NCBI RefSeq assembly: GCF_033568475.1
Contig: NC_133122.1
Coordinates: 152,100,861 to 152,164,860, forward strand
DNA length: 64,000 nt
DNA from: Henckelia pumila
Taxonomy: Eukaryota > Streptophyta > Magnoliopsida > Lamiales > Gesneriaceae
Direction: 5' to 3'
The position numbers were made by a program, and so were the translations under genes. The number at the start of each line of letters is the position of its first letter. Within the stretch, counting starts at the first letter, position 1. The notes beneath the pieces were generated by a model that did no database searches, was not told the DNA's origin, and saw nothing but the letters and a program-made list of their open reading frames with translations. Positions 1 through 64,000 of the stretch are shown here, one piece after another.

Positions 1-1510
1 AATCGCTACGCCGCCGGTTGATGTTTTGACATCGTTTTGATAGCCTATAAATGAGTAGAGATAGTTGTTTAGATGTTATGAATGTTATGGCATTTTTATT
101 TCTCGATTTCATTTGAGTTTCGAAGGCTAACGATTCACGACTCCGAGTTGTACCGAATAAGAAGAAGTTGAAGTTTGAAATGATGTTGATTGAATCTATA
201 TTGATGATTTTGATTCAATTCTGAAATAATTGAATAGAATGAAGTTTGATATGCATGTTTTGATGATATGTTTCAGAGTTTAATAGGAGACTATTGACTC
301 AAAAACCTCAACTTGAAACCGAAGAAGAAGTGATCAAGATTGAAGTGAATTTGATTGAAGATTGATTGATGTTTGAATGATCAAATTTTTTGTAGGAGTT
401 GTGGTACTTCCTATCCAGATGTGGAACATGAAAAACTCGAGAATGAAAGGTATAAGATGACATCGAGAGTCAGTAATTCGATACTCAAGAATGATGATTC
501 TTGAGTTATCCCGAAAAAATCACATACTTGTTTAAATACTTGTTCTTGAGGTAGAACTTATGTTATTGTCGATCCATCACAGGCAGTGGATCTTTATTGC
601 TTTTGATATGATTGTATATTGAATTGACTCTATGCCAAGGTTGCGGTTAACCTTATTTTCTAGCCCGGAATGGCTACGATAGATGGATATCCATGTCAAG
701 ATCGGTTACGAATCTTGATGGCAATGAAGTGATAAGAATCAATTCTTGAGATAAGCGCGCTATATAAATTGAAGTCTTGATTTGAAGTTTGAGTTGATAT
801 ATGCGTTATTTTAACTCTGTTCTTGAATTGACATGTTTAGAGTTGATATGAATTTTATTTAACACATTTATATGTCGATTATACTGAGAATGATTTCTCA
901 CCGGAGTTTATCCGATTGTTGTCTTGTTTTGTATGTGTGCATGACAACAGAGAGGGCAAGAGCTGATCAACGATGTTATTGACAGCTGGGAGAGAGAGTC
1001 TAGCACGTGAGGAATTGGGTTGTAGATGAAGTCTTGAGATCTAGAAGCATCAAACCTTAGAACTTGTTGGTTTTGAAATGCATGTATGAACTTGAGATAG
1101 TTTATGTCGTTTATCGTTATTTAGAGACTTGTTCGATGTAACAAATGCATGTATAGATGCTTGAGATCTTGTTTATGTTTATATGCATGATTTGGATCTT
1201 ATATATCATGTTTTAGACTTGAGTTGGATGGATTGAAAGGATCAAGTTGTTGACAAAAGATCAGAGCATATTTTTCTGCCCAGGATTCGCCCGAGCGGCA
1301 GAAAATTACAGCCCGGGCGCACCCAGGGCTCAGCCTACTGTTTTGGAAAAAAAACAGGGGCGCCCGGGCGGCTGTTTTTAACCGCCCGGGCGCACCCCCC
1401 CTTTGAAAAAAAAAAATTTCTTTGATCCTTATTCATTCCTTATTAGATTAATGATGCTTATTCATTAATTTCCCCTTAAGATTTGAGATTAGCAACCCGA
1501 GGTCCCCACA
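1..1510 (+). repeat. 5' LTR, distal 1510 bases
   Basis: Base 1 aligns with about 6600 in the 3' LTR, so roughly the first 985 bases of this LTR are missing. It ends in CCCCACA at 1510. A TATA-like TATATAAA at 761-768 may be the element's promoter. A GC-rich hairpin lies at 1357-1400. Confidence 0.88.
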
Positions 1511-1515
1511 ACAGG

Positions 1516-1527
1516 TGGTATCAGAGC
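1516..1527 (+). other. Primer-binding site, initiator Met tRNA type
   Basis: TGGTATCAGAGC, complementary to the 3' end of plant initiator tRNA-Met, lies five bases after the LTR end. This is the usual minus-strand primer site of plant LTR retrotransposons. Confidence 0.88.
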
Positions 1528-4500
1528 ATAAGTTTCTCGGACTGAGGTAGAAGTTGAGAGGGGTAGATTGAGTCACATGCATTTATAGTATTGCATGATT
1601 ATGCATTACGCGATTTGATGATTTGATGATATGATGATTTGCATGTGAGCGTGATTTATCTTTGAAATTCAACTACTTGATTTACTGATTTGTAAATTTT
1701 TGAATTTCTTACTGATTTTGTTATAAGAATTTTCTCGGGTGATGTAAGCACCCAAAATCGAAGAGAACATTGTTCTTTGGGTGACGTAAGCACCCCAGAC
1801 TGACAGAATAGTATGGCCAGACGAAACAGATTGGTATGGTCAGATTGAACAGAACAGTATTGCTCAGATGAAAGAAGTATCTCTGATAGAACAGAACAAA
1901 ATATCAGTGAATGAATAGATGTTATTGCAGGTAGAAGTTGGTCTGAAGTACTTGATCAGTTGTTCAAATACCTGAAAGATACAGATGAATATCATATCAG
2001 ATCGACTGTCTACCAACTTCAAGACCTAGCAACCAGCTGATAGATTTTGATGGAGAAAATGATGAAAGAACAGAGGTATATTAATTTGTTGGTAAGTTCT
2101 TAGAACATGATTTTTGTTTATAGTTCTTTGCCACAACAGATAGAAATGATGAGAAGGAAAAATATACCCTCTTGAAGCTGAATATTTTGAATTTTGAAGA
2201 ATTTTATTAGATTTTCAAGCCTATTATAATTCTTTGAATTATGGATAATAATAATGAAGCTCAAGATTGAGTTGTTTAATTATGGCTTGAATTCGAAGAA
2301 TATGTCTGAATAAATGTTGACGACTGAAACATGTTATAAAAGACATAGTCTTGTTTAATAGAACTGAAGCTGAATGATGAAGCAAAAGGACTGAAATTGT
2401 AAAGATGCTACGGTGTGTGAGAGAAACACATATTTAGCTACAATTTATATTCCAGAAGTATACAGAGAATCAGAATGAAATAACACCTGAGAATGAAATT
2501 TCAGGTAACAGATTTATTTTGTTTTGACCTGTCTATTATTGGTGCAATAGATTCATGATAGATGAAAGCTTATTATATGATCACCTCTGTATCAGAAAAG
2601 AGACTGTGTGAATTGAACTGAAGAATGGAACTATTACTTCGATGAACTGAAACTGAAGATGATTTTGTTCGTATTGAAATATCTGTTTATATTGCATGAT
2701 AGATGATGATGCAATAATTGAATACAGATGAGTAGAAGAATTGATGATAAGAAGCGATTAAATTAGATCAGTAAGAACATAATATGCAATGGAATATGAT
2801 GATATAGAATCTCGAATTAATATTCTGTGATTTCGGTTCGATATATGATGTTTGATTACAGAAATATTCTGAAATAAGTATATTCAATGCACTAGATATA
2901 TTCATGATCTAAACCAGAATTGAAAGATATGCCGATGAGTAGAGCTGGCAGATATATTTCAGTAAGATTCTTGACTTTAGTTTAAGTTGTGACCTGGAAT
3001 TTATCAGAGAATTGATGAGTTTGTGAATTGACTACTGTTTTTGAGGTTTACAAACTAGATGATGATATGAAAATCAGTTACAGATGAGTCTTTTATTTGA
3101 TTTTACTGAAGTTATTACATCATAAATCATGATTTTTGAAATTCTTGATATTGATTTTGAGGTTTTGGTACCGACCTCAATCGATTTTGATGGACTATTA
3201 TTCTTTGTTAGGGTCTGATTTGATTTACTTGTTTAAGTTGAGATGCTAGTGAGTTGTTTTCACTTAGCATATTGTCATTCATATTATTGTTCTGTGGATG
3301 ATCTTGACTTAAGTGAGTTTCCCTGATTATGAATTTCAAGAGTCACTGATTGTTTGATGTATACATTCAGTATATTATAATATTTTGGACTTGTAACTGA
3401 TAGAATTTCCAATTGAGATTTGGGAAATAGAACGAAAAGAAGAGATGAATGCGTGATTGATTGATCTTTTGAATTTATGTGCTTGAAGTATCGAGATAGA
3501 TACTAAAACAGTCAGAATTTCTGTAATCCAAATTAAGTGAGAATTGATTTGGAAGGATTAAAGCACATTGAGATGAGATCAAGTTATTAGAATTCAATTG
3601 AGAAATAGAAATGAAAAATGAAATAGGCATTCAATCAATTGATTTCAGATTTTGTGTATTCTGATTTGAATATTCAGATGAACATATGACCAATTAGAAT
3701 GATTTTTGATTTAAAGCAATCCAGAACTGTTTAGAAGATGAAAGAAACACAGAAAGTAAACTGAAGCGATGAGAATTCAGTATAGAATGCCATATAGAGA
3801 TATGAATTGAAGCCTCAGATCAGAATGTATGAATTCTATTATGATTGATTATCTGATTGTGATTGATATGTCCGAAAAGAAATATCAGATTTTGAAGATA
3901 ATGCATGACAATGAATTTAAGATTCATCCAATAATTGTTTTATCAGAAGATAAAGCAAATAAAGGTAAAAGAATTAGTACGTTTTTGAATTTAAACGTAC
4001 AGAGAGTTTCTGATGAAGTTGAAAATCGTTGACCAGATGAGTTCAGTGATAGTTTAAAAATTCCAGAATTGCTTTGAGATCATGATTTGAAAGAGTATTT
4101 TGTGAAACTACCAAGATGAAACAGTTTATATGAAGTAAACAAGTGGTAGTTATGAACAGATTGATTGAAATTACTGGATACGATAATCTGTCTGTATGAT
4201 CAAATCATTGAATTGTGATTAGATTCGTTGCAAGACAAACAGTAAGCCAAGAAATAATGTTTCAGATTGAAACATTGGGTTTACTATTACATTGTAATAC
4301 AAATGATCCGAAAACTTTGAGTACTTTTTGAGGTAAAACATGATATCCTTGAATTGGAAGAATAATCAGAGTAGATGAATTGAATTTCGGGAATGAATTT
4401 GATCTGACATGATACCGATTATCAACAGCTCTGAATACACTGTATGAGCTGTGAATAACAGCTATCTATTCAGATCTGTGAAGAAGATAGAGATATGATG

Positions 4501-5603
4501 AAATTACAGGAATGATTAAAATCTATTGTCAGGATTAAGACTTTAGATTTATTCGACAGATGTGGCATCGATTGATTGATTGATGTTCTGAGAGTTGGGT
4601 ATATGTGATTACATTATACCATTGTTCGATTGATGGATTATCTGACTTGATTTTCCAGATTTTGAGATTATTCTCAGAACTTTAATACCTGATTCGGTAT
4701 TATTTGTCTTGATGTGTTGCTAATTAATGATTACAATTCCTGTAACAGCTAATGAGTCGATTTTGAGATAATGTTATGATGATATGATGAAAGAAAATCC
4801 GATTTCTTTGTGTTGAAATGCTACTATTGAAGTATATAATATCAGATCAACCATGGTTTGTCGATATCATATCAGATTTGATTTGAGGAACACAAGGATG
4901 ATGAAGATGAATCTGTACGAAGAAAAAACAGAAAATAAGAATCAGAGTAAGTAATTGAATGATAGATATAACTTTTGAAGCTGAAACTGACTCGTTAAGC
5001 GTAAAAGTTATTCCTGAACATCATTCAATTCAGAATTGAGAAAGAACGAAGTTGAGATACAGATTCAGAATATGAATGTGAATACTGATTTTGAAGCGAT
5101 GAATAGAATAACAGTGTAGACTTGATATATCTTCTATGCGGAGCATAGAATGATATCGAGAAAGAAACAAGTCGTTACTGAAGTTGAATTTCACTGACTG
5201 GGATATCAGATGGAATTGATGATTTGATTGAACGATTTAATCTTTTCAGTTTGATATGATGGATCTGATTTGTTTCACGTATCTATGTGAAAGAAGTATC
5301 AATCAATTTTTCTTCCTACGTGCGTTAATCCGATGAGATAGATATTGAAAAGATTCTGAGTTAAGTCGATTATTTGACAGATCCTTGATTGAGAAAAGAA
5401 ACCACTCAGAAAGAATTCTTATCGGTTAATTAAAATACACGAAAATAGAAATAGATTCGTAGAAATAATCTGATAAGAGATGAAGAGATGAGATACGAAG
5501 ATTAGAATTGAATGATTGAATAAGAATAACTTCAGATAATCATTCAGTCTATCAGACTTGATATTTGGATTGACTACGATTTCGAGGACGAAATCATTTC
5601 TTA
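1528..5603 (+). pseudogene. Decayed gag-pol interior of the gypsy element
   Basis: About 4.1 kb, rich in A and G, with stops in every frame. The longest open frame (3829-4032, 67 codons) resembles nothing recognisable. Around 2533-2560 a stretch resembles a broken aspartic-protease active-site region (the DTGA...HSF class). Around 4625-4660 there is a faint resemblance to the integrase region of the intact gypsy element in this window. Both resemblances are weak and judged by eye. The interior is shorter than a full gypsy gag-pol (about 4.5-5 kb). Confidence 0.55.
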
Positions 5604-5614
5604 GAGGGGGGGAA
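5604..5614 (+). other. Polypurine tract
   Basis: GAGGGGGGGAA stands directly before the TG of the 3' LTR, where the plus-strand primer of an LTR retrotransposon is expected. Confidence 0.85.
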
Positions 5615-5615
5615 T

Positions 5616-8108
5616 TGTAAGGCCCGAAAATATTAAATTATTAATTATGGGATTTGAGAATTAAATTCCATATTATGGGCTAATATTGATTTGAGAAGTT
5701 ATGGACATGATAGATTTAATTTTCGAGTCGAAAATATTTAATTTGAGAATTTACGAATTTTGAGAATTAAATTCTAAGAATTCTTAAATTAAAAGAATAA
5801 ATATTCAATTTGAATATTTATGGGATTTAAGATTAAATTCCATGTTTCGAGAATTAAAGAATATTAATTTTGAAGATACAACCCGATCAGGGACTGATTT
5901 GCAAATATCGAAGTTGCAAGGGCTAAAGTGCAAAAAGCCAAGATTATTTAATTAATCCAAATTTATTTAATTTTAATCCGAGTATATTTAATTTTAGAAT
6001 ATTTAGAGTTTCGATTTTAATTCTAATATTCTTAAATTATTTTGGATTGAAATTGAATTAAAAAAAAGGCCGAGGACTCAATTGCAATTAATGAAGACTT
6101 GAGGGACTAAAGTGCAATTTCCTTGCAAGTGGCTTGTTATACGTGTAAGAAGCATGGAAATCATTAGAATTCTTCATTTTATCAGAAAGTTGGAACAGAG
6201 GAAGCCGAACCCTTCTTATTTCTTTTGCATTTGATTTTCAAAACCTCGTATCTTTTGCATCGATCGTCCGATTTTGATTCCGAAAAGTGTTCTGGAATCC
6301 TTGCAATGAGGCCTTCGATTTGATGTAAGTATTTTATTATCTCGGCATGTTTTGAAGATTGATATATGCCAGAGATCAGATTATGAATTTATGTTTGTGT
6401 TTTTGAGTTCATATGCCGTTCGATATCGAAGCCGGATTGAAAATGAATTAAGTAACGAACTTGTCATGATTTCAGCATGTTTTTGAATTGTTAGAAAAAG
6501 ATTATAGCTGCTGATATGAGGAGTATAAATGATATGACGTGATTAGAAGTTGATAAGAGGTTAATAATGAATTCGATATCGAGTCGGTTTCCGATTTTCA
6601 ATCTCTACGCCGCCGGTTGATGTTTTGACGTCGTTTTGATAGCCTATAACTGAGTTGAGATAGTTTTTTAGATGTTATGAATGTTATGGCATTTTTATTT
6701 CTCGATTTCAATTGAGTTTCGAAGGCTAACGATTCACGACTCCGAGTTGTACCGAATAAGAAGAAGTTGAAGTTTGAAATGATGTTGATTGAATCTATAT
6801 TGATGATTTTGATTCAATTCTGAAATGATTGAATAGAATTAAGTTTGATATGCATGTTTTGATGATATGTTTCAGAGTTTAATAGGAGACTATTGACTCA
6901 AAAACCTCAACTTGAAACCGAAGAAGAAGTGATCAAGATTGAAGTGAATTTGATTAAAGATTGATTGATGTTTGAATGATCAAATTTTTTGTAGGAGTTG
7001 TGGTACTTCCTATCCAGATGTGGAACATGAAAAACTCGAGAATGAAAGGTATAAGATGACATCGAGAGTCAAGGATTCGATACTCGAGAATGATGATTCT
7101 TGAGTTATCCCGAACAAATCACATACTTGTTTAAATACTTGTTCTTGAGGTAGAACTTATGTTATTGTCGATCCATCACAGGTAGTAGATCTTTATTGCT
7201 TTTGATATGATTGTATATTGAATTGATTCTATGCCAAGGTTGCGGTTAACCTTATTTTCTAGCCTGGAACGGCTACGATAGATGGATATCCATGTCAAGA
7301 TCGGTTACGAATCTTGATGGCAATGAAGTGATAAGAATCAATTCTTGAGATAAGCGCGCTATATAAATTGAAGTCTTGATTTGAAGTTTGAGTTGATATA
7401 TGCGTTATTTTAACTCTGTTCTTGAATTGACATGTTTAGAGTTGATATGAATTTTATTTAACGCATTTATATGTCGATTATACTGAGAATGATTTCTCAC
7501 CGGAGTTTATCCGGCTGTTGTCTTGTTTTGTATGTGTACATGATAACAGAGAGGGCAGGAGCTGATCAACGACGTTATTGACAGCTGGGAGAGAGAGTCT
7601 AGCATGTGAGAAATCGGGTTGTACATGAAGTCTTGAGATCTAGAAGCATCAAACCTTAGAACTTGTTGGTTTTGAAATGCATGTATGAACTTGAGATAGT
7701 TTATGTCGTTTATCATTATTTAGAGACTTGTTCGATGTAACAAATGCATGTATAGATGCTTGAGATCTTGTTTATGTTTATATGCATGATTTGGATCTTA
7801 TATATCATGTTTTAGACTTGAGTTGGATGGATTGAAAGGATCAAGTTGTTGACAAAAGATCAGAGCATATTTTTCTGCCCAGGATTCGCCCGAGCGGCAG
7901 AAAATTACAGCCCGGGCGCACCCGGGGCTCAGCCTACTGTTTTGGAAAAAAAAACAGGGGCGCCCGGGCGGCTGTTTTTAACCGCCCGGGCGCACCCCCC
8001 CTTCGAAAAAAAAAATTGTTTGATCCTTATTCATTCCTTATTAGATTAATGATGCTTATTCATTAATTGCCCCTTAAGATTTGAGATTAGCAACCCGAGG
8101 TCCCCACA
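5616..8108 (+). repeat. 3' LTR, complete, 2493 bp
   Basis: It starts TGTAAGGCCC and ends CCCCACA, and positions 6600-8108 repeat window positions 1-1510. A TATA-like ATATAAAT lies at 7361-7368 and the GC-rich hairpin at 7957-8000. Short frames inside it (7507-7716, 7846-8049) are not genes. Confidence 0.9.
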
Positions 8109-8313
8109 ATTATCATATCCAACAAAGTCAAGATTTGTGAGCCAATTTATGGGATGTGTTGGCGGCTCAATCTCAAAAAGTGTTGTCGGCTCACTGGCTA
8201 GTTTTAAAGGCTATAAATATGTGATGATTCAAGATTCAGTGGGACATGTGTGGGCAATATATGACAAATATTTGACACAGTTAATAGTATGATAGAACTA
8301 AATTGGAAGTTAT
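8109..8313. other. Flank with a partial AT-rich repeat copy
   Basis: No gene is visible. Bases 8262-8313 match 9773-9825 and 10488-10540, making a third, broken copy of the AT-rich repeat found downstream. Confidence 0.5.
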
Positions 8314-9400
8314 TGTAACGCTCCCTTTTCTTAATTTAAAAAAATTAATAAATGCTTGAAAAATAAATTAAAAAATGTTGATTTTTTTAAAAATAAACTG
8401 GGGAAGGGGAAGGAAACTATAAAAATAAATTCTTTAAAATGATCTGGCAAAAGCATGCATAAACTTTTAACATACAGAACTAAAATAAATAGAAAATTTA
8501 CTTTCAAGAAAAAATCTGGCAAACACCACTATTCCATCACAAGTGTTTCAGTAGTTATAAAATAATAAAAAGTAGCATTTAGGAAATTTTTGGCAAAACT
8601 AAAAACTTAATATTTAAAAGAAATAGCTAAAGTATCCTCTCAACATCAACTTAAAAATAAACATTTCCTCTGAAAATATGTGGAAACTACACATGGCTCT
8701 GAATAGCGCTGCTCCAGCCACCACCCTCGCCAGACCGCACCACTACTCCTCATTACCTGAACCGAAGAAGTCTAATGAGCCTAATGACTCAGCAAGTAGT
8801 ACCGTATATATAGCAAAGAAGGCAAACAACATTTAAAACTCTTTCTCAACTTTTAAACTATTACTCAACATATAAAACTTCACATACAGACATGCACACA
8901 CAAACCCATAAACCTCAACTTTTTTCCTTTAAAATACACATTTACATATGACAATTCACACTTTCCTTCACCTCAACTCACGCCTCAAAAATATAATCCT
9001 TTTTCTTTCGAATTGTGGCTCAGAAACTTTCCTTTTTCTTTTAAGTTTTGAAGGGATATCATGAATCAATGGCCTACCTCCACACTCCGTCTTCCACTCG
9101 GGAGGGGCATCATGACCAAAAAACCTACATTCACACTTCTTCTAGTAGAAGGGTATCATGACCCGAAGGCCTACATCCACACTCCGTCAACCTCTTAATA
9201 ATTTTGCCACAATCCATAAAATTATTTTTCCCCCCTCATCATTTCCTCCAAAAATCAGTACACAAAATATACCAAAAATACACAAAACAAACCAAATTAC
9301 TCACGCACACTAGACTATCCCCCCTTCCCTTCCTCACTCACGCACTATCCCCACTACACACTACCCCACAAAACCCAGCACACAATAGAAAAAAAATATT
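8314..9400 (-). mobile_element. Truncated LTR of a gypsy-like element, minus strand
   Basis: The left edge TGTAACGCTCCC is the reverse complement of a common gypsy LTR end (GGGAGCGTTACA). It interrupts the AT-rich repeat right after 8313. On the minus strand near 8775-8795 it carries the TTGCTGAGTCATTAGGCTCA motif common in plant gypsy LTRs. No second LTR, primer site or target duplication is visible and the right edge is a guess. The short frame at 9204-9404 is low-complexity. Confidence 0.45.
9052..9197. repeat. Three degenerate copies of a ~50 bp repeat
   Basis: The phrase ATCATGA...GGCCTAC...CCACACTCCGTC occurs about three times (9056, 9108 and 9155 onward) with drift. It lies inside the LTR-like fragment. 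Confidence 0.6.
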
Positions 9401-9412
9401 ATAAACACGCAG

Positions 9413-10850
9413 TATTTTATGAGAATCTGTCAAAATTTATATGTTTTTACTATAAGCATTTATTATTTTGAGATTTTGAATTTCTGTCTATTTAATTACT
9501 TTAAATAATTTTTGAGAATTTGTAAAAATTCTATATAACTTTACTATTTTTTTATGTTGCAAGAATTTTTAATATATAATTTATCGATGACAATAATCTA
9601 TTATTTGATTGACTAGTGTTAATATGTTATTACAAAATTTATATTGGAATATTACATATACATGGACGAGAAGAAAAAAAATCATATAATAACATATATA
9701 ATTTATGTATAAAAATTTGACACAATTAATAGTAAGAAAGAAGTAAAGTAGAAGAACATATAAATTTTATGTATGACAAATATTTGACATAATTATTAGT
9801 ATGATAGAGCTAAATTAGAAGTTATAGAATTAAATGGAGTCCATTAAAATGAAAGTTTAATGTGAAATTATTGTATTGTGCATTTTACATCTTTGTCCCT
9901 TTTTTGTACTTTTAAAAATATAACCCTCATTATTTTCTCATTTATATAGAATAAAATGATAAACATGTATACACACAATGAAAAAACTTTACCTTTACAT
10001 TTTTGTCTATTTAATTTAAATATTTGAAATTTTTGAAAACATCATATAATTTTTACTATAATCAATTATTTATTTTCGAAGACTTTCTATTAATACACTA
10101 TTTGAATTGTCCTTATAATAGATATGTGAAATAAATCATCATTATAAATAATTAAAATAAATCTTGGATTTTTGAATTTCTGTTATTTTTACTTTAAATA
10201 TTTTATGAGAATCTGTCAAAATGCTATATATTTTTACTATAAGAATTAATTATTTTGGAATTTTGAATTTCTTTCTATTTAATTACTTTAAATATTTTTT
10301 TGAAATTTGTCAAAATGCTATATAATTTTATTATATGCATTTGTTTATTTTGCAAAAATTTTAATATACTATTTTTCGATGAAAATAATATATTTCTTGA
10401 TTGAATAGTATTAATATATTATTACAGAATTTATAATAGAATATTACAAATACACAGACAAAAGAAAAAAACATATAAATTATATGTATGACAAATATTT
10501 GACACAATTAATAGTAGGATATAACTAAATTAAAAGTTATAGAATTAATAGAGGTCATTAAAATAGAAATTATATGTGAAATTATTGTGTTGTGCATTTT
10601 ACATCTTTGTCCCCATATTTTTTGTAATTTTACAAATATAACCCTCATTATTATGTCAATAGTATAGAATAAAAAAGTAAACATGTATATACACAATGCA
10701 AAAACTTTACCCCTACATTCAAACTTTTATAGTAGAAATAGAAATATATCAATAGTATAGAATAAAAGGGTAAAGATGTATATACACAATGCAAAAACTT
10801 TACCCCTACATTCAAATTTTTATATTAGAAATAGATAGATAGATAAAAAT
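9413..10850. repeat. Diverged tandem duplication, ~785 bp units, AT-rich
   Basis: The stretch beginning TATTTTATGAGAATCTGTC at about 9413 recurs at about 10197. Both copies continue in parallel through ACAAATATTTGACA and on to TGTGCATTTTACATC. A partial third copy is at 8262-8313. No coding frame is visible. Confidence 0.65.
10658..10846 (+). repeat. Tandem duplication of ~90 bp
   Basis: Two copies each contain AATAGTATAGAATAAAA and ACAATGCAAAAACTTTACCC, followed by a short GATA run. Confidence 0.7.
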
Positions 10851-10899
10851 AGATTATTAAAATTTCCTTGTGCTTTGGGCTTCGAATACAAGTGATAGT
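10850..10899 (+). pseudogene. Left half of a relic RFC3 segment (intron 6 / exon 7 border)
   Basis: The last bases before the copia element resemble the intact RFC3 gene just upstream of and inside exon 7 (about 30165-30228), including the shared CAAGTGATA, with a deletion of about 20 bases. The segment resumes at 24904 after the retroelement, so the copia element landed inside it. Confidence 0.6.
10895..10899 (+). other. Target-site duplication, left (ATAGT)
   Basis: ATAGT here and ATAGC at 24904-24908 flank the copia element and match at four of five bases. One mismatch fits an old insertion. Confidence 0.6.
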
Positions 10900-11826
10900 T
10901 GTTGGAATAATTTAAGGAATTGGATTGGATTATGGGATTTTCCATTTATGTGTATGGAAATTGGGCTTGTGAGTTAATGGGTTTGTTAAGTGGGTGGTTA
11001 AGTGAAAATATTGAAGTTGTCCCACATTGGAATATTAAGTTAGAATGGATGAGCTTATATTGTATTACACTTTGTGAATGTGTAAGAATGATGGGTCAAG
11101 ACGCTCTCTCTATCATGGGCCCGATTTGCACTGAAAATAGCTTGACTTGTGTGCAAGCTTACGAGCGAGACCTGGGTGCATCGAATGTCGGACTGCTCAA
11201 GGCAAAAAAATTGCTAGCCAGTGTTGGCCACCTTTTGCTATTTTATTTCGAAATATTTGTTTTATTTTGAATGGAATTGACCTTCCAACTGCTGCTGATA
11301 CTCCATTTGCATGATGTGACTCCTTATCTGCATGGCTGATTGAAATGTCGGTAGCCTTCACCTGCATTGAACTGTCGGTAAACTTAATGCCTCTATATAA
11401 AGACATGAAACGTCCAGTCCTTAGACAGAAAACACAACAATATCTCCAAATCTGTCTTCTGATCCTCGTTCTGCAAGCTCATTTTGAGTACACGGTTTAT
11501 TTCCTTATGCTACTTAACTTCACACAACAGTTTCTTCACGTACTGCCTTCTGCTCCTGAGCTTCGGCTTCTGCTCGTGTGCTTTTCTATTCAGTCTTCAG
11601 CTTCTTTGTGGTACCGTTCAGATACATATTTAGTTCGTCAGTGTAGTGCCTTTGTGCTAGGTGACTAAATGGTTTTTTCCGTTGTATCATGGGAAACAAA
11701 CGTCTGTTGCGATACTCTGAGCACATCCAGGAGTGGACGAATCTGTTTTAAGGAAACTGTACTTCGTACAGAACTCGGTTTCCTTGCGGGTTTTCTTGTT
11801 GTTTCCTTACTGCTTCGTTTGTAACA
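10900..11826 (+). repeat. 5' LTR of the copia element
   Basis: 927 bp, TG...CA ends, TATA-like TATATAA at 11394-11400. The frames at 10920-11270 and 11345-11668 lie in the LTR and are not genes. Directly after it (11827 onward) no Met-tRNA primer site is seen, and the gag ATG follows only 49 bases later. Confidence 0.9.
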
Positions 11827-11875
11827 AACTTAAAACATATCATTCGTCATTTCGTTACGTGAATCATCTTCAGCT

Positions 11876-14800
11876 ATGGAAGCTTATTCCACTCACTCAA
11901 ATTCTACAAAGGTGACTCCTCCTCCTGCTGCCGCTACGGTGCCTCTGACCCATGCTGACAGGCCAGAAAAATTCGAAGGCTTGAATTTCAAAAGGTGGCA
12001 ACAAAAGATGTTCTACCTAACCACCTTGAATTTAGCAAATTTCTTCTCTGAGGATTCTCCCAAATCTGTTGAGGGAGATATGCAGACTACTAGTGTTGTT
12101 GATGCATGACACCATTAAGATTTTTTGTATAGAAATTATATAATGAATGGTTTGGCTGATTCACTGTACAATGTGTATAGTGAGAAAAGGACGGCTCAGG
12201 AATTATGGGAATCTTTGGATTGGAAATATAAAACTGAAGATATCGGGGCTAAGAAGTTTATTGTTAGTAGATTATTGGACTACAAGATGATCGACTCTAA
12301 ATCAATGATTAGTCAAGTTTAAGAACTCCAAGTGATCTTGCATGATATACATGCGGAGGGCATGATTTTAAGTGAAACCTTCCAAGTGACAGCTATTATT
12401 GAAAAACCACCTCCGTCTTGGAAGGATTTCAAGAATTATTTGAAACACAAAATAAAGGAAATGAATGTGTAAGAACTTGTTGTCAGGTTTCGCATTGAAA
12501 AAGACAACAAGGGTTCTGAGAAAATATTTTTTAATCTTGATGTTGCAAAAGCAAATGTAGTTGAGCACGGTCAGAGATCAAAGATCAAGAAAAACATTGG
12601 TAAGTTTGGGAGAGATTCCAAGTTGGGACCCAAGAAAGATAATTTCAAAAGAAAATTTTTTGGGAAATGTTACAACTGTGGCGGTCCGGGTCACAAGGCT
12701 TCTGATTGCAAGAAACTGAAGAAAAATAAGGAGATAAATATGGTGAAGACCATGTATCAAGAGATCTCTAATATGAATCTCTGTGCTGTTATTTTTGAGG
12801 TGAACTTGATGGGTTCAAACCCAAGAGAATTGTGGATTAACACTGGTGCCACTCGCCATGTGTGCTCCGATAAAGAGATGTTTGCAATTCTTGATGAGTT
12901 CGAGAATGGAGAAAAGGTGTACATGGGAAACTCTGCTACATCTGATATCAAGGGACAAGGAAAAAATGACTTTCGGGAAAGAGCTGACTCTTAACAAGTG
13001 TTATATGTGTCGGAAATTCGAAAGAATTTGGTGTCTATATTGCTTTTGAATAAGCATGGCCTCCGTATTGTGTTTGAGTCAAACAAAGTTGTTTTTTCAA
13101 AATGTGGAATGTTGTCGAAAAGGGTTATGTTTGTAATGGCTTATTTAAGCTCAATATAATGTCTATTAAGCCAAAAATAAATAAAGTGAATGCTTCTATT
13201 TATTTGCTTGAGTCTTCCAATTTGTGGCATGGTAGACTAGGACATGTTAATTATGATGCAATTTGTAGATTAATTAACTTGAAAAATATACCCACATTTC
13301 ATATTGATAAAAACCACAAATGTGAAATTTGTGTTGAAGCAAAGTTAACAAGATCATCTTTCCAAACTATTGAAAGAAATAGTGAACCCATTGATTTAAT
13401 TCACACTGATATATGTGATTTAAAAGGAGCGCAAACACATTGTGAAAATAAATACTTCATTACTTTTGCTGATGATAGCACAAAATATTGTTATGTGTAT
13501 CTTCTTAAAAGTAAAGATGAAGCTATTGAAAAATTTGTCCGCTATAAAAGTGAAGTTGAAAACCAACTTGACAAGAAAATTAAGGTGCTAAGAAGTGATC
13601 ATGGAGGTGAATATGAATCACCATTTGCTGAGTTTTGTGATAAACATGGTATTAGACACGAAAGAACTGCACCTTACTCTCCTCAGCAAAATGGGGTTGC
13701 AGAGAGGAAAAATCGCACTTTGAAAGAAATGATGAATGCACTGTTATTGAGTTTTGGTTTATCACAGAACATGTGGGGGGAAGCTGTTCTAACAGCTATT
13801 TGTCTTTTAAATAAGGTACCCCAAAAGAAGCAAGATAAAAGTTCATATGAATTATGGAAAGGAAGAACACCTTCCTATAAATATTTGCGAGTGTGGGGGT
13901 GTCTTGCCAAGGTAGTCGTACCTACTCCGAAAAATGTAAAAATTGGACATACAACTGTTGATTGCACTTTCATTGGATATGCACACAACAGTAGTGCTTA
14001 TCGATTCCTTGTATATGAATCTCAAATACCTGATATTCATAAGAATACAATAATGGAATCGAGAAATGCATCGTTTTTTTGAAAATATGTTTCCTTGAAA
14101 ATCTGAAGAAAAACCATGTTCATCAAAGAGATATCACGAGACAATGAAACAAGAGGATAACCATGAGTTTGGACCTAGACGAAGAAAGAGGGCTAGGATT
14201 GAGAAATCCTTTGGTCCGGATTTTATCACTTTCATGATGGAAAGTGAACCTCAAAGCTTCAATGAAGCTGTGAATTTATCTGAAGGACCTCAATGGAAAG
14301 AGACTATAAATTTTGAAATAGAATCTATTATGAAAAATCATACGTGGAAACTAGTGGACCTTCCTCCGGGAAGCAAACCACTAGGTTCTAAATGGATTTT
14401 TAAAAGAAAAATGAAATCAGATGGAACGATAGATAAGTATAAAGCTAGATTGGTAATCAAGGGTTACCGTTAACGTGAAGGGTTTGATTACTTTGACACT
14501 TATTCTCCAGTAACGAGAATAACTTCAATCCGAGTGATACTTGCAATTGTCGCTTTGCGGAATCTTGAAGTACACCAAATGGATGTAAAGACTTCCTTTC
14601 TAAATGAAAATTTAGAAGAAAAAATTTACATGGAACAACCTGAGGGATTTTCCGCACCTGGGCAAGAAAATAAGGTTTGTAAATTGGTGAAGTCTTTGTA
14701 TGGCTTAAAGCAAGCACCAAAACAATGACATGAAAATTTTGATAAAGTCATGCTAGAAAGTGGATTTAAAATCAATTAGTGTGACAAATGTGTATACGTT

Positions 14801-15413
14801 AAGGACACTGAAAATGGATATGTCATTTTATGTTTTTACGTAGATGATATGCTTAACATCGGGAGCAATGATAAGATGATTCAATCCACTAAGAAATTGT
14901 TGAACTCAAAATTCTACATGAAAGATTTGGGATTAGCCGAAGTCATCCTTGGAATTAAAATACATAGAACATCAGAAGGTATGGTTCTAAGTCAATCACA
15001 TTATGTGCAAAAAATACTTGAAAAATTCAGTAAGGATGACTATGCATTTCCTAGAACCCCGATAGATACAAGTCAACATCTATCAAAAAATCGGGGTGAG
15101 TATATCTCCCAATTAGAATACTCTCGAGTAATTGGAAGTTTGATGTACTTAATGAGTTTTATACGACCAGACATAGCTTATTCAGTAAGCAAATTGAGCA
15201 GATTCACGAGTAATCCTAGACTTAAACACTGAAAAGCAATTGTCAGATTGCTAAGGTACTTAAGGTACACTCGTGATCATGGGTTGCACTATACAAGATA
15301 TCCCATTTTAATTGAAGGATACAGTGATGCAAACTGGATATCTGATATGAAAGACTCAAAATCTACAAGTGGATTTGTATACACTTTAGGAGGTGCAGCA
15401 ATTGCTTGAAAAT
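11876..15413 (+). pseudogene. copia gag-pol, first part, broken
   Basis: Gag begins at ATG 11876 and is read in pieces (11876-12109, 12125-12322). A CCHC zinc knuckle (CYNCGGPGHKASDC) lies at 12668-12709. The protease motif at about 12837 reads NTGA, so the catalytic Asp is replaced by Asn. The integrase is open over 13102-14082, with its HHCC region near 13219-13340 and DDE residues near 13410, 13597 and 13708. Reverse transcriptase runs over 14337-15100 with a YVDD box near 14840. RNase H starts near 15240 and is cut at 15413. Stops interrupt gag, the RT (around 14470, 14726 and 14778) and RNase H (around 15230). Non-functional. Confidence 0.9.
15409..15413 (+). other. Target-site duplication AAAAT, left
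   Basis: AAAAT directly precedes the gypsy 5' LTR and is repeated perfectly at 23051-23055 after the 3' LTR. Removing the insert rejoins the copia RNase H reading frame. Confidence 0.95.
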
Positions 15414-16907
15414 TGTAGTAGTCCGGTTCCATTTTACAAGATTAAGTGATTTAAACATGTTAAGAAAATGTCAAATAATTTTAAAAGTGACAAACATGTT
15501 TAAGGAGTCATTATTTGTTAAAAATAAGTGGAAAATCAGATCCGAAACGTCCAAAAATGGTATGAAAGGTCTTGGGGGTCTCATACAGTCCAAAAACAGC
15601 CAAACTAGAACGTTTCATCCGAAGCAGAACGTTGCGTCCGATGCAAAACGGACGCAACGATCGGAGAATGGACGCAACGATCTAGGAGCTGTACAGGTGT
15701 CCTTGATGAGGTCAGCAAGATGACTTCAGCAGGGAGAACAGATGCAACGAACTACCAACGGACGCAACGTTCCAAGTCAGGGACAGATGTACGGTTTGCA
15801 TGTAATTGGATCGATGCATGGCAAGACAGGTGGAGAACGAATGAAACGTTCCCAGAACGATAAATAGGGGTTTCGAGGGCCACATTTTCATACTAAAATC
15901 AAGTCTAATCTCTCAGTCTTTAGTGCATTCTAGGGGTTTTGGGGTGTTTTCAGCCTTCCTAGGCTTGGTCCGGAGGTTGGCAAGGCACTCCGGGGTTGCT
16001 GCGGAGAGGTGCCCAAGTTTTGAGGCAATCATCATCAACGGGCTAACGACGGACGCATGTGTAGCTTTGGCTCCTTATAGTAAATAGGAAGTATGCTATA
16101 ACATAGTTAAGACTTTTAAAATAAGATTATAATGAATGAGTACTTTGTATTGTAGTACGGATTATAGACTTGGCATAGTGCTGGTCTAGCTTTCCTAGTG
16201 TATAAGGTGCGGAAGTATTATTCGAGATATCCAGATTTAGTATGCATGTATTATGTGTTTGCATGGATTATGTGATTGCATGTTTTATATGTTTTTATAT
16301 ACAGCATGTCACGACTGTATGTTGCATACATGAGCATATTGAGCATTTACCTTAGAGGTATCCTGTAGTAGGGTGCTCACCCTAAGAGTTTGTGGATGGT
16401 TGGATATGTGTCAGGTCACTGTGATGGTTGGACACATGTACTAGTATTAGGTCACCATTATCCACTCGGTATATGAGCCACCTTCTGAGGTGACGGCGCA
16501 GCGTGCTATATACCCTGGGCCCGGTCTATGAGCTTGTTTTTTGACCTGAATGTCTTGGTACTCAGTTCACTTGCATACATGCACATATAATACCATATAC
16601 TCATACTCTCATACTGAACTTTTAATGCTCACGTCCCGTAATTTGTTGTATCTTGACACCTTATTCCATGGGGCAGGTCTGCGGCTGGATGAGGTGGGTA
16701 GTTCCAGGAGAGCTTAGGCAGTGGATGGCCGACAGGGTTATTGTCTAAGATTTTTTTCTATTGTATTTGGGTTTATTCGATATGGTTGTAAACAATATTT
16801 TATTTGTTTTTTAATATTTCCGCTGTTATTTCTGATGATTTATTTGATTAAGTTAAATGCATGCTTAAGCTTATGATTTGTAGGTGATCACGGTGCGGGT
16901 CACTACA
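15414..16907 (+). repeat. 5' LTR of the gypsy element
   Basis: 1494 bp. The U3 part has several copies of a GGACGCAACG motif, in both orientations, between 15631 and 15770. A TATA-like ATAAATAG follows at 15860-15867. Confidence 0.92.
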
Positions 16908-16911
16908 TTTA

Positions 16912-16923
16912 TGGTATCAGAGC
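16912..16923 (+). other. Primer-binding site, Met tRNA type
   Basis: TGGTATCAGAGC begins four bases after the LTR end. Confidence 0.92.
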
Positions 16924-16984
16924 ATGCATAGTAATCTTGGGATCTAGATTTTTGAAATTTGGATTAACTTTAATCATCATGTAG

Positions 16985-19900
16985 ATGGCGGGTCATGGTG
17001 ACGAGAGTAGCCACGGCAGCGTAGGTGGACGCTGGGGAAATCAGGATGATTGAGAGCATCGTCGGGGCCATCATCACCATCGCCATGATGATCACATGCG
17101 TTTCAGCATGCATAGGTTTATGCAGATGGGTCCGGAACCCTTGCTCGGAGGTGAGTCATTGGAGGATGCGGAGAACTGGCTATGGTATATGGAGGTCTGC
17201 TTCCGGGAGTTCCGATGCACTGAAGAGCAGCGGATGGAGACTCTTGATTTCCTGGTAGAAGGACGAGCTCGCAAGTGGTGGGATTCTGCTTCTGCACCTT
17301 TTATTGCAGCCCGAGGAGTTGCTACCTGGGATGAGTTTGCACGGCTTTCCATAAGCTGTATTTTTCCTCCTGCTCTCCGACAGGCGAAGGCAAGCGAGTT
17401 GCTGGGTTTGCATCAGGGATCGATGTCGATCGACGAGTACCAATTGAATTTCTTTTAGTTGCTGCCTTATTTTCCCCAGATTTTTTATAGCACGAAGGCG
17501 AAGTATAATCTGTTCCTTCAGGGCCTTAATCTGGAGATTCATGATCGAGTTGCTGTGGGAGATGACATGACTTATGAGGGAATAGTTAGTTGATGTCACC
17601 AGGCAGAGGACATCATCCGTCGTAACAGATCCTTCCTTTCCTCTAGACCCGCTAGTTCTTTGGGTACCCGTGCTCAGTCCTTCAAGAAGTCTGGTTCTAC
17701 TTCTTCTTCCTCAGGATCCGGTGATGTGATGCATTTTGGCAAGAAGAATCAGGGTCCTTGCAGACATTGTGGTGGGAATCATCTTGCCAACAGGTGTCGG
17801 AAGGTTTTCGGGGCATGTTTTTGATGCGGAGAGATTGGCCACCTAAAAAAGGATTTTCCACAGGCCGGGGGAGCAGGTTCTGGCTCAGGTTCTGGTTCTC
17901 AGACTTCGGTGCAGCAGAGACCACAGGGACAGTCGACAGGGGGTTCTAATCTGAAACCTCGTGCTTCCAGCCAAGTGTTTGCCCTGAGGCATGATCAAGC
18001 GGTGGATGAGAATGAGAAAGTTATAGCGGATATGTTCCTGTTATTTGATATACCTACTTTTTCACTCATTGACACTGGTGCATCTCATTCTTTCATTTCT
18101 ACACGTTTTGTTAAGAGATATAAGTTGTCATACATCTCACTAGACATAGTGGTTGTTGTCTCTACCCCAACGGGTCAGTTTGTGCCGGCTAAGCGTCTAG
18201 TGTTGGGCTGCCCTTTAGAGTTTGAAGGGAATGTCTTGATGGTGAATCTTATGATATTAGCAATGGATGATTTTGATTGCATTCTGGGAATTTATGTGTT
18301 GACTACATATAGAGCTTCAGTGGATTGTTACCAGAGATTGGTAAGATTTCATCCAGTTGGTGAAGACAGTTGGTTCTTCTATGGTGAGGAAGCGCGACCT
18401 CAGATGCCTTTGGTATCAGCTATGAAAGCTTGTAGAGCTTTGGAATCTGGCGCGGAAGGCTATCTCATCTATGCAGTTGATACATCCACTGAAAGTGTTG
18501 GTATAGAAGCTATTCCGATTGTGAATGAATTTTCAGATGTATTTCCAGATGAGATTCCAGGATTTTCTCAGTGCGTGAAGTCGATTTTGGCATAGAGTTA
18601 ATGCCAGGGACTTCTCTTATTTCTCGAGCACCATATCGTCTGGCTCCGTCAGAGATGCGTGAGTTGAAACAGCAGCTTCAGGATCTATTGGACAAGGGTT
18701 ATATTTGTCCCAGTGTTTCTCCTTGGGTAGCACCTGTTCTGTTCGTGAAAAAGAAAGATGGATCTATGTGTCTATGCATTGACTATCGCCAGTTGAACAA
18801 GGTAACAATCAAGAATAAGTATCATTTGCCTCGTATAGATGATCTGTTTGATCACTTGCAGGGTACTTCGGTCTACTCAAAGATTGATTTGAGATCGTGA
18901 TATCATCAGATACGAGTCCGAGATCAAGATATAGCCAAGACAGCATTTAGAACCAGGTACGGGCATTATGAGTTCTTAGTAATTCCATTTGGGTTGACTA
19001 ATGTGCCGGCTGTATTTATGGATCTGATGAATCAATTATTCCAGAAATTTTTGGACAAGTTTTTCGTTGTATTTATTGATGATATCTTGGTGTATTCACA
19101 TGATGTGAATGAGCATGCATTTCATTTGAGGCTGGTGTTGCAGACTCTGAGGAATAGACAGTTGTACGCTAAGTTGAGTAAGTGTGAGTTCTGGCTGGAT
19201 CGGGTGGTATTTCTTGGCCACATTATATCCAGGGATGGAGTTTCTGTGGATCCGAGCAAGATTGAGGCTGTAATGAATTGGTCGAGTCCTACGACGGTAG
19301 CTGAGATCCTTAGTTTTCTGTGTCTAGCAAGATATTATCGTCGATTTATCGCGAATTTCTCGCAGCTGGCTCGACCCCTGACACAACTTACTCGGAAGGG
19401 TGTGAATTTTGAGTGGTCCTCAGAATGTGAAGAGAATTTTTGTGAGCTTCGTAGACGGTTAACTTCTGTGTCTGTGTTGGCTTTGCCGTCTAGATCTAGA
19501 GGGTATGTGGTGTACATGGATGCTTCTCTTCAGGGACTGGGATGTGTCCTGACTCAAAACGGGCATGGGATTGCATACGCCTCTAGACAGTTGAAAGTTC
19601 ACGAGAATAACTACACAGTGCATGATCTTGAGTTAGTAGCTATTGTTTTTGCGTTGAAGATTTGGCGTCATTATCTCTATGGCGAGAGATTTGAGATCTT
19701 CTCAAACCATAAGAGTCTCAAGTATTTGTTTACTCAGGCAGAGTTGAACATGAGACAGAGAATTTGGATGGATTTGCTTAAGGATTATTATTGTGAAATC
19801 AAGTATCATCCAGGAGCTGCTAATCTCACTCCTGATGCCTTGAGTCGCAAGGTGCAAGTGTCTGCACTTCAGAATTGTTCTGTGGCAAGTGCAATTGAAG

Positions 19901-21407
19901 ATTGTTGTTCTTTAGGGTATACCTTCAAGCATAAGAAAGGTAAGCATAATATCCAGATGTTTGCGATCTTATCTGAGCCAGCTTTGTATTCTAGGATTAG
20001 AGATGCTCAGATGTCTGATCCTAAGACCCAGCGTTTGGCTCGTTTAGCCAGAGACGATAGTACGTATGGATTCCATTATCAGTCAGATGGTTTTCTCTGT
20101 TTGTCAGGCCGTATTGTTATTCCGGAGGATGATACTCTGAGGGAGGAGATTTTATCCCAGGCTCATCGTTCTAATTTGAGTATTCATCCGGGAAGCAACA
20201 AGATGTACAAGGATTTGAGTACTAGGTTCTGGTGGAAAGTAATGAAGAAGAGTGTGCATCAGTATATTTCGAGATGTTTGGTGTGTCAGCAGGTCAAGGC
20301 AGAACATCAAAGACCTGGATGGTTGCTTCATAATTTACCTATTCCTGAGTGGAAATGGGAATTGATCGCGATGGACTTCGTGACCCATTTACCGGTGGCT
20401 CGAGGAATTGGGATGCTACCTGAGTTGTGGTGGACCGACTCACCAAGTCTGCACATTTCATTCCTTATAACCGGGACTACAGCTTTGATAGGATGCCACG
20501 TTTGTACATCCAGGAGATTGTTCGATTGCACGGAGTGCCTGTGAGCATTTTCAGTGATCGAGACCCCAGGTTTAATTTCAGGTTCTGGGGGAGTCATCAG
20601 TGCGCTATGGGTACTACTCTCAGTTTGAGTACAGCTTATCACCCAGGGACTGACGGGCAGTCAGAGCGCAAGATTCGTACTCTTGAAGACATGTTGCGAG
20701 CATGTTCTATGGATTTTGGTCCCGCTTGGCAAGATCAGTTGCCATTGATTGAGTTTGCGTACAACAACAGTTACCATCACAATATTGGGATGGCTCCGTT
20801 TGAGGCGTTGTACGGGCAACGGTGTCGTACTCCACTGTTCTGGGAGGAAGTGGGGGAGCGACAGGTTGAGGGACCAGAGTTAGTCCAGCAGGCTGTTGAT
20901 ATTGTTGGACATATCAAGAAGAGAATTAAGACTGCGCAAGATCGACATGCTAGTTATGAGAATGTCAAGCACAGACCTTTGCAGTTTGAGGTGGGTGAGA
21001 AAGTATTCCTGAAAGTCTCACCATTTCGAAGGATTTTGAGATTCGGTCTCAAGGGAAAGTTATCTCCTAGGTTCATTAGTCCATTTGAAATACTGTAAAG
21101 TGTTGGAGATCTGGCTTACAGGATGGCGTTACAGCTGTATTTGTCAAGTATTCATGACGTGTTCCATTTTTCACTGTTACGACGGTATGTGGCAGATGAG
21201 TCTCATATTTTACAGCCGTCTAAAGTATAGTTGGATATAGATTTGACATACGTAGAGAGACCTTTGCGTGTCATAGGTCATAAGGATAAGGTGTTACGCA
21301 ACAAGATCATTCCTCTTGTTCTAGTTCAGTGGCATCGCTGAGGTACTAAGGAGGCCACTTGGGAACTTGAGAGTCGTATGCATACAGATTATCCAGAGTT
21401 GTTTTGA
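16985..21407 (+). pseudogene. gypsy gag-pol polyprotein, broken
   Basis: Gag starts at ATG 16985. The gag core lies at 17096-17458 and a zinc-knuckle region at about 17757-17870. The protease motif DTGASHSF is at 18071. Reverse transcriptase runs from about 18630, with its FIDD box at 19075-19086. RNase H starts near 19500. The integrase zinc region is near 20155-20300, with core residues near 20371, 20565 and 20667. A chromodomain-like tail ends at 21407. In-frame stops lie near 17063, 17456, 17593, 17821, 18898, 21096, 21229 and 21339; frame changes lie near 18565 and 20415. Gag and protease share a frame, as in single-ORF chromoviruses. Non-functional. Confidence 0.92.
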
Positions 21408-21521
21408 GAATGTTGTATTTTCATTCGTGTCTTGTAAAATGTTAAAGTTTGAATAAAAGATGTTTATTCAGTATTTTACTGCATTTAGTACTTAAGATTT
21501 GTTTCGAGGACAAAATATCTT

Positions 21522-21535
21522 AAGTAGGGAGAGAA
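21522..21535 (+). other. Polypurine tract of the gypsy element
   Basis: AAGTAGGGAGAGAA stands directly before the 3' LTR, after a TTTCGAGGACAAAA motif like that in the gypsy element at 1-8108. Confidence 0.8.
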
Positions 21536-23050
21536 TGTAGTAGCCCGATTCCATTTTACAAGATTAAGTGATTTAAACATGTTAAGAAAATGTCATATAA
21601 TTTTAAAAGTGGCAAAAGATGTTTAAGAAGTCATTATTTGGTAAAAATAAGTGGAAAATTAGATCTGGAACGTTCAAAAATGGTAAGAAAGGTCTCGGAG
21701 GTCTTAGACAGTCCAGAAACAGCCAAACTAGAACGTTGCATCCGAAGCAGAACGTTGCGTCCGATGCAGAATGGACGCAACGATCGGAGAACGGACGCAA
21801 CGATCTAGGAGCTGTACAGGTGTCCTTGATGTGGTCAGCAAGATGACATCAGCAGTAAGAACAGATGCAATGAACTACCAACGGACGCAACGTTCCAGAT
21901 CAGGGACAGATGTGCGGTTTGCATGTAATTGGATCGACGCATGGCGGGACAGGTGGAGAAAGGACGCAACATTCTCCGCCTATAAATAAGGGTTCAGAGG
22001 GCCACATTTTCACACCAAAATCAAGTCTTATCTCTCGGTCTTTAGTGTATTCTAGGGGTTTTGGGGTTTTTCCAGCCTTCTTAGGCTTGGTCCGGAGGTT
22101 GGCAAGGCACTCCAGGGTAGCTGCAGAGAGGTGCCCAAGTTCTGAGGCAGTCGTCATCAGCGGGCTGATGATGGACGTAGGTATAGCTTTGGCTCATTAT
22201 AGTAAATAGTGAGTATGCTATAATATAGTTAAGACTTTTAGAATAAGATTATAATGCATGAGTACTTTGCATTGTAGTGCGGATTATTGGCTTGGACATA
22301 GTGCTGGTCTAACTTGCCTAGTGTATAAGGTACGGAAGTATTATTCGAGATATCCAGATTGAGTATGCATGTATTACGTGTTTGCATGGATTATGTGATT
22401 TCATATTTTATATGCCTTTATATACAGCATGTCATGACTGTATGTTGCATACATGAGCATATTGAGCCTTTACCTTAGAGGTATCCTGTAGTAGGGTACT
22501 CACCCTACGAGTGTGTGGATGGTTGGATACTTAAGTCTTGTGTCAGGTCACCTGATGGTTGGACACATGTACTAGTATCAGGTCACCATTATCCACTGGG
22601 TATATGAGCCACCTCCTGAGGCGACGGCGCAGCGTGCTATATACCCTGGGCCCGGTCTATGAGCTTGTTTCTTGACCTGAGTGTCTTGATACCCAGTTCA
22701 CTTGCATGCATGCACATATAATACTGTATAATCATACTCTCATACTGAGATTTTCATGGTCACATCCCGTACTTTGTTGTATCTAGACACCCTATTCCAT
22801 GGGGCAGGTCTGCGGCTGGATGAGGCAGGTGGTTCCAGGAGAGCTTAGGCAGTGGATGGCCAGCAGGGTTATTGTCTAAGCTTTTGTTTCTGTTCTATTT
22901 GGTTTAATATGCTGGTTTATTCGATATGATTGTAAAAAATATTTTATTTGTTGTTAAGATTTCCGCTGTTATTTCTGATGATTTATTTGATTAAGTTAAA
23001 TGCATGCTTAAGCTTCTGATTAGTAGGTGATCACGGTACGGGTCACTACA
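21536..23050 (+). repeat. 3' LTR of the gypsy element
   Basis: 1515 bp, matching the 5' LTR with scattered substitutions and small indels. The TATA box TATAAATA is at 21981-21988. Frames such as 21619-21846 and 21910-22209 are LTR sequence. Confidence 0.92.
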
Positions 23051-23429
23051 AAAATCTTCTAAACAAACTGTTATAGCCAGATCCACGATGGAATATGAGC
23101 TCATAGCCCTTGATAAGTGTGCTGAAAAGGCTGAATTGTTGCGTTTATTCATAGAAGATGTTCCTGGGTGGGTAAAACCCATGCCAGCTATTTGCATACA
23201 TTGTGATAGTCAATCTGCAATAGGAAAGGCACAAAGCAATATGTATAATGGAAAGTCTAGACATACATGTCGTAGACATAACACCATTAGACAACTACTC
23301 TCAACTAGAATTATCTCTATTTATTATTTAAAGTCAAATGATAGTATTGCGGATCCGTTAACCAAAGGGTTAAACAGAGAGTTAGTTCAAAATTCGTCAA
23401 AAGGAATGAGACTGAAGCCTATAGAATAA
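23051..23429 (+). pseudogene. copia RNase H, second part
   Basis: The frame continues from 15413 after one copy of AAAAT: KSSKQTV, then the C-terminal RNase H block with ADPLTKGL near 23350, ending in a stop at 23427-23429. It completes the copia polyprotein on the far side of the gypsy insert. Confidence 0.92.
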
Positions 23430-23947
23430 ATTGATGCGAAGAAAAACCCAACCAACGATGATTGGAGATCCCAAGAACTAGGTTCAATGGGACAACCTAA
23501 TCGCACTAGTTTGGTAGATCACTATGGGGGTATTCCCAGTCTATCCTATTATAAAACAGTGAGTATTGAGGATAAGCATATGACTATTAATGATTCTGAT
23601 GTAATTAAACATAGAATCACCTATGTGAGAGAGAAGTGTGGCCGCTTCAAAGGAATTGCAAGGCACAATTCTATACCCTCTTATAGAACCAGGCAGATGT
23701 TCATGGCTAAAACGAACACAATCATGAGAACTGAATTGTATCAGGAAGATTCTTGTGTGAAGTATATCTTAATTTACACAACGAATGTACAGTTCAAATA
23801 CATCGTATACTGTCAACCAGTGAATTACTATACTTTCACAAGGGAAGGTTCAAAGGGTAACACCTATATATCCTATGCAGGATTTAGTTGTTGAACGTTA
23901 TCACGTCTATCTTCGTTTATCTTTCAATTTCCATTCATGTGGGGGAT
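23430..23947 (+). other. copia 3' region between pol and LTR
   Basis: An open frame of 135 codons (23487-23894, ATG start) lies after pol on the same strand and resembles nothing I recognise. Plant copia elements often carry a non-coding stretch here, so the frame may be chance. A purine tract (GTGGGGGAT) at 23939-23947 precedes the 3' LTR. Confidence 0.6.
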
Positions 23948-24903
23948 TGTTGGAATAATTTATGAAATTGGATTGGATTATGGGATTTTCCATTTATGTG
24001 TATGGAAATTGGGCTTGTGAGTTAATGGGTTTGTTAAGTGGATGGTTAAGTGGGAATATTGAAGTTGTCCCACATTAAAATATTAAGTTGGAATGGATGA
24101 GCTTATATTGTATTACACTTTGTGAATATGTAAAAATGATTGGTCAAGAGGCTCTCTCTCGCGCGCGGCCCCGTGCACACCTGGGCAGGGGGTGCAAATC
24201 ATGGGCCCGATTTGCACTGAAAATGGCTTGACTTGCGTACGAGCGCGACCTAGGTGCATCGAATATCGGACTGATCAAGCCAAAAAATTTCCAGCCGATT
24301 TTGGCCACCTTTTGCTATTTTATTTCAAAATATTTGTTTTATTTTGAATGGAATTGACCTTCCAATTGTTGTTGATACTCCATCTGCATGATGTGACCCC
24401 TCACCTGCATGGCTGATTGAACTGTCGGTAGCCTTCACCTGCATTGAACTATCGGTAGCCTTAATGCCTATATGTAAAGACATGCAATGTCCAGTCCTTA
24501 GACAGAAAACACAACAATCTCTCCAAATCAGTCTTCTGCTCCTTGTTCTTCAAGCTCATTACTGAGTACACGGTTTTCTGCCTTACGCTACTTAACTTCA
24601 CACAGTAGTTTCTTCACGTATTGCCTTCTGCTCCTGAGCTTCGAATTCTGCTCGTGTGCTTTTTTGTTCAGTCTTCAGCTACTTTATGGTACCGTTCAGA
24701 TGCATATTCAGTTCTCCAGTGTAGTGCCTTTGTGCTAGGTGATTCATGGTTTTTTCCGTTGTATCCTAGGAAACAGACCTCCGTTGCGATACTTCGAGCA
24801 CATCCGGGAGTGGACGAATCTGTTTTAAGGAAATTGTACTTCGTACAGGCCTCGGTTTCCTTGCGGTTTTTTTTATTGTTTCCTTACTGCTTCGTTTGTA
24901 ACA
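23948..24903 (+). repeat. 3' LTR of the copia element
   Basis: 956 bp. Matches 10900-11826 but carries an extra GC-rich stretch near 24160-24198, consistent with an old insertion. Confidence 0.9.
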
Positions 24904-25038
24904 ATAGCTACGATGGATTGGGAGGAATATGTTACTGAAATAGCATCAATCATATTCAAGGAATAGAGTCATAACATTTTTCTCCACTCAATAACTTTTT
25001 TGTTTATGGAACTCTACTAACAGCTTGGATCATCTTTT
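24904..25038 (+). pseudogene. Right half of a relic RFC3 segment (exon 7 and intron 7 start)
   Basis: From ATGGATTGGGAGGAATA at about 24913 this follows intact RFC3 exon 7 (30237-30301). It then continues into a clear match to the start of intron 7 (about 30302-30375, around GGATTTTTTTGATTCTGG in the intact gene). Because intron sequence is included, the copy arose at DNA level, not from mRNA. The exon copy has a stop (GAATAG where the gene has GAGCAG). ATAGC at 24904-24908 is the right-hand target duplication of the copia element. Confidence 0.85.
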
Positions 25039-25195
25039 TGTTAAAGATAAATATAATAGCGGATACATGGATGTGGTGAAGAAGAAAAGGGCTCAAGATC
25101 CAACTCGTACATTCAAAGGAGTTAAATGAATTCTTGATAGGAAACCCTTAAAAGGGGGATTGTGTTGTGAGATCAAGTTAGACTCTACCACCAAT
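25039..25195 (+). pseudogene. Coding-like fragment of unknown origin
   Basis: Between the RFC3 and GT47 relics one + frame reads for about 50 codons with protein-like composition (KDKYNSGYMDVVKKKRAQDP and on) and a single TGA near 25126. I do not recognise the family, and nothing like it lies between the intact RFC3 and GT47 genes here. It may be an exon remnant of another gene or of a captured sequence. Confidence 0.35.
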
Positions 25196-25605
25196 TATGT
25201 AGTGTACTTTTGATATATGACCCTTGGAAATAGAGGGGAAGTTTTACGACTATCAGAAGCAGATGCATTTTCCAACAATTAATGTATCTATACATCAATT
25301 TTAGCGATAGCCAGTGGAAACCTTCAGGATAAAAATTGCAGGCCAGAGCTTCCTGCTGATTTGGAATTTTGGATAACGAGAAAGAATTATATATATGATC
25401 ATTTCCACCAGAGTTCTTCCACTTTGATGGCACCAATTTTATGGTAAATTCCGAGTTGATCAAGTGGTCCAAAGTGTCAATACACGCTCTATGCTATGCT
25501 TCAAATTCAATCCACCATCCTCTCCACCAGTAGCCAAGAGATTAACATGGAATTCCACTATTTAATGTTACATGTAATCCCAACACTTTCTTATTTTATC
25601 CAATC
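25196..25605 (-). pseudogene. Relic of the GT47 exostosin gene, exon 1 part
   Basis: The + strand sequence follows the intact gene at about 35996-36600: CCCTTGGAAATAGAG, GCAGGCCAGAGCTT, GATCATTTCCACCAGA, CTATGCTATGC and TTCAAATTCAATCCACC. It has an internal deletion corresponding to roughly 36235-36418 and several stops. Orientation is the same as the intact gene, so with the RFC3 relic it mirrors the intact RFC3-GT47 order. Confidence 0.85.
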
Positions 25606-25784
25606 AAACCATGATTCAAATCGGAATCACATCTCCTCAAATGAAAGCATAATCATTTTATTTTTTTGGAAGATTATAAATAGACCAAAGCAGATCATCT
25701 CGAATTCGGAATTAGCCATGCTGATTACGATGCTCAACAATTTCTTCCGTTACCATTTTATTCCATAAATATTAGATATTATTG

Positions 25785-25847
<63 letters not shown>

Positions 25848-26036
25848 TTTATTTGTGTTGTAGTAAATATAAAATATTAATTTACTAAATTTGAATGTTT
25901 TGGAGTTGAGTTGAAAAAAAAAATTTCCATAAAATTATAGAAATATTTTGATAATTTTAATTCTTTTTGGGAAACTGATAATATTTCCTAAATTTAATTT
26001 TTATGTCGATTTCTATTCCAAAAAGCTCGTCTCACA
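25606..26036. other. Gene-free AT-rich stretch
   Basis: Holds an (AT)n microsatellite at about 25788-25844 and no recognisable gene. Confidence 0.6.
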
Positions 26037-26891
26037 ACCTAGAATTAGGGGTGGAATAGGGTCGGGACCCGTTCCATAAAACCCCTACCCAACTCCCGTC
26101 CCAAAAAGAATCGAAAAACATTTTTTTCTTCTGATCCCGTACCCGAAACATTTCGAGACCCAACTATTCGGGATTTTAAATGTTCGGGATCCCGTCCGGT
26201 AGGGAGAGAAAATCCCGAATTTTTTTTAATGTTCAAGATTTCGTTCAAAAAATAAAAAAAAGTGATAATTTTATTAAATATACTATTTAGAAACTTATAT
26301 TTATAAATAAAAATAAATATTCAACTTAAAACATATAATATTAAAATATTCCGGATAATGTTTCAAAGTTTTTTAAGAGAAAAAATGTATCGGATAATTA
26401 TTAATAAAATGTTCGGATACAATTACTATATAAATTTTATTAAATAGATTGTCAAATTAATCTCTTGAGTCTTGTTCTACATATTTTTTTTAATTAGATA
26501 ATTATAAATATGAATTAATTAAATTATTAATTTATTTTAAAAAAATACACAAAAATAAAATGGCATTTCGTGATTTTACAATTTGATCGTCCCAACAATA
26601 AAAATTATGCGAATTAAGTCCACAATTAAGTGTTATATGAGTTGAAACCTAATAATATTTAGTTTATTATATTAATAAATTTATTAATAAAATATATTAT
26701 TATATTATTTCGAGAATCCCATCGGGATAAGGTTTTATTCCCGATCCCGCTCTCGATATTAATCGGGATGGGAAAAATCCCAAAAGTTCGGGTCGAAAAA
26801 ATTTCGATTTGGGATTTTTTCGGAACGGGAATGAGATGAAATTCGGAAAGAGTTGGGATTTCGGGAATTTTTGTCACCCCTACCTGGAATT
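26037..26891. mobile_element. hAT-like non-autonomous DNA transposon with target duplication
   Basis: The element proper is 26047-26881. Its ends are AGGGGTG and CACCCCT, a perfect 7 bp inverted repeat. ACCTAGAATT (26037-26046) and ACCTGGAATT (26882-26891) flank it. Eight or more duplicated bases with one mismatch fit the 8 bp duplication of hAT elements. Both subterminal regions are rich in CGGGA/TCCCG words around an AT-rich centre. No transposase frame is present. Confidence 0.75.
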
Positions 26892-27130
26892 ACTATTTCA
26901 AAATCTCTTACTAAAATAGAGTATCACGTAAAGAAGCTACTTAATTAATTTTGATAATTTATAGATATATATAAAATCACCACCCAATGTCTCAACTGTC
27001 AAGGTAACGTCACTTCATTCAAAAGGGAAGTTTGAAAGCGTTTTACCTAAAGTCGCATTTATTAATTTGCGCCTTTACTGAGTAGGTCTTCGCAGTGAAC
27101 TTGTACTTCACCAGTCCAGTCCACTCCACG

Positions 27131-27140
27131 TTCCCGCCAA
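27131..27140 (+). promoter_or_regulatory. E2F-binding site upstream of RFC3
   Basis: TTCCCGCCAA is a canonical plant E2F site, 87 bases before the RFC3 ATG, probably in the promoter or 5' leader. E2F control at G1/S is established for many plant replication genes. Binding here is inferred. Confidence 0.75.
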
Positions 27141-27226
27141 CACTTTCTCTGCTCTCCTCTCATTGATTCATCTTCCACCGTGCCCGTGTTCGAGTGTTGA
27201 AGAACAAGAACAAGAACAGGGAAAAT

Positions 27227-30200
27227 ATGTTGTGGGTTGATAAGTACCGTCCCAAATCCCTTGACAAGGTTATAGTCCACGAAGAAATCGCTCAAGACCT
27301 CAAGAAATTGGTAATTTTTTGTTACATATATCAAGTTGGTTTTTTAATAATCGATTTGGGGGAGAATTGTGAAATTTATTTGTTTTGGGTAATTGAATGT
27401 CTTTTTGGGGGTTACTTGTAGGTGACGGAGCAAGATTGCCCCCATTTGCTGTTCTACGGGCCTTCGGGGTCCGGTAAGAAGACCCTTATCATGGCCCTTT
27501 TAAGACAAATGTTTGGTCCTAGCGCAGATAAGGTACGATTTCCATTGTTGCCTTTTTCGGTGTGATTATCGTTCACTTGTTAATGAACAACATATGTTAT
27601 CAGTTTCGAGTTGTTTTTCCGGTGTTTGGTAGTTTAATTTGATATATTTTTTAATTTGTGAGCCTCAGATGGGAGAGTTAAAATTCTGATGCCCTTCTTA
27701 TCCACTACAATCGGAGGTTTAGTTGAATGACAGTAACTCTATCTTGATAATTTTATTATGTTGCCCTGCAGGTGAAAGTGGAGAACAAGAATTGGAAAGT
27801 TGATGTAAGTGTTCCCATCTCACTGTTGATATTATATGAATTGTTTTATGTCTATTCCATTTAACACTCCATGCATGTGTAAATACTGCAGTTCTTTATA
27901 GTTTTGTGACTCTGGAGAATAAGAATCATTTTTTTCCTCAGCAAACTATGGTTCTCTGAAAATACGTATTATTGGTCAAATGCTGAGGACCTCTTTGCAA
28001 ATCTCTAGTCCAGCTACTTTTAAGTGTTGTTAAAAGAAGTGGCTTACTCTTGACTACCTTGACCTATGATTAGTTGGTTTCCTACTATCTTCTTGATTCC
28101 AGATATTCACTATTCAGAGGAATGGTCTATAGATTAAAGACTAACATGTTGCGTGAGATGTTCCTGATATTATCCTTTGATATAATCAGAAGAATTTTCG
28201 GTGTTTGCTAAATTATAAGTATATTTCACTATTCAATTTGAGCCAAATCTTTCTTGCACAATAGCTTTGAACCAATATTGGTATTTTTACACAGGTCGGG
28301 AAAGATTTAAGGACAATTCAATCTCAACTGGCTTATTTACTTTTAAATCATATTGCCAATAGATTATCAGTTACAGAACGAGATCACCCTTTAGTTTACA
28401 AACTTACGTGAGGGATATTAGAAGCATAGAGTGAGAGAAGCTATTAAACCTTCTGCTTGTAAGAAGATGCGAGAGGTTTGTTGCATTGTTTGTAAGATCA
28501 TTCATATTATTGTTCAACTTATGATAGGATATGCAGAAGGCTACAAAACCATGTGACTATTTATGATCAATTCCCTGTTTACTGTCTACCCTTGCATGTA
28601 ACCAATGGTCACTGTCACTAGTTTAAGCACTTTTAGTTTGAATAATAGAATGAAAACTAGCTGTCTCAGACTCTCAATTGTGTTGGTATCACAATAAATC
28701 ACTCCCGTGCATCTCTATAGATTTGCTGCCCTAAAACTTGATGATTTGTGCCAGGCTGGAACCAGATCTATTGAAGTAGAGCTTACAACTTTGTCAAGCA
28801 CACACCATGTGGAACTCAATCCCAGTGACGCAGGGTTTCAAGACCGATATGTAGTTCAAGAAATAATTAAGGAAATGGCCAAAAATCGACCTATTGACAC
28901 TAAAGGGAAAAAAGGTTTCAAAGGTAGTTCCTTTTATGCCAATTATGTCATTCTTGGAATAAGCGGACGGTATTTATTCATTCATTATAATTATTGAAAA
29001 CGTAAAGTCAGTAAGTTCTTGGTTCTTGAATAACTTAAAGGAAACGTAATTGCTTTGATTTCATAATATTTTGTAAAATCTGTTTCGATTGATGACAAGT
29101 TATGTGGAACTGTAGTTCTAGTGCTAAATGAGGTTGACAAACTCTCGAGAGAAGCCCAGCATTCTCTTCGAAGAACGATGGAGAAATATAGTGCATCTTG
29201 TAGACTAATCCTATGCTGCAACAGCTCCTCCAAGGTTACTGAAGCCGTCCGCTCTCGTTGTTTGAATATGCGAATAAATGCTCCAACAGAAGGGGAGGTT
29301 GGTAAATTTTTCAATGTTTTTAGCTGCTTCGTAAACAATAGCCTCATAAGGATCTTGCTGTCTTCTCTATGATGTTGGAGCCTGTAGGAAGTATATTTTG
29401 CATGTACTCTCTAATGTTTTTATTACATGCTTAGTAAAAGGGGTTAAATGTTTTTAAATATTTTTTAGCAATTCTTATATTGCATGTTTCTTGTTCTGAT
29501 TTTGAATAATTAAAGCTCCAGTTTTCTGTGTTTTTTGTTTCTCTTTTACCTGTCTTAAGAGACTGCTGTTGTGTTCGGTGCAGGGTTTTTGGGTTTTTAT
29601 TTTTTATGGTTTCCACTCATGATTTTCTACCCTCTGCAGTTAGTATGGTGCTGCATGAGTCTCTTTGCTATCTGAAATTTTTTAAATTTTTTTATCATTC
29701 TTTTCTATCTGAAATTAGTCGAGCACTATTTAGCAAGTAAAAATGTCTTCAGTGTTTCACATCCAGTTGTTTGAACTGTATTATTCTGTAAAGAGCAATT
29801 TTAAAAATGATTTTGAGATTGATCACAACTGCTGGTAATATTCATCTTAAATATAGTCTACCATACATGTCAGTTGATAATTCCAAACAGTAGATTGGTT
29901 CCTCTAATTTTTCCTCCTACATCTTGATCTTTTCTTTTGCTTGTATTACTTGGTTCATTTTCACCATCAGATTGTGAAGGTGTTGGAATTTATTGGCAAG
30001 AAAGAAGGGCTACAATTTCCATCTGGATTTGCTGATCGCATAGCCCAGCAGTCTAATAGGAGTCTGAGGAGGGCAATAATGTTGTTTGAAACTTGTCGTG
30101 TTCAACAGTTGAGTTGCATTTTAGTTTAATTCTGAATGCAGCTAGGTTAATAAGCTATTCTACATTAAACATTAAAATTGTGGGTGTGCTCTTTCGTTTA

Positions 30201-32249
30201 AGGTACCCTTTCACAAACAATCAAGTGATACCCCCAATGGATTGGGAGGAATACATTTCTGAAATAGCATCAAGCATATTCAAGGAGCAGAGTCCTAAAC
30301 GGTTTGGCATTACATTTCTTAACTCAAGGATTTTTTTGATTCTGGAACTGTGCTTGTTTGGATCACGTTATTGTTTCTCTAAGGATTTGTGGTCTAATTG
30401 TGTACTTAAACTTATGATTTTCATTTGACATCGTTTTAGTAAAAGACGAGTAGTGTCAATGACGAAACAGAAATGATATCTAAGGGATGAACTTCAAGTG
30501 GGTTGATTTTTGCACTCTATAATATCCATGTTTACAGATAAAAAACTTCTGTTAAACTATGTGCTTAGGTTGCTACCTTGGCATGGATTTTTATCATCAC
30601 AATATTTGTGTTTCCTTTTTATTGCATATATCTGACCGTTTGCTGGATGAGGTTTGTTCGGAATGTTGGAAGCCAAATGCTTCTTGTGTTACACATATAG
30701 AGGAAAAAACTAAAATAGCGACCGAACCGAATGAATGTGTTATCTGTGGACTATTTGACCCAGTAAAGCACATGATTAGTTAAGTTGAATGAACTTAATG
30801 TAACTGCAGAAAGAACCTATATAATAATGAAGGATCCCAGTTAGTGCAATGATGCCTTTCCTGTCGCCGGTTTTGTGTGTTTGTGCTTAGGTACTTCAGT
30901 TTACTGTTTTATTTCTAATTTGAGTTACTTTTGTAGGTTGTTTGAGGTCCGTGGAAAGCTTTACGAACTACTCATTAATTGCATTCCTCCAGAGATTATT
31001 TTAAAGGTTACAATATTCTGCTTTCGTTATTTACCTCTACCTCGAGTTGAACAACTCTACAATGCATATTTGCAGTTGCGAGTTGAATATTTTGATTTTA
31101 CTTCAGAGGTTGGTTTACGAACTGTTGAAGAAATTGGATTCTGAACTAAAGCATGAGACCTCTCATTGGGCTGCATATTATGTAAGTTAAAAGAGTCTAC
31201 TCCATGGTTTTTTATGTCATTTGTCTAAAAATTCAAACTCTCTTGCTCTGGAGTATCCGGGTTGTCCATTTCTGTTTGGTTTTGGTTTTTCCATAATAAA
31301 AAAGCATCTCAATTTTAGCTTTTGTAGGGATGCTTCCCTGAAAAGTTATTTTGTCCTTGCTGGTTTAGCTTTTTTTTATTTATTAAATTCTTCCCCTGAA
31401 ACTAATTTGGCAGTTTATAATTTTTGTATTCGAGGCCACGATTCCCAATTCTTGTGTTTGGTATCATGTCCACATGTGGTGCTTGTGCTGCCAACAAAAA
31501 TCTATACTACCAGTGCATGTTCCAATGGATTAAAATACTTCATCCATGTTGAAAACAGGAGATTAAAATATCATCTATTAATGCATTTCATCAATGAGTT
31601 GTTGTGCCTGATGATTAAGAAAAATAGTTAAATGTTGTAAAATTTTGTACCAGGAATTGCATGTTTATGTATTTAAAGTAAACTTCTTCTCAGGAACACA
31701 GATTGCGTCTTGGCCAGAAAGCAATATTTCATCTTGAAGGTATGTCATGCCTTCTTTAGTAAATATAAGAATGAATATTGCCGTTTTGCTAATAAGATAA
31801 AAATGTATAAAGCTCCCTTTTTTTTCTTGGTGAAACAGCTTGCTTATCAAATCTTCACTGCATGATAATCTCCTTTGTGAAACTGTGCCTTACTTACCGT
31901 TACCCCTACCTAATCTCTCTGATGTTATAATAAATCATCTCGTTGTCATAATATGCGTTGTTTTTATTTATCAAAATCCATCATAGCAGTAGCATCATTT
32001 GCTTTGTACCGGAAGGATATCTTATCCTCCACGTGTATAATTCAATGCTTATTAGTTAATATCATTCTGTACCATCTTACGGACTTGATCTTACATGCTA
32101 CAAAAATGTTGGGAATATAGAGATCAGCAGTTTCCGGCTGAAGCTAATATCTGAATTTATTTAATGTCTTATGCTTGATTTATCCTGCAGCTTTTGTGGC
32201 CAAGTTTATGAGCATCTACAAAGGTTTCCTGATCGAGACGTTTGGTTGA
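27227..32249 (+). CDS. RFC3: Replication factor C subunit 3 (small clamp-loader subunit)
   Basis: Encodes an AAA+ subunit of the replication factor C complex, which loads the PCNA clamp at primer-template junctions in the nucleus. Eleven exons join in frame: 27227-27310, 27422-27532, 27772-27804, 28755-28923, 29116-29297, 29971-30107, 30203-30301, 30937-31006, 31107-31181, 31694-31739, 32191-32249. All introns are GT-AG. The product has 354 residues, the usual plant RFC3 length. It opens MLWVDKYRPKSLD, has a Walker A GPSGSGKKT (41-49), NEVD in the Walker B position (137-140), an SRC motif (179-181) and ends GFLIETFG. The start was chosen at MLWVDKY; an in-frame ATG at 27194 would add 11 unconserved residues. 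An E2F site lies upstream. Intron 7 holds a 74-codon open frame (30559-30783) that looks accidental. Intact by eye. Confidence 0.97.
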
Positions 32250-33948
32250 AACTTGAGAGTAACAAATGGAGTGAGGTTTCTTTTGTGGCCTATTTCATGC
32301 TCACTTTGCGGCGAATTTGATTTGCTTGCTTCGAGTTGAAGCTTTGTCGGTCTTGATCTTTGACAGACCTACTTCCGGAAATGTTTTAGTGGTCTCTATT
32401 TTGTGCTCAATGTCTTGCTCTTACCAGTTTCACAATCTCTGGTGCTGATTTTGGCTTCATTGGCATCTCTTAACCCAATTTGAATGTTCAAAGCTTAAAG
32501 TTCAAATTTGGAATGTATAAAAGGATAGATGTTGCCAAAAGTACCCCTTATTGATTTCTTTATATTATGCTACTAATAGCACATACCATAAATAGATAAT
32601 TCAATCGATTATTACCTTCCATCAATAAGAAAAATATCAGAATCCAAATAACAAGTAAAATTTACAATATCTTTTTAAAAGAACCGTATAACTTATCTAA
32701 ATCAAGGTTTTAAACAATGCGAAACATGACGACGCGTGTCAGTCAACTTTCAAGTTTCACAAGCTTAAGCGAGTTTAGAACAAGCTTAACTCACTATAGT
32801 GTGAAAAAACATTTTTTATTTTTTGTATAATTTTAGTTATATTAAATTAATTAATAGAATAATTAACATATAAACTTAAAGATTTTATGAATAAATACAT
32901 AAATTTTCAAGTTATAAAAACGTAAGTCTCAAAATAACAAATTATCTGGAATAAAATATTTGTGTTCGGTAGGATTTTATCTCTTAGTCGCAAAGAAAAA
33001 AAATGTACGAAGCAAATTTAATTTTGACGTATTGAAGGTTTTTTTTATATAAAAAAACTTATATTATTAAATATTTATAATTTAAAAGAAAATTTAAAAA
33101 TTAAAAATATTAAAAAAATAAAACATAAAATTAAAAATTATTTTTAAAAAAAATTATTTTTTTCACATATTTTTGTGCTTAATATGGTCAACCAAAGGGT
33201 TGACCGCTTTTTTCACGCTTTTGTCCAAAGCGAAGTTTTTTGCTCACGTTTCACGCTTAATCGCGCTTAAGCGGATTTTTTAGAACACTGCTTTAAATTA
33301 ATTCTCGATAAATTAATAACCTCACAAAAATAATATATTTTTTTTCAGTTTTGATTGAGGTTAGTTTATTAAATCAATATTTTTGATAAATTAATAAGAT
33401 AATAAATTTTAGAAAAATTCTTATATAAATATATGGTTCGTAAATATCATAAATTAATAATCTTCTAAAATTACAAAATATAACTAAGATAAGTTAGTAA
33501 AATGTGATTCAATTGTTTGTTTTTTCTTGAAATTAAAATCTAATTGAAATATAATTCTAATTGAATTTTAAATCTAACTTTTCTTATTGCATCCAAAACT
33601 TATGTTGCATTCTCGGTAACGAAAAATTGTGAATAATTATTTTCGAATGTTTCCTCTCTCGTAGTTGTTTCCAAAGATACTCAATGACTCTTAACTTCAT
33701 CAATCATCATTAATGAAATTTCCAATTGCATTTGCTGTAAGGTTTTTTTTTTAAGATTTGTATTAAATAATACGGAAACTACTAGTGTTACAACAATTTA
33801 ATTAATATATATTAATTAGATCGAAAACATACTCTTTAAAATAATAAATTATTAATTTTTTACATTTATAAATTATTAAAATTTCATGTTCTCAACATTA
33901 TTAATTTATATTATAGAGATTTTAGGGTAATGTAATTTAATGTTTCCT

Positions 33949-33953
<5 letters not shown>
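32250..33953. other. RFC3 3' flank and AT-rich intergenic DNA
   Basis: The first few hundred bases probably hold the RFC3 3' UTR. About 32705-33295 has words like CGCTTAAGCG and GTTTCACGC near both ends and may be an old transposon, but no clean termini are seen. The rest is AT-rich with no gene. Confidence 0.5.
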
Positions 33954-33995
<42 letters not shown>

Positions 33996-34147
33996 TTTGC
34001 TATCCTGCCCACTCACCGTGCCCACCTAATGTGCCCACCATGAGGTGGCACTCAACTATTGGATGTAATTAATTGTGCGTCCAATAGTTGAGTGTCACCT
34101 CATGGTGGACACATTAGGTGGGCACGATGGGTGGGCAGGATAGCAAA

Positions 34148-34178
<31 letters not shown>
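33954..34178. mobile_element. Foldback MITE within a (TA)n tract
   Basis: Arms 33993-34063 and 34080-34150 are inverted repeats of about 70 bases with around five mismatches and a 16-base spacer. They begin AATTTTGCTATCCTGCCCAC. TA repeats flank both sides (33954-33990 and 34152-34178), suggesting insertion into a TA microsatellite. No coding capacity. The superfamily is not certain. Confidence 0.8.
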
Positions 34179-34664
34179 TTAATCGATATAGCTTTTTGTT
34201 TAAATTAGTTTAGAATCTAATTTATATAATTTCCTGTTTATTTGCATCTTAACTAAAAAAGTTCTTGAAGTATTGAGAAGACAAAAAATCAAATGAGAGA
34301 AAGAGACACAGAGAGATCAAAAAATGAATATTCATAACTGGAACGAAACTTGTGGCCTTCAACAAATTTACAATGTACAGATTAAGATTAACCGAGTGGA
34401 ATGCTTAAATAACGAAGATAAGGGATATGCTTGGTTCTTCCCAATACTTAATTTAACAAAGAAAGCTATGCTATCCAGGAGGCTAGAACCTACAAAATTG
34501 AGCAACCCACTGGCTAAAAGAATGAACAAATAGATCAAACTAACCTCTAATACTTACCAGAACTCGGGTCACACCGTTTTCATCTATGATTGATACTCAA
34601 CTATTTTCATCTCCAAAAACGTGGATGGAGCTATGCGTCTGACACCGTAAAGTCAGAAAACCAA
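34179..34664. other. 3' flank of the GT47 gene
   Basis: Probably includes the 3' UTR of the minus-strand gene. A 69-codon + frame at 34324-34533 has no recognisable homology and is likely chance. Confidence 0.5.
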
Positions 34665-36931
34665 TCAAGCAAGACTTCTAGGTACAGCAGCAGACTTAAT
34701 CCCTTCTTCTCTAGGGGTGATTGATCGGAAAAAACGACCGGTCTTGTGAATCTTTAGCTTGACAGCAGGAACCTTTCGCGAAACAGCCTGCCATATCATC
34801 TGTACAGCATCATTTGCTTGTGATGGATACTGAAACTTGTAAAAGTTTTCGACTTCTTTTAGCCTTCCCCACATTCTGGTCCAGTCCGCCTTGGTAATGT
34901 TCCTGACAAGGTTTAGTAGGAACTTTTCTTTGAGAGCATCAGAAGAACGGACAAATACACAGAATTCTGAGTAGTCAAGGACATCTTCGTATGGAAGCTC
35001 GATTTCATCACTAATAATGACAGGTACACAGTGGCTAGCTATGGCATCAAATAGACGGTTTGATGATGGAGTGTCGCCTGCTATGTTGAGGCAGAATTTG
35101 GATGAGCGCATACCAGTGGAAGCTTGTTTGATACCATCCTTCTGAACACTTCCAAATGCGAAGTGCACATCCTTTTCATTTTTCAGCATGTAATACAATT
35201 CTTGACGAATTATTCCACCCTGAAAGCAGCCAAGAAAGTGTTTGACGTAGTTCAATTAAAGAAATCCTGAAGTTAACTGTTTCAAGAATGATTAAGATAT
35301 CATATTACTCAGCAATTTGCCACAAGCACCATCAAATTCTATTAACGCGAAAATATGGGAGTCATGCTACTCCATTTATATAAGACCGAAATTAAAATTA
35401 AAATAACTACAAATAATGCGAGTGGATCTCGGCAGAAGGTTATGCATATTAGCCAAGATATATATGATAAAATATCTTCACAAACAAACAGGATCAGCTA
35501 AAAGAATGAACATCTTCTCCAAGTATAAGCAGAGCCCAAGGAGAGGGGGAAAAAGATTCTTCATGTGTTTTCACACAAAAAGGTGATACTTATCCCTCAG
35601 CGAGGGAAAAAATAAGCACTTTGATTCTGGACTAGAAGTTTGTTGAGTATACCTACATGAACATAGGTGCAAATCATTCAAAGTAATCAAATTGACACAA
35701 CTGATTAATAAATTTGTGTCCCTATTCTTTCAACCACACCACTTTAATCACAGTGGTAACTTAAATAACAAAAGTACGAATCGACAAACAAGAAGAGACC
35801 ACAAAAATCATAGCTTTTAGTTCTGATCAAACACAGTTATGCTTATCAGTAAGAACCAAAAATCTCATGGGACATAGGTTTTAAGAAACCAGCTCATGTT
35901 GCAATACTCAAAAATGCATGTAAATATACAAGTATTTTACCCCAGAAATACAAACATATATCTAAAGAACAAAGGTTTCTTACATCTTTTCGGTAAATAG
36001 CCCCTTGGAAATAGAGCAACGTCTTGCGACTATCAAAATCGGATGCATCATCTGTATAACTTCCAACAACATGCCTGTAAGGCGCAATTACGTCTTTCTC
36101 AACATTAGCAATAGTTGGAGAATACCTTCCGAAATCTGAAAGAATAAATATCGCAGGCCAGAGCTTTGTTCTAGCATCTAAAAGACTATTAGGATGGTGG
36201 GCCATGACTATGTGATCATTTCCACCAGATCTTTTCCATTCATCCTGATCCGTCAAAAAAGTAACCAATTTCTCCTGCAATAAACTATTAATACTCCTTT
36301 TCTGGTTTGGCTTCAGCTTTGAGTACCTATTATAGCAAATGGACGAAAAGAAGGGAACAAAAACAACATCAGCTTCACTAGAATTACGTACTCTAATAGC
36401 ACTGCGGCCTCCCAAATCTTTGGTAAATTCAGAGTTCAAGAGGTCCAAAGTCAGCAAATATTCTATGCTATGCTGCAAATTCAATCCACCGGGGTAGTCA
36501 GGGACCTCGGATCGAACATCCGGCCAAACAACACCCCTTCCCCGGCCTTTCCAGCCCAACAGATTAAAATGGAACTCTGATGGCAAGTCATACATGAAAA
36601 CCTTGAGAATATGCTCACTAGAATCACACTTTCTTGAATTTCTACTCAAGATCACAGCTTCTTCATTAATTGAAGCTCTGGCTTGTAAGTTGGCATCAAG
36701 ATTATTATTTTTTGCCACGGATGGAAGCTTGTAATAGTCAATAGAATAAATCCGGCCAGCCGACCTTAACACTAATAACCAAGATAATATGAACACTGCT
36801 GATATCAATAAGAAAAAAAGGAACAAATATCTATGAGTAAAGAACCCCATTTTTGACATTCTATCCCCAATAAGTCTAAGTTCAATTAAAAGTTGGAGCA
36901 AGACCGAACCAAACTTCAAACATCGTCGCAC
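34665..36931 (-). CDS. GT47 exostosin-family glycosyltransferase, ARAD-like
   Basis: A type II Golgi membrane protein of family GT47, whose plant members add sugars to wall polysaccharides. The closest resemblance I recall is to the putative arabinosyltransferases ARAD1/ARAD2, but the substrate is unproven. Two exons: 36931-35984 and 35219-34665, with a GT-AG intron at 35983-35220. The product is 500 residues from the first ATG. A single membrane anchor lies at about 35-56, then the exostosin domain from about 107. Signatures are [13 protein letters not shown] (194-206), [10 protein letters not shown] at the exon 1 end (307-316), and [19 protein letters not shown] in exon 2. In-frame ATGs at residues 25 and 28 are alternative starts and would leave the anchor intact. 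Convergent to RFC3. A partial relic of this gene is at 25196-25605. Confidence 0.92.
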
Positions 36932-37370
36932 CCTTGCTTCGTATGATTACAAAGACTGGAAATTCAGAGAAAATCTACTCGTAGAATAGGGAAAGCAATA
37001 AGCCCAAATGTAGAACACTTCATCAAGAATCACATTGTAAAATAGGTTGCATGCATTGAGACCAGATAACCCAACACAATAAAGAATCTGATATAACAAA
37101 TCTGATAATCCTACATAAACAGTGATTCGGAGCAAAAAAGGAAAGAGCTGATATCTAATGCAAACAGGGGGATTCCGCAGATGGAAGATGCAACAAGCAA
37201 CAAAACCCAGATGGCGTTTGGTTTCAAATAGTCAACCCGACGAAAACATTCAAGAAACGAAGCTAGAGAGCAACATACATCTGGGAAACGGAGAAAGAAT
37301 GGCGAGGAGAGGGAGAGAGAGGGAGAGAAAAGGTCAATTAAGGTGAAAGGAGCCGAGCACCAAGACAATG
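36932..37370 (-). promoter_or_regulatory. 5' leader of the GT47 gene, CT-rich
   Basis: On the minus strand 37345-37290 is rich in CTCTCC runs, typical of plant 5' UTRs, and leads toward the ATG. Short upstream frames occur (37135-36947, 62 codons; 37368-37111, 85 codons). Whether they are in the mRNA or part of a leader intron cannot be told. Confidence 0.5.
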
Positions 37371-37509
37371 ACGGGATATTTAGGTAGAAGGGAGTGAAAT
37401 CTATTCTATTTAAAAAAAAGGATTGGACATGTAATTTATGTGTATGTTCTTCTGTTTATTTAATAAAAAATAAAAAAAAATTTAATAAATTTTAAAAACC
37501 AAATTTTCT

Positions 37510-37680
37510 TAAGGTTTGGGTCGACCCAGAGCAATCTTGGGTCGACCTGCTTGGGGTTGACCCAAGATTGCTCATGCTTGCGTCGACCCAATTTGTGCTG
37601 CGGAAAGATGTTTTCGCAGCGCGCTGCGCGCTGTGGAAAACCAAATGCGCGCTGCGGAAAAAAGCATTGCGTGCCTAAAA
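37510..37680. repeat. Left cluster of GGGTCGACCC palindromes and GC-rich hairpin
   Basis: Several copies of TGGGTCGACCC or variants occur at 37518-37592, then CGCAGCGCGCTGCGCGCTG near 37615-37633. The same palindrome family recurs at 39825-40225. Confidence 0.75.
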
Positions 37681-37829
37681 AAAATCATGTTTTATTAAAT
37701 TAAGGATGCGATACATAAGAGACTATGCTGATTATCAATTCCATAATACATTTTTGTTTGTAACCCATTTATTTGTATTTTTAACATTTATGTTTGTAAA
37801 AAAAATTAGGCAGTTAAATAATTTTTTCG

Positions 37830-38413
37830 TTGCTAATTTTACAATTTTGATCAAAATTTACATAATTTTACATATAATCGTATATGTTGCAACATATTGA
37901 TCCACTAATTTCACAAGTTTGTTCAATAATCGTACACATTTTTACATATGAATTCATTAATTTCACAAGTTTGACCGATAATTACATAATTTTGACATGT
38001 AATTACACAATTTTGTTTAATGTTTATTGACAATTGTACATTTTTTAACAATTTATCTACTAATTTCACGAGTATGTTTTATATTCGTACATATTAACGT
38101 ATGAAACCGCAAATTTCACAAGCATGTTTTTATCCACTAATGTTGACCGATAATCGTACATGTTTTAACATATGAAGCCACTAATTTTACATGTATGTTC
38201 TATAATCATGTTTTAGCACATGAATCCGATAATTTCACAAGTATTTTGACCTATAATCGTACATGTTTTAACATATGAATTCATTAATTTCTCAAATATG
38301 TATCATCATACATGTTTTAACATATGAATCCGCTAATGTCACAAAAATATTATATAATCATACATGTTTTAATATACGAATCCAGTTATTTCACAAACTA
38401 TAACATTAGTTAG

Positions 38414-38455
<42 letters not shown>

Positions 38456-39830
38456 ATTATTTTTCAAAATTATGTTGTATGATTATAAATATTGTAACAT
38501 AATAATCGATCAATTTCACGATTATGTTATATATATATATATATCCATTATTTTTCAAAATTATGTTGTATGATTATAAATATTGTAACATAATAATCGA
38601 TCAATTTCACGATTATGTTATATTATTATACATATTGTAAAATATTAATCGACTGATTCACGATTATGTTATATGATTATACATATTGTAACGTATTAAT
38701 CAATATTTTCACGATCATGTTATATGATTGTACATATTTTAAGATAAGAATCAACTGATTTCACGGTTATGTTATATGATTATACATATTGTAAAATATT
38801 AATCGACTGATTCACGATTATGTTATATGATTATACATATTGTAATGTATCTATCAATAATTTCACGATTATGTTATATGATTGTACATATTTTAATATT
38901 AGAATCAACTGATTTTACGGTTATGTTATATGATTACACATATATGAATCAACTGATTTCACGGTCATTGATAATTGTACATGTTTTAACAATGTATCCA
39001 CTAATGTCACGAGTATGTTCTATAATCTTACATGTTTAACACATGAATTCGCTAATTTCACAAATATGTTCTTAAATCGTATATCTTTTACCATATGAAT
39101 CTGTTAATGTCACAAGTATGTTGACCTATAATCGTGTATATTTTAACATATGAATCCGTTAATTTCACAAATATGTTATATAATCGTACACGTTATAATT
39201 TAGTACTTAAATGTTATAATAATCATTTCATCTATAATATATAATTATTAAACTTAAAACTTACAACATCCTCTCTGTGGATCGATCTCGTACTTACGGA
39301 TATATTATTTGCAGACAACCTACACTTGGGTGAATTACAATTTAAGTTGTAGCATATGTTGACCTAGAATCGTATATATTTTAACATATGAATCCGTTAA
39401 TTTCACCAATATGTTATATAATCGTACATGTTTTAACATATAATCTGCTAATATCACAAGTATGTTCTATAATGATACATTTTTAAATATATGAATCCAA
39501 TTATTTCACAACTATATTATATTATCGTACATGTATTAACATATGAATCCGCTAATTTGACAAGTATGTGATATAATCGTACGTGTTTTAACACATTAAT
39601 GCGCTAATTTCACAAATATATTCTACAATGATATATGTTTTTACATAAGAATCCGTTAACTTCACGATTATGTTCTACAATGATACATGTTTTAACATAT
39701 GAATCCAATAATTTAACAAGTATGTTCTATAATCGTAAATGTTTAACATATGAATCCAATAATATCACAAGTATGTTATATAATTATATATATATTAAAA
39801 TATGAATCCGCTAATTTCACAAGACCCAGA
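37830..39830. repeat. Minisatellite of ~50-60 bp units, AT-rich
   Basis: Dozens of drifting copies of a unit with TAATTTCACAAGTATGTT, then ATAATCGTACATGTTTTAACATATGAATCC (shown in two parts). An internal block of about 78 bases is duplicated around 38453-38620, next to a (TA)n run at 38415-38453. A non-repeat stretch interrupts at about 39265-39355. Frames in it (38827-39039, 39750-39956) are repeat artefacts. Confidence 0.85.
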
Positions 39831-40225
39831 CTTGGATCAACCCAAATATCAATTGTGTTTGGTCGACCCAGCATAAGCTTGGGTCAACCCAACCAACTTG
39901 TCTTGGGTCAACCCAAAAAAAATTGTTTGGGTCGACCAAGCATATGCTTGGGTTAACCCAAAATGCTTGGGTTGACCCAAGCATACCAGAAACCTTGAAT
40001 GCTTGGGTCAACCCAAGCATATCTATATGCTTGGGTCGACCATAAACCCAAGGTTTATGGTCGACCCAATCATATGCTTGGGTCAATCCAAGCATTTAAA
40101 TGCTTTGGTTGACCCAAGCATATGGTGCTTGGTCGACCCAAGCACAATGTGGGCTTGGGTCGACCAAGCATTTTTTTTAAGTTTGGGTCGACCAACTTTT
40201 ATGTTTTGGTTAGTCGACCCAAATT
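39825..40225. repeat. Right array of GGGTCGACCC / CCCAAGCAT palindromes
   Basis: Irregular tandem copies of GCTTGGGTCGACCCAAGC, often with GTTGACCC or GTCAACCC variants. The frames 39817-40095 (-) and 40003-40332 (+) come from the repeat and are not genes. Confidence 0.85.
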
Positions 40226-40613
40226 TTTGTTGGTTTATTATTTTTTGTTTTGGAAAAAGTGTACATGACAGTCAACTCCCCTTTTCTAAAAAAAAAAAGT
40301 CAAAATCCTTATTTTTTAAAATATACCCATGAGAGTCATATTTTTTTAACCAACCCGAAAATGACAGAACTAAGGGCGTGTGAATGTTGATGAAATTGAC
40401 CTCCAATAATCAATGTCGTTTCTATGGCGATTTCGATTTTGCCTTAACTTTTTTGAAAAAGATGATTCCTTATTTTCTTCTTTCAAGAAAAAAAAAACTA
40501 TTCTTTTTACGCAGCGTGTGAATAGGGGTAAACGGCCTCTCATACAATAAGTTTGGTGTCTATGAAGAAGCGAAACACAACATAGATTTTAGAATTTTAT
40601 TTTATTCAATAAA
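40226..40613. other. Intergenic, nothing recognised
   Basis: AT-rich sequence without a gene, repeat or transposon end that I can identify. Confidence 0.5.
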
Positions 40614-40970
40614 TTAAGATACCGTTTGGTATTATGGATGGTATCATGAATGTGGTGTACGATAGATGAATAAAAACATGATGAGATGTGGATAAGCAAG
40701 ACATAGATATGAATAAAATGTGGTTTTGTATGTTTTTTATTCTGTAGGATTATTGTGTTTATTCTCTTAATCATCATTGTCAAATTCACACAATTTCACT
40801 TATCCTCCACTAATACCATGAGTTAAAAAGGTATTTGTCATCAAACCTACATCTAATGTTATACCGGGTCATGAGATATCATTGAATTAACAAAAAAATA
40901 AAAAAAACATGAGATGAGTAAAAATTTATGTCTCATCTCACTATCATCTCATGTACCAAACGATGCTTAA
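40614..40970. mobile_element. MITE candidate with CGTTTGGTA inverted ends
   Basis: Left end TTAAGATACCGTTTGGTA; right end, inverted, TTAAGCATCGTTTGGTA. TTAA or TAA at both borders would fit the 3 bp TAA duplication of PIF/Harbinger MITEs. About 350 bp, no coding frame. Confidence 0.6.
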
Positions 40971-41442
40971 AGGTAACAGTTTAAGATCTCTTATATTTTT
41001 ATCTTAAATCTATGTCATAAAATTGATCGTATCATAATCTTTAAAAAGATTTTGTATAAGAGTAATCACATCAACATCCTCTTGTAAAAATCTAGAAAAA
41101 CGAAAAAAACTAATGCTGTGGAATCAATGGACATTTGTAACTCGTGTGTTTTCAAAAATTAGAACATATATGAAAGTATAAAACCCCTTGTAAATATAAG
41201 ATAAATATGCGTATAGTTTCTTTGGGATAAAATACATTTTGAAAATTGAAAGATAAATCTCAACAATAACATTATAACCCCGGAAAATTGAACCATTATG
41301 ACTGTCATACATACGTTTTACAATTGATCAGCAAATTATTTCATCGAAAAAATTCAAAAAATCCCGAAGGTACATCGTGCAAATCCAGAATAACTTCCCC
41401 AAAAAATGAGACTAAATAAAGGCGAGACAAAGTCGGGAGAAG
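40971..41442. other. CBR1 3' flank
   Basis: Likely contains the 3' UTR of the minus-strand CBR1. No other gene is visible. Confidence 0.5.
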
Positions 41443-43061
41443 TTAGAATTGGAATAACATCTCGGAGGTGTAACCAAGAGCCTCGAGATGGCCGGCCATG
41501 GCTTTGTTCATCGGTGGAGGGCCGCATCTAAGAATCTGCAGATTCAGAAAGTTAAACTCAGTTCTTGAATTTTCTTCCATCACATTTTGTAGTTTATCTA
41601 AGATAGCTGAATTCCAAACCTGAATATCAGAGGCTGGTGCAGGGCAGTGAGCTTGAATCATTTCCTTCGAGACGAACCCCACGCCGTCGTTCCATTCTTC
41701 TGGAGGCTACACAAGTTCAAAAATAACCAACAGATATAGCTAGTTACATGGGTAAAAAAAGTAGTATAATAATGCATATTTTTGAAGGACAAAACAAATA
41801 TTTTAAGAAATTATATGCATGGAATTTGACAATATTTCCATTTGAGGGTTGGTGCTATTAATAACAAAAAAGTCCAAATCCTGAGCTTCTTTTAATTACT
41901 TTCCAGAAAAAGAGCAGAAACCAAGAAGCTAAAATGGATTGAGGAAATGTCCAGTTTGACCACTCAATCAAATAAAGGCTTGAAATCCTATTGGATGGAA
42001 TAGCTTCCAGGTGGGGAATATCATCGCAAAATGGATTGCAACTAATTGCATATGAAAGTAGAAAGTGCTAACAACTCTTTATTCAGTTAGCTCTTGCAAC
42101 TTTCTACAGCCAAACATGGAGTTGTTCACAATCAGTTTGTGTGATTATAGTCACAAACAAGAAGAAAGAAGTCACGTTGACAATCGCAAATCAAATCCAA
42201 GCAGAAAATAAATACTCGAAATTCCTCAATAAATGGCGTAAAGAAACATTCAATTTACCTGATTGAGGACGTAGTAAACTTTGAACCTGTTAGGATAATT
42301 TTTAGCGAGGCTATCCAACTCATCCTGCAACCAAGGCGCACAAAAATACCTAATCAAACACAAATTGAAATTCTTATACTTATTCCAACACTTAATACAA
42401 CAAATCATACACTCTACGAGTTTTTGTTTAGATACACCCAAACCCTCAGGTTTGACAACTACAATTACACCTTAAATGTTTGGTTAGCATTACAATAAAA
42501 TATTCCATGAAGGTTTAAATAGCATGGCTTTTACACCTTTGTCGGAAGGAATCAGTAGATTTACATTGCATGCAGCATTCAAATGGACCAAGTGCATTGT
42601 GTATCACAAATTACCTTGAGCAAAATGTCATCGACGGTAACATTAGCATAAATTAGATGCACCTTCGTTTTGTCGCCGGGGTTTTCAAGAATTGCTCTAG
42701 TAACCTAAACCAAAACAAATGAAAAGAAAAAAAAGTTGAATTCCAAATATACATATATATATGTATGTATAGGAAACGATAAATTCCACATTATCGTTAT
42801 ATCTAAAGAAAGAAATAAATGGAAGATTCTTAATTTTGAGGAGTTTAACCTGGAACATTGGTGTAATTCCAGAGCCGCCAGCAAGCATTCCAAATGCTCT
42901 CACCTGTCCTGGTTTATAATTGAATCGACCCTATAAAGAAGAGCTTCTCAATTCAACAAGGAGGTTTGAAGCATGCATATGTGGAACCAATTGCACATAT
43001 AATTTTATTTTTTTTTTTAAAAAAAAGTAACCAAGAGAATGTGATACTACATTAAAAACGA

Positions 43062-43093
<32 letters not shown>

Positions 43094-44721
43094 AAAAAAC
43101 ACACGAATACAAAACCTACGCCAGTTGAATATCACTATTAGAAGTTAGCTACAGATTCATACCGTATTGACTATTGACATATAAAAAAAGGCTGCTGTGC
43201 ATCTAAATTTAGGATCTCGCAAATATCAAACATTCAATCTAGAGAAATGAGTCAAATAAAAATGTAAAACTATGTTATATAAAAAATACAGAGAAATGTG
43301 AAATTGCGAAAGCCTTGCACATTCCCTTTACAACAAGAACTTAGAATTTCATACGAGATATGAAACCAACAAATTTTTTTCTTTAATTTTCACTTCATTC
43401 TTAAAAGATTAAACATTGCCTCTTAGGAATTCAAAAAAGCTATCTTGATGAAGAATGTACCTTTGGTCCTTTCACAGAGAGATAATCGCCTTCATGCATT
43501 TCTCGAAAATGGTGTGACATTCTTCCTTGCGGGTACATCTTTACAAATATTAAAAAACTAGTGAGCCAACAGAAATATTAAGATAGATCCTCATATATCT
43601 GCATCCAGGGAAAATAATAGAATGGAAAAAGATACGGAGTCAACCTTTATAACTAACTCAAAGTATCCAACATCAGAATCCAAAGTAGTCGGAGTGTATG
43701 GTTTGATGACCTCTTCACCTTGACTATCCTTACCCCTACCCAAATAGGACATAAATTTGAATGTGTGACATTACTAAATCAAAATTTGTTTTTTGTTCTA
43801 ATTAATAAAGATAGGACCTACGCGCCACAAATACTAATAAAACATAATAATTCGAAAATGATAATTTATTTAGATTGTGCTAAAACTACAAGATACCTGC
43901 AGCTGATGTGTTTTCCAATGGGAAGGCCCAGGACAGACGAGGGCGAAGGAAGGGCAAATTTGAACCTCGCCACATTATGGCTAATTTGTGTTTTCTTGAC
44001 AAGCTTAAACTCCTTGAAATTATCAGGATCCAAGCACACTGCCGCACACAAAGATACCAAGTCAAAATAAAGACAAGCATGCAGACAAATCTCATCTTCA
44101 TTCAAATATGTCCCCTATCATCCTAAAGAAGTTTTACCATATTCAAATCGGCAGATATCTATAAAGTATCGATAATAGAACACCCTAACACACCAAATAA
44201 TAGCGGAGATGTTGAATTTACAGAGTTTTAGAAGACAAAAGCCCAAATACTTAAATGCTGGAGACAGCAATCAAAGAATATAATTCAACACCCAATCTCT
44301 AATCGTTGAGCTCCGTAAATTAGCACCCCTACCATGTAAGGTTTGAGTTCGACTCCGAGCACAGGGAGACGAGACGACTAGCACCAACAAATTCCAGAAA
44401 ATGGGAGGTATTTTATATTTTTACGACGAGCGTGTCCATAACCGGGAAAAATTGAATCCTTAGGCTAAATGAAGATCAAACAAATCAAAAGGATTGCTTC
44501 AAATCCCCAATCAAACTACCGGACTTGAAACAAAACCCAGAAAACTCATAAATAAAACACGCAAATGTACAGATAGGTTCTATCGGCAAATAAATCATCC
44601 AACCTTTTGGCTTCTTGGGGGATAACAAGAAATATGCGACCCCAATAGCAACCAGACCAACAGCGACACCAACAAATAATTGGCCTTCAGATGTTGCCAA
44701 GAAATTCATGGCCCCAAACAA
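41443..44721 (-). CDS. CBR1: NADH-cytochrome b5 reductase 1
   Basis: Membrane flavoprotein passing electrons from NADH through FAD to cytochrome b5 for fatty-acid desaturation and related ER reactions. Nine exons join in frame: 44721-44604, 44038-43897, 43735-43645, 43538-43461, 42930-42850, 42704-42615, 42324-42259, 41706-41620, 41535-41443. All introns are GT-AG. The product has 281 residues, the length I recall for Arabidopsis CBR1. An N-terminal membrane anchor lies at 15-34. The FAD domain follows, with KPYT at 98-101. GGSGIT (161-166) and CGPPPM (255-260) mark the NADH-binding half, and it ends in MLFQF. A second ATG at residue 5 is an alternative start. A (GAAA)n microsatellite sits in intron 4. 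No defects seen. Confidence 0.97.
43060..43097. repeat. (GAAA)n microsatellite in CBR1 intron 4
   Basis: About nine tandem GAAA units. Confidence 0.9.
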
Positions 44722-45670
44722 TTAGAATACCTAGAATTTTCAGACAGGTAAGTAATTCACCGAATGGATATAATATTCATTCAAAAACGTAAATCCCATC
44801 ACATATATTAAGAGAGCAGCAAAAACTATCGAAAATATGCAACGGGTTGGTGATTATTTGGTAATTAAAGATCCCAAGAACTGCCTTTTTCCGTGAAAAT
44901 GATACCTTACTTGAGACCAGAAATGGGAATCTTGATTAAACTACACCTTATGCAAGCATGAAAGAAAAGGATAATTGAAAATGGTGAATAAAAATGGGGG
45001 AGACTTTTTGGAATTACGCCATCGAAATGGGGGTTGGAGAGAAATAATACTGGATAAAATTGACCGCTACCAACCCACTCGCTTTCAGTTCTTCTCCATC
45101 CCACCAACCTTGACTTGAACTTTACAGTGGCTCTAATATAAAAAAGAAAAATTAAAAAAAAATTTCAAACTTATCCGCTGTTTTATGGCGAAACCGTGGT
45201 ATTTTTTTTATTTAAAAAATATTTTTTAAAGTAAAAGCTATAGTAATTTGTGTTTGAATAAATAAATTGAAATCATTTTTTTAGTTGATTAATAAAAAAA
45301 GCATTTCAAAATCTGTAAATATGAGTTTTTAAAAAAGCAATTATTTTGGTTTATATATAAATGCTTTTAAAAGCACTGCAGAAAAGCATTGCAGATCTAT
45401 CCGATCACATTTAGAACAATAAAAACATTTTTTTAAAAAAAAATATTTTTTCTCTTTTAGCTTTTTCATCAAAACGATCTCGGTATTTTTTGAATAGACT
45501 CATTTAATTAAAAAAAAGAGTGTTAATATATTTTTTCTCGAAATTGTTTATAAATTTATCCCTAACGTGTTCTGCCATATATTTAATGCATTCTATTTCG
45601 GTCTCTCTGTCTCTTTATCATTCCGTTGAAAACTAATTTTAATGTGTTTATTTCGACCTCTCTATTCATC
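44722..45670. other. CBR1 5' leader and upstream intergenic DNA
   Basis: The first ~400 bases probably hold the CBR1 leader and promoter. The remainder is AT-rich with no gene recognised. Confidence 0.5.
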
Positions 45671-46085
45671 TTGTTATAATATATCTCACATTAAAATATT
45701 AAACTAATAAATAGTTGGTTATAAACCCTTGAGACAATCCACTAATAAATAATTGGTTATAAACCCTTGAGACAACCCCACTTAATAGGCAAAATCTTTT
45801 GGATGGACACCTCATGAGTTTATAACCTAACATTTGATGTTCTCGTTGAGAGTCGGCGTAGCGGAAGGAGAGCCCTAGAAAAGGGCTACCACCAAAAAGA
45901 AAGTTGAGTGAAAGCCGTCTAGAGTAGACCACCGGCCCGCCGCGAACCGGCTTCTCAAGGGGTCGACAATATTACAATATCTCACATTGAAATACTAAAC
46001 TAATAAAGAATTGGTTATAAATCCAACCACACCCAATAGACAAGCCTTTTGGAATGGACACCTCATGAATTTATAACCTAACACA
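45671..46085. repeat. Unclassified duplicated repeat
   Basis: Blocks at about 45682-45838 and 45967-46083 share TATCTCACATT, AACTAATAAA and GGACACCTCATGA...TTATAACCTAACA. A 38 bp tandem duplication with TTGGTTATAAACCCTTGAGA lies at 45702-45777. The minus strand has TGTTAGGTTATAAA ends at both blocks, which may be remains of LTRs or of a tandemly inserted repeat. The GC-rich spacer (45845-45965) holds no gene. Confidence 0.6.
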
Positions 46086-46556
46086 TCTCCTCCTTGAAAT
46101 TAACGGTGATCGATGACGATGATCAAGTCAAACTCCATTAAAAAAAATTCAACTAACTCGAATTGGTCCTTAATTTTTCGAAAATATATTTAGAATTGAT
46201 CGATCATTTAAACTCAAATATTTTCTAAAAAAAAAAAAAAAATCCCCAAAACAATCTTGGTTGATTAAAATGCATGAAAAATAAATACCAAGAAATTGTA
46301 TTTAAAAAAAAAAAAAAACATTGGTTGGTCTAATTGGTATCTTGAAATCATCGTATATAATGTGTTAGTGAGTTTCGTCATTTTTCGAAACAATGTTAGT
46401 ATTACACGGATCATACACACGCTTGGCTCGTGAGAGAGAACATAATTGCAACGCAAAGCATGCATAGGGCCGTAGGTACCAAGGAATTTTTATAATAACA
46501 AACAAAATGACCAATATATTAAACTAATAAGTAAAGCTAGCTAGCGATAAATGGGG
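46086..46556. other. Intergenic, nothing recognised
   Basis: AT-rich with poly(A) runs. The 66-codon frame at 46265-46465 (-) is not convincing. Confidence 0.5.
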
Positions 46557-46877
46557 TCATCTCCTGAGCACATTCCGGTGGAAGTTGAGGTGGCAGCCGC
46601 AAGCGACGCAGGCCAAACTGGTATGATCATGAGATGGCCACTTGAACTCCTTGCAGCCATCGACAGTAAAAGAACCATCCCGTTGATGGAATAGTTTGTG
46701 GCACTCTGTGCTCACATACTCTTCGATTTTCCGATGGAAGTTTCGGTGGCATCCGCACGCACTGCAAACAGATAAAGCTTTGCCCTCCTCAAAGCCCTGG
46801 CAACCGTCCGCTTTGTTGCCGAGTTGCTCGTGTATTTTACAGCATTCGCCGTGATACACTCTGATGATTTCACCCAT
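46557..46877 (-). CDS. Mini zinc finger protein with two ZF-HD dimerisation domains
   Basis: A single-exon, 106-residue protein of the ZF-HD/mini zinc finger (MIF) class. Known MIFs lack a homeodomain and bind ZF-HD transcription factors, blocking their nuclear entry or DNA binding. Here two ZF domains stand in tandem: residues 7-50 (YHGECCKIHE...CSACGCHRNFHRK) and 54-102 (STECHKLFHQ...CVACGCHLNFHRN). Each keeps the C...H...DGC...C.ACGCH.NFH pattern. MIFs normally have one domain in about 80-100 residues. There is no signal peptide, membrane segment or homeodomain. A (TA)n run lies about 40-65 bases upstream. No stop or frameshift is seen. It could also be a decayed ZF-HD relative, but the intact metal ligands argue for a working protein. 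Confidence 0.85.
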   Translation of the reverse strand: MGEIIRVYHGECCKIHEQLGNKADGCQGFEEGKALSVCSACGCHRNFHRKIEEYVSTECHKLFHQRDGSFTVDGCKEFKWPSHDHTSLACVACGCHLNFHRNVLRR

Positions 46878-46914
46878 TTCCTTCTACTTTCGATCGCTTG
46901 CAACATATATTGTA

Positions 46915-46940
46915 TGTATATATATATATATATATATATA
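46915..46940. repeat. (TA)n microsatellite upstream of the mini zinc finger gene
   Basis: Thirteen or so TA units, 38 bases or more from the ATG on the minus strand. Confidence 0.85.
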
Positions 46941-47153
46941 GGAAACAATTAGGCTAGCTTCATAAATAAGCATCATTACTATTATGTACTGGGATTTAAT
47001 TGGGAACTTGAACAGTAGTAGTAGTCCAAGAGTCGATCTACTGGTCCAAGAATTTCAAGGGTCGATCCGCTCATGAATTACCATCATCCATGTGAAAACC
47101 TTCTCCAGCCCGAATTCAACTTCAAGGACTCCACTGGAATTAATTCTAATTAA
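46941..47153. other. Upstream region of the mini zinc finger gene
   Basis: Contains two similar phrases (AGAGTCGATC, GGGTCGATCC) near 47029-47062 and no gene. Confidence 0.4.
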
Positions 47154-47415
47154 TATTCCCTCAAACCAATTATATTGTCCGTTTCCTTTTTTGTTTGTCC
47201 CAAATATATAGTCATACATCATATTTAGTAATATTTTTTTATACTTCTTTACTAATATACCCCTATTAACTACACCTTAAAAATTGTGCAATCATTTTCT
47301 AATACATTAAATAGGGATAAAATAGGAAGTTTATATAAAATTTACTTTCCAAATAAATTTTTCTTAATTCGTGTGAAAACTAAAACAAGACAACATATAT
47401 GGAACGGAGGGAGTA
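47154..47415. mobile_element. Stowaway-like MITE
   Basis: Left end TATTCCCTCAAACCAATTAT and right end GGAACGGAGGGAGTA resemble the CTCCCTCCGTTCC termini of Stowaway MITEs, which duplicate TA. About 260 bp, no transposase. The 66-codon frame over it is not a gene. Confidence 0.75.
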
Positions 47416-48508
47416 TTACTTTCTTTGAAATGTACCACGCGCACCTCCCATTTTATATAAGACGCATAAAGTTACATTTTGTATGACGCAGAAAGTTACG
47501 CTTAGATCGATGGATTTGATTTAGACAAAGACGTCATCAGAAATTTTTAAATCTGCTAGACAATTTATTTTGGTGCTATGTATACATACAACACGAGAAG
47601 AGATGTGCAATTTTTACAATAAATTTTTTATAAATCATATAATAATGTTGGAAAGCTATTAATTTAAGGATAAATTAATAAATTATTGATTTAAAATGTA
47701 TTTTTTGATTCGATGAACATAGATTTTATTACATAAAAATAATAATTGTGTTTCATTAGTGTTCATATCATATTTCTTGAACTGATATAAAAAAATAAAA
47801 ATAAAATTCATTGTACTTATATGATTATAAAAACAAGTAAATTAATGATATTAGCTTTTTAATAATTTAAAAATATTTGTTGTATACCAATCGAATACAT
47901 TTTATTGTACAATGTGAATACAATTGATATGCATATATGATTCAATAAGAAGTAGTGATTAAATTTAACTAAATTTAAATTTCAAGAAAAACCTAACAAA
48001 ATCATAACTTACTAACATAATAGTAAGAAATTAGTAATTAAATATTTCTTATTAGATTACTCTTAAAAAAAGGTGAAGTGGATATTGAATATTGAACTTA
48101 AATATTAGCTCAAAAGCCAATTAAGTTTGATTGTTTTGCCCAACATGGATGGCACCACTTGGTTTTTAAGATGAGATAAATGAAGGATAGTAAAAAGAGT
48201 GATAGGGAAATGAAAGATGAGGATAAATGATAGAGTGATCAGATATAACCATAATGTTAGGTATAAGTTTAGAATAGTTTTTTATGATTTGTATTGTAAT
48301 TATTGAAACACACTCGTCATATGTTAATTATAAAAATATTGTATTAAAATCAATTTATTATTATATATATATATATATTGACCAAATAAATTAGAAAAAA
48401 TTATGTTCATACTTACGTAGGAAAATAGATTTTTGAAGAATGAATTACGGAGCAGCCGTGATTCAAAAATCATTTTTTTTATTTTAGAGATATCCAAATC
48501 TGATCTCC
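47416..48508. other. Intergenic AT-rich DNA
   Basis: No gene recognised. A short (TA)n run is at 48361-48380. Confidence 0.5.
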
Positions 48509-48529
48509 CATTACAAGAAAAATGCACTA

Positions 48530-48765
48530 ACACAACACTTAAAAAACAACATTTTTAGTAAAAAGTGTTGTAATTTTTTGAAAGACAATGCTTTTAGTGA
48601 AAAGCGTTGTCGTTATATGTTTTTTATTTATGAAAGACAACGCTTTATTTACAAAGCGTTGTAGAATAGGCTTTTTTTGGGGTCAAAGACAACGCTTTTA
48701 AAAGCGTTGTCTATTAGCGTTTTTTTTACCATATATCACAATACTTTTTAAATAGTGTTGTAGAA
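48530..48765. repeat. Left subterminal repeat array of the CACTA element
   Basis: Five or more copies of AAAGACAACGCTTTT or its complement AAAGCGTTGT, some degenerate, between 48541 and 48765. Confidence 0.85.
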
Positions 48766-49419
48766 AATCTATTATTTTTATTTAAATTAAATCATAAAAT
48801 AAATAATATTACCCAGATCCCCAAATCAACCCTTCCCGATTCCTTCTCTTCTCCAATCTGATCACTAGCCTTTCTTCTTTTTCTCTCTTTCAATTGAAAA
48901 TCCCTTCGCCGTCCTTTCTCTTGAATCATAAAAAACTGGTTTGGAGTTTTGTTCCCCACAACATAATCTTCATTTTGAGCCAAATATCGACTGATTTGAG
49001 CCCTTTTTTCGTGGGACCGAAGTGTTGCCGCGACTTGATTTTGTGCCCTTCTTCTCCGGTGAGTTTCAACCCCGATTTTCGGTCGATTCTTGGTGTTCTA
49101 GCGTGGATTCAAAATTTAAGAAATTATCTATTATGAATTTGTGTTTTTGTAGCCCGTATGAATCACGATCCGACAAGAATGGCTGTTGTTCCGTTCCAGC
49201 TTTTTTAGCTTTGAGTTTTGGCTTTATAATTAAGTTCTGTTTGAATGTTTTTTCTGAAGACTTGTTTAATACCTGTCAAAATATTTAGTATATTTTATTT
49301 TCAAAGTCTTTTAATATTTTTAATATTTTTTAGCTAATATTGCGCTCTTTTTTGTGATTTTCGCCGTCTGGAAATTCATGTTTCAAGAATCCGAAGCCTG
49401 ATACTTGCTACCTGTAACA
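48766..49419 (+). other. Captured 5' leader-like DNA inside the CACTA element
   Basis: CT-rich from about 48830, then a possible leader exon ending near 49060 with a donor-like CCG/GTGAGT. A duplicated phrase, AGCTAATATTG...GCCGTCTGGAAAT, occurs at 49334-49382 and 49482-49530. Probably the promoter and 5' leader of the captured FKBP gene. Frames here are short and unconvincing. Confidence 0.45.
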
Positions 49420-50064
49420 ATGGCCTTCTGGGGTTTGTTCTTTCCCCATTCCGCATTTATTTTGCTTGCGCGTGTGAGCTAGCTAATATTGTGCTCTTTT
49501 GTGTGATTTTGGCCGTCTGGAAATCCAATAGTTACTAATTGCCTTATTTTTTTATCGTAGTTATTTGCAAGTACGAGGTGCTTTACTTTTGTTTTTTTGC
49601 CGTGTCTCTCTGTACTCGTGCTTAAAATGCAGTGTTTTTCTGTTTTCGTGCGCGTGTGTTATCTGAAGATTGTATTCATCGTGATTCGGATTCAGAAGAT
49701 AATGAAATAATTTTAACTTTCAAGCAATTTTCGATGTGCTGGATTTATTTTACTATGATTGGTGTCAAATATGTATGTATTTTTATGCATTTTTGTGTGT
49801 TGGCATCTTGTACTGCCAGCGTACTCTTTCTATTTTTTTTTTTTAAATGTGCCCATTAAAGTTATACCCTTCTTCATCTTATTCCCTCTCTTCCAGGTGT
49901 TGAAGTAAAACCTGGAAATCCAGTTACTCATGCTTGTGAAAAGGCTAGAGGAAGGCTTCGAATTTCGTAGGTAATTTTTTCATAGTCCTTGAAAATAAAC
50001 TTCAAAGTTCAAACTGTAATTTGACCATTTAACTTTGAATGCTGATGATGTTATTTTATTACTT

Positions 50065-50069
50065 ACTAC
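50065..50069. other. Target-site duplication ACTAC, left
   Basis: ACTAC precedes the left LTR and is repeated exactly at 59402-59406 after the right LTR. Confidence 0.95.
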
Positions 50070-51910
50070 TGTTGGAGAACGGCGATCAGATCAATTAGAA
50101 TTGATACCCGGTGCAGCGAAAGTTTAAAAATTTTATATGAAACGATTCCATAATGGGTATCAAAACTTAACGATTAAATTGTGTGTGTAAAAATTAAATA
50201 AAAATTATAAATTTTTACCTCCAATCTCGAATCGAGATTATGGACACCAACAGATTGCTCTGCTCTTGTTGTATATCCCTGGAACTGATGGACGAACTGT
50301 TCTTCAATCAGGTCCACGAACAGAGATTTAATCCCTCTGATAGATTGCACTAGAAAATCTATCAGAAGTTTCTACGAAGAGAATTAACGAATTTGATCCG
50401 TTAAACCAGACTGTAATTCAAAATTCACAGGCTGGATTTTTCCTGAGCAGAGGGGAGGGGGGCGGCCACTATTAGAGAGAAAACTAGAGTTTTTTCGAAA
50501 ATTGTGACCTGTTGTGTGTAATTTCTGTACTGCAATAACTTATTTATAATGTAGGCCGCTAACAACTTAGGGCCCATTAGTCATAAGTTCAAGCCCGACA
50601 AGCAAAGCCCACATGTTCAGAAATTAATATAAAATTCATCATGACTCCGATTGATAAACCGATTTCACCAATGTGCACAGAAACCATTTCTGCACCTTTT
50701 AAAGTCAAGATAAATTTTTCTGAATCCGAATTCAGTGATTTCCAAAAATGTCCATCCCTATGTCATTTTAGGAAATCTTACTCCTCTACTCTTAATTAAG
50801 AAGTCCAACTTCTTTGTTCATTAAATTTAAATCTTTAAATTTAACTATCTCAACGGGGATTAAAAATCCATTACTCTGTGTGACCCTCAATGGTTCAGGG
50901 ATACAACTAGCCGTGGGCTCACAACTCCTTGTGACTCGGAACAACAATTTCCGACTTGCCCATCGAATCATGGTAAGAGCGCCTAGCAACATCGCCCCAT
51001 GATTCCCTAGGTATCACTGATAGTGCCTGCAAGAACCAATAGATTTTGGTTAGCGTACAGTACGGTCCCTTCATCCATATATCCCGATCGAATCAACAAC
51101 CATTGGTAAATCGAGAGTCGTTCGAGATTCGATAACTATGCAATACATCTTGAAGATCAAATAGTGACATCGCATGTGCTACTAAGAAACCATTTCTTAA
51201 ACCACATCATGTACTCTGGCCAGAGATTCGTCACACTAATATCTCCTCAGATCGCATAGGATATCCACACTCGCAAGTATGTGATGAATCCTTGAAAACA
51301 AAGCATCGACTCCTATATGTGTTGTAACTGTACCCAATCCCGACACCTGATGACCCCAATAGAGTCGGTAAACGAGTCAAAGCACAGTACTAGCATATAG
51401 AGTCTCAATGATGTTTCAAGTAGTAAGGACTAATGGTGTACAACCAACCGCGGACTTTATCCACTCGATAAGTGATAACCACTTGGAAAGTCCGGATAGG
51501 GTAGTTCGATCATTCATCGTATGAATATCCATTTGCATGCTTCGAACATCTCTATGTTCCTTACCAATGAAACGTGGTACTCTGCATCGCAAATGCTAGT
51601 CTCAAACTCGAGCGATCCTTATCCTTATTATCGGACGGCTCAATCGACTAGGAACAGTTTAGAATACACAGTGACTATAAGATGTGTTTCATGATAGACA
51701 TCTCCATGTTCTACCACATCTTACATACACTATAGTATATTCAAGGTCTTTATCAAAACAACAATAGTATATCACAATATAACAATATGAAGAAAGATAA
51801 AGTCATTGCCATTAATAAAAGTGTAAATTATATTAAACAAAAGATTGTTTATACAAAGAGTCATCAAAGCCCTTAGCCACAAGTTGGCTCACCGGGCACC
51901 TACTCTTTCA
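50070..51910 (-). repeat. 3' LTR (copia, minus strand)
   Basis: 1841 bp, TG...CA ends in either orientation. A TATA-like TTATAAATA on the minus strand lies near 50541-50549. Confidence 0.92.
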
Positions 51911-51924
51911 ATCTCCCACTTGCC

Positions 51925-53170
51925 CTAAAGCCAACTAGTCATACTACGTAGACCCGTTGCTTCGCGATGTTTGTCAAATAATGGTCCTGGCAAGGGCTTA
52001 GTAAGTGGATCAGCGATATTGTCTGCAGAGGCCACTCTTTCGACAGTGATGTCTCCTCTTTCCACAATCTCCCGGATGATGTGGTATTTCCTCAGTACGT
52101 GTTTGGATCTTTGATGAGACCTTGGTTCCTTTGCCTGAGCAATGGCACCCGTGTTGTCACAGTACACCGGGACTGGACCAACAACTTCAGGAATGACGCC
52201 CAACTCTTGGACGAAATTCCTCATCCAAACGGCCTCTTTAGCAGCAGCTGATGCTGCAATGTATTCTGCCTCAGTGGTGGAATCCGCTGTGGTGTCCTGC
52301 TTGGAACTCTTCCAAGAGACAGCACTGCCATTGAGCATGAACACAAATCCAGAGGTTGACTTCGAGTCATCCACGTCACTTTGGAAGCTAGAGTCGGTAT
52401 AACCTTCCAATTTTAGTTCTCTTCCTCCATATACCATGAACATATTCTTAGTCCTTCGTAAGTACTTAAGAATGTCCTTCACGGCTTTCCAATGCATTTG
52501 ACCGGGATTAGCTTGATATCTGCTCGTGACACTCAGAGCAAATGCTACATCCGGTCTGGTAGATATCATCCCATACATGATACTACCTATGGCTGACGCA
52601 TATGGTACATGTGTCATTTTCTCTATCTCTTCATCAGTCTTGGGACACATAGACTTGGATAGAGAAACTCCATGACACATGGGTAGATGTCCTCTCTTGG
52701 ACCCATCCATTGAAAACCGTTTCAATATGGTGTCGATGTAGGTTGATTGAGTGAGTCCTATCATTCTCTTAGATCTATCTCTATAGATCTGTATCCCTAG
52801 AATATAGGATGCCTCACCCAAATTTCATCGAGAATCTACCTGATAACCATATCTTTGTTGACTGCAACATCCCTACGTCATTCCCAATGAGTAGGATGTC
52901 ATCAACATAAAGTACTAAGAATGTCACAGCATGCTTAACTACTTTCTTATACACGCATGGTTCCTCCGGGTTCTTGATGAAACCAAAATCCTTTATTGTT
53001 TCATCAAATTTCTGGTTCCAACTTCTTGATGCTTGTTTTAGACCATAAATTGATCTCTAAAGCTTGCATACCTTATGCTCGCTTCCCATGGATGTGTACC
53101 CCTCAGGCTGCTTCATATAGATTTCTTCCTTAATGTCTCCATTAAGAAAAGCAGTCTTCACATCCATTTG
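51925..53170 (-). pseudogene. copia reverse transcriptase (C-terminal part) and RNase H, broken
   Basis: A 298-codon frame (52821-51925) covers the end of reverse transcriptase and RNase H (STTEAEYIAAS, ADPLTKPLPG). Upstream, a YVDDILLIG catalytic box lies near 52889-52915. A frame change near 52825 and stops near 53050 and 53168 separate these parts from the integrase frame. Confidence 0.9.
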
Positions 53171-54838
53171 TCATATCTCATAGTCATACCAAGCAGCTAT
53201 GACAATAAGGATTCTTATGGACTTAAACATTGCAACTGGTGAAAAGGTTTCATCATAGTCAACTCCTTGTCTTTGAGTATAACCTTTCGCCACCAATCGC
53301 GCCTTGTAGGTCAATACCTTACCATCAGGCCCAAGCTTTCTCTTGTAGATCCATTTACACCCTATTGGAACAATTCCATCGGGAGGATCTACTAAAGACC
53401 AAACTTGGTTTGTATGCATCGAATCTATTTCCGATTGCATAGCTTCAAGCCATAAATTTGAATCCGCATCAGAAATTGCTTCCTTGAAGTTTCTTGGATC
53501 ACATCCAACATCGGGTTCATCTTGATCCCCTTCAAGAAGAAGACCATATCGAATAGGAGGTCTAGAAGTCCTCTCGGATCTTCTAGGTACAGGCGTGTCT
53601 ATCAATGGTTCCTGAGGTGTAGGATCGTTATTTTGTATTTCGGGTTCTTCTCGAATTTCTTCGAGTTCCATCATCTCGCCTTTCTTATCCAATAAGAACT
53701 CCTTCTCCAAGAAGGTGGCATTCCTTGAAACAAACACCTTTGTTTCAGCAGGATAATAGAAATAATATCCGATTGAATTCTTCGGATACCCTACAAAATA
53801 ACATAAGGTGGATCGACTATCCAACTTATCTCCCACTGTCTGCTTCACGTAAGCAGGACATCCCCAAATCCTCAAGTACGAATACTTAGGAGCTTTGCCA
53901 TTCCATAACTCGTATGGTGTTTTGTCCACTGCTTTAGTGTGGACGTTGTTCAACAACAATACCGCCGTTTCAAGCGCATAGCCCCAAAACGAAGGTGGAA
54001 GCTCAGTGAAGCTCATCATGGATCGAACCATGTCCAACAAAGTTCGATTACGACGCTCCGATACACCATTCAGCTGTGGTGTCATAGGAGGAGTCCACTG
54101 AAAGAGAATCCCATTCTCTTTCAGATAGTCCAAAAACTCGGTACTTAAGTATTCTCCACCTCGATCCGATCGAAGTGCTTTAATACTTTTACCTAGCTTG
54201 TTTTCTACTTCAGCCTTGAATTCTTTGAACTTTTCAAATGCTTCAGACTTATATTTCATTAAATATAAATACTCATACCTAGAATAATCATCAGTAAAGG
54301 TAATGAAGTAGGTGTGGCCATATTGAGTACCAACTCTAAATGGACCACAAACATCTGTATGGATCAAATCCAACAGATTTTGACTACGCTCAGGTTTCCC
54401 CTTAAAAGGAGATTTAGTCATTTTTCCTTTCAGGCAGGATTCACAAGTAGGTAGAGAGTTAATATCAGACATATCAAACATGCCCTCTCCCACTAGCTTG
54501 TTCATCCTCCTTGAGGAAATATGACCTAGCCTAGCGTGCCAAAGGTTTGCCGGGTTTTGACTATCGATTTTCCTTTTGTTTGTTGTTGCCGGTTTATCAA
54601 CATAATTTATTGGAACGTCTTTTAGTTTTAAGTTATATAGATCGTTTTCAAGTTGTCCATTTCCAATCAAACATTCATTCTTGTAAATATTGCAAATCTC
54701 ATTCACAAAATTGCAAGAATAACCATCTCTATCAAGCATAGAAACAGAAATAATGTTTTTAATCAAATCTGGAACAAATAAAACATCTCTCAAAAGTAAC
54801 TTAAAACCGTTCTGCAAAATTAAATAAATATCTCCCAA
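53171..54838 (-). pseudogene. copia integrase and N-terminal reverse transcriptase
   Basis: A 555-codon open frame with the GAG-pre-integrase zinc region (LWHARLGHIS), the integrase core (HTDVCGPF, SDRGGEYL, SERRNRT) and the start of reverse transcriptase (CKWIYKRK, YKARLVAKGY). It ends at a TGA. Its upstream join to the protease is out of frame by one base. Confidence 0.92.
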
Positions 54839-55836
54839 GCTTTAGCTTCAACTCTGGAACCATTTCCGAGCCTCAGCTGGGTCTCACCCATTCTAAGCCT
54901 GCGACTTCTTGTCATCACCTGCAAATCATTGCAAATGTGAGATCCACATCCGGTATCCAATACCCAAGAAGTAGTATTAAGTGAAACATTTATTTCAATA
55001 TAGAACATACCCTTCGCAGTTCGCAACTTCTCTAGATATTCCTTGCAGTTACGCTTTCAATGACCGGGCTTCTTGCAGTAATGGCAAACATCCTTGGATT
55101 TTTCCATGTTTGAAGCCTTTGTCTTGTACTTCTTCTCGGGTTCGATTTTCTTGGGTGAGGCAGAACGTTTCTTACCCTTTGTACTTGGCCCCTTCTTAGC
55201 AGAAGAAGAGGAGCCCACCAAGAAAGCCGGTTTATCCTTCTTTAAAGTGGATTCATATGTCACAAGCATATTGACCATCTCTTCAAGGGAGGCCTCTATC
55301 TTGTTCATATTGAAATTCACCACAAATTCGTCAAACGAAGAAGGAAGAGATAGAAGTAGTAAGTCCATGTTGAGTTCATGCTCCAACACCAAATCAAGGG
55401 TTACCAACTTCTGTATGAGCCAAATTACTCGTACCCCATGATCACGGACCGAGGTCCCTTCACGCATGCGACACGTCATTAGCTCCTTTACAGTAGCGAA
55501 CCTTTCAGCCCTCGATTGAGCCCCAAAAAGTTCCTTGAGTTGTACGTGAATGTCAGCAGCATTCACGGTGTCCTCAAATCGCCTCTGCAGTTCATCAGAC
55601 ATCGAGGCTTGCATATAGCATTTGGCCTTCATATCATGGTCCCACCATGTATCAAGTTTGGCTAACTCTTCCGGACTTATGTCAGCTGGTGCTTCCTTCG
55701 GAGGAGATTTTTCTAACACGTAGAGCATCTTCTCCGAAGTCAAGACAATCTTCAACTTACGGAACCATTCCGTATAGTTTGCGCCAGTCAATTTATTTTG
55801 TTCGAGGATCGAGAAAAGTGGATTACGCGAATTCAT
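54820..55836 (-). pseudogene. copia gag and protease
   Basis: Gag probably starts at MNSRNPLF (ATG 55836; an in-frame ATG lies 30 bases upstream). A zinc knuckle CHYCKKPGH is cut by a TGA at 55057, before its last Cys. The same frame continues into the protease, with DTGCGSH at 54957, and ends at 54820. Confidence 0.9.
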
Positions 55837-55866
55837 CTTTATGAAATACTGAAAAGAAACAGACAA

Positions 55867-57541
55867 ATATCAGTGATTGTTTAAGTAATTTACTAAGACA
55901 TAAAATAGGCGAAATTTATTTTATGAATCTCACTCCCACTATTTTAACGATTTCACTACCCTCTAGTGAAAACGGGAAACTGTTTTCCTTAGTGAGAACA
56001 TGGAGTCCAATTGACAAACTATGGTCCCGAATAATATCAGCCAACCATAATTTTCAAAAGGTAGAGCCCAATTGGCAACCTCCACGTTTTTACCTCATGT
56101 CCAATAAGGGCCCAATAATATGACGCCGTTTATTGTGACATGTCAAGATGACCCATCAATATTAAGTTGTGATGGACGGTCGCCATTTGGATCCCCCAAT
56201 AATATGAGCCGATCCCATGGGAGTTCCACCCAACTTACAACATGTGTCGATCCAATGTACAGCTTTCCGACGAACGACCGTATCCGCGGGTAGCATCTCA
56301 TACATTGATCGTTGATGGAAGGTAGGAACATTTAAACAAATTTAAATTTCCTTTATTTATCTTGATATCAATTTTAAATCATATTTAAAATGAGGGATTT
56401 TAATTTTGAAAATTTGTCTCATCTTTTTTTTAAAATTTTGTATGCTTGCCGGATTCACATAATTTTGTCTAAAACATGCATACAACAATAGTATCACATA
56501 TTATATAGGATGATCGATTCCATTTCTAATCGACCCGTGGTTGCCAATCACGAGTCTTAGTCCAATCCTAGGTAATATGCAGTATGCAATGCAATCCTAT
56601 TACATTGAGCTTCCAATTTACATTTCTTCTGTCTTTATTGTCTGCTGGGCCCACCTCCATCTTCAAATCTTCATCTCCCACTAAGTCTAATGTATTTACA
56701 ATAAATAACAATGACAAGTAGGGGATACATTTTTAAGGGGTGGGAACGGGCCATAAACCAAGCCCACTTTTATTACATATGACAATTCATATTGGGCCAT
56801 AAACCAGGCCCATTAATCAATCCAACAACAATAAAAACAAATGTAAATTCCTAACATACACCTATAAAATTGGTCATGGCAATCGATCATCCTTATCCAA
56901 TAACATTTAATTCAAAATTAATTTATTGGATAACATGCAATTTCAATTTAAATTTAAAAGGATAAAATCATATTCCATATATAAAATCTTATTTTACATA
57001 CAAAATAATATTTTATCTTTCTATCAAATAAAATCATATTTTATCTATAAAATCCAATTTTATACATAAAATCATATTTTACTCAATATATCCATAAGAT
57101 CATATCTTATCATCAATTGTACCAAAAATAATTAATTTCAAAATTCAATTTAACGGATATTTAAATTTTCCAAAAATTCAAATTTATCCAAAAATCAATT
57201 TTAAAATTTTCGGACTCGAACAATTCGATCCGACGCCTCGTGGACCAATCAAAAACAATTTTCGATCGGACCAAAAATAGAATTTTAACATATTAAAATT
57301 TTAATTTAAAAATTAAAAATAATTTTTCGCGGGCCGCCCGGGACACTCCCGGGCTGCCCGCGCCCCAAAAGGGGCTCGAGCCGGGCAGCGATCACGTCAC
57401 TGCCCATGGGCAGCGATCCAATCGCTGCCCGGGTTTTGCCCGAAATTTTTTTTTTATTTTTAAAATATTTATTTTGTTTCAAAAACCGAGGCTTAAAATT
57501 TTTTTGTACAATCGATTAATTTAATCGCTTGATCTGAGCAA
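55867..57541 (-). other. Long 5' leader of the copia element
   Basis: About 1.7 kb between primer site and gag, AT-rich except for a strongly GC-rich patch at 57330-57445 with repeated GCCCGGG and GGGCAGCGAT words. No long frame. Confidence 0.7.
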
Positions 57542-57557
57542 CCTGGCTCTGATACCA
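57542..57557 (-). other. Primer-binding site, Met tRNA type (minus strand)
   Basis: On the minus strand TGGTATCAGAGCCAGG follows the 5' LTR after one base. Confidence 0.93.
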
Positions 57558-57558
57558 C

Positions 57559-59401
57559 TATTGGAGAACGGCGATAAGATCAATCAGAATTGATACCCGG
57601 TGCAGCGTAAGTTTAAAAATTTTATATGGAACGATTCCATAATGGGTATCAAAACTTAACGATTAAATTGTGTGTGTAAAAATTAAATAACAATTATAAA
57701 TTTTTACCTCCAATCTCGAATCGAGATTATGGACACCAACAGATTGCTCTGCTCTTGTTGTATATCCCTGGAACTGATGGACGAACTGTTCTTCAATCAG
57801 GTCCACGAACAGAGATTTAATCCCTCTGATAGATTGCACTAGAGAATCTATCAGAAGTTTCTACGAAGAGAATTAACGAATTTGATCCGTTAAACCAGAC
57901 TGTAATTCAAAATTCACAGGCTGGATTTTTCCTGAGCAGAGGGGAGGGGGGCGGCCACTATTAGAGAGAAAACTAGGGTTTTTTCGAAAATTGTGACCTG
58001 TTGTGTGTAATTTCTATACTGCAATAACTTATTTATAATGTAGGCCTCTAACAGCTTAGGGCCCATTAGTCATAAGTTCAAGCCCGACAAGCAAAGCCCG
58101 CATGTTCAGAAATTAATATAAAATTCATCATGACTCCGATTGATAAACCGATTTCACCAATGTGCACAGAAACCATTTCTGCACCTTTTAAAGTCAAGAT
58201 AAATTTTTCTGAATCCGAATTTAGTGATTTCCAAAAATGCCCATCCCTATGTCATTTTAGGAAATCTTACTCCTCTACTCTTAATTAAGAAGTCCAACTT
58301 CTTTGTTCATTAAATTTAACTCTTTAAATTTAACTATCTCAACGGGGATTAAAAATCCATTACTCTGTGTGACCCTCAATGGTTCAGGGATACAACTAGC
58401 CGTGGGCTCACAACTCCTTGTGACTCGGAACAACAATTTCTGACTTGCCCATCGAATCATGGTAAGAGCGCCTAGCAACATCGCCTCATGATTCCCTAGG
58501 TATCACTGATAGTTCCTGCAAGAACCAATAGATTTTGGTTAGCGTACAGTACGGTCCCTTCATCCATATATCCCGATCGAATCAACAACCATTGGTAAAT
58601 CGAGAGTCGTTCGAGATTCGATAACTATGCAATACATCTTGAAGATCAAATAGTGACATCGCATGTGCTACTAAAAAACCATTTCTTAAACCACATCATG
58701 TACTCTGGCCAGAGATTCGTCACACTAATATCTCCTCAGATCGCATAGGATATCCACACTCGCAAGTATGTGGTGAATCCTTGACAACAAAGCATCGACT
58801 CCTATATGTGTTGTAATTGTACCCAATTCCGACACCTGATGACCCCAATAGAGTCGGTAAACGAGTCAAAGCACAGTACTAGCATATAGAGTCTCAATGA
58901 TGTTTCAAGTAGTAAGGACTAATGGTGTACAACCAAAACCGTGGACTTTATCCACTCGATAAGTGATAACCACTTGGAAAGTCCGGATAGGGTAGTTCGA
59001 TCATTCATCGTATGAATATCCATTTGCATGCTTCGAACATCTCTATGTTCCTTACCAATGAAACGTGGTACTCTGCATCGCAAATGCTAGTCTCAAACTC
59101 GAGCGATCCTTATCCTTATTATCGGACGGCTCAATCGACTAGGAACAGTTTAGAATACACAGTGACTATAAGATGTGTTTCATGATAGACATCTCCATGT
59201 TCTACCACATCTTACATACACTATAGTATATTCAAGGTCTTTATCAAAACAACAATAGTATATCACAATATAACAATATGAAAAAAGATAAAGTCATTGA
59301 CATTAATAAAAGTGTAAATTATATTAAACAAAAGATTGTTTATACAAAGAGTCATCAAAGCCCTTAGCCACAAGTTGGCTCACCGGGCACCTACTCTTTC
59401 A
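57559..59401 (-). repeat. 5' LTR (copia, minus strand)
   Basis: 1843 bp. One terminal base differs (CCAATA for CCAACA at the minus-strand 3' end). A TATA-like TTATAAATA on the minus strand lies near 58030-58038. Confidence 0.92.
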
Positions 59402-60825
59402 ACTACATAGTACATACTCTGGTTAAAACAATTTTTTCTCACCAATCATTATCATTCCCGGCTGGTAAGAGATTTCTTGTTCTGACGGTTTTTCTTTTCT
59501 GGTAAAGAAACCTTGTCCTTCATATCAGGTTTGGGTTGTTAATGACTGAAAAAATGTTTATTATTGCCTCTTATTCAGTTCTAGGCTTGATGTTTGATAT
59601 CTAGTGATATTTAATATTAACTTTTTTGGTCTGTCTGTGGGGTTATCTATTGTATAGGCTACTCTGGGAATCAGTGATGCAACAAAGAAGAGCTTAGTAC
59701 AGTGTAATGTGGGTAACAGAAGTCCGGTTTTGCTCTGCGCTTTGCTGCCCAATAGTACAGAGTCATGCCACTTGGATTTGGAATTTGAGGAAGCAGATGA
59801 TGTAACTTTTTCTGTTATTGGCCCTCGAAGTGTCTATCTTACTGGTTATTATGTCCAACGAAATTCGCAGTCAAATACTCACAGCGATACGTATCCTTTT
59901 TAGCCATTTTCTTTAGTTATATCACAGTAGGCACCCATTGGAAATAATTTAAATAGTCAAATGTTATTGTGATTTGTGTCATTTGACGTTTTAATTAATA
60001 TGAAACACAACATCGATACACGTTGAAATTTTCAGCTTTCCTTTACTTTCGCCCATAGAGAATCATATGGCATGGATATAGAAAACTCTCATACGGAGGG
60101 ATCTAGTTATGATAGTGCTGATGATAAGTATGAGAACAGTTTTATTGACGATGATGAATTACAAGTTTCGCCACCATCCCCTGTTTCAAGCGACAAAGGT
60201 AATTTTTGCATGATTCAGGTTCTAATTCTCTCCCTCAATTGCTGGATGCTTCTGGTGGATAATTAATGCTCTTTATGAAGTCCATAAGTTATGAGTCTTT
60301 AATTTTAGGCCTAAAATAAAATATGTTATACAGAAAACCTCTGCAAAAAGGATGATCGTTGAGTAGATATTGGTTTTGTTCAATCTACAGTTGTTGCCAT
60401 GAAACTTGAAACTTAGTATGTAATTTGTCCATTTTTGTTATGATCATATGATCGTTTGCTATATAGAATAGATGCACATCATCGACATTTATATGGGGGT
60501 TTCACCTTTTGTTTTGCATTTTTGGGTTTAACAAAGAAACAGACGAGGCTCTGCTGGACGATAACAGAATGCATGATGGAAAGGGTCGTCAAGAAAATCG
60601 TAAGAAGAAATACCAAGTGATTGAGTTGGATAGTGAAGATGACAACGGGTATCTTTTATCTGTATTTAAGAACAAAAGATCTCCGAAGACAACCATGTCA
60701 AAAGATGGAAAAAAGAGTGCGCAGGTTACAGAACATACGTGCAGCAAGTCCGAAAATGGTGGAATCTTTGGCAGCGAATCAACTGGAAAGGCAAGTCCTC
60801 CGGATGTGAATATCGAACCAGAAAG

Positions 60826-61138
60826 GTGATAATTGGACTGGACTTATCACTCAACATCCTTTATTATATTTCTTTTTTCTGAAAAATTTTGGAAGAGTGT
60901 AGTCCTCCTTTTTAATCTTGCATGCAAACGTCGTACATGATTTCTTTTTATTCGTTTTACCAGTTTTTAGCTTTGGAATTTTTTTTTCAAGATTTTAATT
61001 AGTCCTTGTTATACTTGTTAAGAAAGTGCATTGATTTTACATGATTTCTTTTTGTGATATGATTTTCAGAAAAGAAGAGAAAGAATTAATGAGAGGTTTA
61101 TGTGAAAACTAATTAGTAAATGTGTTAATGTTTGCAGT
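60826..61138 (+). other. Captured intron-like DNA between FKBP and oxidase fragments
   Basis: T-rich, intron-like. Contains the possible FKBP exon 61071-61113 (phase-compatible, ends in TAA) and a TTTGCAG acceptor at 61132-61138. Confidence 0.45.
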
Positions 61139-61391
61139 TGCTAAGCTCGGATGAGCTATGGACGAGCAGAGCGACTCGATGTTCAGGCTGAATCACTACC
61201 CTCCAATCCCGGAGGAATCCGAAGGCCACAATTTGATGATGGGATTCGGAGAACACACAGACCCGCAGATCATATCTGTGCTGAGATCCAAAAACACTTG
61301 GGGGCTCCAAATCTCTCTCAAAAATTGAGATTGGATTTCCGTTCTTCCTGATCACAATTCTTTCTTCGTTAATGTTGGTGACTCCTTGCAG
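61139..61391 (+). pseudogene. Captured exon of a gibberellin 2-oxidase
   Basis: GA2-oxidases are 2-oxoglutarate, Fe(II)-dependent dioxygenases that inactivate gibberellins. The frame from about 61172 reads SDSMFRLNHYPP-like sequence, then GFGEHTDPQIISVLRS with the metal-binding HxD, and ends with NSFFVNVGDSLQ at a splice donor (CAG/GTATAT near 61392). A stop follows the acceptor-proximal part near 61152 and a TGA lies inside the exon near 61327. Neither the preceding exon nor the following one (second iron-binding His) is present, so it is a fragment. Confidence 0.88.
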
Positions 61392-61504
61392 GTATATTCA
61401 CTCTTTATATAATATATATATTCATTTACATTTTGCAAACAATTCATGAGCTACGATAATTAATTTCTCCACCCACATACATTTTTATTTTTTGGAAAAT
61501 TAAA

Positions 61505-61575
<71 letters not shown>

Positions 61576-61721
61576 GAGATTCAAAAGTGCATGTATATTA
61601 TGTATTCTGAAAAGCAAGCTCTAATAAGTTGAAGTGCGGGCAAAATGCAATGAGTTGATAAAATACAGAAAATCATGTTTAGTTCTACTCACTATAATGT
61701 CCACCAATCCGAATATTGCAG
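61392..61721 (+). repeat. (AAT)n microsatellite in captured intron-like DNA
   Basis: The run spans about 61503-61575. The surrounding sequence is AT-rich with no gene. Confidence 0.8.
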
Positions 61722-61839
61722 GGATCTTGTTTATTTTGTTGCATTATTTAGCCCAAATGGCGAGTATCTGGCCAGTGAATCATTAGATAAATTTTTGCAC
61801 ATATGGTCTGTGAAGGAAGCCAATATAGTCTATGGATAA
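61722..61839 (+). pseudogene. Captured WD40 exon, HOS15/TBL1-like
   Basis: After a TTGCAG acceptor the frame reads FSPNGEYLASESLDKFLHIW, a WD40 repeat very like that of plant HOS15 (a TBL1-type repressor subunit), then SVKEANIVYG and a stop at 61837-61839. An extra codon near FSPNG and the loss of the rest mark it as a fragment. Confidence 0.8.
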
Positions 61840-62589
61840 ATTTCTATTATCTGGTCAGAATTTCTGTATAAATGCAAGTAAAATTATGATGAATAAAAGG
61901 AAAATAGAAAAAAAAATTCTTTCGATTAATATTTTTGAATACATGGAATGTGGAAATTTAGTTTACATGTGATTTTCGTGCTTGGGTATGGAACACTTTT
62001 CATTAATTTTAATAACAAGGGTGTATTATTTGGTGTTCTGCATACATCCCAGTCATTGTTACTTTGTTACTATATCAAATAAATTCGTATTGCCTCTAAT
62101 TTTGATTGTTATTTAATGCATAAAGTAATGAGGTTGCAACTAGGAATGTAGTTTGTTCAACCATTATAATTTGTTCAACCATTTATTTTTAGCAACTTGT
62201 GGCTTGAATTTTGTAATTCGTAGTTCATGTTCTTTGCTGCCAAATATGTGTTTGATTTTATTTTTCATTTTAATCTATTCATATTTGTTTTTATTTTTAA
62301 TAATTTACAGTATGGAGATACAAATTAAAGAAAAAGAGATTGTTGCGGCTTTTATGAAAGCTTGGGACGCTAACATGTGCTGAAGAAAGGAATCAAAGCT
62401 TTTCGAGATTAACGCATAGTTTTTTTCCTAGTGTTCATTAATTTAGAATGTAATTATTTTTATATTTGAATGATTTATAATATTGGAAGACTCTATATTA
62501 AATTTTATTTTATAAATTTTTGAATTTTGAGCGACTTATAATATTGAAAATTTGTGAATTAATTTTTTTTTTGTTTTTTATTTGAACAA
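61840..62589 (+). other. Remaining interior of the CACTA element
   Basis: AT-rich. A short frame at 62312-62383 follows an ACAG acceptor-like site and could be one more captured exon of unknown origin. No other gene is recognised. Confidence 0.4.
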
Positions 62590-63003
62590 AGACAACGCTT
62601 TTTAAAGTGTTGTCTTTACCAGAAAAGACAACGCTTTTTTGAAGCGTTGTCTTTTCAAGATACAACGACACTTAAAAGCATTGTCTTTTCCAAAAACGAC
62701 AACGCTTTTTATAAAAGACAACGCTTAAAAAGCATTGTCATTTTTAGATACTACAACGCTTTTTAAGCGTTGTTATTTCACTTAAAAAGCGTTGTCTTTT
62801 CCAGAAACGACAACGCTTTTTATAAAAGACAACTCTTAAAAAGCGTTGTCGTATCTAAAAACAACAACACTTTTTAAGCGTTGTCGTTTCTGGAAACGAC
62901 AACGCTTTTTCTGCGTTGTCTTTGAGCGTGGTCTTTTACAACACTGTCTACGACAACGCTTTTTCGGGGACATTAACAACGCGGAAAAAGCGTTGTCTTT
63001 GGC
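62590..63003. repeat. Right subterminal repeat array of the CACTA element
   Basis: More than a dozen copies of GACAACGCTTTTT or AAAAGCGTTGTC alternate in both orientations, forming many small hairpins. Confidence 0.9.
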
Positions 63004-63023
63004 CATTTTTCTTATAGTCCACC

Positions 63024-64000
63024 TGTTAGAAAATTAATTAGTTTTGATGTTTACAAAATTACAAAGCCTAAAAGAAGACAAAACTAATCAAGCAACTATA
63101 AAGCGCTAAACTGATATATGGAGCTAAACTATTTCACGCTCAATCACCGCGCTCAACTGGCTAAAGATGCATGCAAAACTGATTTCATCATCAGTTTACC
63201 CCTCACCAGTCAACTACCATGCCTTTTATGGATAAGTTCTTCCGTACTCTGACATTCTCTGCAGAATGAAGTGCCGCGATGCAAAGGGATATGTCGGCTC
63301 CAGAATTTGTTGTTAATAGTGACAAATCCAACGGGAATAATTCAAAACTCTATCTGAAGATTCAATTTGAATATTATGACCATTAACAATCCAAAGGGTA
63401 TAAATAGAGATCTTGATCGATCAAAGAGGTGCTTGCTCACGCTCTGAAAACTCTGTTATTTTACGAGGATACTCAAAGATTTTCACGCTCAAGATTTGAT
63501 CAAGGAACTCAAAGCACAAAACGCCGAAGTATTATTCTGATCATTGAAGGATCAATCTTTTGTGCTAAGGATTTCGAGTTGTATTCACTTTGTTCTATCA
63601 TCAGTCTAGGACTGAAACTGAAGTGTTGTACTAGAAGTTCTTGTTTAGGCAGTGTTAAGTCCTAAATTGGATCGGGATTTTGCAAATTACTTATAAAATT
63701 TAAAATCTTCTAGTGATATCCTTCCGAGACGGAAGAAGGGGTGACGTAGGAGTATTTGAAATCTTCAAACATCCATAAACATTTGCTTGCGTTATTTCAG
63801 TTTACCCTATATATTTGCACAACCTAAACTGATAAGCTTTTAGTGTTCAAATCTGTAATTTGACATATTTTCGCACACACTTTTGTTTGTCAAATTACAT
63901 CAGACATTAAGATAAATCTAGAACTCAGTCCCTAAACCGATCGAGTTCAATCGTTTCTTATTAAAAATGCTTGAAAGTATATTCACCCCCCTGTATACTT
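63024..64000 (+). mobile_element. Partial LTR of another copia-type element, cut by window end
   Basis: Starts TGTTAGAAAATTAATTAG and has a TATA box TATAAATA at 63399-63406. It runs to a TTCACCCCCCTGTATACTT stretch at the window end, which resembles the ends of long SIRE/Maximus-type LTRs. No internal domain is in view, so a solo LTR is equally possible. The frame at 63429-63665 lies in the LTR. Confidence 0.65.

Follow-up and report, generated by a model that had tools for sequence, protein, structure and literature searches.

The interval 48509-63019 of the window, a 64,000-nt stretch of the Henckelia pumila genome, is probably the decayed remnant of a composite, non-autonomous Pack-CACTA transposon. 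A previous reading made from the sequence alone (the sequence-only reading) had proposed a Pack-type CACTA transposon with pieces of captured host genes. Its ends, its gene capture and its lack of a transposase stood, while the gene count and the promoter it had assumed did not, and it had missed a nested copia retrotransposon and the mosaic nature of the left end. The features of the interval are listed in Table 1.

Table 1. Parts of the interval 48509-63019, numbered from the first base of the window.
Feature	Positions	Strand	Basis
Left CACTA end, group A; mutated TIR CATTACAAG; subterminal GACAACGC/GCGTTGTC repeats	48509-48904	+	96% over 397 bases to L058, 95% to L057
Segment common with CACTA repeat group B	48906-49328	+	At least 22 rows, at least 10 spanning the full 423 bases at 86-91%
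FKBP43-type capture, part 1: exon 1 (49420-49432), intron 1, exon 2 (49897-49970), start of intron 2	49331-50069	+	96.5% to donor from C3:46903710
Ty1/copia LTR retrotransposon; LTRs 50070-51910 and 57559-59401; gag 55057-55869; integrase/RT 53171-54841; TSD ACTAC	50070-59401	-	LTR alignment; Pfam gag, rve, RVT_2
FKBP43-type capture, part 2: end of intron 2, exons 3 (59658-59890), 4 (60059-60198) and 5 (60543-60825), start of next intron	59402-60942	+	97.8% over 1543 bases to donor
RSL-type bHLH capture: intron, first codons of KRRERINER exon, 288 bases of donor skipped, LLSSDELW exon	60977-61162	+	82% and 96% to C1:76207255-76207383 and 76207672-76207741
GA2-oxidase capture: part of an exon (in-frame TGA) and part of the next intron	61158-61679	+	Donor C1:172979640-172980121 (-)
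Last WD40 repeat of a HOS15-type gene: exon from 61722 and the intron before it	61676-61829	+	90% to donor C4:143299068-143299215
Right-module internal sequence, family-shared; putative terminal exon 62312-62383 (MEIQIKEKEIVAAFMKAWDANMC*)	61830-62590	+	Comparison with right-module loci
Right CACTA end; inverted/direct GACAACGC array and mutated TIR CTTATAGTC (family CTTGTAGTG)	62591-63019	+	End array, family TIR, related copies

Ends of the element and their CACTA relatives

CACTA (En/Spm) transposons are marked by TIRs starting with CACTA, subterminal repeats, a 3-bp TSD and a related autonomous element with a TNPD-type transposase. End-like sequences were present at 48509 (CATTACAAGAAAAATG) and, as the reverse complement, at 63019 (GACTATAAGAAAAATG), each with one mismatch to CACTAYAAGAAAAATG. 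When up to three mismatches were allowed, CACTAYAAGAAAAATG had just two further matches in the 64-kb window, both with three. The motif GACAACGC occurred 17 times on the two strands of the window, every copy being confined to one of the two ends (48604-48711 and 62591-62997). Shuffled windows contained a mean of 0.5 and a maximum of 3. The element thus has the end-like sequences and subterminal arrays that had been noticed from the letters, with short direct and inverted repeats, inverted arms included.

The terminal boxes of this copy are CATTA and GACTA, one change each; related ends elsewhere in the 885-Mb genome are CACTACAAG. The family right end was present in 16 of the 17 right ends found (19 right-end loci inspected), and of 18 left-end loci, 15 yielded a total of 16 left ends, 15 of which open with CACTACAA.

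The inner 145 bases of the group-A left end matched at least 16 other places (best 40 of 265 candidates). A Transposase_21 gene on the same strand lay 3.9-5.7 kb downstream in 6 of the 16 group-A left ends listed. The expected number, estimated from uniform placement of the 150 listed transposases, was 0.008, and it rises to 0.03 if all 570 transposase candidates are counted as real. At C3:90.40 Mb, a group-A element contained Transposase_21 with two stops in frame, followed by a GACAACGC right end, so that this subterminal motif is common to the window element and the far end of the group-A element. Family ends of this kind and the linked Transposase_21 genes supported the CACTA identity of the two ends, which the sequence-only reading had drawn from known biology.

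As that reading had also claimed, no transposase was seen in the element itself. Outside copia, the interval has 21 stop-to-stop ORFs of 60 aa or longer, and no CACTA transposase domain was found in 20 of them; the remaining one (59658-59900) is FKBP exon 3 and was scanned separately by Pfam. The subterminal palindrome had no matches in viral contigs.

The left end is a mosaic, its first two segments in Table 1 matching two different CACTA repeat groups. Group-B copies had ends such as CACTACAAGAAAATGTTAATTCAA about 450-500 bases upstream of the segment that matches 48906-49328. No other copy spanning the join of the two groups (48904/48906) was present among the best 40 of 265 candidates.

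On the right side, 62779-63019 had at least 39 other copies at 91-95% identity (best 40 of 846 candidates). In copies of the module that carries the HOS15 piece, the last 240 bases were about 73-91% alike to the window where matched. None of the 39 listed places closest to these 240 bases was within 3 kb of the 42 listed module rows. The right tip may be one further join, since its closest listed relatives are away from the HOS15-module rows. None of the group-A left ends listed was near any listed right end, and the two ends of the mosaic belong to different CACTA subgroups.

Host gene fragments and the nested retrotransposon

Searching the genome for the parental genes and for elements with the same ends, as had been advised, yielded four apparent donors and the related ends described above. 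The FKBP, GA2-oxidase and WD40 (HOS15) pieces were confirmed on one strand, and a fourth piece, of an RSL-type bHLH gene, had been overlooked in the count of three. All four are in sense and in the same orientation. Alignment to donor loci elsewhere in the genome bore out the capture of unrelated host genes with their introns. One donor is on the contig of the element (C3:46.9 Mb) and three are elsewhere (C1:76.2, C1:173.0 and C4:143.3 Mb). Adjacency of the pieces without CACTA ends, which had been named as evidence against capture, was not found at these four loci of H. pumila. Distant donors and CACTA families account for the cargo outside the retrotransposon except for about 37 bases, made up of 60943-60976 plus three at the left joins.

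The FKBP43 fragment was 97.7% identical overall to its donor. Its second part gave a Pfam NPL match (1.1e-14), and the closest solved protein was FKBP43 (1.5e-25). The GT/AG splice sites are intact at the captured exons. Exon 2 ends with TAG in the window vs CAG in the donor, which creates a stop at codon 29. The donor runs on into a PPIase motif at about C3:46908718, and the 20 kb of donor sequence read contained no GACAACGC and no CACTA-like end.

The capture starts at C3:46903710. Of the two copies of exon 1 in the donor, one (46903650) lies upstream of this point and the other (46903799) 89 bases beyond it. The donor promoter is therefore absent from the element, and transcription from a captured FKBP promoter, as previously suggested, is not supported. 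If the element is transcribed, the promoter would be at the CACTA left end or outside.

The K2P distance between the FKBP copy and its donor was 0.0237 (exons 0.0219 vs introns 0.0246). Codon changes were 10 non-synonymous, the stop counted, vs 4 synonymous. With the donor taken as the older state, C>T plus G>A substitutions numbered 21 vs 7 for T>C plus A>G. The cargo has no sign of protein selection, and both the FKBP and GA2ox frames contain stops. FKBP43 pieces were also present in two other CACTA elements, each formed separately; with the window element, this makes three or more captures of the gene, each by a different CACTA element.

The copia element in FKBP intron 2 makes up 9,332 of the 14,511 bases of the interval, about two thirds, and its integrase precedes RT. 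The two LTRs were identical at 1815 of 1841 positions (98.6%; K2P 0.0143). The donor is uninterrupted at the corresponding site. Since the FKBP distance exceeds that of the LTRs, the copia insertion is later than the FKBP capture.

For the other cargo, the RSL donor protein pieces matched HLH at 2.6e-7, and the GA2-oxidase piece matched the GA2ox3 structure 6ku3 (E 3.3e-13). The GA2ox piece was also present at C2:171281694. There the GA2ox, HOS15 and right part recurred together, once, adjoining an alpha-galactosidase piece. The region C2:171.266-171.292 Mb was considered as a single sister with a group-B left end and rejected on its unequal triplets (CCT, CTG); the GA2ox-HOS15-right part alone was kept.

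The HOS15 exon piece had at least 17 other copies (33 rows), and the tail of the right module recurred with it. These copies suggest that the piece probably came via the repeated right-hand module and was not captured by the window element. In one right-module element (C1:150.57 Mb), no left end was met in about 6.2 kb upstream of the right end. Of 19 right-module loci inspected, 18 contained the putative terminal exon of this module, the exception being L020, where the match ends at 62156; in 14 of the 18 the exon had no internal stop or frame shift. SAP30 was tried as its source and rejected: the peptide gave a Pfam E of 0.041, and the two listed SAP30 genes had only short chance matches in DNA (best E 0.11) and different last exons.

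Target site and alternative origins

If the family end is placed at 63019, TCC flanks the element on the left and CAC on the right; the triplets become equal (TCC/TCC) only if the right end is taken to have lost its last two bases. Four other end pairs were inspected. The triplets were equal in two (GAT and GCT) and unequal in the two pairs that had been joined by proximity: CCT/CTG for the C2 sister, AGT/CAT for the group-A element at C3:90.40 Mb.

When the two flanks were joined (260 + 260 bases), no empty site spanning the join was found among the best 40 of 2,293 candidates, in which the left flank matched nothing but itself. The right flank, from about 63023, is a repeat with at least 38 rows besides two self rows. 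This repeat opens with TGTTAG and is LTR-like, beginning 4 bases after the CACTA end.

One copy of the full mosaic was seen, and only sub-modules recurred (two queries scored on every candidate, two on the best 40). Besides the window, the right end had at least 39 copies, the HOS15 piece at least 17, the GA2ox join one and the FKBP joins none. Mutated boxes, an ambiguous TSD and ends of different subgroups leave the movement of this mosaic as one unit unproven.

It is possible, though rather unlikely, that two CACTA insertions lie side by side, the left with FKBP and the right with RSL, GA2ox and HOS15, and that they lost their inner ends and never moved as one. An origin of the ends from two elements had been named earlier as a point against a single transposon, and the ends do differ in subgroup. 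The single occurrence of the mosaic (partly from the best 40 matches) and the failure to see a canonical 3-bp duplication also agree with two insertions. On the other hand, no local flanking DNA was recognised between the pieces, all but some 37 bases being assigned, and a TCC/TCC duplication is possible if two end bases were lost. Such a state is, moreover, the step preceding mobilisation in the published model (PMC8903248).

A functional chimeric gene, with the four fragments joined by splicing into a transcript or protein under selection, would profit from their common orientation and the intact FKBP splice sites. The stops at FKBP codon 29 and in GA2ox, the similar divergence of exons and introns, the non-synonymous changes in 10 of 14 changed codons, the 9.3-kb retrotransposon in intron 2 and the absence of the donor promoter make this very improbable.

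Another capturing element (Helitron, Pack-MULE or retrotransposon transduction) or a segmental duplication has next to no probability, although gene fragments are carried by such elements too (PMC1947982): the CACTA TIRs, the GACAACGC arrays common with at least 39 other right ends and the transposase-linked left-end group argue against it, the kept introns exclude reverse transcription of the cargo, and donors from three contigs were brought together within 5.2 kb.

Order of assembly and comparison with known elements

For the composite Pack-CACTA, the right-hand module with the HOS15 exon is present in many copies, and GA2ox was joined to it, a second copy of this join being found on C2. The element also encloses the FKBP43 and RSL fragments, and its left side is patched from two other CACTA groups, one of them linked to transposase genes. 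We infer that the joins formed as the inner ends of adjacent or nested CACTA insertions were lost and the outer pair enclosed the DNA between. The composite may have been moved in trans by the transposase of a group-A CACTA, which shares its GACAACGC subterminal motif. Copia entered the FKBP intron later, and the terminal boxes at both ends are mutated. With both boxes mutated and copia inserted, the element is probably immobile now.

There is a small chance that, before decay, a transposase promoter in the group-A left end would have driven one sense RNA over the FKBP43, RSL-bHLH, GA2ox and HOS15 pieces, giving rise to small RNAs against four regulators, with FKBP43 as a recurrent target of CACTA capture in this genome (three captures seen).

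Multi-gene Pack-CACTAs are known, and their order of assembly is usually hidden. Most joins of the window mosaic can be ordered from one genome: the HOS15 right module, GA2ox (two copies), FKBP43/RSL with the patched left side, and copia. The C2 sister, with alpha-galactosidase in place of RSL/FKBP, shows an exchange of cargo upstream of a shared module. The neighbouring-insertion capture model becomes testable in H. pumila, because most joins can be ordered, cargo exchange is seen and three or more captures of FKBP43 have occurred.

In its parts and its way of working the element resembles a Pack-CACTA, and it is a well-resolved case of the gene shuffling already known from these transposons. 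Pack-CACTA, or Pack-TYPE, transposons are described in Arabidopsis, rice and maize (Gisby and Catoni 2022, PMC8903248; also PMC13317346), those of maize holding the most distinct loci (PMC8903248). Like them, the window element has non-autonomous CACTA ends that enclose exon and intron sequence from several chromosomal loci, and it has the repeated outer and unique inner parts predicted for Pack-CACTAs (PMC8903248). Unlike those described there, its left side is a patchwork of two CACTA groups, it has a sister with half of its cargo and not the other half, and this copy is broken by a nested copia.

In Chenopodium, CACTA-like elements also contain host gene fragments, located upstream of a transposase-associated domain (PMC8978399), whereas no such domain was found in the ORFs of at least 60 aa of the element outside copia. 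The 5.7-kb soybean CACTA element Tgm-Express1 combines exon and intron stretches from five unrelated host genes (Zabala and Vodkin 2007, PMC1947982); the window element is comparable, with 5.2 kb without the retrotransposon and four genes. Tgm-Express1 lies within a gene and its fragments enter spliced chimeric transcripts (PMC1947982), whereas the window element is known from its sequence.

Terminal sequences, CACTA identity and target site

The interval at 48509-63019 was bounded by two end-like sequences, as the sequence-only reading had proposed. All 17 GACAACGC motifs in the window fell inside the two ends, where shuffled sequence gave 0.5 on average and 3 at most, and both terminal boxes were mutated in this copy. 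Relatives were taken from the same plant genome (884,658,702 bases, 133 contigs; the window is C3:152100861-152164860). Ends were located in 17 of 19 right-end loci (all but L020 and L023), and in 16 of these ends the sequence was CTTGTAGTG, i.e. CACTACAAG. The 18 left-end loci gave 16 ends in 15 loci (none in L041, L051 and L053), 15 of which started with CACTACAA.

At least 150 places (570 candidates) were listed with Transposase_21, the domain typical of CACTA transposases. The inner 145 bases of the left end recurred at at least 16 other places (best 40 of 265 candidates), and in 6 of these 16 a same-strand Transposase_21 lay 3.9-5.7 kb downstream (chance expectation under uniform placement, 0.008 from 150 domains and 0.03 from 570). 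The relative at C3:90.40 Mb had a GACAACGC array and CTTGTAGTG as its far end, about 14.6 kb on, with 72% identity across 479 bases to the right end of the window. The window's left end is thus a member of a CACTA group that is linked to transposase genes. The proposed CACTA identity was thus borne out by the ends of the relatives and their transposase link.

With the right end placed at 63019, the flanking triplets were TCC and CAC. If its last two bases were lost, they became TCC and TCC, which needed fewer changes. Two of four other end pairs had equal triplets; the unequal ones, the C2 sister (locus L020) and the C3:90.40 Mb element, were both paired by proximity only. The right flank is a repeat, and among the best 40 of 2,293 candidates no place spanned the joined flanks. 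An LTR-like repeat starting TGTTAG, 4 bases past the right CACTA end, ran from 63024 to at least 63279 and had at least 38 other rows at 77-95% among the matches listed.

Features of the window and of related loci on contigs C1 to C4
Feature	Position	Strand	Details
Left end-like sequence	48509		CATTACAAGAAAAATG
Right end-like sequence	up to 63019	reverse complement	GACTATAAGAAAAATG
FKBP piece	49331-50069 and 59402-60942	+	unbroken match to donor C3:46903710-46905990
RSL-type bHLH piece	60977-61098 and 61094-61162	+	donor C1:76207255-76207383 and 76207672-76207741
GA2-oxidase piece	61158-61679	+	donor C1:172979640-172980121 (minus)
HOS15 piece	61676-61829	+	90% to donor C4:143299068-143299215
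Ty1/copia element	50070-59401	-	LTRs, duplication, gag, integrase and RT domains
Ty1/copia remains	12473-15232	+	integrase and RVT_2 domains
Ty3/gypsy-type remains	17825-21098	+	RVT_1, RNase H, Integrase_H2C2
Exostosin GT47-type host gene, at least 2 pieces	34665-36946	-	
CACTA-ended element, equal triplets	C1:50823798-50830040 (L011/L012)		GAT
CACTA-ended element, equal triplets	C4:211029034-211033822 (L013)		GCT
Six transposase-linked left-end relatives	C3:90.40, C4:35.11, C1:88.59, C3:137.10, C1:144.37, C4:41.58 Mb		

Donors and condition of the cargo

The FKBP, GA2-oxidase (GA2ox) and HOS15 pieces of the proposed three-gene cargo were all aligned to donors, but the number three did not stand, an RSL-type bHLH gene being a fourth. 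All four pieces lay in sense on the plus strand.

The FKBP piece was 97.67% identical to its donor over 2275 aligned positions; its nearest solved relative was FKBP43 (1.5e-25; FKBP53, 1e-15). The donor locus extended to a PPIase motif, GMRVGDKRRLVIPPSMGY, at about C3:46908718, and the 20 kb there held no GACAACGC and no CACTA-like end at one mismatch or fewer. On these grounds the locus looks like the FKBP gene itself. The next 34 bases (60943-60976), before the bHLH piece, fell outside the donor matches. The bHLH capture left out 288 donor bases between its two parts, which encode KRRERINERLRILQNLVPNGTK and LLSSDELWMYAPIAYNGM in the donor (HLH, 2.6e-7); we take this gene to be RSL-type. The C4 donor was located with a HOS15 C-terminus query (92% identity) and, from this and TBL1XR1 matches, is presumably HOS15.

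The FKBP frame was stopped at codon 29 (donor CAG to TAG, 49968), and 10 of 14 changed codons were non-synonymous. Divergence from the donor was alike in exons (0.0219) and introns (0.0246). With the donor taken as the older state, C>T plus G>A numbered 21, against 7 for T>C plus A>G. The pattern is consistent with a copy that has been silenced and is decaying.

The donor has exon-1 copies at 46903650 and 46903799, 149 bases apart, held in a tandem duplication of about 149 bases (L002 395-593, C3:46903601-46903799). The capture started at 46903710, in between the two, and therefore left the FKBP promoter behind; the suggestion of transcription from it fell away. The CACTA left end would be the likelier source of any transcription.

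Steps in the build-up of the composite

The HOS15 exon piece occurred at at least 17 other places (33 rows of the genome search). The right module, which starts at 61676 and reaches the right end, was a repeat family with at least 43 matches (best 40 of 1,094 candidates). Its relatives had extra HOS15 DNA directly upstream of 61676, and other common sequence before that. The GA2ox join therefore cut into a pre-existing HOS15 capture.

The right tip (62779-63019) had at least 39 other copies at 91-95% (best 40 of 846 candidates), and among the matches listed for both, none had any of the 42 module rows within 3 kb. Against the HOS15-module loci it reached only about 73-91%, where matched. Its nearest relatives are therefore not module copies, and the tip may have been added separately, through a further join.

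The GA2ox-HOS15 join had one further copy among the matches listed, in the C2 sister (C2:171281694; L020, C2:171280194-171284140), at 94% over 979 bases. The sister and the window had in common a TGA stop and a 3-base insertion relative to the GA2ox donor. Upstream of the equivalent of 61178, the sister departed from the window: there an alpha-galactosidase exon (Melibiase_2, 1.4e-9) directly abutted GA2ox. Its tail was interrupted by about 9 kb of other DNA before 171291535.

The FKBP and RSL-GA2ox joins were spanned nowhere else in the genome, with every candidate scored, and the left joins nowhere else among the best 40 of 265 candidates. The left end consisted of two CACTA groups, A (48509-48904) and B (48906-49328). 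At another locus, L047 (C1:173796822 region), a CACTA left end adjoined right-module sequence from a different CACTA element of opposite orientation. The two appear to be nested in the way that the capture model calls for.

The nested copia element was flanked on both sides by an ACTAC duplication, and its insertion site was uninterrupted in the FKBP donor gene. Its two LTRs agreed at 1815 of 1841 aligned positions (K2P 0.0143). At plant substitution rates of 1.3e-8 and 0.7e-8 per site and year, this dates the insertion to about 0.5-1.0 million years ago. The FKBP piece differed more from its donor (K2P 0.0237), so its capture preceded the copia insertion. With the copia element left out, the CACTA interval shrinks to about 5.2 kb.

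Both equal-triplet elements held FKBP43 pieces from donor intervals unlike the window's. The C1 cargo was about C3:46904695-46905436 plus 46906394-46906832, with the same inner join in a relative at C1:58.35 Mb (L017); the C4 cargo was about C3:46904483-46904992. Both pieces were nearer the donor (88.9% and 90.5%) than the window (87.4% and 89.3%). They are therefore separate, older captures.

Comparison with known Pack-CACTA elements

The interval is a genuine composite of Pack-CACTA components, now decayed, and its cargo was traced to four donors. Of 20 papers that matched at least two of the subjects Pack-CACTA, FKBP, gibberellin 2-oxidase and HOS15, the 10 listed contained no mention of Pack-CACTA. 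The composite is ordinary in kind; its history is unusually well resolved. According to Gisby and Catoni (PMC8903248), Pack-TYPE elements form by re-mobilisation of neighbouring insertions, with the newer DNA inside, and it is in maize that Pack-CACTAs combine the largest number of distinct loci. Tgm-Express1 (PMC1947982) carries fragments of five genes, which become part of spliced transcripts. The element in the window is of the same kind.
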